DNA from: Candidatus Peregrinibacteria bacterium GW2011_GWF2_43_17
GTDB taxonomy: Bacteria; Patescibacteriota; Gracilibacteria; UBA1369; UBA12470
DNA: 35,984 nucleotides
Direction of reading: 5' to 3'
Assembly: GCA_000999315.1 (NCBI GenBank)
Contig: LCFW01000008.1
Span: 1 to 35,984, forward strand
The notes below the pieces were generated by a model. It was given only the letters and a program-made list of their open reading frames with translations, searched no databases and had not been told where the DNA came from. Shown piece after piece: positions 1-35,984 of the stretch. Positions within the stretch are counted from its first letter, which is position 1; each line of letters starts with the position of its first letter. The position numbers and the translations under genes are program-made.

Positions 1-72
1 CTCCTCCTTGTAATACTTTCCAGTATCACTTCGTCGTCGTGCCTTGAACTGCACAAAATCTGTAGCTTCCAT
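1..72 (-). CDS. possible 5' end of a hypothetical gene cut by the window edge
   Basis: A leftward frame starts with ATG at 72 and stays open to base 1 (24 codons, beginning MEATDFVQFKARRR and ending YYKEE). It lies 39 nt downstream of the neighbouring leftward wall-hydrolase gene, so it could be the next gene of the same operon. No clear ribosome binding site is seen and 24 codons is too few to assign a family. It may be a chance open frame. Confidence 0.25.
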   Translation of the reverse strand, partial: MEATDFVQFKARRRSDTGKYYKEE

Positions 73-111
73 CTGCAAAAAATATATGTGAACACTGCCC
101 AGGACGGTCTG

Positions 112-2607
112 TTATTCTCTCGGAGGATCTATCGCTACATGCCAATTTAATTGGGTCGGTTCCCATAGCGGCATGATTGTAATTCCTGTTTCTTCTTTCA
201 TGGGTTCGGCCATGGCGATTAACGCTCTGCCGATCATTGCGAGCAATATCGGTCTCGTATTTGCGCCAAATCCTTGCGAGGGGAGAAGGTCGCCGGGTTT
301 TATTTGCAAATTCCCTTCCCGGTCGTACATTGCTCCCGCGAATCTTACCATGTGCGAATTGTCGGTGCCGTAAGACCCGATATCCAATGCTGTTCCGAGC
401 GAATGTGGAGGAAGGTTGGGAGTCGTGGGATATCCTTGAATAAGTCCTTCATATGTTTGATCGAATCTTCGAAATGCTCCCGATGTTTTTATCGCCATGA
501 TGTGCGGTATTTTTGGGAAGTCGGTGTATCCGTATTTTGCGGGATTTTCGTTAAATCGGTCTATTTGATCGTTTACAAGTGCTATTAAAGTTCCCATTAT
601 GGGCACGAATTCTCTTCTCATGTATAACGAGTTCGGATTGTTTTGTGTGCCTTCCCAATAGCCGACTTGTTCGCAAAATATCGGGAATTTCGGATCGTTT
701 TCGGGGATGCTTATCAAGACGCCGGATTTTTTCGCTCTTTCCAGATATTTATCTTGAGCGGCTTGACCTCTTTCATACATTGATTTTTTCCGACCGATGG
801 ATCGTCTGAAATCGGCTACGAACTCTTGTCCGAGCGCGGATTCGAAATTATCTATGAGTTGTTGAAGTTGAGCCTCGGTTCCCCAATTCGCGCCTTTCGT
901 ACGTTCGCCTGTTTGATCTAAAATTTCCTTCGCTTTTTCGACCACTTCGGGATAAGTTTCGTGAGTTATTTCAATTTCTTCGTAAGAGGGGCGAGTGCTT
1001 TCGGTGGGATGTTTTTCTTTATCCGTAAAATGTGGTATCGCGGCTATTGCCAATGGTAGCGCCATCACTGTTATTTTAAGTGCTTTTTTCGTGGTTTTGC
1101 GAATCGCGGTTATGCCCATTGCCAATGCCGTTGCGAGGATGGTCAGAATTCCCGATGCGGTTTTCGGGAGTATTGATGTTTCGGTTTCGACGGTTTGCTC
1201 CGTGGGTTTTGGCGTTTTTTCTCGTTTCGCATATGTATCCAAAAATTCGCTTTCGGTTTTTCCCGCCAATATCGCACCTGTTGCGAGTGTGCCGGGTACA
1301 TATTGAAATACGTCCGTTCCCACGCGGTCTTCTCCCATCGAATGTCCCAATATGCCGAGCCATATATCCAATTCGTATGGCGGGTTGCCTATGTGTTTTT
1401 TTATTTCATTATCCGATAATCCGGCGAATCTTTCTATGCATCTTCGTATTCTTTCCGGACCCGCGTTGTATGCGCTTATTGCCGCGATTTCCGTGAACAT
1501 CGTTGATGAAAATGACAAATCTATTGTTGAGAGTCGTTTTTCCAATAAAAGAAGGCTCGGGTGCATATTTTCTTCCGTTTGTTTAAAGTATGCGCAGAAC
1601 AGTTCCGTTTGTACGAAACGGTTTTGCCATTCCGATTCGAAGTTGCCGACTTCACCGGTTCTTATTTGCGAGCCGAATTCGGGATGTTTGTTTACGTATC
1701 TTTTTGCGAGTTTGAATGTGCCGGGTAAGAATTGGTATATGCCATGTGCATCCGCTGATGATTTCGCGTCCTGGTCGAATAAACTTTCGTTCATTCCGAA
1801 TCCGAGCGCAAGTTCGAGCGGTATTCCATAAGCTGTCGTTATTCTTTCGATGCCTTCGGCGACTGTCATTTCTTCACCGTTGAAATATCTTTTGTCGCTT
1901 ATTCTTGCGCTTAAATTTTCTCGCGCCAGTTCGACTCTGCTCGATAATGTTTTCCCATTTTCGGACGGGATGCCGGCTGTTCCGACGAACGGATATGAAG
2001 ATAATTCGGAATTTTCCGGTATTATCGCGTTGTTTCCAAGTAGCTCTCTCCTGTTTTGGTCGTGCCATGTTTGTTTTTTCTCTTTCGACAGGCTTTCCCA
2101 GCCTGCCGGATAATCTCTCTCGTTGAGGATATTTCCGTGAGTATCGTAATAGTATGATTTTCTTGGATTTCCTCCGTAAGCCCTGATGAAAGTTTGTACG
2201 AATCTTCTCATTATTCGGGACGGATCTCCGGTTTCTCGATATGTCGTGGTTCTTATGACGTGAGATAATGTATTTTCATCAAAATTACTGTCGGGCTTGC
2301 CAAGCGGTAGCATGTCCGTTCCAATTTCGTCTACGATTTCTTCTGTTAGTGGTTGGCGGGTTAAAGTTTCTTCGCGATTTGTTTTTATCACCGTGCATGC
2401 GTGTATACTCGCGCTTATTAATGCGATAAAAGCTAAAAGTTGCGTTGTCGGTAATCCCGGAAGTTCGGATAATTTTGGTAATTCGAAACTGCGGGGCGGT
2501 GTTTTTTTCGGTTTTTTCTTGGGGCCCAATTCTCCCACAAGCCAATTTTGTCTTTGTGCCCTCATTGTTGTTATTGAAAGGGTGCTACGGTAACACCTTC
2601 TTATCAT
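112..2607 (-). CDS. membrane-anchored lytic transglycosylase (SLT) with C-terminal LAS/VanY-like peptidase domain
   Basis: 831 residues. A basic N-terminus and a membrane segment at about 56-72 are followed by an SLT-type transglycosylase domain at about 255-395: the likely catalytic Glu is E274 in FGMNES, followed by AHGIYQFLPGTF and the AISAYNAGP motif typical of the family. Hydrophobic stretches lie at about 484-501 and 510-526. The C-terminal domain (about 550-831) carries HSLGTALDIG (H735, D742) and NWHVAID (H823), the spacing of zinc ligands in LAS/M15-like peptidoglycan peptidases. The protein probably cuts both glycan and peptide parts of the wall; this is inferred from domains. The start at 2607 is supported by a strong Shine-Dalgarno sequence (AGGGAGG) 8 nt upstream. 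It is divergent from groES. Confidence 0.8.
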   Translation of the reverse strand: MIRRCYRSTLSITTMRAQRQNWLVGELGPKKKPKKTPPRSFELPKLSELPGLPTTQLLAFIALISASIHACTVIKTNREETLTRQPLTEEIVDEIGTDMLPLGKPDSNFDENTLSHVIRTTTYRETGDPSRIMRRFVQTFIRAYGGNPRKSYYYDTHGNILNERDYPAGWESLSKEKKQTWHDQNRRELLGNNAIIPENSELSSYPFVGTAGIPSENGKTLSSRVELARENLSARISDKRYFNGEEMTVAEGIERITTAYGIPLELALGFGMNESLFDQDAKSSADAHGIYQFLPGTFKLAKRYVNKHPEFGSQIRTGEVGNFESEWQNRFVQTELFCAYFKQTEENMHPSLLLLEKRLSTIDLSFSSTMFTEIAAISAYNAGPERIRRCIERFAGLSDNEIKKHIGNPPYELDIWLGILGHSMGEDRVGTDVFQYVPGTLATGAILAGKTESEFLDTYAKREKTPKPTEQTVETETSILPKTASGILTILATALAMGITAIRKTTKKALKITVMALPLAIAAIPHFTDKEKHPTESTRPSYEEIEITHETYPEVVEKAKEILDQTGERTKGANWGTEAQLQQLIDNFESALGQEFVADFRRSIGRKKSMYERGQAAQDKYLERAKKSGVLISIPENDPKFPIFCEQVGYWEGTQNNPNSLYMRREFVPIMGTLIALVNDQIDRFNENPAKYGYTDFPKIPHIMAIKTSGAFRRFDQTYEGLIQGYPTTPNLPPHSLGTALDIGSYGTDNSHMVRFAGAMYDREGNLQIKPGDLLPSQGFGANTRPILLAMIGRALIAMAEPMKEETGITIMPLWEPTQLNWHVAIDPPRE

Positions 2608-2634
2608 GCCGTCAACCTCCCTTGTGGAATTTGC

Positions 2635-2664
2635 TTGACCGCTTGTGTCCTATTTACATAAAAT
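2635..2664 (+). promoter_or_regulatory. groES-groEL promoter
   Basis: TTGACC (2635-2640) and TAAAAT (2659-2664) are separated by 18 nt and resemble sigma-70 boxes. The expected transcription start falls inside the CIRCE element just downstream, the usual arrangement for HrcA repression. Confidence 0.6.
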
Positions 2665-2690
2665 TAGCACTGCTCTTTCCGGAGTGCTAA
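2664..2690. promoter_or_regulatory. CIRCE operator (HrcA site)
   Basis: Inverted repeat TTAGCACT-G-N9-GAGTGCTAA, which matches the CIRCE consensus (TTAGCACTC-N9-GAGTGCTAA) except for one base in the left arm. It sits between the -10 box and groES and overlaps the likely start site, so groESL is probably repressed by HrcA and induced by heat. hrcA itself is not in the window. Confidence 0.93.
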
Positions 2691-2711
2691 TAATTTAACC
2701 AAAATATAGGT

Positions 2712-2999
2712 ATGACTAAACTCAAACCGCTTTCCGACCGGTTGGTTGTGAAAAGGCTGGAGAAGGACGAAGTTACTCCTTCCGGCATAGTGTTGCCAGA
2801 TACGGCAAAAGAAAAACCCGACGAGGGCGAAGTTATCGCCGTTGGTCCTGGCAGACTGAACGATAAAGGAGAGAGGATTAAGATGGATATTAAGGTCGGG
2901 GATAAGGTTTTATTTACAAAGTATGGACCGACTGAAGTGAAAGTTGATGGGCAGAAGCTTTTGATTCTAAACGAGAGCGACGTTCTTGCGATTATCTAA
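2712..2999 (+). CDS. groES: co-chaperonin GroES
   Basis: 95 residues, the usual GroES length. [32 protein letters not shown] at the N-terminus, the mobile-loop region and the C-terminal [14 protein letters not shown] are all characteristic. It caps the GroEL ring and assists ATP-driven protein folding in the cytoplasm. It is the first gene of a groES-groEL operon behind a CIRCE element, with 41 nt before groEL. No strong Shine-Dalgarno sequence is present; TTAAC occurs 12 nt before the ATG. Confidence 0.97.
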
Positions 3000-3034
3000 A
3001 TACTCAAAGTTCTAAGTTCAAATCTCTAATCTAA

Positions 3035-4684
<1,650 letters not shown>

Positions 4685-4694
4685 GCATATAGTT

Positions 4695-4735
4695 GAGGCG
4701 GGCGCAGTGCGCGTCCGCCTTTTTCTTTTTTGCAA
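4695..4735 (+). terminator. rho-independent terminator after groEL
   Basis: AGGCGGGCGC ... GCGCGTCCGCCT forms a strong GC hairpin followed by TTTTCTTTTTT. It lies 11 nt after the groEL stop codon. Confidence 0.85.
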
Positions 4736-4757
4736 ACTCTTTCCCGTGATGTAAAAT
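4730..4757 (+). promoter_or_regulatory. promoter of the first tRNA-Ala
   Basis: TTGCAA (4730-4735), 16 nt, TAAAAT (4752-4757). The predicted start is about 15 nt upstream of the tRNA at 4780. Confidence 0.5.
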
Positions 4758-4779
4758 TTCATCGCTCGGTTTTAGGTTT

Positions 4780-4856
4780 GGGCCTGTAGCTCAGTTGGCT
4801 AGAGCGCTTCCATGGCATGGAAGAGGTCAGGGGTTCGAGCCCCCTCAGGTCCACCA
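4780..4856 (+). tRNA. tRNA-Ala (anticodon GGC), CCA encoded
   Basis: 77 nt cloverleaf. The acceptor stem GGGCCTG/CAGGTCC contains the G3:U70 pair that identifies alanine tRNA. D arm GCTC...GAGC, anticodon stem CTTCC/GGAAG with loop ATGGCAT (anticodon GGC), T arm AGGGG-TTCGAGC-CCCCT, and an encoded 3' CCA. Confidence 0.96.
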
Positions 4857-5156
4857 GGGATTTTTTGTGTTGTCTCTCACTAGGTCCTCGCTTACCGTTC
4901 CAGCCTGAAGCATGGAACGGTAGCGCTGTGGAGTCGTTCGAGACAACACAAAAAATCCTTGGTAGCTCACTAGGTCCTCGCTTACCGTTCCAGCCTGAAG
5001 CATGGAACGGTAGCGCTGTGGAGTCGTTCGAGACAACACAAAAAATCCTTGGTGGCTCACTAGGTCCTCGCTTACCGTTCCAGCCTGAAGCATGGAACGG
5101 TAGCGCTGTGGAGTCGTTCGAGACAACACAAAAAATCCTTGGTAGCTCACTAGGCA
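4857..5156. repeat. three 90-bp tandem repeats with nested hairpins between two tRNA-Ala genes
   Basis: Nearly identical units begin with TAGGTCCTCG at 4881, 4971 and 5061 (period 90; visible difference ggtagctcac versus ggtggctcac). Each contains an inner palindrome TACCGTTCCA/TGGAACGGTA and ends with GAGACAACACAAAAAATCC, complementary to GATTTTTTGTGTTGTCTC lying just after the tRNA CCA (4859-4876). A fourth start (TAGG at 5151) diverges at once. Long frames on both strands here are products of the repeat and are not credible genes. The function is unknown; no spacer structure of CRISPR type is present. Confidence 0.9.
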
Positions 5157-5191
5157 CACTGCCTAAGTTCTTGCCACGAAAACTTCCATTA

Positions 5192-5220
5192 TTGATATGG
5201 TTCCCGGAAATTGTTATCAT
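5192..5220 (+). promoter_or_regulatory. promoter of the second tRNA-Ala
   Basis: TTGATA (5192-5197), 17 nt, TATCAT (5215-5220), immediately before the tRNA at 5233. It implies that the second tRNA is transcribed separately from the repeat block. Confidence 0.55.
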
Positions 5221-5232
5221 GATTCAGGTCTG

Positions 5233-5309
5233 GGGGATGTAGCTCAATTGGCTAGAGCGCAGCATTCGCATTGCTGAGGTTGTGGGTTCGAGTCCCATCA
5301 TCTCCACCA
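5233..5309 (+). tRNA. tRNA-Ala (anticodon CGC), CCA encoded
   Basis: 77 nt cloverleaf. The acceptor stem GGGGATG/CATCTCC has the alanine G3:U70 pair. Anticodon stem CAGCA/TGCTG with loop TTCGCAT (anticodon CGC, reading GCG), T arm GTGGG-TTCGAGT-CCCAT, and an encoded CCA. Together with the GGC tRNA upstream it covers two alanine codon classes. Confidence 0.94.
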
Positions 5310-5310
5310 G

Positions 5311-5356
5311 GAGATTTTTGTGTTGTCTCTCGCTCGAAACAACACAAAGAATCTTG
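5311..5356. repeat. A/T-rich hairpin after tRNA-Ala(CGC), related to the 90-bp repeat arms
   Basis: GATTTTTGTGTTGT and ACAACACAAAGAATC pair around a short loop. The same arms flank the 90-bp repeat block after the first tRNA-Ala, so both tRNA genes are followed by the same palindromic module. It may act as a terminator or processing structure for the tRNA. Confidence 0.6.
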
Positions 5357-5374
5357 ATAGTTTGTCAAGTCCTG

Positions 5375-5640
5375 CTAGTTGTAAATCGCATGCAGTCCGA
5401 TACTGACAAAAAGTATTACCCTGTTATCGAGTGGTTTAAATATAATTCGGTATTTCATATCGATTGAAATATTCCATAGTCCATCAAGTTTTTCTTTCAA
5501 TTTATGAAGCCTAATCGAAGGATGAAACGGATTGGCACGAAATAATTTTTCAGCCTTGCATGTTTTTTTTGAATATCTTTCGGGAGACTTAAAAATTGAG
5601 TTTCAAACTCCTTGTTATAGCGAAATTCTTTTACTTGCAT
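5375..5640 (-). pseudogene. RelE/HigB-like toxin, reading frame broken by -1 in an A8 run
   Basis: The frame starts with ATG at 5640 (MQVKEFRYNKEFETQFLSLP) and runs out of frame after an eight-base homopolymer (T8 on the + strand, 5563-5570). Shifting by one base there continues as FRANPFHPSIRLHKLKEKL, then LWNISIDMKYRIIFKPLDNR and a C-terminus ending LHAIYN with stop at 5375. The joined product of 88 residues has the pattern of RelE-superfamily ribonuclease toxins. The span is 266 nt, one base short of a whole number of codons. The ATG overlaps the end of the upstream antitoxin gene by 10 nt, the usual antitoxin-toxin order. It may be an inactive toxin, a sequencing error in the homopolymer, or a gene that uses slippage on A AAA AAA. 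Confidence 0.75.
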
Positions 5641-5822
5641 AAATCCGCGAGACTTTTAAGCTTCTTGGTTTTTCCGGAAATGTAATCTTTTTCCGCTCTC
5701 CCGGCTATTTCGACAAGCTCGTTTTCGGAAATCAGACTTTTTTCAAGCTCGATCATATAAATGATATATGCGCTTGTTGTTTTATTGGCTTTTCTGGCGC
5801 GTTTTTCTATTTCTTCCTTCAT
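5631..5822 (-). CDS. putative antitoxin of a RelE/HigB-type toxin-antitoxin pair
   Basis: 63 residues (MKEEIEKRARKANKTTSAYI...LKSLADLCK), rich in Lys and Glu and largely helical. The size, charge and N-terminal segment resemble ribbon-helix-helix type antitoxins, but the family is not certain. Its 3' end overlaps the start of the RelE-like toxin frame (ATGCAAGTAA contains both the toxin ATG and this stop), which is the main support for the role. A Shine-Dalgarno-like GAGGA lies 5 nt before the ATG. It would neutralise the toxin and repress the operon, by analogy. Confidence 0.6.
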   Translation of the reverse strand: MKEEIEKRARKANKTTSAYIIYMIELEKSLISENELVEIAGRAEKDYISGKTKKLKSLADLCK

Positions 5823-5904
5823 TGAGTCCTCGCTATGAGTCTATAAGACTATTCGTTTATTGGGCTTTATTCCGCAACTCCGCCTTCTGCAACTCTGCTT
5901 TTCG

Positions 5905-5913
5905 TGCTATAAT
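5905..5913 (+). promoter_or_regulatory. extended -10 promoter of pilT
   Basis: TGCTATAAT is a perfect extended -10 box (TGnTATAAT). It ends only 8 nt before the pilT ATG, so the transcript probably begins at or within a base or two of the start codon. Confidence 0.7.
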
Positions 5914-5921
5914 ATACAGAT

Positions 5922-6977
5922 ATGTTAGACGAAATTTTAAAGCTGGTAGTGGCTCATAAGGCTTCTGATATCCATCTTAAAGTTGGACAGCCGCCCGTGC
6001 TTCGTATGCCGAATGGAGATCTTTTATCCGATAACAAGCTCTCTCAATTGACTGTGGAACAGATTGAGGAGATTGCGAAAAAGATAGTGAGCGACAAGAA
6101 ATACGATGAGTTTAAGAATAAAAAACAGGCCGATTCGGCTTATACGTTTCCGGGCGTTGGAAGATTCAGGGTGAATGTTTATTATGAAAATAGTGGTCCG
6201 GCGGTTGCTTTCAGATTGATTCCGGTTGAAATTCCACCTTTTGAAAAACTAGGATTGCCGGCGGTTTTGGCCGAGTTGGCTATGAAGCCGAGAGGGTTAC
6301 TGCTTATTACCGGGCCTACCGGGAGTGGTAAGTCCACGACTTTGGCTTCACTGATAAATATCATAAATGAGCAAAAGAGGTGTCATATCGTGACGATCGA
6401 AGATCCGATCGAGTATATTCACGTTTCTAAAAAAAGCTTGATGACTCAGCGCGAGGTGGGTACCCATGCGGATAGTTTTCCGGATGCGATTAAGGCGAGT
6501 TTGAGGCAGGATCCCGATGTGATTATGGTTGGCGAGATGAGAGATCTTGAAACCATTGCGGCGGCGGTGACTTTGGCGGAAACTGGGCATTTGGTTTTGG
6601 CGACATTGCATACTCAAGATGCCGCGCAGTCGGTTGATCGTATTATCGATGTTTTTCCGGCTTATCAACAGGAACAAATAAGGGCGCAATTGTCCACTTC
6701 GCTTGTTGGGGTTGTTTCTCAGGTTTTGATACCGGTTATAGATGGTTCCAGGCGTATTGCGGCTTGCGAGGTGATGGTTTCGAATGATGCTGTTAAAAAT
6801 TGTATTAAAAACGGCGAAACTCATCAGATTTATTCCATGATTCAGATAGGCAGGGACGAGGGAATGCAGACGATGGATTCAGCTTTGGCCGTGTTGGTTA
6901 AGGAGGGGTTGGTGGATTTGAGTACCGCACTCGGCAAGGCTCGTGATGTTTCTTTATTTAAATCTTTATTAAATTAA
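5922..6977 (+). CDS. pilT: type IV pilus retraction ATPase PilT
   Basis: 351 residues, normal PilT length. The N-terminal MLDEILKLVVAHKASDIHLK is characteristic. Walker A GPTGSGKSTT is at 131-140, the Asp box TIEDPIEY at 158-165, Walker B DVIMVGEMRD at 199-208 and the His box HLVLATLHTQDAAQ at 223-236. The C-terminal segment AACEVMVSNDAVKNCIKNG replaces the AIRAGE region. This hexameric cytoplasmic ATPase drives pilus retraction; no pilin or PilB gene is in the window. It is followed after 4 nt by a cyclic-nucleotide-binding/GAF gene, probably in one transcript. Confidence 0.95.
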   Translation: MLDEILKLVVAHKASDIHLKVGQPPVLRMPNGDLLSDNKLSQLTVEQIEEIAKKIVSDKKYDEFKNKKQADSAYTFPGVGRFRVNVYYENSGPAVAFRLIPVEIPPFEKLGLPAVLAELAMKPRGLLLITGPTGSGKSTTLASLINIINEQKRCHIVTIEDPIEYIHVSKKSLMTQREVGTHADSFPDAIKASLRQDPDVIMVGEMRDLETIAAAVTLAETGHLVLATLHTQDAAQSVDRIIDVFPAYQQEQIRAQLSTSLVGVVSQVLIPVIDGSRRIAACEVMVSNDAVKNCIKNGETHQIYSMIQIGRDEGMQTMDSALAVLVKEGLVDLSTALGKARDVSLFKSLLN

Positions 6978-6981
6978 ATTT

Positions 6982-7884
6982 ATGGCAGGTATAAAAGAGA
7001 TTCTGGGTAAATTTTTCACTTCCGAGGATGTGGCGAAATCTCTTTCGGCGCTTTTTAAAGAAGTCGCTTTTAAAAAAGGTGACGTTGTTTTTAAGGAGGG
7101 GTCGAATAGCAGAGAGCTTTATTTGATAGCGGAAGGTGAGGTGCAAATACTTAAAGAGATTCCGGGTGGAGGGATGAAAATTTTTGCGGTTTTGGGTGAA
7201 GGTGATGTGTTTGGTGAAGGGTCGCTTCTCTCTTCCAGACCGAGGAGTGCTTCTGCGGTTGCGGTTTCTTCTGCTGTGCTTTATATGTTCAAATATGACG
7301 ATTTCAAGACCCTTTTACAAAAAGAGGCGGCTGTTGCGGCTGAGCTTCTGATGGTTCTTGTCAGGGTAGTTAATCAGAGGCTTCAATATGTGAATTCCGA
7401 GTTGATAACGCTTTATGAGGTTACAAGAATTTTGAGTGGTGCCGGTGCGGATTTGAGAGGCGCTTGCGCCGAGGTTTTGAAAAAACTTTCCGATGTTACG
7501 GTTTCCGAGCAGGCCTGTGTGCTTTTGCATAATGTTGCGACCGCGAAAGAGGATATGTTTGCGGTGGGAGAGGGGAGCGATGCTGAATTTATATCTAAAA
7601 TTACAGCCATTTCGTCAGATAAGGTTAAGATGTTTTTGGAGGCTCCTTCGTTGAGATATGAAAATGAGAAAGGTGTGACTTTGTGGTTGCCGATCAGGAA
7701 TTCTCAAGGTAAATTTTTAGGAATTGTTATACTTGGAAACAAGGAAGGCGAATTTATCGGTGACCAAGTTAAACTTGCCGTGGCTGTGACTGAACAGCTT
7801 GGGACGGCGATTGATAGGCATTACAAACAAGAGGATGATAAGGAAAAGCAGAGGTTGAAGCAGAGGATAGTTTCGGGGCTATAA
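6982..7884 (+). CDS. cyclic-nucleotide-binding domain plus GAF-like domain protein
   Basis: 300 residues. Residues about 10-115 form a cNMP-binding beta-roll (FKKGDVVFKEGSNSRELYLI, then GEGDVFGEGSLLSSRPRSASAVA, matching the phosphate-binding cassette pattern FGExxLL...R.A). Residues about 140-285 (LYEVTRILS ... WLPIRNSQGKFLGIVILGN) resemble a GAF domain. No helix-turn-helix is seen, so this is unlikely to be a Crp-type transcription factor. It starts 4 nt after pilT, which suggests a regulator of pilus retraction or motility. The 3' end overlaps the convergent trpA by 6 nt. Confidence 0.8.
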   Translation: MAGIKEILGKFFTSEDVAKSLSALFKEVAFKKGDVVFKEGSNSRELYLIAEGEVQILKEIPGGGMKIFAVLGEGDVFGEGSLLSSRPRSASAVAVSSAVLYMFKYDDFKTLLQKEAAVAAELLMVLVRVVNQRLQYVNSELITLYEVTRILSGAGADLRGACAEVLKKLSDVTVSEQACVLLHNVATAKEDMFAVGEGSDAEFISKITAISSDKVKMFLEAPSLRYENEKGVTLWLPIRNSQGKFLGIVILGNKEGEFIGDQVKLAVAVTEQLGTAIDRHYKQEDDKEKQRLKQRIVSGL

Positions 7885-8601
7885 TAGGAAATTTTTTATG
7901 GCGCTGATTTTACCGTTTGCGCATGAATTATAGAGATTGATGATTTTGCTTCCAATAACCACAATATCGGCATGTTTTGAGGCTGTTGATATTTGTTGTT
8001 TGTTTGATATGCCAAAACCTAAAGCCAGCGGTATTTTGATATACCGCCGTATTTTTTTGAGATAAGAGTTCAGTTTCGGATTAAGTTTGTTTTTTTCTCC
8101 CGTTGTTCCGAAAGTTGATACGCAATATACGAAACCGGTTGCGACTTTGGCGATTTTCTTAAGTCTTGTCGGAGGAGTAATCGGTGAAATGATTTGGATG
8201 GCGTGAAGTCCGTGTTTTTTGCAGTTCTCGAGATAATGTTCGTGTTTTTCTTCATTTATCGGAATATCCGGGATAATAAGTCCGTAAACGTCAGCTTCGC
8301 GAGCTTTTTTGCAAAATTTCTCAAGACCGTAACGGAATGGAATATTGAAATAAGTCATGATTAAAATCGGTGTTTTGATTTTTTTCGTTATTCTTTTTAT
8401 CAATTTCAAACAGTCTTCGGTTGTCACTCCGTTTAAAAGAGCTCTCTTATTTGCCTCCATGATCGTAGGGCCATCGGCAATAGGGTCGGAAAAAGGGATT
8501 TGTATCTCTATAAAAGAAACACCCGTTTCAGCCATTGCCAATATGATTTTTTCACATTCGATCATGCCTGGATATCCTGCGACCACATGTGTCATTTTCA
8601 T
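7879..8601 (-). CDS. trpA: tryptophan synthase alpha chain
   Basis: 240 residues, slightly shorter than the usual 260-270. FIEIQIPFSDPIADGPTIMEANKRALLNG is the TrpA signature and contains the catalytic Glu and Asp region; YCVSTFGTTGEK and ALGFGISNKQQI complete the phosphate-binding loops. It cleaves indole-3-glycerol phosphate to indole for TrpB. It is the last gene of the leftward trp operon; its start overlaps the 3' end of trpB by about 50 nt. A second in-frame ATG lies at 8595. Confidence 0.95.
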   Translation of the reverse strand: MKMTHVVAGYPGMIECEKIILAMAETGVSFIEIQIPFSDPIADGPTIMEANKRALLNGVTTEDCLKLIKRITKKIKTPILIMTYFNIPFRYGLEKFCKKAREADVYGLIIPDIPINEEKHEHYLENCKKHGLHAIQIISPITPPTRLKKIAKVATGFVYCVSTFGTTGEKNKLNPKLNSYLKKIRRYIKIPLALGFGISNKQQISTASKHADIVVIGSKIINLYNSCANGKISAIKNFLL

Positions 8602-9799
8602 AAATATTAAAATTAAATTTTTCGCTCACTATAAAAAGGTCTTTGTCGCCTCGTCCGGAACAGTTGAAGACGATTATTTTATCCTTATCCAATTTCGGTG
8701 CCAATTTCATGGTTTCGGCAAGCGCGTGACAAGATTCGAGTGCTGCGAATATGCCTTCCGTTTTCGCCAACATTTCGTATGCCGATAAAACATCTTTATC
8801 CAGCGAGTATGTCATGTTAATTCGTCCGATATCTTTTAAATAAGCGATTTGCGGTCCGACTCCCGAATAGTCCAATCCTGCGGAAATACTGCTTGTTTCT
8901 TTCAGTTGACCGTCTTTATTTTGTAAAAAATACGATTTAAATCCTTCAGCCACTCCGGGTTTTCCCGTTTGAAATCTTGCTGCGTGATCGCATTTTGTTT
9001 CCGTTTCGTAAATCCCCTTGCCTCCCGCTTCGACTCCTATCATTTTCACATCTTTATCGTCCAAAAAATCGCAAAAAAGTCCCATGGCGTTACTTCCACC
9101 GCCGACACAGGCGATTAAGTAATCCGGTTTAATCTCTTTGCGAACTTCTTTGCCGATTATGCTTTGAAAATAAGCGTTCATCGCGGGGTAAGGATGTGGT
9201 CCGCAAACCGTTCCCAGAAGATAATGCGTGTCTTTCGGATTGGAAATCAGATCTTTCAGTGCCGCATTAATCGCATCGCGCAATATTTGACCACCGTCTT
9301 TTACAGGTACAACTTTAGCGCCGAGTCTTTCCATATAAAAAACATTCGGGAGTTGTCTTTTGTAATCTTTCGTTCCCATATAAATCACGCAATCGAGTCC
9401 GAATTTCGCGCAAACGGTAGCTGTCGCCAGTCCATGTTGACCCGCCCCGGTTTCGGCTATTACTCGTTTTTTGCCGACTCTTTTGGCGATCAATGCCTGT
9501 CCCAAGCAATGATTGATTTTGTGAGCTCCGGTATGATTCAAACCTTCGTTTTTAAGGAAAATTTTCGCTCCTCCGAGTTTTTTCGTGAGATTTTCACAAA
9601 AATATAACGGAGTCGGTCTGCCGGAATAATTTTTATAAAGATTATTCAATTCGGTTTTAAAGCTTGAATCTTTAATCGCCTCGTAAAATGTGGTTTCAAG
9701 CTCTTCCATTATCGGGATTAAAAGCTCGGGGATATACCTTCCGCCATATTGACCGAAATGTCCGGTTTTATTAAACATGTATTTTTTCAAACTTTTCAT
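8552..9799 (-). CDS. trpB: tryptophan synthase beta chain
   Basis: 415 residues from the ATG at 9799, chosen because it overlaps the stop of the upstream DAHP synthase as ATGA; a longer frame to 9856 is less likely. GHFGQYGGRYIPELL at the start, the PLP lysine in HTGAHKINHCLGQA, the substrate loop ETGAGQHGLATA and the phosphate-binding GGGSNAMG are diagnostic. It condenses indole with serine to make tryptophan. The C-terminus continues past the normal end (SGRGDKD...) into a tail that overlaps trpA. Confidence 0.96.
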   Translation of the reverse strand: MKSLKKYMFNKTGHFGQYGGRYIPELLIPIMEELETTFYEAIKDSSFKTELNNLYKNYSGRPTPLYFCENLTKKLGGAKIFLKNEGLNHTGAHKINHCLGQALIAKRVGKKRVIAETGAGQHGLATATVCAKFGLDCVIYMGTKDYKRQLPNVFYMERLGAKVVPVKDGGQILRDAINAALKDLISNPKDTHYLLGTVCGPHPYPAMNAYFQSIIGKEVRKEIKPDYLIACVGGGSNAMGLFCDFLDDKDVKMIGVEAGGKGIYETETKCDHAARFQTGKPGVAEGFKSYFLQNKDGQLKETSSISAGLDYSGVGPQIAYLKDIGRINMTYSLDKDVLSAYEMLAKTEGIFAALESCHALAETMKLAPKLDKDKIIVFNCSGRGDKDLFIVSEKFNFNIYENDTCGRRISRHDRM

Positions 9800-10635
9800 A
9801 GTTGTTTCATTAAAGATTCGAAAGTATTGAAATTCAAAGATTGATTCCCGTCGCATAGAGCTTCCTTCGGATTATTGTGGACCTCGATTATCAAGCCATG
9901 AGAACCCGCCGATAATGCGGCTTTTGCCAAAGGTATTACCAAGTCGAAACGTCCTGCGCTGTGGCTCGGATCGGCGATAATCGGTAAATGGGACTCTTTT
10001 TGAATGAGAGCGAGAGTGTTTAAATCCAATATGTTTCTCGACGATGTTTCAAAAGTGCGGATACCTCGTTCGCACAGTACGACATTCGGGTTCCCGCGTT
10101 TCAAAATATATTCGGCGGCAAGCAAAAATTCTTCCATTGTCGAAGACATACCTCTTTTGAGAAGAATAGGTTTGCCGATGTCGGCAACGCGTTCCAGTAA
10201 ATCGAAATTGCTCATGTTGCGAGAGCCTATTTGGATCATGTCGACATTTTTAAATAAATCCAAGTCCAAGACGGATGTGATTTCGCTGATAATCGGGATG
10301 CCAACTTCTTTTGAAATAGTTGTTATTATTGAAAGTCCTTCCTTGCCGATTCCCCGAAAAGAGTAAGGCGAAGTTCTCGGCTTATAAGCGCCGCCTCTTA
10401 ACATGTCAGCGCCGATCGCTTTTACTTTTTTGGCGATTTCAAGGAGTTGTTTTTCAGATTCGATGGCGCAAGGTCCCGCGATGATTACCGGCTTCTTACC
10501 GCCGAAAACAACATTCTTATTGATTTCCACCAAAGTGTTTTCGGGATGATATTCTCGGCTGACAAGTTTATATTTTTTGGCGACGACGTTTCCGATTTGG
10601 TGTTTCGTAGTCGTATTTTTCATTACGATTAACAT
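9796..10635 (-). CDS. aroF: 3-deoxy-7-phosphoheptulonate (DAHP) synthase, type I beta (AroF/KdsA-like)
   Basis: 279 residues. IIAGPCAIES, MLRGGAYKPRTSPYSFRG, IGSRNMSNFDLLERV and IIADPSHSAGR are the conserved motifs of the short DAHP synthase subfamily that resembles KdsA. It catalyses the first committed step of the shikimate pathway, joining phosphoenolpyruvate and erythrose 4-phosphate. Its place inside the trp operon ties pathway entry to tryptophan control. The ATG at 10635 overlaps the trpDCF stop; an ATG at 10623 is an alternative. No ACT or chorismate mutase regulatory domain is seen. Confidence 0.92.
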   Translation of the reverse strand: MLIVMKNTTTKHQIGNVVAKKYKLVSREYHPENTLVEINKNVVFGGKKPVIIAGPCAIESEKQLLEIAKKVKAIGADMLRGGAYKPRTSPYSFRGIGKEGLSIITTISKEVGIPIISEITSVLDLDLFKNVDMIQIGSRNMSNFDLLERVADIGKPILLKRGMSSTMEEFLLAAEYILKRGNPNVVLCERGIRTFETSSRNILDLNTLALIQKESHLPIIADPSHSAGRFDLVIPLAKAALSAGSHGLIIEVHNNPKEALCDGNQSLNFNTFESLMKQL

Positions 10636-12833
10636 GATTTCAGTTTGTTAAATATTAAACCGATTTTTTTCCGATCGATTTCCCCGTTGGTTTCGGCGCC
10701 ACTTGCGATATCTATTCCCAGAGGATTGGTTTCTTTGATGGTTTTTTTCATGTTCTCGGGAGTAAGACCGCCCGCAAGCAGGAACGGAAAATTCACGTTT
10801 TTCAAATCGATGTTTATCGGTTTTCCAGCTCCGGGTGAGGAACCATCTAGTAAAATATATGCGGCATATGGCAGATATTTCCCAGCTTTTTTTAAATTGT
10901 TTTCGTTTCGTATTGAAATTCCTTTGATGACCGGTTTGCAACATTTTTTTACAAACTTTACGGATTCGTTTCCGGAAAGTTGGATGTAGTCGAGATTGAG
11001 TTTTTTCGCAGTTGTATTGATTTCTTCAAGCGGTTGATTTTGGAAAACACCGACAATTTTTGTTTTCTTAACCGCCTTGCGAATTTCGCGAGCCTTTTCA
11101 ATTGAAATAAATCTTTTACTGCTCGGTACAAAATTCAGTCCGATAAAATCAACTCCGAGTTTGTCGCAAAATTTGGCATCTTCAACGGATCTGATCCCGC
11201 ATATTTTCAACTTCTTGCCAATGAATTCGGAAATCGGTGTTCCTTTCATAAGAGCCGTTCCCACCAAAATCGCGGAAACATTTTCAGGGAGTTTTTCAAT
11301 GTCTTCCGCCGAGTGAAATCCGCTTTCGGAAACGACGATTTTGTCGGGGGGGATATGTTTGGCGATTTTTGCGGTTGTGGAAATATCAACTTTAAATGTA
11401 TGTAAATTCCGATTATTTATTCCTATTATCTGCGCTGAAGTTTTCAGCACCTTGGAAAGTTCGTTTAAGGTGTGAACTTCGCATAAAGCGTCCATGTTTA
11501 AGCTTTTTGCGACCGTTATGAAATCTTCCATCTGTTTTTCGGTTAAAATCGAGGCTATCAGCAAAATCGCATCCGCTCCGTGTTTTCTTGCCTCGTAAAT
11601 TTGAGATGCGTCTATGATGAAATCTTTGCAGAGAATCGGTGTTTTGGAAGTGCTTTTCGAGGTCTCTTTCAGATATTTCAGATCTCCATCGAAAAACTTT
11701 TTATCGCAAACAACGGAAATCGCATCGGCTCCCGAGTTTTCATAATTTCGAGCTATTTCGGATGGTGAGAAGTTTTTTTTGTATATAGTTCCGGCACTGG
11801 GAGAAGCCCTCTTGATTTCGGCGATTAAGGACAATCCGTTTTTTCCGAGCGCGCCTGCAAAATCTCGAGTTGATGGCGCAATCCCGATTTCTTTTCTCTT
11901 GTGTTCAACGATTTTTAGAAGAATATCGGGTGTATTTATCGCTTGCGATGCCGCTTCATACCCTTCTTTCAGGGTTCGAACTTTGTCTGTTAACTTTAAT
12001 GCGAGTGCAGTATTTATCAGAACCAAATCTTTATGTCGCGTTTTGCATTCGCCTTTCAAAATGTCTGTGGCGATACGCGTGTTAAATTGTGCGTTCCCGC
12101 CTTTAATTTCATGAAAAACCGCGCTTTTTATGCCAAAATTTTCCGGAGTAATTGTATAAGATTTGATGTTTCCATTTGAGAGTTCCATGACTTGTGTTTT
12201 TCCTGTTAAAGTCACCTCATCCAGCCCATCTTCGCCGCATACGACATAAACTTTTTCTTTTCCGAGCAGTAGGCAAGTTTCGGCGATAAGCTCCATTTTA
12301 TCCTTGAACGTCGTGCCTATAATTTGTTTTTTCGGAAAAGCCGGATTAAGAAGCGGACCGAGAAGATTAAAGAAGGTGGGTCGTCCTATTTTTTTGCGCA
12401 TTTCGGCAAAATTTTTCATTACAGGGTAAAAAAATGGGGCGAAGAGAAAAGCCAACCTCTCTTTTTTAAATTTTTCTTCGATATCCGAAATATTATCCGT
12501 AAATTTTATTCCCAACGATTCGAGAAGGTCGAAACCGCCGAACCTGCCGCTTGCGGCTTTATTCCCGTGCTTTGCGACCGGGATACCGAGTTTGGCGAGA
12601 ATAAATGCGGAAATGGTCGAAGTGTTGATCCTCTCAAGCCCCGAGCCTCCCGTTCCGCAAATATCAATGGCGTTTTTAAGATAAGGTTTGTTTGGGATCT
12701 GTTTTTGTAAAAATCGAACAACGTTTGCCAGTTCTTTCGGAGTGATGTCCGTTTTGGAGCCGAGAAATTCCACCTGTATTTCAGGTGACAATTTTCCTTT
12801 TATGCTCAGTTGAAGAAATGTTAATAAATTCAC
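10629..12833 (-). CDS. trpDCF: trifunctional TrpD-TrpC-TrpF fusion enzyme
   Basis: 734 residues in one uninterrupted frame. About 1-300 is anthranilate phosphoribosyltransferase (DICGTGGSGLERINTST at 57-73, AKHGNKAASG at 87-96). About 301-543 is indole-3-glycerol-phosphate synthase (SLIAEIKRASPSAG with E339 and K341, LCKDFIID with K403, GINNRNL, VSESGFHS). About 543-734 is phosphoribosylanthranilate isomerase (KICGIRSVEDA with catalytic C545, GLNFVPSSKRF, GIDIASGAE with D708). Three consecutive steps of tryptophan synthesis are thus on one chain. E. coli fuses TrpC-TrpF and TrpG-TrpD; a D-C-F fusion is unusual. It overlaps trpG by 4 nt. Confidence 0.95.
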   Translation of the reverse strand: MNLLTFLQLSIKGKLSPEIQVEFLGSKTDITPKELANVVRFLQKQIPNKPYLKNAIDICGTGGSGLERINTSTISAFILAKLGIPVAKHGNKAASGRFGGFDLLESLGIKFTDNISDIEEKFKKERLAFLFAPFFYPVMKNFAEMRKKIGRPTFFNLLGPLLNPAFPKKQIIGTTFKDKMELIAETCLLLGKEKVYVVCGEDGLDEVTLTGKTQVMELSNGNIKSYTITPENFGIKSAVFHEIKGGNAQFNTRIATDILKGECKTRHKDLVLINTALALKLTDKVRTLKEGYEAASQAINTPDILLKIVEHKRKEIGIAPSTRDFAGALGKNGLSLIAEIKRASPSAGTIYKKNFSPSEIARNYENSGADAISVVCDKKFFDGDLKYLKETSKSTSKTPILCKDFIIDASQIYEARKHGADAILLIASILTEKQMEDFITVAKSLNMDALCEVHTLNELSKVLKTSAQIIGINNRNLHTFKVDISTTAKIAKHIPPDKIVVSESGFHSAEDIEKLPENVSAILVGTALMKGTPISEFIGKKLKICGIRSVEDAKFCDKLGVDFIGLNFVPSSKRFISIEKAREIRKAVKKTKIVGVFQNQPLEEINTTAKKLNLDYIQLSGNESVKFVKKCCKPVIKGISIRNENNLKKAGKYLPYAAYILLDGSSPGAGKPINIDLKNVNFPFLLAGGLTPENMKKTIKETNPLGIDIASGAETNGEIDRKKIGLIFNKLKSC

Positions 12834-13396
12834 GTGATGAGATTTTTAATTAATTTAAATCCGTTCTCGCCTTTCATGGTTAAGACCGATTCGGGATGAA
12901 ATTGAACCGCGGAAATCGGCAATGTCTTATGACGAATTGCCATTACGAGACCATCGGACTTGGCGCAAACCGTGAAACATTCGGGGACTTTATCGGCGAC
13001 CAAAGAGTGGTATCTTCCTCCCTTGAAATCCTGCTCCAACCCTTTGAAAAATCCTTTCTTGTCGTGGTGTATTTCAGAAGATTTGCCGTGTACCGGTTTT
13101 ACGAATTTCAAAGTGCCTCCAAAACTTTCAATCAATGCTTCAAGCCCCAAGCAAACGCCGAAAATCGGAAATTTCTCGTGATATTTCTTTATTATTTTCA
13201 TCAGATTACCGGCGTTACGCGGAATCGAAGGACCCGGAGAAATGACAATAAGATCCGGATTGATGTTTTCAATCAAACTCGGGTCAATATTATTTCTGTA
13301 AACATGGATATCGCATTCAAGTTGTTTGAAATAATCCGCGAGATTGAACGTGAACGAATCGAAATTATCTATAATTAAAATATTTTTATATTTCAT
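12830..13396 (-). CDS. trpG: anthranilate synthase glutamine amidotransferase subunit
   Basis: 188 residues. LIIDNFDSFTFNLADYF, the oxyanion motif SPGPSIPRNAGN, the nucleophile Cys in FGVCLGLEALIE and the His/Glu pair in AVQFHPESVLT mark a class I glutamine amidotransferase. It supplies ammonia to TrpE. The start overlaps the trpE stop (ATGA). It is separate here, not fused to TrpD or TrpE. The alternative, para-aminobenzoate synthase PabA, is less likely given the operon. Confidence 0.94.
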   Translation of the reverse strand: MKYKNILIIDNFDSFTFNLADYFKQLECDIHVYRNNIDPSLIENINPDLIVISPGPSIPRNAGNLMKIIKKYHEKFPIFGVCLGLEALIESFGGTLKFVKPVHGKSSEIHHDKKGFFKGLEQDFKGGRYHSLVADKVPECFTVCAKSDGLVMAIRHKTLPISAVQFHPESVLTMKGENGFKLIKNLIT

Positions 13397-14904
13397 ATAT
13401 TTTTTATTATGAGATTGCTATCGCAATCACTTTGATAATATGGAGCCTTCGTCTCGCTTTGCTCGACTGTGGCTCTGAATGCTGACGCTTTATTTAAAGT
13501 TTCCCGATATTCCTTTCGGGGAATCGAATCGTATAGAAGGGTGGCACCGACTTGGAATCCGAGTTCGCCGTTTTTGATATGTGCCGTTCGAATGATAATT
13601 CCGGTATCCATATCGCCGGAGAATGTCAGATAGCCGATAGTGCCGCCGTAATAACGGCGTCTTTCTTTTTCGTGTTTTTCGATGAGTTTCATGGCGGCAA
13701 CCTTCGGAGCGCCGGTGAGTGTTCCCGCATTCAAACAGGCGATTAAGGCATCCAGCGCGGTGTAATTTTTCCTTAATTTCCCGGATAAATGGGCAACCGT
13801 GTGCATGACGCGCGAATATTTTTCCACAAAACGATAATCCGTTATTTGTACCCCGGGCTCACAAACGCGACTCATGTCGTTTCTTCCAAGATCGATAAGC
13901 ATGTCCAGCTCGGCTTTTTCTTTCGGATCTGATAAAAGCGCCAGCATGTTTTCATGATCTTCTATGGGGTCTTTCCCCCTCTTTGCCGTACCGGAAATGG
14001 GGCGCAGGTTCACAATGTTGTTCTCGCATCTTACCATCATTTCCGGCGAAGCCCCGACCAATTGCTCGTTATGAAAATCGAAATAAAACAGATATGGAGA
14101 AGGATTGGATTCGCGATATTTCAAATATAATGCAAACGGGTCGCCTTGGAATTTCGCTCTTAAAATATTGGAGAAAACAATTTCGAAAAGCTCGCCTTCT
14201 TCGGTGTATTTCCCGGCCAACCTTACCAAATCTTCGTACTCTTTTTGTCTTAATGCGAATTTGGGATTCTGGATTTTATAAGAAGTTTTCTTTGTTTTCT
14301 CGCCATTAATTTGTTTCGCGATTTTTTCAATATCGTCACGAGCTTCTTTTTGATTTTCTCGATATGCAATGATTTCGTTCTTTTGTTTCAAATGATCGAA
14401 AAACACAAATGTATCATATAAAAACAACGTGAAGTCGTTTGTGTCATTATCGGAATTTTTATTGGGAATATCTTCAAACAATCTGATAAAATCGTAACTG
14501 AAGGCTCCGTAAAGTCCGAGTAGTGTCTTGTCTTTCATCTCAAATTTGCGCAAAACGATCCGAATTATTTGTGCGATATTTATTCTTTTGGATCTTTCGG
14601 TTTCTTCCAGCAAATCCGTATGGTTTTCAATCGTACCGGAAATATTTTCGTCTGTAATTTTATATTGATCGCAAATCGAAAAATCTTTCTTGGAAAATTT
14701 CTTTAAATAAAACGATCCGCGTTTGTTAAGCTTGGTAATGGAGAACTTGTTGTTTTTGCCCGAGATTTTCAGTGCCGGATCGATTCCAATCAGACTTAAT
14801 CTTCCGTAAATTTTCGATACGTCTTTTGATTCAAATAAGAATTTGTATCTGTAGTTTCGATATAGGTCGGCGAAAACTCCGTGGGGTTCTTGAATGTTGA
14901 TCAT
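13393..14904 (-). CDS. trpE: anthranilate synthase component I
   Basis: 503 residues. The chorismate-binding domain is clear in the C-terminal half: RPISGTAKRGKDPIEDHEN, DLGRNDMSRVCEPG, VMHTVAHLSGKL, LNAGTLTGAPKVAAM and YYGGTIGYLTFSGDMDTGIIIRT. The N-terminal segment FLFESKDV...GRLSLIGIDP corresponds to the region that binds tryptophan for feedback inhibition. It converts chorismate to anthranilate with TrpG. It is the first structural gene, 70 nt downstream of a trpR-like gene, with a hairpin between them. Confidence 0.95.
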   Translation of the reverse strand: MINIQEPHGVFADLYRNYRYKFLFESKDVSKIYGRLSLIGIDPALKISGKNNKFSITKLNKRGSFYLKKFSKKDFSICDQYKITDENISGTIENHTDLLEETERSKRINIAQIIRIVLRKFEMKDKTLLGLYGAFSYDFIRLFEDIPNKNSDNDTNDFTLFLYDTFVFFDHLKQKNEIIAYRENQKEARDDIEKIAKQINGEKTKKTSYKIQNPKFALRQKEYEDLVRLAGKYTEEGELFEIVFSNILRAKFQGDPFALYLKYRESNPSPYLFYFDFHNEQLVGASPEMMVRCENNIVNLRPISGTAKRGKDPIEDHENMLALLSDPKEKAELDMLIDLGRNDMSRVCEPGVQITDYRFVEKYSRVMHTVAHLSGKLRKNYTALDALIACLNAGTLTGAPKVAAMKLIEKHEKERRRYYGGTIGYLTFSGDMDTGIIIRTAHIKNGELGFQVGATLLYDSIPRKEYRETLNKASAFRATVEQSETKAPYYQSDCDSNLIIKNI

Positions 14905-14914
14905 AAATTTACAA

Positions 14915-14946
14915 ATATTTAAAAAATAACCTCGGCAATCGAGGTT
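14915..14946 (-). terminator. hairpin with T-run between trpR and trpE (possible attenuator or terminator)
   Basis: On the minus strand AACCTCG-ATTGC-CGAGGTT (14946-14928) forms a 7-bp stem followed by ATTTTTTAAAT. No separate promoter is clear in the 23 nt between it and trpE, so the hairpin may lower read-through from trpR into the operon. A short frame over it (MKQPRLPRLFF...) contains no tryptophan codons, so classical Trp leader-peptide attenuation is not supported. Confidence 0.5.
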
Positions 14947-14973
14947 GTTTCATAAGTTAATTTTTACATTAAA

Positions 14974-15276
14974 TTATTCCCTCAATCGCCCCGAAGGATT
15001 GAGTCGCCACAATTTCTTCAATATCCGTTCAAGTCCGGGCTCGCCGTATTTCAGTTCCCTCGATCCTCTACTGACGGTTCCTATGCTCACATGTAGTTTC
15101 TTCGCCACTTCTCTTTGAGGGGTGCCTTTTACCAATAATTTAAATATCTGAAATCTTCTCGACATCTCTTCCAGTTCATCCGGGGTAAGGATGTTTTTCA
15201 AAAAAGCCAAAGTCGACTCCTTTTTGTTCAGAGAAACGATTGTTTCCACCAGCTCGTTGATGAATTTCTTTTCCAT
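14974..15276 (-). CDS. trpR: TrpR/YerC-family repressor
   Basis: 100 residues. ILTPDELEEMSRRFQIFKLL aligns with the E. coli TrpR segment [21 protein letters not shown], and QREVAKKLHVSIGTVSRGSRELK matches its helix-turn-helix [20 protein letters not shown]. Members of the YerC subfamily share this fold; the position directly before trpE supports tryptophan control. A palindrome lies next to its own promoter, suggesting autorepression. Whether it binds tryptophan is inferred. Confidence 0.85.
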   Translation of the reverse strand: MEKKFINELVETIVSLNKKESTLAFLKNILTPDELEEMSRRFQIFKLLVKGTPQREVAKKLHVSIGTVSRGSRELKYGEPGLERILKKLWRLNPSGRLRE

Positions 15277-15283
15277 ATGTTCT

Positions 15284-15307
15284 ATTGTAATAGTACGGTG
15301 ATACTAT
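15284..15307 (-). promoter_or_regulatory. trpR promoter with candidate operator palindrome
   Basis: A -10-like TACAAT (minus strand, 15289-15284) ends 7 nt before the trpR ATG. Directly upstream is the palindrome ATAGTA-CGGTGA-TACTAT (15290-15307), positioned where a bound repressor would block polymerase. Its TAGTAC core resembles part of the E. coli trp operator. The -35 box is weak. Confidence 0.5.
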
Positions 15308-15412
15308 ATGCGCGCAAGAAGATGAAGTCAAGTGGAAGTTTCGAAATTTGATTTTCTATGGCTTACAATCTACAATCTACTCAAGCTTTTTAAGCTTTTA
15401 GCCAAAAATAAA

Positions 15413-15778
15413 ATGGACGACATAAAATTCCCAAGCGAAAATCAGGATGATAATTTGAGTGAGGATGAAGTTGTGGATAAGGAAGGGGAGTCCGATCTCG
15501 ATAACCTTGAAGAAGAGGTGAAACATGGATCTTCTTCCGAGCCCGCGTCCAAGGTGAAGATTACTTTCGGCAGGTTTGTCAGTCTTGTGGCGAATCACAG
15601 TTTTCTCGATATCGTTGAGAAAAATTCCGATGAGGAGGTGATTATTAGCACCAATTTGCTTACCGATTTGGCAAATGCGCATGACGGGCAGACCGAGAGG
15701 AAGTTGCCGGTTGTTTTTGTTCTCGGGTTGATTGTCGGTATAGGTTTAACTTATTTACTTTTGACAAAAGTTTTATGA
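15413..15778 (+). CDS. small acidic protein with C-terminal membrane anchor
   Basis: 121 residues from the ATG at 15413; a longer frame begins at a GTG at 15332 but adds an atypical 27-residue extension. The protein is acidic (SEDEVVDKEGESDLDNLEEE) with a single hydrophobic C-terminal segment (LPVVFVLGLIVGIGLTYLLL) and so is probably tail-anchored with its bulk in the cytoplasm. I do not recognise the family. Its stop overlaps the pyrH start as ATGA, so it is translationally coupled to pyrH. Confidence 0.7.
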   Translation: MDDIKFPSENQDDNLSEDEVVDKEGESDLDNLEEEVKHGSSSEPASKVKITFGRFVSLVANHSFLDIVEKNSDEEVIISTNLLTDLANAHDGQTERKLPVVFVLGLIVGIGLTYLLLTKVL

Positions 15779-16482
15779 AATTAAAGTACAAGCGAATAAT
15801 GCTGAAGGTTTCCGGCGAAGTTTTGGCCGGTGATTCGGGCGAGGGGGTGGACTTCAAGTCCGTTCTCGGTTTGGCGGAGAGGATCAAAGAGTTAAATAAG
15901 GCCGGTTGTGAAGTTGCGTTGGTTGTTGGCGGAGGCAATTTGTGGAGGTATCGCGATAATGCGAAACATGCGATAGAGAGACAAGATTCGGATATTATAG
16001 GGATGCTTGCGACCGTGATGAACGGGATTGTTATTTATAATGCTCTTGAGAAAGTCGGTATGAGTCCGAGAGTTATGAGCGGGCTTGCGCAGGACGTTGT
16101 TGAGAAATTCGATCCAAAATTCGCTAAAGGACATCTCAGGAAAGGAAGGGTTGTCATTTGTGCCGGCGGTACCGGTCAGCCGTTTTTTACAACCGATACG
16201 GCGGCGGCTTTGCGCGCGCTTCAACTGAATTGCGATGTTTATTTGAAAGCTACAAAAGTTGATGGTGTTTACGATAAGGATCCGATTAAGTATAAGCACG
16301 CGAAAAAATTCGATCATCTGACTTTCGGTGAAGCCCTTGAGAAGGATTTGAAAGTTATGGATTTGACCGCGATCTCTTTATGCAAAGATAATAATTTGCC
16401 CGTAATAGTATTGGATTACTGGAAAAAAGGTAATTTGATGTCTGCAATTACAGGCAAAAAAATCGGTACTTTAATAAATTAA
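15775..16482 (+). CDS. pyrH: UMP kinase
   Basis: 235 residues, the normal bacterial PyrH length. LKVSGEVLAGD at the N-terminus, the nucleotide-binding VVGGGNLWR, AGGTGQPFFTTDTAAALRA and KATKVDGVYDKDP are diagnostic of the amino-acid-kinase-fold UMP kinase. It phosphorylates UMP to UDP. It heads the common pyrH-frr pair and is coupled to the gene before it by a 4-nt overlap. Confidence 0.97.
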   Translation: MKLKYKRIMLKVSGEVLAGDSGEGVDFKSVLGLAERIKELNKAGCEVALVVGGGNLWRYRDNAKHAIERQDSDIIGMLATVMNGIVIYNALEKVGMSPRVMSGLAQDVVEKFDPKFAKGHLRKGRVVICAGGTGQPFFTTDTAAALRALQLNCDVYLKATKVDGVYDKDPIKYKHAKKFDHLTFGEALEKDLKVMDLTAISLCKDNNLPVIVLDYWKKGNLMSAITGKKIGTLIN

Positions 16483-16493
16483 CATTCAAAACT

Positions 16494-17051
16494 ATGGTTG
16501 AAAAACACATCGGCGTTGCAAAACTTGAATTCGATAAGGCGTTGGCGCATCTACATGAAGAGTATGCAAAACTTCAGGTCGGGCGTGCTCATCCGGGTTT
16601 GGTCGAGGGGCTTTTGGTTTCGGCTTACGGTTCTTATCAGCCTTTGAAAAATTTGGCTTCGATTTCGATTCCCGATCCGAAAACTCTCCAAGTTCAACCT
16701 TGGGACAGAAGCATCATGAGTTCGGTTGAAAAAGCCATACGCGAATCCACATTGGGCTTGAATCCCGTCAATAACGGACTTGCGATTTTGCTCAATATTC
16801 CGCCTTTGACCGAGGAGCGACGCAGAGATCTCGCCAAAGTTGTTAAAAAGCTTGCCGAAGATGCGAAAATCAGTGTCAGAACTGCGAGACAGACTGCGCA
16901 CAATGCTTTTAAGGAACTTGAAGCGGCCAAGCAGATTCGCGAAGATGCCAAGTTCTTAGCCGAAGAGACCCTTCAGAAAGTTGTTGACGATTATAATAAG
17001 AAAATTGAGGAGGCCGATAAGGCGAAGACGGAAGCGATTATGACGGTGTAG
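16494..17051 (+). CDS. frr: ribosome recycling factor
   Basis: 185 residues, the canonical RRF length. The pattern LAHLHEEYAKLQVGRAHPGLVEGLLVSAYG, SISIPDPKTLQVQPWD and PPLTEERRRDLAKVVKKLAEDAK is unmistakable. It releases post-termination ribosomes with EF-G. It follows pyrH by 11 nt. There is no Shine-Dalgarno sequence; TTAAC lies 10 nt before the ATG and includes the pyrH stop codon. Confidence 0.97.
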   Translation: MVEKHIGVAKLEFDKALAHLHEEYAKLQVGRAHPGLVEGLLVSAYGSYQPLKNLASISIPDPKTLQVQPWDRSIMSSVEKAIRESTLGLNPVNNGLAILLNIPPLTEERRRDLAKVVKKLAEDAKISVRTARQTAHNAFKELEAAKQIREDAKFLAEETLQKVVDDYNKKIEEADKAKTEAIMTV

Positions 17052-17072
17052 AGGTTGTGTTACCGGTTATTT

Positions 17073-18641
17073 ATGCAAATTTTCATTTCAATTTTGGTTT
17101 TTATCGTCATTTTCTCGCTTGTGATTTTTGTACACGAGTTGGGGCATTTTTTGGCTGCGAAAAGGGCGAGGATTTATGTCGAGGAGTTTGGTTTCGGAAT
17201 GCCGCCTCGAATTTGGGGTAAGAAGGTGGGGGAGACCGTTTACTCTGTAAATTGGATACCTTTTGGGGGTTTCTTAAGAATCCTTGGGGAGAACGGGGGA
17301 GGCAAGAGCAACAAGAGGAGTTTTGGAAATGCGCATTTGAGGTCGAGGTTTTTTGTTGCTGTCGGCGGGGTTGTAATGAATTTGATAATGGCTTTTTTGT
17401 TTTTGACTTTGGGTTTTTGGATCGGGATCGAACCGTTGATTGCGACGACGGATGATTTTATAGAAGGGATTGAGTCGGGTCAGATTGTTATTGAGACGGG
17501 GATGTATGTTAAAAGCGTGGAGGTTGGGTCTGTTGCCGATGAGCTTGGTATCGAGGTTGGAGATAAAATTTCGAGTGTCGATTCTTCTCCGTTGACTATG
17601 GTTGCCGATTTTTATTTGGCTTTTGAAGACGGTATGGCTGTTTTGGAGGTTGACGGGAAGGGGAGTATCAAGTTTGAGGGCGACGGATCCAAGTTGGGGA
17701 TGGATTTCTACTCTTTCGATATGCCGAGAGTGAAAATTGTCGAGGTGGCGGAAGGGTCTCTTTTACAGGAGGGAGATGTGATTTTGAGGATTGACGGAGT
17801 TGAGATTTTTGGGATTGAAAGATTTTATGAAATAAAAGATTCCGCCGTGGATTATGATGTTTTGCGTAGTGGCGAAGTTGTTGCCGTCGAACTGGTTCCG
17901 TCAGTTAAAAATTCCGCTTTGATTACGAAAATTTTTCAGGGTTCGGGTGCGGAGGAGGCCGGTCTTATTGCGAGTGATGTGATTTTGAGTATAAACGGGC
18001 AAGAAATCCTCAAAGCCGAAGATGTTCCGACTGTGACTTTGGCGCAAGAAGACGATGTTTTGACTTATGTTATTAAAAGGGATGGGACCGAGATAAGTTT
18101 CGATGTTTTGAGAAATGAGGAGGGATATGTTGGGATTTATGTTGCGGATATAGAGAGTGTGAAATCGGATGTTTCGGCGATTTACGAAGAGACTTATGTG
18201 ACTTCGGTTATGGAGATAAAAAAGGTCAGGTATGGATTTTTGCGTGCTCCGGTTGAAGCGGTTTCGGAGATAAAGAGATTATCAATATTGACGTTTGGTG
18301 TGATAAAAGAGTTTTTTGGCGGGTTGATTACGAAAGGCGAGGTGTCGGATAGTGTTGCCGGTCCCGTTGGAATAGCGCAGATGACTTATGTGTTTTTCAA
18401 GGAAGGATTTGCGGCGTTGGTGAGGTTTATAGCGCTTTTGAGTTTGAGCTTGGCGGTTTTCAATATAATTCCGTTCCCGGGGTTGGATGGTGGCAGGTTC
18501 GCGTTTTTGTTATTCGAGGCGTTTACCGGCAGAAAGCCGAATGCGAAGGTGGAGGCCGTGTTTCACAGTGTCGGGTTTATGTTGCTGATGTTGCTGTTGG
18601 TGGTGGTGACGTATAAGGATGTGATTAGGATTGTACAATAG
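17073..18641 (+). CDS. rseP: RseP-type site-2 intramembrane metalloprotease
   Basis: 522 residues from the ATG at 17073; a TTG six codons upstream is less likely. The first membrane helix holds the zinc motif HELGH at 21-25, and the near-C-terminal NIIPFPGLDGGRF carries the third ligand Asp. Between them are three PDZ-like stretches (GSVADELGIEVGDKISSVDS, GSLLQEGDVILRIDGVEI, GSGAEEAGLIASDVILSING) where E. coli RseP has two. It cleaves membrane-bound substrates such as anti-sigma factors or signal peptide remnants; the substrate here is unknown. It follows frr by about 20 nt. Confidence 0.93.
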   Translation: MQIFISILVFIVIFSLVIFVHELGHFLAAKRARIYVEEFGFGMPPRIWGKKVGETVYSVNWIPFGGFLRILGENGGGKSNKRSFGNAHLRSRFFVAVGGVVMNLIMAFLFLTLGFWIGIEPLIATTDDFIEGIESGQIVIETGMYVKSVEVGSVADELGIEVGDKISSVDSSPLTMVADFYLAFEDGMAVLEVDGKGSIKFEGDGSKLGMDFYSFDMPRVKIVEVAEGSLLQEGDVILRIDGVEIFGIERFYEIKDSAVDYDVLRSGEVVAVELVPSVKNSALITKIFQGSGAEEAGLIASDVILSINGQEILKAEDVPTVTLAQEDDVLTYVIKRDGTEISFDVLRNEEGYVGIYVADIESVKSDVSAIYEETYVTSVMEIKKVRYGFLRAPVEAVSEIKRLSILTFGVIKEFFGGLITKGEVSDSVAGPVGIAQMTYVFFKEGFAALVRFIALLSLSLAVFNIIPFPGLDGGRFAFLLFEAFTGRKPNAKVEAVFHSVGFMLLMLLLVVVTYKDVIRIVQ

Positions 18642-18651
18642 GGAGTGGTGG

Positions 18652-18679
18652 TTGACGTCGCATCTCGTTGTGGTATAAT
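18652..18679 (+). promoter_or_regulatory. strong promoter for the 18707 gene
   Basis: TTGACG (18652-18657), 16 nt, and an extended -10 TGGTATAAT (TATAAT at 18674-18679). This is the best sigma-70 promoter in the window. Confidence 0.8.
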
Positions 18680-18696
18680 TGGAGGTGTATTTGTTA

Positions 18697-18717
18697 ATGA
18701 AAAATTATGGATACTGA
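18697..18717 (+). CDS. possible six-codon upstream ORF overlapping the next start
   Basis: ATG at 18697 encodes MKNYGY and stops at 18717, 11 nt after a GGAGG Shine-Dalgarno sequence (18681-18685). It overlaps the ATG of the 18707 gene in another frame. The Shine-Dalgarno sequence is better placed for this mini-ORF than for the main gene, so it could couple translation of the two. It may be coincidental. Confidence 0.3.
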   Translation: MKNYGY

Positions 18718-19393
18718 ATTGTCGCGCGATTTGGATTTTAAAAATCCCACAGATGGTTTGGGCGAATGTCCTCCGGATTGGGATTCGTTTAAACGGTTGC
18801 TTGTCTTGAGAGGTTGTGCGGTTGAGGGGTTGGATGAGCGATTTGTTTTGTCCGGCGATGTTCTTCCTGTTGATCAGACAGAAGGGAAGGTCTCTTTGTC
18901 GAATACCAAGGGAGATTTCAGAGATAATTTGGCTTATATTGTGCGATATCGGGCTCGTGGTTTATATGGTTTGATGGCGCAAATTCTTGGTCCGGCTGAA
19001 AAAGGGCTTGTCAAGGTGTTGATTGCTCATGAAAGCGAAGGTGTTTTATTGGAAGTGGGATACGGGCGTGGTACCTTAAATGTTGTTTTTCCCGATAATT
19101 TTGCGTATGGATTTAAAGACTTTTTTGAATGGTTGAGATCTTTGAACGGTTGCGATGTTCGTTTGGTTAACGATCAAAGAAGTTATACTTATGCGGAGTA
19201 TGATAAGGAGGTTCAAAGACGTCGTGCGGAAGATGCGGAAAGAAGTACTCCGGTGCCGCCTATTCGAAAAGGCAGAAATATCATTCGGCTTGCGGTGGTT
19301 GGTCTTCTTGGTGCACTTACAGGCGGTATTGTGGTGAAGTCTTGTCATGGTCATCACCAATCTTCATCTCATCCGACGGAGGAGAGACGATAG
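18707..19393 (+). CDS. hypothetical protein with C-terminal transmembrane segment
   Basis: 228 residues with no family I recognise. Residues 1-165 look soluble; a charged stretch (EYDKEVQRRRAEDAERSTPVP) is followed by one hydrophobic segment (about 193-213, LAVVGLLGALTGGIVV) and a short His/Ser-rich tail (HGHHQSSSH). It is probably anchored to the membrane by its C-terminus. It has its own strong promoter and is convergent with the 19396-19977 gene, only 2 nt apart. Confidence 0.75.
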   Translation: MDTELSRDLDFKNPTDGLGECPPDWDSFKRLLVLRGCAVEGLDERFVLSGDVLPVDQTEGKVSLSNTKGDFRDNLAYIVRYRARGLYGLMAQILGPAEKGLVKVLIAHESEGVLLEVGYGRGTLNVVFPDNFAYGFKDFFEWLRSLNGCDVRLVNDQRSYTYAEYDKEVQRRRAEDAERSTPVPPIRKGRNIIRLAVVGLLGALTGGIVVKSCHGHHQSSSHPTEERR

Positions 19394-19395
19394 CG

Positions 19396-19977
19396 CTATG
19401 GTTTGCACATTTTCTCGAATCTTTTTTTCGATCCTCTGTCCGCAAACACCACTGTTCCCGGAATTATACCCATCATTGCGTTTTCGTAGGCATAACATAG
19501 AGTGCCAATGTGTTTTGCTGGTGGCGTATCTTTCGGTATGGTAATGGTTACTCTTAAATCTTCGGCGCATCGGCCGAGTTTCATTATGTCCGTTGGTGAA
19601 ATTGAAACCAGCGGTCTGGGTCCCGTTTTGCAATCTTCATTGCCTTCGATTTGCGTGAATGGTAAATCGTCTGTGAATCCCACATCCGGACCGTAAATGT
19701 CTTGCCAGCAGGTTGCATCCGTATTTTCCAATGCCAATGGGGATTGTGCATCCGTTTCCGCGATGCATACGATGGGATTGTTCCACGCATATCCGTGGAT
19801 GTAAGCGGAGTTCCCGGGTTCTTCGATGGGATTGGGGATGTCAATGTTTGTTAATCCTATGGATTCGAATCTTTCCTCAAGTTGTTGTGTGAACGGAAGC
19901 GGTGTTTCCTGGGCTTGCGCTTCTTGTCCGGTTGTTGCCAATAATGTTGCTCCGAAGGCGATTTCTAATGGTTTCAT
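19396..19977 (-). CDS. secreted hypothetical protein with six cysteines
   Basis: 193 residues. The N-terminus MKPLEIAFGATLLATTGQEAQAQE looks like a signal peptide with an AQA-QE cleavage site near residue 22. The mature part has six Cys (in VCIAE, TCWQ, EDCKT, GRCAED, TLCYA, KMCKP), enough for three disulfides, and no membrane segment. The family is unknown. TTAAC lies 11 nt before the ATG. Confidence 0.75.
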   Translation of the reverse strand: MKPLEIAFGATLLATTGQEAQAQETPLPFTQQLEERFESIGLTNIDIPNPIEEPGNSAYIHGYAWNNPIVCIAETDAQSPLALENTDATCWQDIYGPDVGFTDDLPFTQIEGNEDCKTGPRPLVSISPTDIMKLGRCAEDLRVTITIPKDTPPAKHIGTLCYAYENAMMGIIPGTVVFADRGSKKRFEKMCKP

Positions 19978-20079
19978 TTTGAGAATTGGTTAAAAAGTTG
20001 TTGGGGTTATTTTTATCGTTTTTTCGAAGATTTGTCAAGCCCGAGTGGTACTTAGGCAATAAGGCGGTGAAATATCAAC

Positions 20080-20107
20080 TTTAAATTTAGTTTTTCGAGG
20101 CTAGAAT
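20080..20107 (+). promoter_or_regulatory. candidate dnaA promoter
   Basis: TTTAAA (20080-20085), 16 nt, TAGAAT (20102-20107), about 26 nt before the dnaA ATG. It is only a moderate match. No DnaA boxes (TTATNCACA) are seen in the 150 nt upstream. Confidence 0.35.
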
Positions 20108-20133
20108 GAGAAGCCCTACTTTATTTGTCGGTC

Positions 20134-21543
20134 ATGAAGGAATTTTGGATACAAGTTCTTGCCAAGATGGAACCTCGCGTTAAGAGGGCCCATTTTGTGA
20201 CCTGGTTTCAGGATACGGCGGTGCTCTCGAAAAAAGATGGTCTTCTTATAATCGGGGTGCCGAATGTTTATGCCAGAGATTGGCTTGAAAATAAACTTAA
20301 CGGTGAACTCATTTCCGCGGTTAGGGAAGTTGATTCTGCGATTTTGCAGATATCTTTCGAAGTGCATCCGAATTTGGGTTTGGCTGATGATAAAAGGGGA
20401 GTGGATGTGAAAACTTTGGTTGATGGCGGGCATTCTCCCAGAAAGGTCAGAGGGAAACAGGAAGTCAGATTGGCGGAAGGTGTTGTCAGCAAATGTTTGA
20501 ATCCCAAATATACTTTGCAAAATTTTGTGGTCGGACAAGATAACAGGTTGGCTCACGCGGCTTGTATGGCGGTGTCGGCAAGTCCCGGTTCCAGTTATAA
20601 CCCGTTATTTGTTTATGGAGGTGTCGGGTTGGGCAAGACGCATCTTTTGCAAGCTACCGGGAACGAAATTTTGAGAAATTATTCCGATAAAGTTGTTGTT
20701 TATATGACTTCGGAGAGGTTTACCAATGAAATTGTTGAGGCGATAGGTAAAAGAAGTTCGAAATCTTTTAAAGACAGATATAGAAATGTGGATTGTTTGA
20801 TCATAGACGATATCCAGTTTTTGGCGAATAAAGAGATGACGCAGGTTGAATTTTTTCACACGTTTAATGAGCTATACGATAACGGTAAACAGATAATAAT
20901 CAGTTCCGATAAGCCGCCCAAAGAGCTCAAAGGTCTTGAACAAAGGCTTACAAGTCGTTTTGAGATGGGAATGATTGTAGACGTTCAGTTCCCCGATTTT
21001 GAGACTCGTTTGGCGATTTTGCATGCGAAATGCAGAGAGCATCAGGTTTTGATAGCGCCGGAAGTGCTTGAATTTGTGGCTTATAATGTCAGGAATAGCG
21101 TTAGGGAGCTTGAAGGCGTGCTTCTTCAGGCTATCGCGCAGTCTCAACTTGAGCAGTCTACACCTACGATCAGAAGTGTCGCGAGAATAGTTAAAAAACT
21201 TAACAAAATTGATCCATTGGCGGGTTATGATGAAAAAGGTGACGATAGGACTGTCGCTCGCAGTCCGGACGATGTTCTTTCGATAGTTTGTAAATATTAT
21301 AAGATTGAGCGTGACTATTTGGTTGGTGCCGACAGGCATATTGGTATCATGCGTCCGCGCCAGATTGCGATGTATTTGATCAAGCAGGAGCTTAGGCACT
21401 CTTATGAGGAGATCGGCAGACTCTTTTCAGGTAGAAATCATACTACGGTTATGCATGCGGTTGATAAGGTTTTGAAAACATTGAGGAAAGATGAAGGATT
21501 GCTGAGGGACGTGAATGCGTTGAAGATGGAGATGGGGATGTGA
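20134..21543 (+). CDS. dnaA: chromosomal replication initiator DnaA
   Basis: 469 residues from the ATG at 20134; a TTG three codons upstream is an alternative. Domain I (KEFWIQVLAKMEPRVKRAHFVTWF) is followed by a short linker. The AAA+ domain has Walker A GGVGLGKTHLL near 163-173, Walker B LIIDDIQFL, and SSDKPPKELKGLEQRLTSRF. The domain IV DNA-binding signature RHSYEEIGRLFSGRNHTTVMHA is intact. It initiates replication at oriC. dnaN does not follow, and no origin-like repeats are visible nearby, so the origin is probably elsewhere. Confidence 0.97.
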   Translation: MKEFWIQVLAKMEPRVKRAHFVTWFQDTAVLSKKDGLLIIGVPNVYARDWLENKLNGELISAVREVDSAILQISFEVHPNLGLADDKRGVDVKTLVDGGHSPRKVRGKQEVRLAEGVVSKCLNPKYTLQNFVVGQDNRLAHAACMAVSASPGSSYNPLFVYGGVGLGKTHLLQATGNEILRNYSDKVVVYMTSERFTNEIVEAIGKRSSKSFKDRYRNVDCLIIDDIQFLANKEMTQVEFFHTFNELYDNGKQIIISSDKPPKELKGLEQRLTSRFEMGMIVDVQFPDFETRLAILHAKCREHQVLIAPEVLEFVAYNVRNSVRELEGVLLQAIAQSQLEQSTPTIRSVARIVKKLNKIDPLAGYDEKGDDRTVARSPDDVLSIVCKYYKIERDYLVGADRHIGIMRPRQIAMYLIKQELRHSYEEIGRLFSGRNHTTVMHAVDKVLKTLRKDEGLLRDVNALKMEMGM

Positions 21544-21560
21544 TTTTTGAGTCTCGGCTG

Positions 21561-22559
21561 TTACTCAGCTTCAAACATCTCTTTCAAATCTTCCGCGTTA
21601 ATCGTTGTGAATGTTTCAGGATGTTCTTTTACGTAAATCAGCAGTTCCTCATATCTTGTCCATTGTTCCTCTTTTTGTGCCGAGGTTTTGACTTTCACGT
21701 CCGACATCGCTTGTGATAAATCGTATGGCGGATAGAGCATATTATCTTCGCCGTCTCTGTAAACGGAGTCCCATGTGGTTCCTGAGGTATAGAAGTTGTT
21801 CTCGTGCCATTTTAGGTTTAAAAATGCCGGCAGGTCGGTTCCGAGTTCGGCAAGTGCCTCTGTTAGGTACTCTTCTCCCGATTTGCGTTGTTTGTATTCG
21901 TATACTTTTACTTCCAAACTTTCCGGTCTCATCCATAATCCGTATTCTGATTCGTCCCATTCGGTTGTTCCGCTGTGGGTTAGGGTAAAGAGGGCGCCTT
22001 TTTCTTTGTAAATTTCAGCCAGTACTTGGGCGATTTCCGGGTTGCCCATTACTGTTGCGACATATGGCGGGTATCCCATGAGATCTTTTAAAAGCTCGTA
22101 TCCTCCCGGATTATCTGTCGGTTCTCCCGTGATTAAGTCGATTTCGTGTTCTTCGTAGTCCAAAAGCAATTCTGCAAGTTCTTCCGTGTCTAATTCGGAG
22201 AGCCCGTACCAATCGTAATCCCAATAATACGGATATGGTGGGCGCAGATGGTAAGATACCGCGACGTAGGGCGATGTTTTCAGGCGTTCAAGGAGGTCGG
22301 GGGCTTGTTCAAGGTAAACTTGGATAACCGGGTCGTCTAAGTAAATATCTACCGGCATTTGGTACTCTTCGTGTAAATCTATGATTCTGTTTAATGTTTC
22401 TATGCTTTCTTCCGCTTTTACCCAGTCGTGCGTGTTAATGATGAAAGCTGTATAGACGGTTTCTTCTAATATCTCTTCGGATTGGGTCTCGGTGTTGGTG
22501 CATCCGAAATTCAACAATATTTCTGTTAGCAAGATGCCGAGAGTGAGTTTTTTGATCAT
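21561..22559 (-). CDS. putative lipoprotein with polysaccharide-deacetylase-like features
   Basis: 332 residues. The N-terminus MIKKLTLGILLTEILLNFGCTN has a lipobox-like NFGC with Cys at position 20, indicating a membrane-anchored lipoprotein. The mature part starts TAFIINTHDW and contains PVDIYLDDPV, YHLRPPYP and LNLKWHENNF, reminiscent of the deacetylase/glycoside-hydrolase beta-barrel, where Asp and His residues bind metal. The sequence is strongly acidic. The enzyme assignment is tentative. It starts 2 nt after the upstream small transporter gene ends. Confidence 0.6.
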   Translation of the reverse strand: MIKKLTLGILLTEILLNFGCTNTETQSEEILEETVYTAFIINTHDWVKAEESIETLNRIIDLHEEYQMPVDIYLDDPVIQVYLEQAPDLLERLKTSPYVAVSYHLRPPYPYYWDYDWYGLSELDTEELAELLLDYEEHEIDLITGEPTDNPGGYELLKDLMGYPPYVATVMGNPEIAQVLAEIYKEKGALFTLTHSGTTEWDESEYGLWMRPESLEVKVYEYKQRKSGEEYLTEALAELGTDLPAFLNLKWHENNFYTSGTTWDSVYRDGEDNMLYPPYDLSQAMSDVKVKTSAQKEEQWTRYEELLIYVKEHPETFTTINAEDLKEMFEAE

Positions 22560-22560
22560 T

Positions 22561-22902
22561 TTATAAATTCATTAATATTACTCCAATCAATGCCAGTCCC
22601 ATTCCCATACCTTGTATCGGTGATATTTTTTCACCGAATATCAGAAATCCCGAAATTACTACGGTCAGAGAGTAGAATACAATTTGGACATTTCCCGCGA
22701 TGCCTACGCTCCATTGATGCTTGAATACGTATATAAAAAAAAGTACTTGGGCGACGTATAACGGGAGTATAATCAACATTAGCGGATTTTTTAGCGTTGT
22801 CCAAAGGCTTTCGGTCAGAGATGCTTTTTTAATTAAAGCGTCTGCGATTCCGACAGTTATTCCCGCCAGGACGATTGCTATGAATTGAAGGGCTTTTGGC
22901 AT
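22561..22902 (-). CDS. small four-helix DMT/SMR-like membrane transporter
   Basis: 113 residues, nearly all hydrophobic, with four predicted membrane segments (about 5-23, 38-60, 68-90, 95-112). The size and the pattern GKISPIQGMGMGLALIGVILMN-like at the end fit half-size EamA/SMR drug-metabolite transporters, which work as dimers. The substrate is unknown. It overlaps the 3' end of the PHP gene upstream by 25 nt. Confidence 0.7.
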   Translation of the reverse strand: MPKALQFIAIVLAGITVGIADALIKKASLTESLWTTLKNPLMLIILPLYVAQVLFFIYVFKHQWSVGIAGNVQIVFYSLTVVISGFLIFGEKISPIQGMGMGLALIGVILMNL

Positions 22903-23654
22903 ATGGTGTCGTTATATGGTAAAAACACTTTTTTATCGAATAACGATTTGGATTGTTGGATTTTCCAGAAACCGAAGGCCATCAATGCGCCGGGGATCAC
23001 CCTGATCAGCAAATTTTTATCATAAGTGTAAACGGAGGAGATTTTACGATTTTTAATTGCATCCAGCATGGCTTGAATCGAATCCGCCGCCGTTTCCGTT
23101 TCTCCGTGGCAAAGCCCGATTTCGGTCAAAGAATGAGCGTCGCTTCCAACCGTAAATGTGAGATTGCTCTTGTTGATGTATTTTTGCGCGTATTTGTTTT
23201 TCAAAGAGTGCGAATTGCTTATTTCCAGCGCGAAAAGTTCGTTGTCCAATTCCGTTATCCTGCTTTCGCTCAGGGAGTATTTGATGTTAAAAGGGTGCGC
23301 GGCGACCGCAACGCCTCCTTTTTCTTTTATGATTTTTACGGTTTCTTTCGCGGATAAATTCTTGGGGATATTTTCATAAACATTATAAGCCAAAATATGT
23401 CCGTCTTTGGAAGACACTTCGACTCCCGGGATTACAACTATTTTGTTTTTATATTCTTTGCGTTTTGCGGTTTCGATGGTTCTCAAACTCCCGATTATAT
23501 TGTCATGATCCGTAACGGCGATTACGTTGATTCCTTTCGATATCGCGACTTTAATTATATCTTCGGGCATTGATTTCGAAGGAGGGGACAACAATTTCGT
23601 TCCGTATAAATTATTGCTGTAGCAAGAATGAATATGCAGATCGAATTTAGCCAT
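22878..23654 (-). CDS. PHP-domain phosphoesterase
   Basis: 258 residues. The PHP metal motifs are clear: FDLHIHSCYS at the N-terminus, AVTDHDN at about 46-52, PGVEVS, AAHPFN at about 118-123 and VGSDAHS at about 169-175. Such proteins hydrolyse phosphoesters (for example the RNase AM/TrpH group); the substrate is not determinable here. A C-terminal stretch (LLIRVIPGALMAFGFWKI) is hydrophobic and may bind the membrane. The start overlaps the end of the CDP-alcohol phosphatidyltransferase gene, suggesting a coupled lipid-related role. Confidence 0.85.
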   Translation of the reverse strand: MAKFDLHIHSCYSNNLYGTKLLSPPSKSMPEDIIKVAISKGINVIAVTDHDNIIGSLRTIETAKRKEYKNKIVVIPGVEVSSKDGHILAYNVYENIPKNLSAKETVKIIKEKGGVAVAAHPFNIKYSLSESRITELDNELFALEISNSHSLKNKYAQKYINKSNLTFTVGSDAHSLTEIGLCHGETETAADSIQAMLDAIKNRKISSVYTYDKNLLIRVIPGALMAFGFWKIQQSKSLFDKKVFLPYNDTICQKPFNS

Positions 23655-24210
23655 TCAATTTGCTTCTTAAAAAATAAAAATCTTTTACCACTTGGAATAA
23701 AAGAGCCGCGGATAATATTGCTACGACATGGTTTAAAACATTTATTGAACCGAATGCGTAGAGAACGAAAGTTCCATAAACTATGATTCTCGGTCTCAAA
23801 ACGTAGCAAGCCGGAGAGTTCACAATATTTCTTAATATCGAGAATGTGATTAAAATCGGATACAAAACGAGGTAAAATCCCCCTATAATCGGATCCAATA
23901 TCCCGATGGCTATAAACCCGATTGTGGAAGCCGAAATCGTTGCTTGGTCGCAAAAACAGTCGGTAACGGATCCCTTCAGACTATTTTTTTTTGTTGCTCT
24001 TGCAACCGAACCGTCAACGCCGTCAATCATCAGGGAAATGATCAGTAAAACCGCCGATATTTTTAAATCATACCATAAAAATGCAACCGAAATAAGTCCG
24101 ACTATCGCGGAAAAATAACTGACCATGTTTGCCGTAATTCCAGCTTTGATTAAAAGTGCGATAAACGGATAAAACAAAATCGCTTTGATTTTCTCGATCA
24201 ATGTTTTCAT
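23647..24210 (-). CDS. CDP-alcohol phosphatidyltransferase family membrane protein
   Basis: 187 residues from the ATG at 24210, chosen because GGAAAG lies a few nt upstream; a longer frame to 24252 adds an unlikely Cys-containing start. The family motif D-G-x2-A-R-x8-G-x3-D-x3-D is present as DGSVARATKK...LKGSVTDCFCD, near residues 65-86. About six membrane segments are predicted. Such enzymes join a CDP-linked lipid or polyol to an alcohol acceptor, as in phosphatidylglycerophosphate or phosphatidylinositol-phosphate synthesis; the exact substrate is unknown. Confidence 0.88.
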   Translation of the reverse strand: MKTLIEKIKAILFYPFIALLIKAGITANMVSYFSAIVGLISVAFLWYDLKISAVLLIISLMIDGVDGSVARATKKNSLKGSVTDCFCDQATISASTIGFIAIGILDPIIGGFYLVLYPILITFSILRNIVNSPACYVLRPRIIVYGTFVLYAFGSINVLNHVVAILSAALLFQVVKDFYFLRSKLNG

Positions 24211-24307
24211 TTTTCTTTCCGATGGAGACCAGCAGTCCGCACAATTGCTCATTTGAAGTGGATTTATTTTTTTACGCGGGGTTTATTATATATCAGACCT
24301 GCCGTGG

Positions 24308-24336
24308 TTGTGCTATGGCTAAATATATGTTATAAT
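24308..24336 (+). promoter_or_regulatory. promoter for the 24361 gene
   Basis: TTGTGC (24308-24313), 17 nt, TATAAT (24331-24336) preceded by TGT, making an extended -10. It lies 24 nt before the ATG. Confidence 0.65.
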
Positions 24337-24360
24337 GTAAAGTTGAATAAGTAATTATTT

Positions 24361-24648
24361 ATGAATTCTGTTCCTGATGGAGAACGGGTTGAGAAGATAA
24401 GAAGCGAAGTTTTTCCCGAGATGGATAAGTCTTTGACCGTGCGTGAAAAACATCGAAAAGGCGAGGAACTTTCGGAGGAAGACGATCGTTATTACGGAGA
24501 AGATTTTCAGAGGTTCCTAAGCAATCTTTTGATTTCCGTTCTCGACAACTTTACGGTCGTATCTATATCCGGTGTTGTCGTGGGGGGAATTCTGTCCATG
24601 TTTCTTGTTCCCAACAGGTTAAGTTCCCTCCACAGATCTCTTTGTTGA
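24361..24648 (+). CDS. small hypothetical membrane protein, overlaps the convergent ATPase-domain gene
   Basis: 95 residues: a charged N-terminal part (REKHRKGEELSEEDDRYYGED) and one hydrophobic segment (FTVVSISGVVVGGILSMFLV). The family is unknown. It has a good extended -10 promoter, which supports a real gene. Its last 142 nt lie antisense over the 3' end of the leftward gene 24507-25256. Confidence 0.55.
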   Translation: MNSVPDGERVEKIRSEVFPEMDKSLTVREKHRKGEELSEEDDRYYGEDFQRFLSNLLISVLDNFTVVSISGVVVGGILSMFLVPNRLSSLHRSLC

Positions 24649-25256
24649 TCGGTCCATTCTGTCGGATCTTGTCCGAATTTTTCTTTGAATTGTCGTTTGA
24701 GGTCTCTTACGGTTTGGGGTCTTGTTTTGCTGAAAGTTATTTTTGAACCTTGTCGGATGTTCGTATCTGTTGTTTCGACAAGTTCTCGTCTGCCTTTTAC
24801 TTTTGTGAATTTTCTTCCGTTAGTTTCAATTGTAAAAGTATCTGCGTACCTTTTTACCTGATCCAGACCGTGGTTCGGTATCATATCTTCGTTTGGATTT
24901 TCGAATCCGGTACCTTGATCGGTGACGACAATTGTTATTTTTGCGGGCTCGAAGGTGACTTTTATCTCTCCGCTTCCAACATTTTCAAAGGTGTTTTTGG
25001 CAATTTCAATCAAATAGTATGCCATGAGTTGCAATCTTTTCTTCTGAGGATCGAAACCGTTTTCGAGGCAAATTTGTGACCACCAAGTATTTACCGCTCC
25101 CGGAATCCAGTGGTAGTAGCGACGCGTATCTATTTGTTGATCGCCGAAGCGCGATCTTTCAAAATCGACACAATGCATCGAAGGTCCGTGTTCCGGATGT
25201 TCAGCGTATTTGTTCATCAGGGGATTGTTGCAGAGGAGTATCGTTTCCGAAAACAT
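24507..25256 (-). CDS. protein with GHKL/HATPase_c-type ATP-binding domain
   Basis: 249 residues. The N box is visible in LIEIAKNTFENVG (E84, N88), the G1 box in VTDQGTGFENP (D113, G115, G117) and a G2-like NHGLDQV at 128-134, as in histidine kinases and SpoIIAB-type anti-sigma kinases. No dimerisation/His domain or receiver is seen, so an anti-sigma or serine-kinase-type switch is possible. The C-terminal ~70 residues are basic and of unknown function. The start is uncertain: M1 at 25256 or M14 at 25217. The 3' end overlaps an opposite-strand gene. Confidence 0.65.
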   Translation of the reverse strand: MFSETILLCNNPLMNKYAEHPEHGPSMHCVDFERSRFGDQQIDTRRYYHWIPGAVNTWWSQICLENGFDPQKKRLQLMAYYLIEIAKNTFENVGSGEIKVTFEPAKITIVVTDQGTGFENPNEDMIPNHGLDQVKRYADTFTIETNGRKFTKVKGRRELVETTDTNIRQGSKITFSKTRPQTVRDLKRQFKEKFGQDPTEWTDQQRDLWRELNLLGTRNMDRIPPTTTPDIDTTVKLSRTEIKRLLRNL

Positions 25257-25389
25257 TGCGAAGTCGTAACTGGGACAGTGTTCTTGCGGGAGTAATGGGT
25301 TCGGCGGTGGCTCGTGCCTGCAATCGTGCTTTCCGCATTACATTTCTTAATGATTCCGATGTGACGGGGGAGGGTGGTTGGTTTTCCAT
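25201..25389 (-). CDS. small basic Ser/Pro/Arg-rich ORF before the ATPase-domain gene
   Basis: 62 residues (MENQPPSPVTSESLRNVMRKARLQ...). A -10-like TACAAT (minus strand, 25401-25396) ends 6 nt before its ATG, so it may be translated from a leaderless transcript. It overlaps the start of the ATPase-domain frame by 56 nt in a different frame. It could be a real upstream gene, or the true N-terminus of the ATPase protein separated by a frameshift. The family is unknown. Confidence 0.4.
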   Translation of the reverse strand: MENQPPSPVTSESLRNVMRKARLQARATAEPITPARTLSQLRLRNVFGNDTPLQQSPDEQIR

Positions 25390-25401
25390 AGGGTGATTGT
25401 A

Positions 25402-25722
25402 TTAAAATGAAAGAACCTTATCGCTCTCTTTTACCAAATCATGCAAGTCTTTCATCGTAGATATGGGGCATGTTTCCGAACCTTTCGATTGGCGGCTTTT
25501 CAAGCACGTGCCGCATGCGAAAATTTTGCCATTATTATCCAGGAAAGTTTTTGCTTGTTCTTTAATATTAAATTTTTCGCTGTCGAGTTTTTCATATTCA
25601 ACTCCCTTTGCAAGTAGAAATATTTTTACCGTATCATTTTCTTTAAGTGAAAAATTCGCGAATCGCAAGGCGTTCCATACCGTTTCGGCATCGTTAGAGT
25701 AAATGACGATTCCAAGTTTCAT
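25402..25722 (-). CDS. DsrE/DsrF-like small sulfurtransferase-family protein
   Basis: 106 residues. MKLGIVIYSNDAETVWNALRFANFSL with KIFLLAKGVEYEKL and a central IFACGTCLKSR fit the DsrE-like fold, where a Cys in this position carries sulfur or acts in redox relay. A later Cys occurs in SETCPIS. It is a cytoplasmic protein whose partner is unknown. It runs leftward toward the small ORF at 25389. Confidence 0.75.
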   Translation of the reverse strand: MKLGIVIYSNDAETVWNALRFANFSLKENDTVKIFLLAKGVEYEKLDSEKFNIKEQAKTFLDNNGKIFACGTCLKSRQSKGSETCPISTMKDLHDLVKESDKVLSF

Positions 25723-25776
25723 ATTTTTAGATTAATTCGGACTTATTGTAGCATGGCTCTATGTATTTTTGTTTTA

Positions 25777-26163
25777 TCATCTTCCCTTGGTGAAATTCTC
25801 TTTCGGTATGAATATTCTTGTATTCAGATAGGTCTCTATTTCTATGCCATCGTTTGTCCAGTTTGCGGTCGTGTCTTCCAAGTCTTTTTGGCTTGTTACA
25901 TATGGAGCCGGATAATTAAGCGTGTGGCCGTAAGTCGGGTCGGTTTCTTGAGCGACCAAAATAATGTATGTCGAACCTAAGGCTTGTTGTTGCTTGATGA
26001 TTGAAATGCAATACGGATCGTATGCTTCGTAGCTTATCTCGTCCGGTTGGCACAATTTGAAGACCTCTTCCGTTGATAGTGTAAGTCCGGCGGTTTGGAT
26101 GAAAATTGTTCCTGCCAGTATGAGCAAGAGGATGCTTTCAGCGATGATTATCAGTGTTTTCAT
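25777..26163 (-). CDS. membrane-anchored hypothetical protein
   Basis: 128 residues from the ATG at 26163; the frame extends to 26220 but MKTLIIIAESILLLILAGTIFI is a natural signal-anchor start. The remainder is an extracytoplasmic acidic domain with Cys in KLCQP and PYCIS. The family is not recognised. It lies alone between the DsrE-like and PQ-loop genes. Confidence 0.6.
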   Translation of the reverse strand: MKTLIIIAESILLLILAGTIFIQTAGLTLSTEEVFKLCQPDEISYEAYDPYCISIIKQQQALGSTYIILVAQETDPTYGHTLNYPAPYVTSQKDLEDTTANWTNDGIEIETYLNTRIFIPKENFTKGR

Positions 26164-26267
26164 TCTTCTATTGAGAGTGTTAGTTGTTTGAAATATAGTC
26201 TGTCGGAAAATACTGCGCAAGGTGGGGTCGATTTTTAGGGTTGTGTTTATGCGTGATGGACTGGCGG

Positions 26268-26537
26268 TTATTTGTATCTTTTTTTTGCATATAACAAATA
26301 AAATATAATAATTATATTAAACACATAATTAACATATAGCGGATAGTGGGTTATCCCTATCAGAATGTCGTCTGTAACGATATATGAGAAAGTTAATAAT
26401 TCTCCAAGTATCCAAAAGAGCAAGAATAACCATGAGAGATCCTCGGCTTTTTTGGTTTTCCATGTTTTGACTGCTTGCGGGACCGCGCATGTTGCAAATA
26501 AGAACGAGCCTATCCAACCTATGAAATGATGAGTCAT
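26268..26537 (-). CDS. PQ-loop (SemiSWEET-like) membrane protein
   Basis: 89 residues with three membrane helices, the size of SemiSWEET half-transporters. The first helix ends in the PQ motif (FATCAVPQAVKTWKTKKAEDLSW), and GELLTFSYIVTDD and YVNYVFNIIIIFYLLY follow. SemiSWEETs transport small sugars as dimers; the substrate here is unknown. Its ATG overlaps the stop of a small upstream ORF (ATGA). Confidence 0.85.
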   Translation of the reverse strand: MTHHFIGWIGSFLFATCAVPQAVKTWKTKKAEDLSWLFLLFWILGELLTFSYIVTDDILIGITHYPLYVNYVFNIIIIFYLLYAKKRYK

Positions 26538-26647
26538 GTTGATTGCCTAGTTGTCTCTAAGATGGAAATCGCAATTATTATCAGGGTTACAATTATGCCG
26601 CCAATTATAAATTTTATTCTCGCAGTTTTTTTTGTTCCCGTGACCAT
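26534..26647 (-). CDS. 37-residue single-pass membrane peptide coupled to the PQ-loop gene
   Basis: The frame MVTGTKKTARIKFIIGG... ends ...SILETTRQST. It has a basic N-terminus and one hydrophobic helix of about 20 residues. Its TGA stop overlaps the PQ-loop ATG as ATGA, a typical sign of translational coupling, which is the main reason to call it. The same frame is open further upstream without another ATG. The function is unknown. Confidence 0.4.
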   Translation of the reverse strand: MVTGTKKTARIKFIIGGIIVTLIIIAISILETTRQST

Positions 26648-26827
26648 ATTTATGTCGAGTGTATTCCAAAGTTTGTTTTTTGTATCGATTTTGGTTCGGC
26701 AACTACTACTTTAGTTTAATAATTGCCGATTTTTTCGTTCCATATAAATAAGCAGAAGAAATCGGTAAAACCTTTTCCAGTTTTTCAATAATCTTTTGGT
26801 ATTTTTTGTGGCATAGTAATTAAATTT

Positions 26828-26953
26828 TAATAACGTCTGTGGTTAACTGAAGCGTGGTAGTGGTAAAATCTTACCATCACTACCGTATTTCAGCGAGAGC
26901 TTGTGTGTGCGAAGCCGACCAAAAGAACCCGAACCGCATATACGTTGTTAGCC
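26828..26953 (-). repeat. attC-like site A (distal, degenerate)
   Basis: Left box TAATAAC is poor; the right box is GTTAGCC (26947-26953). The inner palindrome 26853-26866 / 26871-26885 with the TAAAAT motif is preserved, but the outer arms (left GTGGTTAACTG, right CGCATATACG) do not pair. The right arm resembles that of site K (GCGAAGCCGACCAAAAGAACC). Confidence 0.65.
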
Positions 26954-26961
26954 GATGTATT

Positions 26962-27183
26962 TTATTTTCTTCGGTCGAATAAACTTGCGATGGGAGCTTC
27001 ATCACCATCTTCTTCTGGTTCTTGGTCTTCAGGATCTTTCCCCTCAACTTGCTCTATAAGATATCGAACGCCCATAGTGAGACCATCAAGTTCTCCATGG
27101 CCACTTGCTGTTTCTACCGTTCTTCCATCTTCAGCTAGATATTCACCTTTATTTGACGGATCATCAATTGGTAGTGGGTTCAT
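26962..27183 (-). CDS. cassette 10: small acidic hypothetical protein
   Basis: 73 residues from the ATG at 27183 (MNPLPIDDPSNKGEY...); the frame extends to 27240 but TTAAC lies 9 nt before this ATG as in the other cassette genes. The C-terminal half is very acidic (QVEGKDPEDQEPEEDGDEAP) and ends ASLFDRRK. The family is unknown. It lies between site A and the truncated site at 27252, with matching A/T-rich inverted ends (GTATTTTATTT / AAATAAAATAT). Confidence 0.6.
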   Translation of the reverse strand: MNPLPIDDPSNKGEYLAEDGRTVETASGHGELDGLTMGVRYLIEQVEGKDPEDQEPEEDGDEAPIASLFDRRK

Positions 27184-27251
27184 TTTAAAGGGGTTAATAA
27201 TTTGGCAAGACATTTTTGCGCTAATTTGCGAATGTGTCAAATAAAATATTC

Positions 27252-27264
27252 ACTTAACGTTCCA
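27252..27264. repeat. truncated attC remnant
   Basis: ACTTAAC (27252-27258) is a perfect RYYYAAC box followed by GTTCCA, as at the start of sites E and F, but the next site begins 6 nt later. Only the first edge of a site remains, so a deletion removed the rest and its cassette. Confidence 0.55.
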
Positions 27265-27382
27265 GGCTAACGTCCATGAATAACTGAAGTTTGGTGGCGG
27301 TAAAATTTGGAGCGGAGAGACATATCGCCGCCAAATTTGGGAGAGCGAACGGAGTGAGTGAACCAGTTATTCATTGTTAGCG
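27265..27382 (-). repeat. attC-like site B
   Basis: GGCTAAC (27265-27271) and GTTAGCG (27376-27382) bound it. Outer stem 27276-27286 / 27364-27374 (11 bp), inner stem 27290-27299 / 27326-27335, TAAAAT at 27301-27306. The 3' side has an unpaired purine-rich stretch (GGGAGAGCGAACGGAGTGAG). Confidence 0.85.
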
Positions 27383-27387
27383 GATAG

Positions 27388-28113
27388 TTGGGCTGTTTTT
27401 ACTTATTCAGCAAACTGGATTGTTTGAATTACATTTTGAGCATCATCGTTGCTATTCACAACTTGAATCTCAAAAATATGGTTATTCACTTCCAAGTAAT
27501 ACTTCACAACCTCATAGCCGATTTCTGTGCCATAAGTTATTGTTTTTGCTTCAACTCCGTTAATATCCTGCGTACCTTCCGAATATGGGAGAACATCACA
27601 TTCGGTGTTTGGATATGGTGCTGCTACACAGTTTTCTTTTGCATCAGTCAGTGTTTCACTATATGCAGTCATTAAATCAGTATCTAGAACCCGAATGAAA
27701 AACCCCTCTGTCCAATAGGAACCGAGTGATGCATACTCTGTTTCTTGCCCTACCCATATGGTACTTTCGTCTTCAGTGCCGTCGTTATCGTAACCTTCTG
27801 TAAGAACTTGAAAATTGTCTAAAAGATCCAATGAATAACCATATTTTTCATTTACGTAATCACCTTCAAGCGTGGTATTTTCTTCATCTTCTATAGATTG
27901 CATGTCATTTTTTAGGTCTTCATTTTCAGTTTGTAATACTTCAACTGCATCCTGAAGAGATTCAAGTTGTGATTGTTGCCAAAAATAAACTCCACCTCCA
28001 ACGATGATGGCGGTGAGTAGGATTGTTAGCAACGTGGCTAATGTTTTGTTCATACTTTTTGAGTTAAATGCTAAATGGATTATATGTAAAATTGCTGGAT
28101 AAAAACAGCCCAA
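27388..28113. repeat. inverted repeats bounding cassette 9
   Basis: TTGGGCTGTTTTTA (27388-27401) is perfectly complementary to TAAAAACAGCCCAA (28100-28113). The similarity extends out to the R boxes (GTTAGCGGATAG versus the complement of ATTTCAGCTAAC). Confidence 0.85.
27403..28053 (-). CDS. cassette 9: membrane-anchored protein with coiled coil and extracytoplasmic domain
   Basis: 216 residues from the ATG at 28053 (MNKTLATLLTILLTAIIVGG); the longer frame to 28113 runs into cassette-end DNA, and TTAAC lies 9 nt before 28053. One N-terminal membrane helix is followed by a short coiled coil (QLESLQDAVEVLQTENEDLK) and an acidic folded domain with two Cys (ENCVAAP, TECDVLP). The family is unrecognised; it resembles PsbP/lipoprotein-like domains only in general shape. 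It is bounded by a perfect 14-bp inverted repeat. Confidence 0.7.
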   Translation of the reverse strand: MNKTLATLLTILLTAIIVGGGVYFWQQSQLESLQDAVEVLQTENEDLKNDMQSIEDEENTTLEGDYVNEKYGYSLDLLDNFQVLTEGYDNDGTEDESTIWVGQETEYASLGSYWTEGFFIRVLDTDLMTAYSETLTDAKENCVAAPYPNTECDVLPYSEGTQDINGVEAKTITYGTEIGYEVVKYYLEVNNHIFEIQVVNSNDDAQNVIQTIQFAE

Positions 28114-28117
28114 TTTC

Positions 28118-28257
28118 AGCTAACGTCGGCGCATATAAGAAGAAATGCGAAACGAGTTGAGGTGGTATAATTTGTGCGGAGCACTACCACCGAAAACGAG
28201 TGTAGCATTTTTTGCGTGAACGACCAAAGGGAGTGAACCTTATATGCGCTGTTAGGC
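28118..28257 (-). repeat. attC-like site C
   Basis: AGCTAAC (28118-28124) and a perfect GTTAGGC (28251-28257). Outer stem 28129-28139 / 28239-28249 (11 bp, perfect). The inner part pairs GGTGGTA with TACCACC; TATAAT at 28166-28171 is preceded by TGG, giving a full extended -10 sequence; tip hairpin GTGC-GGA-GCAC. Confidence 0.85.
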
Positions 28258-28604
28258 GCAGTGGTTATTTACTTTTTAAAACTTTAATTTCATTATCGTA
28301 TTTCTGAAGTATTTCAGGTATTTCATTTTTAATTTTCATTGATTTAATCATTGGAACGGCAAGTACAATGATAACGATAATAAAAACTCCAATAGAATAT
28401 AAAGGTTGATTATCGTAAATTGCTAAAAAAACGAAAATACTTGCCGCAAGAATATATTGAAGAGAAATACGAATGGCTTTACTAAAATTTGCTTTTTTTG
28501 TCATCAATACCTTAAATAATTCTCTTTCTCTTTCAGATAATTTGTCATCGATTTGAGATTTCATAATTATTAAGGTTAATAATATTTAGACCATTGCGCC
28601 TAAC
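28251..28604. repeat. inverted repeats bounding cassette 8
   Basis: GTTAGGCGCAGTGGT (28251-28265) and ACCATTGCGCCTAAC (28590-28604) are complementary at 14 of 15 positions, including both R boxes. Confidence 0.8.
28265..28564 (-). CDS. cassette 8: small two-helix membrane protein
   Basis: 99 residues. A charged N-terminus (SERERELFKVLMTKKANFSK) is followed by two membrane segments (about 32-50 and 55-71) and a Lys-rich tail (NEIPEILQKYDNEIKVLKSK). The family is unknown. TTAAC lies 10 nt before the ATG. It fills its cassette almost completely. Confidence 0.7.
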   Translation of the reverse strand: MKSQIDDKLSERERELFKVLMTKKANFSKAIRISLQYILAASIFVFLAIYDNQPLYSIGVFIIVIIVLAVPMIKSMKIKNEIPEILQKYDNEIKVLKSK

Positions 28605-28710
28605 GTTCCGGAATAACAGAAGTTGTGCAGGTGTATAATAGCCGAAGGCTGGCACCTGCACAATTTGAGTGAAGCTCTGCAAGAGCTGAACCTGTTATTC
28701 CGTGTTAGCC
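28598..28710 (-). repeat. attC-like site E
   Basis: Perfect GCCTAAC (28598-28604) and GTTAGCC (28704-28710). Outer stem 28609-28619 / 28692-28702 (11 bp, perfect) and inner stem 28623-28633 / 28653-28663 (11 bp, perfect). TATAAT at 28634-28639, tip hairpin AGCC-GAA-GGCT, and a side hairpin AGCTC-TGCAA-GAGCT in the 3' arm. This is the clearest example in the array. Confidence 0.92.
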
Positions 28711-29775
28711 GACCCGAGCCGAAGGCGAGAGCGTAGCGTGGTCGGAGGGAGCGAAGCGACTGAAGACGTACATTTTCACTATTCCCAATGCCGCGATCGC
28801 TTTTCACTTGTTTGGGTGAATTGATTCAATCATGCGAGGGGCAAGAGGGGGTTAGGGGGTGAATTGCCCCGATCAAACCTTTACAAGGTTCTATAAATAT
28901 GTTTCTATACCCTCCTAACATTCAACCATGACAAGACTTGATTTAGCTGCGGAAAATTATGATGACATCCCCTTACATGCTGAGGTTGTAGTCGATGCTT
29001 TGTGCTCGCCAATTCAGTGCGAATCACATGATGGCGAAGTTTTGGAAGTCACTTTGGAGCCACCATTTAGATATCTGGGGGTTGGCAGAGATAAGGTTGT
29101 CGTTTCTGGTTTGGTTCATGGTTTGGATGCGATTGTTGGTGAGTTTGATGCTGTAAATGCTGCTATAGCCCTTGCTCGAAAAAACCATAATGCTCTGGGG
29201 TTTTTGAGTAGCAGTCTGCATGGTTACAGACGGCTAAGGGAACACGTCCCTACTGCGCCTACTTATACTTGGTATTTAGCATCGAAAGATGAACAATTCC
29301 TTGTAATGCCAAATTTGACTAAATATGGTGCAGTTGTTACTGCACAAAATGATCGGATTTTATCCCCAGAGAAAACTGCAAGATTGGAAGCAGCATTTGA
29401 TGACCTTATGGAACAATTAATAAGATTTATTGATGAGTTACCTGCTGGTCTTGTGATTACATTTGACACTTATTTTGCAGTTCTTGAAGAAGCCTCTAGC
29501 CGTTTGTTTTTGGGGGATTTTGATAATACGGCGATTCAATACTCGGGCGATAATTTTCCAGCAGGTCATACTGCTGCTCAGAATCGTAGGCAGGCAGAAC
29601 ATTGGATTGAGTGTATTCAATCTTACCTTCCAACCCCTCGTAATACTTATGACTTTCAATGTTGGGTTCATCAAGATGAACTTCCCCCCCTCTAAAAAAT
29701 AATCAATTCATCCAAACAGGAATACGAAAAGCGGAGTGGCAAAAAAGGAATAGGTAAAAATGTATGTCGGCTAAC
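28704..29775. repeat. inverted repeats bounding cassette 7, with a 55-nt insertion in one arm
   Basis: GTTAGCCGAC (28704-28713) resumes after a 55-nt insertion (28714-28768) as TACATTTT...TTTGGGTGAATTGATT (28769 to about 28825). The partner is about 29700-29775. The inner AATTGATT/AATCAATT region and the TACATTTT/AAAATGTA region are both conserved. The insertion is rich in GCGAAGCGA-type sequence. Confidence 0.75.
28928..29695 (+). CDS. cassette 7: hypothetical soluble protein, opposite orientation
   Basis: 255 residues, no family recognised. It looks like a globular cytoplasmic protein without signal or membrane segments; notable stretches are LEPPFRYLGVGRDKVVVSG, TYTWYLASKDEQFLVMPNL and RLFLGDFDNTAIQYSGDNFP. 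It is one of two cassette genes reading toward the recombinase. A ~100-nt leader precedes it, including a hairpin (GGGGCAA ... TTGCCCC) with G-runs in the loop. CTAAC lies 8 nt before the ATG. Confidence 0.7.
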   Translation: MTRLDLAAENYDDIPLHAEVVVDALCSPIQCESHDGEVLEVTLEPPFRYLGVGRDKVVVSGLVHGLDAIVGEFDAVNAAIALARKNHNALGFLSSSLHGYRRLREHVPTAPTYTWYLASKDEQFLVMPNLTKYGAVVTAQNDRILSPEKTARLEAAFDDLMEQLIRFIDELPAGLVITFDTYFAVLEEASSRLFLGDFDNTAIQYSGDNFPAGHTAAQNRRQAEHWIECIQSYLPTPRNTYDFQCWVHQDELPPL

Positions 29776-29889
29776 GTTCCGCACTTTGCGATGTTTGGCG
29801 CTGGTACAATTTTAGCACGCAGTGCTACACCAGCGCCAAATATGGGCGCAGCGACCAAAGGGAGCGAAGCCGCAAAGTGCGTGTTAGCT
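29769..29889 (-). repeat. attC-like site F
   Basis: GGCTAAC (29769-29775) and GTTAGCT (29883-29889). Outer stem 29780-29790 / 29871-29881 (11 bp, perfect), inner stem 29794-29804 / 29830-29840 (11 bp, perfect), TACAAT at 29805-29810, tip hairpin AGCAC-GCA-GTGCT. The 3' arm holds GCGACCAAAGGGAGCGAAGC. Confidence 0.92.
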
Positions 29890-29893
29890 GATG

Positions 29894-30466
29894 TAAGCCA
29901 AGCCTTTTATTAGTCGATTATTCCTAAATCTCTTGTAGCCTGAATTGTAGCTGCTTTTAGCTCATCAAAAACTTTTGCTCTCTCTATTTTAAACCTAGCC
30001 TCGATTTCTAGGGTTTCATCTGTAGCGTCTGGCCTATCTTTTTTCAGAAGTGATGCTACTTTGCCAACTTTCCATTCTTCATAAGCTTTATCTCTTGCCC
30101 AGTCAAAAGCGATACTGAACGCATCATTATGGTATTGTAAATAATTTGGCAACCATTCTCCCTCTTGTTTAGGGAACAATTGATTCAAACGTTGCCTAAC
30201 ATCGTCGAATGGTATTTTTTTACTAAAGTCATATCCATTTGCCATAATTACTCTGCATAATAGATATTTTGCTGAAAAAAGTAGGCCTCTACTTTGTAAA
30301 TCGGCATCAGATAATTCTTGCTTTAATTCTTCTAAAATAGGGTCTGAATTTTGTGTGCTTTGGTCTTCACGAGGAGTGTTCATAAATTTAAATGGTTAAA
30401 TTGTTTACAAAGGGAAGAATAATAGACACAAAATTCAGAAATTGCAAATTTAAAAGGCTTGGCTTA
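29894..30466. repeat. perfect 16-bp inverted repeats bounding cassette 6
   Basis: TAAGCCAAGCCTTTTA (29894-29909) and TAAAAGGCTTGGCTTA (30451-30466) are exact complements. The left arm abuts the stop codon of the cassette gene. Confidence 0.92.
29910..30383 (-). CDS. cassette 6: hypothetical helical protein
   Basis: 157 residues with high charge and predicted helices, no signal or membrane segment. Trp/Tyr-rich middle (EGEWLPNYLQYHNDAFSIAF, WARDKAYEEWKVG) and a helical C-terminus (IERAKVFDELKAATIQATRD). The family is unknown. TTAAC lies 11 nt before the ATG. Confidence 0.75.
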   Translation of the reverse strand: MNTPREDQSTQNSDPILEELKQELSDADLQSRGLLFSAKYLLCRVIMANGYDFSKKIPFDDVRQRLNQLFPKQEGEWLPNYLQYHNDAFSIAFDWARDKAYEEWKVGKVASLLKKDRPDATDETLEIEARFKIERAKVFDELKAATIQATRDLGIID

Positions 30467-30470
30467 TTTC

Positions 30471-30566
30471 GGCTAATGTTCGCGTATATCTGATGTCCGA
30501 GTTTTGCGAGGATATGGGCGAAGGCTTGCCGTTAGGCAAACCGTAGCCAGATATACGCTGTTATCG
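30471..30566 (-). repeat. attC-like site G (short variant)
   Basis: Boxes GGCTAAT (30471-30477) and GTTATCG (30560-30566) are both off consensus. Outer stem 30482-30492 / 30548-30558 is a perfect 11 bp. The inner stem is reduced (ATGTCC/GGATAT) and there is no TANAAT motif. A side hairpin TTGCC-GTTA-GGCAA lies in the 3' arm. Confidence 0.75.
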
Positions 30567-31049
30567 GATGTAATCAAGAATTTTTAATTCGCCGATTTTA
30601 GGCGAATTTTAATCAGGGCAGATTTATTTTTGTTTTTCTATGGAATCTTCTAATTCATCCATTTCCTTCATAATTGCCTGATAAAGCTCGTTCCTTTGCT
30701 CATTCCATGCTTGCATTCGAGCGGATTCAAAGTTTTCAAATGCTTCTTCTACATATCCAGCTTCAAAATATAAACGCGCTCGCCGAAGATTAAATTGGAT
30801 TGGCGCCTCGGGATCGGTTGATTTTTCAACCATTTGTTCCTGTTCGCGCGTCCAACTATCTAAAAATTCTTTGGTTTCGGGGTCTTCCGTCCTTTTTTCT
30901 TTCAGTAGCCGAACTAATTGTTGCTCGGGGTTCTCCTTGGTTTCAAATTTTTGTTCTTTTTCCATCATATATTTAGAGTTAATAATAAATTTGCCCTGAT
31001 TAATTTTGCTCAGCAGAGCAAAAAAGAATTTTTGATTATTTCCGATAAC
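30560..31049. repeat. about 70-bp inverted repeats bounding cassette 5
   Basis: The region from 30560 to about 30631 is complementary, with few gaps, to about 30981-31049. The best block is TTAATCAGGGCAGATTTATT (from 30609) against 30981-31003 (21 of 23 positions over the longer block). Both outer ends carry the GTTATCGG / CCGATAAC R-box edges. Confidence 0.85.
30624..30968 (-). CDS. cassette 5: small charged helical protein, possibly TPR-like
   Basis: 114 residues from the ATG at 30968 (a second ATG follows at 30965); the longer frame to 31091 runs into site H and is not credible. Highly charged (EKEQKFETKENPEQQ) with a helix-turn-helix repeat pattern ARLYFEAGYVEEAFENFESA reminiscent of one TPR unit. 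No membrane segment. TTAAC lies 9 nt before the ATG. Confidence 0.7.
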   Translation of the reverse strand: MMEKEQKFETKENPEQQLVRLLKEKRTEDPETKEFLDSWTREQEQMVEKSTDPEAPIQFNLRRARLYFEAGYVEEAFENFESARMQAWNEQRNELYQAIMKEMDELEDSIEKQK

Positions 31050-31168
31050 GTCCGAGACTAGGCGATGTTGTTGCGCGGTAAAATATGCCACGAAGTGGCT
31101 AACCGTGCAACAATATGGGAGAACGAAGGAGCGAAGCGACTGAGTGAACCGCCTAGTCTCTGTTGTGT
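31043..31168 (-). repeat. attC-like site H
   Basis: CGATAAC (31043-31049) and GTTGTGT (31162-31168). Outer stem 31054-31064 / 31150-31160 (11 bp, perfect). The inner stem TTGTTGCGCGGT pairs with ACCGTGCAACAA; TAAAAT at 31079-31084; tip hairpin GCCAC-GAA-GTGGC; 3' arm GAACGAAGGAGCGAAGCGAC. Confidence 0.9.
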
Positions 31169-31572
31169 GATGTAAAAATAAGTGCGATTAAACTGGGTTT
31201 GCTTCAATACTAATAACTCCTTGTGAATCTATTAATCTTTCCAAGTGTTCTTGGATGCTGTCTAAAGCTTCACTAATTGACAAACCCTGTTTAATCCGTG
31301 CTCGAAAAGTGCTGACCCAACGGTCTACTAAAGGTTCGAGATTACTTTCTAAGGCTGCTTCTATTTGTGCTCGTGTACTTTCATCAAGGATAATTTGATC
31401 TTCCGGAGTATGGTAGCCCTCTGACAATTCTATTGTTGTATCTGCTTTTGGCATTCTTTCTTCAAGCAATTTTCGAGCACCATCTACAGTGTAATGTTCT
31501 TGCATTAACATAATTTTTTTAAAGTTAGTTTATAGGGGATCACTTATAGCACTTATTTTTATTTCATACAAC
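31162..31572. repeat. inverted repeats bounding cassette 4
   Basis: 31162-31185 and 31549-31572 (24 bp each) are complementary at about 20 positions, with the block AAAAATAAGTGC / GCACTTATTTTT exact. Both include the R boxes GTTGTGT and ATACAAC. Confidence 0.88.
31188..31511 (-). CDS. cassette 4: small hypothetical helical protein
   Basis: 107 residues; acidic, helical, no signal or membrane segment (YTVDGARKLLEERMPKAD at the N-terminus, GLSISEALDSIQEHLERLID at the C-terminus). The family is unknown. CTAAC lies 12 nt before the first ATG; another in-frame ATG is two codons later. Confidence 0.7.
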   Translation of the reverse strand: MLMQEHYTVDGARKLLEERMPKADTTIELSEGYHTPEDQIILDESTRAQIEAALESNLEPLVDRWVSTFRARIKQGLSISEALDSIQEHLERLIDSQGVISIEANPV

Positions 31573-31685
31573 GCCTGCAGTATAAACGAATTTTGACGGC
31601 GGTACAATGTGCCCGAAAGGGCAGACCGCCGGCAAAGTTGGGAGAGCGAAGTGCAACGAGCGAACCGTTTATGCTGCTGTTATGT
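31566..31685 (-). repeat. attC-like site I
   Basis: ATACAAC (31566-31572) and GTTATGT (31679-31685), both off consensus. Outer stem 31578-31588 / 31666-31676 (one G-T pair), inner stem around GACGGCGG / CCGCCGGC, TACAAT at 31603-31608, tip hairpin TGCCC-GAAA-GGGCA. Confidence 0.82.
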
Positions 31686-31866
31686 GACCCGACCGACAGG
31701 GAGAGCGCAGCGAGGCCGAGCGACTGAAAGGAGCGAAGGAGTTTTCACGAGCTTTCAGGATGACGAAGGAAGCAGGGCAGGAGTTTTTGACGACTTTTTG
31801 AGAATTTACAGTTTTAAAAATGCCTCAGCCTTCCTGAGGATTACCTGTAAAGTGAGTGGAAATTTC
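31686..31866. other. cassette 3: about 180 bp with no credible gene
   Basis: Between sites I and J there is no open frame confined to the cassette longer than about 13 codons. It holds a GCGAAGCGA-type purine-rich block (31689-31740), a small perfect hairpin CCTCAG-CCTTC-CTGAGG (around 31822-31838) and short matching ends (GTTATGTGA / TCATATAAC). It could encode a structured RNA or be a decayed cassette. Confidence 0.6.
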
Positions 31867-32009
31867 ATATAACGTCCGCGCGTAGCCGATGTTTGCTGGT
31901 TGTATAATATACTGCGGAGCAGTTAACAACCAGCAAATATGGGTGAGGGTTTTCAGGCTGCGCGAAGCCAGCCGATCAGAAAACCCGAACCGGCTACGCG
32001 CTGTTAGGC
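31867..32009 (-). repeat. attC-like site J
   Basis: ATATAAC (31867-31873) and a perfect GTTAGGC (32003-32009). Outer stem 31878-31888 / 31991-32001 (11 bp, perfect), inner stem 31892-31903 / 31926-31937 (12 bp, perfect), TATAAT at 31903-31908, tip hairpin ACTGC-GGA-GCAGT. The 3' arm folds into its own two-tier hairpin: GGGTTTTC/GAAAACCC around GGCTG/CAGCC. Confidence 0.9.
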
Positions 32010-32035
32010 GCCAGCTGTAGCGAAGCGAAAGCGGG

Positions 32036-32064
32036 TTGCGCTTTTTCTTTTTCTGTGTTATTGT
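32036..32064 (+). promoter_or_regulatory. candidate promoter inside cassette 2
   Basis: TTGCGC (32036-32041), 17 nt, TATTGT (32059-32064) with TGT just upstream. It lies 24 nt before the biuret-hydrolase-like gene, which may therefore be expressed independently of any array promoter. The -35 box overlaps the cassette inverted repeat. Confidence 0.4.
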
Positions 32065-32088
32065 AACTTCCTTTTAAGTAAGCGGCTT

Positions 32089-32766
32089 ATGACTAATGTA
32101 AACATACAAGCGGAACCTACTCCAATCGACGTAAAACTCGATGAAACTGCACTGATCGTGATTGATATGCAGAAGGACTTTTTGCGACATGGTGGATATG
32201 GCGAATCTTTAGGTAATGATGTCGATTTGTTAGCGAGGACAATTGCCCCAATTCAACAAGTAATCAAAGCTATGAGAGACCGAGCAATGCTTGTTATCCA
32301 TACAAGAGAAGGTCATTTGCCCGATTTGAGTGATTGCCCTGCGACAAAACTGCTTCGTTGGCCAGAGGGGCGACGTATTGGAGACCAAGGACCAATGGGA
32401 CGAATTTTAATTCGAGGCGAAGAAGGTCACGGAATTATCGATGAAGTCGCCCCGTTGCCTGATGAAATTGTAATTGATAAGCCAGGCAAAAATGCCTTTT
32501 ACAAGACTGACTTAGAAGCAGTTTTGAGAGAGCGGGGCATTGTAAACTTACTTGTGGCTGGTGTAACCACTGATGTTTGTTGTTCGACCACAGTTTCAGG
32601 GGCAAATGACCGTGGATTTAATGCAATTGTCCTCGCGGATTGTATGGCAGCTTACGATGAGACTCGCCATAAAGCCGCTTTAGAAATTATCAAAGCTCAG
32701 GGTGGAATATTCGGCTGGGTGACTGATTCGCAAAAAGTCCTTCAGGCTTTGTCGAAAGCCGCTTAA
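32089..32766 (+). CDS. cassette 2: biuret-hydrolase-like cysteine hydrolase (isochorismatase family)
   Basis: 225 residues. The fold has ALIVIDMQKDF with D26, IDKPGKNAF with K134, and TTDVCCSTT with nucleophile C164, the Asp-Lys-Cys triad of the family. VIHTREGHLPDLSDCPATK, GDQGPMGRILIRGE and GANDRGFNAIVLADC resemble biuret hydrolase (BiuH) more closely than isochorismatase; ureidoacrylate amidohydrolase RutB is an alternative. Such enzymes release ammonia from small amides or ureides. It is the only cassette cargo with a recognisable enzyme function. It faces opposite to most cassette genes and lacks the TTAAC start signal, which suggests recent acquisition. Confidence 0.85.
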   Translation: MTNVNIQAEPTPIDVKLDETALIVIDMQKDFLRHGGYGESLGNDVDLLARTIAPIQQVIKAMRDRAMLVIHTREGHLPDLSDCPATKLLRWPEGRRIGDQGPMGRILIRGEEGHGIIDEVAPLPDEIVIDKPGKNAFYKTDLEAVLRERGIVNLLVAGVTTDVCCSTTVSGANDRGFNAIVLADCMAAYDETRHKAALEIIKAQGGIFGWVTDSQKVLQALSKAA

Positions 32767-32784
32767 AAGAAAAAGCGCAATGGC

Positions 32785-32919
32785 GTCTAACGTGTCGCAC
32801 TATGCGAAGTTGACTGATGGTAAAATAAGCCGAAGGCGTACCATCAGTCAACTTGGGGGAGGGTTCATGGTCGTGCGAAGCCGACCAAAAGAACCCGAAC
32901 CGCATAGTGCGTGTTGTAC
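32785..32919 (-). repeat. attC-like site K (nearest complete site to the recombinase)
   Basis: Perfect GTCTAAC (32785-32791) and GTTGTAC (32913-32919). Outer stem 32796-32806 / 32901-32911 (11 bp, perfect), inner stem TTGACTGATGG / CCATCAGTCAA, TAAAAT at 32821-32826, tip hairpin AGCC-GAA-GGC. The 3' arm forms a two-tier hairpin GGGTTC/GAACCC around GGTCG/CGACC. Confidence 0.92.
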
Positions 32920-33351
32920 GCCAGCGAACGGAGTGAGTGTGTTTTTGTTGCTATTTTTAATTCGGAAGGCTATTTAAAGCTCTTCTCAGTGAAAGTAAGA
33001 ATAAAAAACGAGGGTCTGGGGCGACTGCACCTTCTGGCACTTCACTTGGAGTAAGGCTGAGGTTTGGGAATGTTATTTCTACTATTTCTATGGCATCAGC
33101 AGGGTTTCCCATGATCTCATGAGCACTTGTTACTATAAATCTTGCGAGTTCATCGCAGTCACTTGCATTTTTAGGAGCGGGTTTAGGTGCAGTCGCGAAT
33201 GCGTGAAACTGAGCTTGTCTAGCTATCTTGTCCATAAGACCTTCAACATCGTGCTGACCATCTGATGCATTTGGATTGCCCATAATAAATAAGTTAATGG
33301 TTTATAAGAGTACATGAATGCTAAAAAATAGCAACAAAAATGGCGTACAAC
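32913..33351. repeat. 28-bp inverted repeats bounding cassette 1, with an 18-nt insertion in one arm
   Basis: GTTGTACGCCA (32913-32923), an 18-nt insertion (32924-32941), then TTTTTGTTGCTATTTTT (32942-32958). The partner 33324-33351 is the exact complement of the two blocks joined together. Confidence 0.92.
32957..33283 (-). CDS. cassette 1: hypothetical protein next to the recombinase
   Basis: 108 residues, no signal or membrane segment. An Asp/His/Gln-rich start (GNPNASDGQHDVEGLMDKIA) is followed by a mixed region with FIVTSAHEIMGNPADAIEIVEITFP and a C-terminal helix (FLFLLSLRRALNSL). The family is unknown. It would be the most recently inserted cassette if the recombinase runs the array. 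TTAAC lies 9 nt before the ATG. The stop codon lies within the cassette's inverted repeat. Confidence 0.7.
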   Translation of the reverse strand: MGNPNASDGQHDVEGLMDKIARQAQFHAFATAPKPAPKNASDCDELARFIVTSAHEIMGNPADAIEIVEITFPNLSLTPSEVPEGAVAPDPRFLFLLSLRRALNSLPN

Positions 33352-33365
33352 TCCGTTTTGTGCGG
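33345..33365 (-). other. half site or candidate attI next to the recombinase
   Basis: GTACAAC (33345-33351) pairs with the GTTGTAC edge of site K across cassette 1, but the following CCGTTTTGTGCGG has no complementary partner to its right. It is therefore a single core box, as expected for an attI, or a truncated attC. It lies 62 nt before the recombinase start. Confidence 0.5.
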
Positions 33366-33427
33366 TGTTTTTAACAAATATTTAATGTTTCGGTGATATT
33401 GTAGGGTGAGAATTTAAATTTACAAGT

Positions 33428-34255
33428 ATGAAAAACATTGAGGAGTGTTTGAAAAACATGCACAAAACGCTTGTTGTGGGCGGGTATAGTCCGAGGACGG
33501 TGGCGATTTATTTGGAGTGTTTGGAGAAATATTTTTTGTTTCTTGGGGAGGGGGCGGAGCTGAGGGTGTTTTCAGAGGAGAAGCTGAAGGAGTTTCTTTT
33601 TGCGAAGTATGAGGCGGGAAGGTCGTCTTCGACTGTCAATCTTTATTTGAACTCGGTGAGATTCTTTTATAGGAGAGTGGTTGGGTATGAGGGGCCGATA
33701 AATGTTAGGTTTGCGAAGAGGAGCGTTAGGATTCCGGAAGTTTTGACGAAGGAGGAGATTCCGAGGTTGATTTTGGCTATTAAAAATAAAAAACACAGGT
33801 TGCTGATCTCGTTGGCTTATGGGGCGGGGTTGCGGGTGTCGGAAGTGATTGCGCTGAAGGTGCGGAATTTTGATTTTGAGAGAAAATTACTTCTTGTCAG
33901 GCATGGGAAAGGTGGGAGAGATCGGGTGACGCTTTTGCCACAAAAGTTGGAGGCGGATATGCGGGTTTTAATTGCGTGGAAGGAGAGCGATGATTATGTT
34001 TTTGAGAGTCAAAGAGGCGGGAAATTGCATTCGAGGACGGCGCAAAAGATTTTCGGAAATGCGTTGAAAGATGCCGGGATAGTTAAAAATGCGACTTTTC
34101 ATGCTCTGCGGCACTCTTTTGCGACACATTTGCTCGAAGATGGGGTCAGTATCAGATATGTGCAGGAGCTTCTGGGGCATCGCGATATCAGGACTACGCA
34201 GATTTATACCAAGGTGACACCAATGTCGCTTTCAAATATCAAAAGCCCTCTTTAG
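33428..34255 (+). CDS. tyrosine recombinase (Xer/IntI-like), candidate integrase of the array
   Basis: 275 residues. The N-terminal SAM-like core-binding domain spans about 5-90 (YSPRTVAIYLECLEKYFLFL). The catalytic domain has all residues: R136 in GAGLRVSEV, K161 in RHGKGGRDR, H225-x-x-R228 in HALRHSFATHLL, H251 in LLGHRD and nucleophile Y260 in IYTKV; it ends SNIKSPL. The spacing between the K161 region and HALRH is short, so the additional segment found in integron IntI proteins is absent and the protein looks more like XerC/XerD or a CPR-type Xer. It is divergent from the cassette array and ends in a hairpin terminator. It could be the host's dimer-resolution recombinase instead. Confidence 0.88.
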   Translation: MKNIEECLKNMHKTLVVGGYSPRTVAIYLECLEKYFLFLGEGAELRVFSEEKLKEFLFAKYEAGRSSSTVNLYLNSVRFFYRRVVGYEGPINVRFAKRSVRIPEVLTKEEIPRLILAIKNKKHRLLISLAYGAGLRVSEVIALKVRNFDFERKLLLVRHGKGGRDRVTLLPQKLEADMRVLIAWKESDDYVFESQRGGKLHSRTAQKIFGNALKDAGIVKNATFHALRHSFATHLLEDGVSIRYVQELLGHRDIRTTQIYTKVTPMSLSNIKSPL

Positions 34256-34277
34256 GGCTTGCGCGCAAGTTTTTTTT
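34242..34277 (+). terminator. terminator after the recombinase gene
   Basis: AAGCCC-TCTTTA-GGGCTT is followed by CTTGCGCGCAAG and a run of eight T. The stem overlaps the end of the recombinase gene. Confidence 0.65.
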
Positions 34278-34311
34278 GCCAAAAAGATTTTTATTCGGAG
34301 TGGGGTTTGTG

Positions 34312-34318
34312 TTATAAA
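34312..34318 (+). promoter_or_regulatory. -10 element of the FecR-domain gene
   Basis: TTATAAA, with TG a few bases upstream, lies 6 nt before the ATG at 34325, so the transcript would be nearly leaderless. No good -35 box is visible. Confidence 0.4.
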
Positions 34319-34324
34319 TTATGT

Positions 34325-35797
34325 ATGATTAGACCAAGAAGAGGAGGCAGGAAAGAATTTCTTTGGCCCTTTATTGTGATGATTACGGGAGGGCTGATCG
34401 TGGTACTTTTTATTCAGTTGATTGTGAGTTTTTTTGGGCAACGGGAGGCGGAGATGCGAAACAAGGCGAATTTTTATACCGATTATGGAAGAACCGAGAT
34501 TATGGAGTGGGGGAGCGACGAATGGGTGAAAGCTTATAACGGTGGTGTTGTTTTGGATGGCGACTCGATTAAAACCAAGGCGGCAAGTAGGGGAGTTTTG
34601 GTTTTTTATAATGGAACGCAAATCAGGTTTGATCAGAATACTGAAGTTTCGGTTTCCACTCTTGAGAGTAATTCCGATACGGATTCCGTGGTTTTGGAGC
34701 TTGAAAAAGGTGAAATATGGGTTGAGCAGGTGATATCCGAAAAAGGTGTTGTGGATATGGTCATAAAAACCGGAAATTTGGACATATATTCGGAAGGCGG
34801 GCTGTATGATGTTCTGAACAGGGGAGAGCAAGCTGTCATGGTTATGGAAGGGGCTCTCAATGTTGATTTGATGGAAAGAACAGAAGGTAAAGATATTGTT
34901 ATCGATGAGGTCGCTGTCGGTGTCGGCCAGCAAATTTATATGAGCGAAACCGATTCGGTCGACTTGGTCGCCAGGGAAAACATGAATTTTCTGGAGGCGC
35001 TTTCGGGTGAGTGGAAAGAGGAAAATTTTTATATTTGGAATATCGGGTATGAATTGGTGCTGGAAGATGAGGTCGAAGAAAATGAAGAAGTGAAGAACGA
35101 AAATGTCGAAGATGGGACGGGGAGTGTTGCGGAAGAGGTTTTGCCCGAGTATGACGATCCGGTTTTGACTTTGATCGCGCCTGGAATCAATCCTTATGAA
35201 TTCGAAGGAGAACAGATTTATATAGTTGGAACGGTTTCCGGTTATGCCTCGAAAATCGTTGTTACTTCGTATTTGAAGGATGGTGCCGCCGAACCTTATA
35301 AACTGAGCTTGTTTGAGGCCGGAGGGACCGATTGGAGTTATAATGCGGCAAGAGATTATGGAAATTTACTCGAAGGTGAAAACGAGTATTTGATTACTGC
35401 TTACGATTATGACGGGATCGAGTCTGACAGCATGATTGTCACAATAAATGTCATCTCGGATTGGGAAGAGCTGGCTTGTGAAATTACTGTTCCCACCGTT
35501 ACGACGATTGACGGAGTCGCTTACGATTCTGCAGTAATTCCAGAGGTTACTGGGGATTCCGTTACTATCGCGGGTTCGGTCGAGTGCGCTTACGGTGTGG
35601 TTGTCAACGGGTATAATTTAAGCCTTTTTCAGCCGGGTGACATAGAGTGGGTTTATACCGCGGCGGTCGAATATGGGAATTTGGTCGAGGGTGATAATTA
35701 CTACAAGGTTTATTCGGTGGACGAAGAAGGAAATCAGAGCGAGAGCTTTGGTTTTACTGTGAAGTATGCGGCTTCGGATAGTCCGATAGACGAATAG
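34325..35797 (+). CDS. membrane-anchored FecR-domain protein with Ig-like repeats
   Basis: 490 residues from the ATG at 34325; a TTG-started frame from 34259 overlaps the terminator and is unlikely. A basic N-terminus and one membrane segment (about 14-37, FLWPFIVMITGGLIVVLFIQ) are followed by a FecR-like beta domain (about 65-200: GDSIKTKAASRGVLVFYNGTQIRFDQNTEVS, ELEKGEIWVE). An acidic linker (DEVEENEEVKNENVEDG) leads to two Ig-like modules, LTLIAPGINPYEFEGEQIYI... and a second with VTGDSVTIAGSVE. Each shares a LSLF...W.Y.A..YGNL.EG.N.Y pattern. It is probably a cell-surface or wall-associated protein; no sigma factor is adjacent. Confidence 0.8.
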   Translation: MIRPRRGGRKEFLWPFIVMITGGLIVVLFIQLIVSFFGQREAEMRNKANFYTDYGRTEIMEWGSDEWVKAYNGGVVLDGDSIKTKAASRGVLVFYNGTQIRFDQNTEVSVSTLESNSDTDSVVLELEKGEIWVEQVISEKGVVDMVIKTGNLDIYSEGGLYDVLNRGEQAVMVMEGALNVDLMERTEGKDIVIDEVAVGVGQQIYMSETDSVDLVARENMNFLEALSGEWKEENFYIWNIGYELVLEDEVEENEEVKNENVEDGTGSVAEEVLPEYDDPVLTLIAPGINPYEFEGEQIYIVGTVSGYASKIVVTSYLKDGAAEPYKLSLFEAGGTDWSYNAARDYGNLLEGENEYLITAYDYDGIESDSMIVTINVISDWEELACEITVPTVTTIDGVAYDSAVIPEVTGDSVTIAGSVECAYGVVVNGYNLSLFQPGDIEWVYTAAVEYGNLVEGDNYYKVYSVDEEGNQSESFGFTVKYAASDSPIDE

Positions 35798-35824
35798 AGG
35801 AGGGGGCGGCAACGCCGAATCGTG

Positions 35825-35984
35825 CTACCCCGTCTTGTATGCCTGCACGAGCTGGTCCACTTCGTATTTGGGGTTTGTTGTATCTGGAAAAGCGAGGAGT
35901 TGCCACTCGTAAGGTTGCTTCTCTTCGTTTGCGATGAGGCCGAGATGGCAGAGGTCGTGATGCGCCTTGCATAACGGGGTTATG
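35825..35984 (-). CDS. C-terminal part of an HNH-nuclease-like protein, cut by the window edge
   Basis: A leftward frame runs from the window edge to a TAG at 35825 (53 codons). TPLCKAHHDLCHLGLIANEE carries the Cys/His pattern of an HNH/zinc-finger nuclease end, and the rest (YEWQLLAFPDTTNPKYEVDQ) looks like real protein. The other frame over the same DNA is low-complexity Arg/Pro and is rejected. The 5' end is missing, so the full domain content is unknown. Confidence 0.5.
   Translation of the reverse strand, partial: ITPLCKAHHDLCHLGLIANEEKQPYEWQLLAFPDTTNPKYEVDQLVQAYKTG

Follow-up and report, generated by a model that had tools for sequence, protein, structure and literature searches.

The window, that is, the whole stretch of 35,984 nucleotides of contig LCFW01000008.1 (Candidatus Peregrinibacteria bacterium GW2011_GWF2_43_17) analysed here, carries an array of small cassettes, an attI-like site and a tyrosine recombinase gene (33428–34255, + strand). 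Ten palindromic attC-like sites with RYYYAAC and GTTRRRY boxes span 26826–32921. In eight of them, all 11 bp of the outer stem are paired and the spacing is the same (AAC, 4 nt and 11 bp at one end; 11 bp, 1 nt and GTT at the other); the ninth (31570) pairs at 10/11 positions of the outer stem and the tenth (26828) is degenerate. The first-pass annotation's count of ten structured sites, nine with an 11-bp outer stem, holds. A covariance model built for this analysis from 18 sites, mostly from other genomes (R1), gave exactly ten matches in the whole genome (1,204,769 bases), all within the array, on one strand and at 34.7–107 bits. These are, on the + strand, S1 (26826–26955, 34.7 bits), the degenerate site at the distal array end, S2 (27263–27384, 107.1 bits), S3 (28116–28259, 58.9 bits), S4 (28596–28712, 106.0 bits), S5 (29767–29891, 106.4 bits), S6 (30469–30568, 67.4 bits), S7 (31041–31170, 103.9 bits), S8 (31564–31687, 81.3 bits), S9 (31865–32011, 104.3 bits) and S10 (32783–32921, 88.2 bits). 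Canonical integron arrays yielded zero R1 matches and likewise lack the site geometry, an Rfam search found no match at the array, and eight canonical attC sites aligned too poorly to yield a canonical attC model.

Nine cassettes hold one gene each, and the remaining one, cassette 8 (31688–31866, body 195 bp), has no convincing gene in the list of open reading frames. As had been read from the sequence at first pass, seven of the nine genes point away from the recombinase; two point toward it. According to open reading frames and family searches, the seven on the − strand are those of cassette 1 (26962–27240, 92 aa; no family found), cassette 2 (27403–28113, 236 aa; possibly a membrane-anchored coiled coil or PsbP-like protein), cassette 3 (28265–28564, 99 aa; possibly a small membrane protein), cassette 5 (29910–30383, 157 aa), cassette 6 (30624–30968, 114 aa; weakly TPR-like), cassette 7 (31188–31511, 107 aa) and the attI-proximal cassette 10 (32957–33283, 108 aa), with no assignment for 5, 7 and 10. 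The two reversed genes (+ strand) are those of cassette 4 (28928–29695, 255 aa; no assignment) and cassette 9 (32089–32766, 225 aa), the latter isochorismatase- or biuret-amidohydrolase-like (Pfam, 3e-44; NCBIfam NF050097, 2e-80, below cut-off). Similarly, the longest cassette open reading frame is antisense to the recombinase in 86 of 104 cases. The cargo of the system is mixed: it includes restriction enzymes and methylases, Abi proteins, Fic proteins and many proteins of no known kind. A search for cassette genes shared between arrays found nearly none, the matches being short N-terminal segments or weak homology. Good sigma-70-like promoters occur within some cassettes.

The recombinase and the attI-like site

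The divergent gene was confirmed as a tyrosine recombinase by Pfam (Phage_integrase, 6e-43), in line with the first-pass annotation, and its NCBIfam matches to XerA_Arch and to integron integrase both fall below cut-off; TIGR02249 is also below cut-off for this protein and exceeds it in only 1 of 353 genomes of the class. The best PDB match is VchIntIA (2a3v), without 2a3v residues ~184–239, and the I2 region comprises ~14 aa compared with 57 aa in 2a3v. I2 is missing in every aligned CPR member (a gap of ~43 aa relative to 2a3v and IntI1), and the AlphaFold model has no helix at the I2 position; with this model, Foldseek again returned 2a3v as the top fold match. The catalytic residues R-K-H-R-H-Y are invariant in 20 aligned members. 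In the tree, the recombinases form a clade of their own (100/99) that adjoins IntI with weak support (86/65), which suggests that the family is a sister branch of IntI in which the I2 helix was either never gained or lost. A neighbourhood search of genome contigs and viral contigs with the recombinase as query found no close relative, and the homologues came from a search of genomes. No dedicated relative was found in phages, and plasmid matches are 35–42% identical; the plasmid relatives from Novosphingobium and Persicobacter have no hairpins of the array type. Two weak attC-like matches do lie between genes on a plasmid of Pontibacter that encodes a related recombinase.

Conservation upstream of the recombinase revealed an attI-like site at 33345–33366 (+ strand), composed of an RYYYAAC box (33345–33351), the 4 nt TCCG and an 11-nt arm, TTTTGTGCGGT; the family consensus is AAC-TCGT-TTTTATRCGAA. 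A site scoring at least 14/18 was found upstream of the recombinase at 45 of 64 loci, compared with 16 of 1280 shuffles (1.3%) and 2 of 64 downstream controls, and it lies ~100 bp upstream of most recombinase genes. We regard 33345–33366 as a putative attI from which the cassettes would start. The first-pass annotation did not mention this site.

Site fold, cassette ends and turnover across the phylum

Loci with homologous recombinases throughout the phylum yielded 114 distinct hairpins of the same geometry (117 less 3 from duplicate loci), all 114 upstream of the recombinase and in a single orientation, and the reverse reading gives 4. The exact array spacing occurs in 70 of 99 hairpins from 40 relatives' loci and the window, whereas the shuffled control gave 14 hairpins in total, whose eight commonest spacings do not include that of the array. 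When the sites were aligned, 98.8% of cells were paired, with double changes at 22 of 28 pairs, and pairing dropped to 30–43% when the alignment was slid; because the sites were picked by their 11-bp stem, this covariation test is less biased for the inner stem of 14 bp. The stems, central spacer and terminal stem are all present with covariation; the 11-bp L stem has no extrahelical bases, and a side insert of 25–54 nt lies at the L/VTS junction. The 11-bp arms vary with compensatory changes and resemble the attI-like arm at a few central bases only. The recombinase (bottom) strand folds better in 103 of 114 sites, with one stem pair a G-T wobble in 15 of 18 sites; however, a VCR control with the same energy model gave 11 of 35 and no clear bias, so the energy bias by itself is weak proof of strand use.

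Each cassette is bounded by a long inverted repeat of its own that extends the attC stem beyond the R box, a feature missed at first pass. These terminal repeats run 10–60 bp past the R box, in register with the R stem after a fixed 2-nt mismatch, and the cognate ends are more complementary than 99% of non-cognate pairs in 57 of 72 cassettes compared with 1 of 32 Vibrio cassettes. In the window, the arms lie at 29884–29909 (+) and 30451–30476 (−) in cassette 5 (88%), at 31162–31188 (+) and 31546–31572 (−) in cassette 7, at 32036–32051 (+) with its partner at 32765–32780 in cassette 9 (100%), and at 32942–32958 (+) with its partner at 33324–33340 in cassette 10 (100%). Cassette 6 has a larger shell, with arm 1 (30560–30631, +) containing a side hairpin and TTAATCAGGGCAGATTTATT and arm 2 at 30981–31049 (−), and this shell is common to cassettes of other classes that bear unrelated genes. 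S5 is 92–98% identical to five sites of another family, in genome G310 (an array of 14 sites), where they are joined to different genes. That the terminal repeats are mere terminators was rejected as the whole story, since every cassette has a cognate pair of its own, which prolongs the R stem in register beyond the fixed mismatch.

Roughly one in eight of the genomes sampled phylum-wide has the system, with sites and recombinase and with different genes. Sites and recombinase occur together in 79 genomes versus 39.7 expected (p 7e-21); sites alone, with no recombinase match, were found in 44 genomes and a recombinase alone in 31, and gaps in MAGs may explain part of these unpaired cases. Comparison of the locus, proposed at first pass between strains or metagenome assemblies as a means of detecting cassette change, detected it between congeners, with no excision, circle or strain-level gain or loss seen: in one pair of congeners (G272 and G273), the 2.4 kb after the recombinase are 88% identical and the arrays share attC-like sites only, and a second pair (G106 and G107) has the same pattern of conserved flank and differing arrays. 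Arrays that differ between congeners with syntenic flanks indicate that the cassettes turn over, and it is from this turnover that the platform would appear to be a working one. The proposed host, a CPR bacterium with a reduced genome, is supported by the phylum sample and by the class, which includes TGA-recoded lineages and ~1-Mb genomes.

Proposed mechanism and relation to known systems

Our data suggest, with a probability of roughly three in four, that these recombinases constitute an integron-kind branch without I2 that recombines folded bottom-strand hairpins with near-perfect duplex half-sites. According to this model, a cassette of one gene and one attC-like hairpin would enter at the attI-like site (33345–33366) with cleavage at G|TT, and cassettes would stack away from the recombinase and, in the course of evolution, be lost or exchanged. 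The most likely substrate of the recombinase is the folded bottom strand of each site, that is, the recombinase strand, where the L stem of 11 bp, the spacer of 4/1 nt and an R stem at least 9 bp long would form a near-perfect duplex; such a folded site would mimic the double-stranded core site and leave no need for a protein element that reads extrahelical bases. Once a cassette is excised as a circle, its cognate R'' and R' would rejoin and the stem would extend 10–60 bp further into the terminal repeats, which should stabilize the fold and favour reintegration; presumably, the system also escapes a second strand exchange, which would be lethal. I2 has been reported to be needed for cassette capture and to confer ssDNA activity (PMC7790495), and on that account a hairpin system without I2 requires either another solution or dsDNA recombination.

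The latter is the basis of a rather improbable alternative, a double-stranded site-specific system of the Xer/dif kind that acts on a double-stranded core at the RYYYAAC/GTTRRRY junctions, with passive hairpins serving as terminators or insulators. Xer sites have 11-bp arms, which those of the array resemble, the attI-like arm is conserved in sequence, and Xer-type enzymes without I2 recombine dsDNA (PMC7790495). However, the constant 4/1 spacer, the strand bias and the single orientation of the sites suggest that the fold is read, and the variability of the hairpin arms, which match the attI-like arm so little, makes sequence-read double-stranded recognition hard. Less probable still is a canonical integron (IntI and attC) merely housed in a CPR genome: the boxes, the attI-like site, the orientation of genes and recombinase and a bottom-strand AACG start found in eight canonical sites too would fit, but the missing I2, the TIGR02249 scores, the unbulged L stem with its side insert and the absence from canonical arrays of this geometry and of R1 matches, and from Vibrio cassettes of the terminal repeats, contradict it. 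That the sites are a dispersed REP/MITE-like family or operon terminators beside an incidental recombinase is very improbable; many loops are indeed G+C-rich hairpins and side hairpins occur at cassette ends, but all ten genome copies lie in one array and none is dispersed, the sites are always upstream of and co-oriented with the recombinase, and the two co-occur at the level of genomes. The integron-like platform proposed at first pass, with its divergent recombinase, single-gene cassettes, 3' attC-like sites and turnover, is strongly supported by relatives phylum-wide, but the proposal does not stand for an integron in the strict sense, as the recombinase lacks the IntI-specific domain and the sites have no extrahelical bases, a side insert and outward-extended stems.

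Beyond the folded-hairpin model, we tentatively propose, at somewhat less than even odds, that the CPR system is a pre-I2 or I2-independent integron branch in which the folded cassette end, a near-perfect duplex core, has the role that the I2 helix plays elsewhere, and in which the gene, the end shell and the attC can each be exchanged as a module; by the same reading, a cassette would be made when a new gene is set into an end frame that is conserved. In the accepted account, integron integrases passed from double-stranded to single-stranded recombination by gaining the I2 helix, which is present in no other protein (PMC7790495). Phylum-wide recombinases without I2 beside attC-like hairpins make this account testable in nature and offer a candidate for an earlier state. 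They also place a gene-capture system in lineages with ~1-Mb genomes. In addition, conserved end shells with unrelated cargo are direct sequence material on the unsolved origin of integron cassettes, and the exchangeable-module reading, if true, bears on how they arise. Patescibacteria are not among the phyla with integrons in a 2021 review (PMC8618304), and our literature search, with bioRxiv and most subscription journals outside its coverage, found no report of integrons in CPR, Gracilibacteria or Peregrinibacteria.

Integrons, among them those of archaea (PMC9668308) and the superintegrons of Vibrio, are alike in the divergent recombinase, the attI-like site close to it, cassettes of one gene that mostly share an orientation, the RYYYAAC/GTTRRRY boxes, hairpins with a spacer and terminal stem, turnover and CALIN-like sites without a recombinase. 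The CPR system differs in having no I2, an 11-bp L stem without extrahelical bases, a 4/1 spacer, a 25–54 nt side insert, cognate terminal repeats 10–60 bp beyond the R box and, in some cassettes, sigma-70-like promoters. In rAID clusters of Bacteroidales (PMC12247911), a tyrosine recombinase without I2 similarly adjoins an array of short accessory genes, between which conserved motifs lie, and it falls near the CPR recombinase in the tree; however, these clusters consist of a recombinase followed by co-oriented low-GC genes, mainly for immunity, whereas the CPR array has a divergent recombinase and mixed cargo. Membership of the rAID clusters was rejected on these two points. The repeats of L143, a rAID locus, lack the array site geometry. 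Xer/dif and CTX phage share the 11-bp arms, and a single-stranded CTX hairpin mimics a double-stranded dif site for Xer enzymes without I2 (PMC7790495). Xer sites are conserved in sequence, whereas the CPR hairpins are not, and belong to long arrays of cassettes that have a recombinase of their own.

The window array and its hairpin sites

The window is contig C8 in a complete 1.2-Mb genome, and its array (26826-33366) consists of ten cassette bodies, the same number of hairpin sites and one attI-like site, with a divergent tyrosine recombinase gene at 33428-34255. A single gene is present in nine of the ten cassette bodies, seven pointing away from the recombinase and two toward it; the tenth body (31688-31866) lacks a convincing gene, and gene-less cassettes are known from Vibrio. 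Trained on 18 sites, mostly from other genomes, a covariance model gave exactly ten matches in the whole genome, all within this array and all on the same strand. The first-pass annotation had described ten palindromic sites alternating with single small genes, seven of nine reading away from a divergent recombinase, and this description holds, with one body gene-less. On the recombinase strand, eight sites share one exact geometry, AAC + 4 nt + 11-bp stem ... 11-bp stem + 1 nt + GTT (one with AAT in place of AAC), and a ninth has 10 of 11 stem pairs. Outside the array, a repetitive ORF in the window (4780-5306) arises from about three direct repeats of ~90 bp flanked by two tRNA genes (4780-4853 and 5233-5306).

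In the alignment of the 18 sites, 98.8% of cells were paired, versus 30-43% in slid controls, and changes on both sides were found in 22 of 28 pairs. Pairing of the 11-bp stem is favoured by construction, since the sites were chosen on that stem; the 14-bp inner stem played no part in the choice, and 12 of its 14 pairs carry double changes. The inner stem directly abuts the 11-bp stem on the 5' side, and an insert of 25-54 nt, often a hairpin itself, lies on the 3' side. The L stem has no extrahelical base.

A hairpin scan of 40 loci plus the window, with spacing left free, recovered 99 hairpins, 70 with exactly 4/1 spacing, versus 14 hairpins in shuffled sequence. With the phylum set added, there were 114 distinct sites (117 minus three counted twice in duplicate loci), every one upstream of the recombinase and co-oriented, versus 4 in the reverse reading. 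Of the two strands, the recombinase strand (the cassettes' bottom strand) has the better fold in 103 of the 114 sites, an advantage aided by a G-T wobble that occupies one pair position in 15 of the 18 aligned sites; because Vibrio VCR sites, on the same energies, gave no clear strand bias, we take the bias as supporting evidence only.

Of 353 genomes in the class, 110 have recombinase relatives (identity 45-56% for most); at E <= 1e-40, homologues were present in 49 of the 380 genomes sampled from the phylum. TGA is read as sense in some families of the class, which together with genome size suggests Patescibacteria, probably Gracilibacteria or a similar class. Many of these loci lie at contig ends, as expected beside repeat-rich arrays. 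Hairpin sites were detected in 123 of 341 class genomes and together with the recombinase in 79, against 39.7 expected (p 7e-21), counts that include incomplete MAGs. Sites with no detected recombinase, a CALIN-like state, were seen in 44 class genomes (e.g. G246 with 10 sites, G306 and G352), and a recombinase with no detected hairpin sites in 31.

Turnover and modularity of cassettes

Comparison of arrays for cassette gain or loss, proposed in the first-pass annotation, revealed turnover. Two genomes of one genus (G272 and G273) share 2.4 kb past the recombinase at 88% identity, and similarity within their arrays is confined to the attC-like sites; the same holds for G106 and G107. At L095, a locus in a TGA-recoded genome, near-identical cassette copies within one array (oriented coordinates 4763-8136; 98% over 942 bp) suggest recent duplication.

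The start of each cassette matches the reverse complement of its end far past the 7-bp R box. In 57 of 72 cassettes (40 without the first 14 nt) the cognate end score lay above the 99th percentile for non-cognate pairs, versus 1 (0 without those nucleotides) of 32 Vibrio cassettes, the control being one canonical array. By position, nine pairs (GTTRNNYGA) are followed by two conserved mismatches (12% and 8% paired) and then by ~70% pairing across ten positions, versus 25-30% for non-cognate ends over most of the stretch; thus, the hairpin stem would run well into the circularised cassette. The end arms often carry side hairpins of their own.

Eight cross-genome cassette pairs have both ends in common (0.08 expected), and none has a common gene. 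Window cassette 6 encodes a 114-aa TPR-like protein; its ends match at 92-94% identity those of a cassette in G383 that encodes an unrelated protein of 228 aa, and at 84-86% those of a G363 cassette whose protein is methyltransferase-like. Both genomes lie outside the class, and opposed pairs of the inner repeat TTAATCAGGGCARATTTATT are confined, among 380 genomes, to these two and the window genome. Similarly, five sites in another genome (G310), all attached to other genes, match window site S5 at 92-98% identity. Among 20 pairs across genomes that have one and the same site, none has homologous genes and one has a common shell, the frame of terminal inverted repeats beyond the R box. Each of the three, gene, shell and site, behaves as a module of its own, with sites travelling apart from genes. 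The cargo is mostly unknowns; among the rest are restriction enzymes (HaeIII, Mrr), DNA methylases, Abi-like and Fic proteins, HNH enzymes and a macro domain. A sigma-70-like match of at least 10/12 lies upstream of the gene in 13 of 69 cassettes (shuffles gave 1, the opposite strand 0).

The recombinase and the attI-like site

Both sequence and fold comparisons place the window recombinase closest, among solved structures, to the Vibrio cholerae integron integrase (2a3v). The full set of catalytic residues is present. A stretch of 57 residues in 2a3v corresponds to 14 in the window protein, and the absent part is the IntI additional (I2) domain. This gap is common to the CPR members aligned, and the AlphaFold model (pLDDT 90) has no helix at the I2 position. 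In the tree, 34 of 36 CPR recombinases form one clade (100/99) that adjoins IntI (86/65, weak) and then Bacteroidota rAID-type recombinases, with two deeper CPR members outside; rooting and IntI sampling are thin in this tree.

A CPR-clade recombinase (L078/L090, G242 contig C73) has its own ~35-aa insert at the I2 position, unlike the IntI I2, and adjoins a 12-bp site of 4/1 geometry. One of the 353 class genomes encodes a true IntI above the NCBIfam cut-off (460 bits) plus an I2-less recombinase (L089, G307 contig C21). On E. coli plasmid p135-2 (L142, 6917-7819), an 'integron integrase' related to IntI1 (300 aa versus 337) is apparently an internally shortened copy.

The attI-like site, with the motif AAC-TCGT-TTTTATRCGAA, lies ~100 bp upstream of the recombinase start in most loci, and at 33345-33366 in the window. 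A match of at least 14/18 was seen in 45 of 64 loci; shuffled sequence reached it in 16 of 1280 cases and downstream controls in 2 of 64. Its 4 + 11 spacing is that of the hairpin sites. The window arm region (33354-33390) is mirrored at the start of the recombinase gene (33433-33469; 37 nt, 70%), and L083/L084 have several TATACGAA arms between attI and the recombinase gene; these features suggest extra binding sites or self-regulation.

Proposed mechanism and comparison with integrons

The anatomy of the sites, their conservation, covariation and turnover are demonstrated by sequence comparison. In the mechanism that we propose, the recombinase would bind the folded bottom strand, where the unbulged 11-bp L stem and an R stem of 9 bp or more would imitate a double-stranded core site; CTX phage hairpins imitate a double-stranded site for Xer (PMC7790495). 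Cleavage would fall between G and TT, followed by joining to the attI-like site. In the circle, the fold may be stabilised by the long cognate repeats, which would favour insertion, and the 4/1 spacer is a candidate means of avoiding a second strand exchange.

The integron platform inferred in the first-pass annotation is supported as an analogy, with turnover and an attI-like site, but not as canonical membership, since the I2 domain and the extrahelical bases are absent. According to published work, I2 docks extrahelical bases, is required for cassette capture, confers single-strand activity and occurs in no other protein (PMC7790495); both partners of this contact are absent together in the CPR system, and we therefore file it as a variant of the integron kind. 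The nearest I2-less arrays are the recombinase-associated acquired interbacterial defence (rAID) clusters of Bacteroidales. On a Pontibacter kalidii plasmid (NZ_CP111080, L141), weak matches to the site model (11288-11357 and 12072-12129; 28.8 and 15.7 bits) coincide exactly with the gaps between small genes that lie co-oriented and downstream of an I2-less recombinase gene, and hairpin sites may therefore extend beyond CPR, possibly into Bacteroidota.
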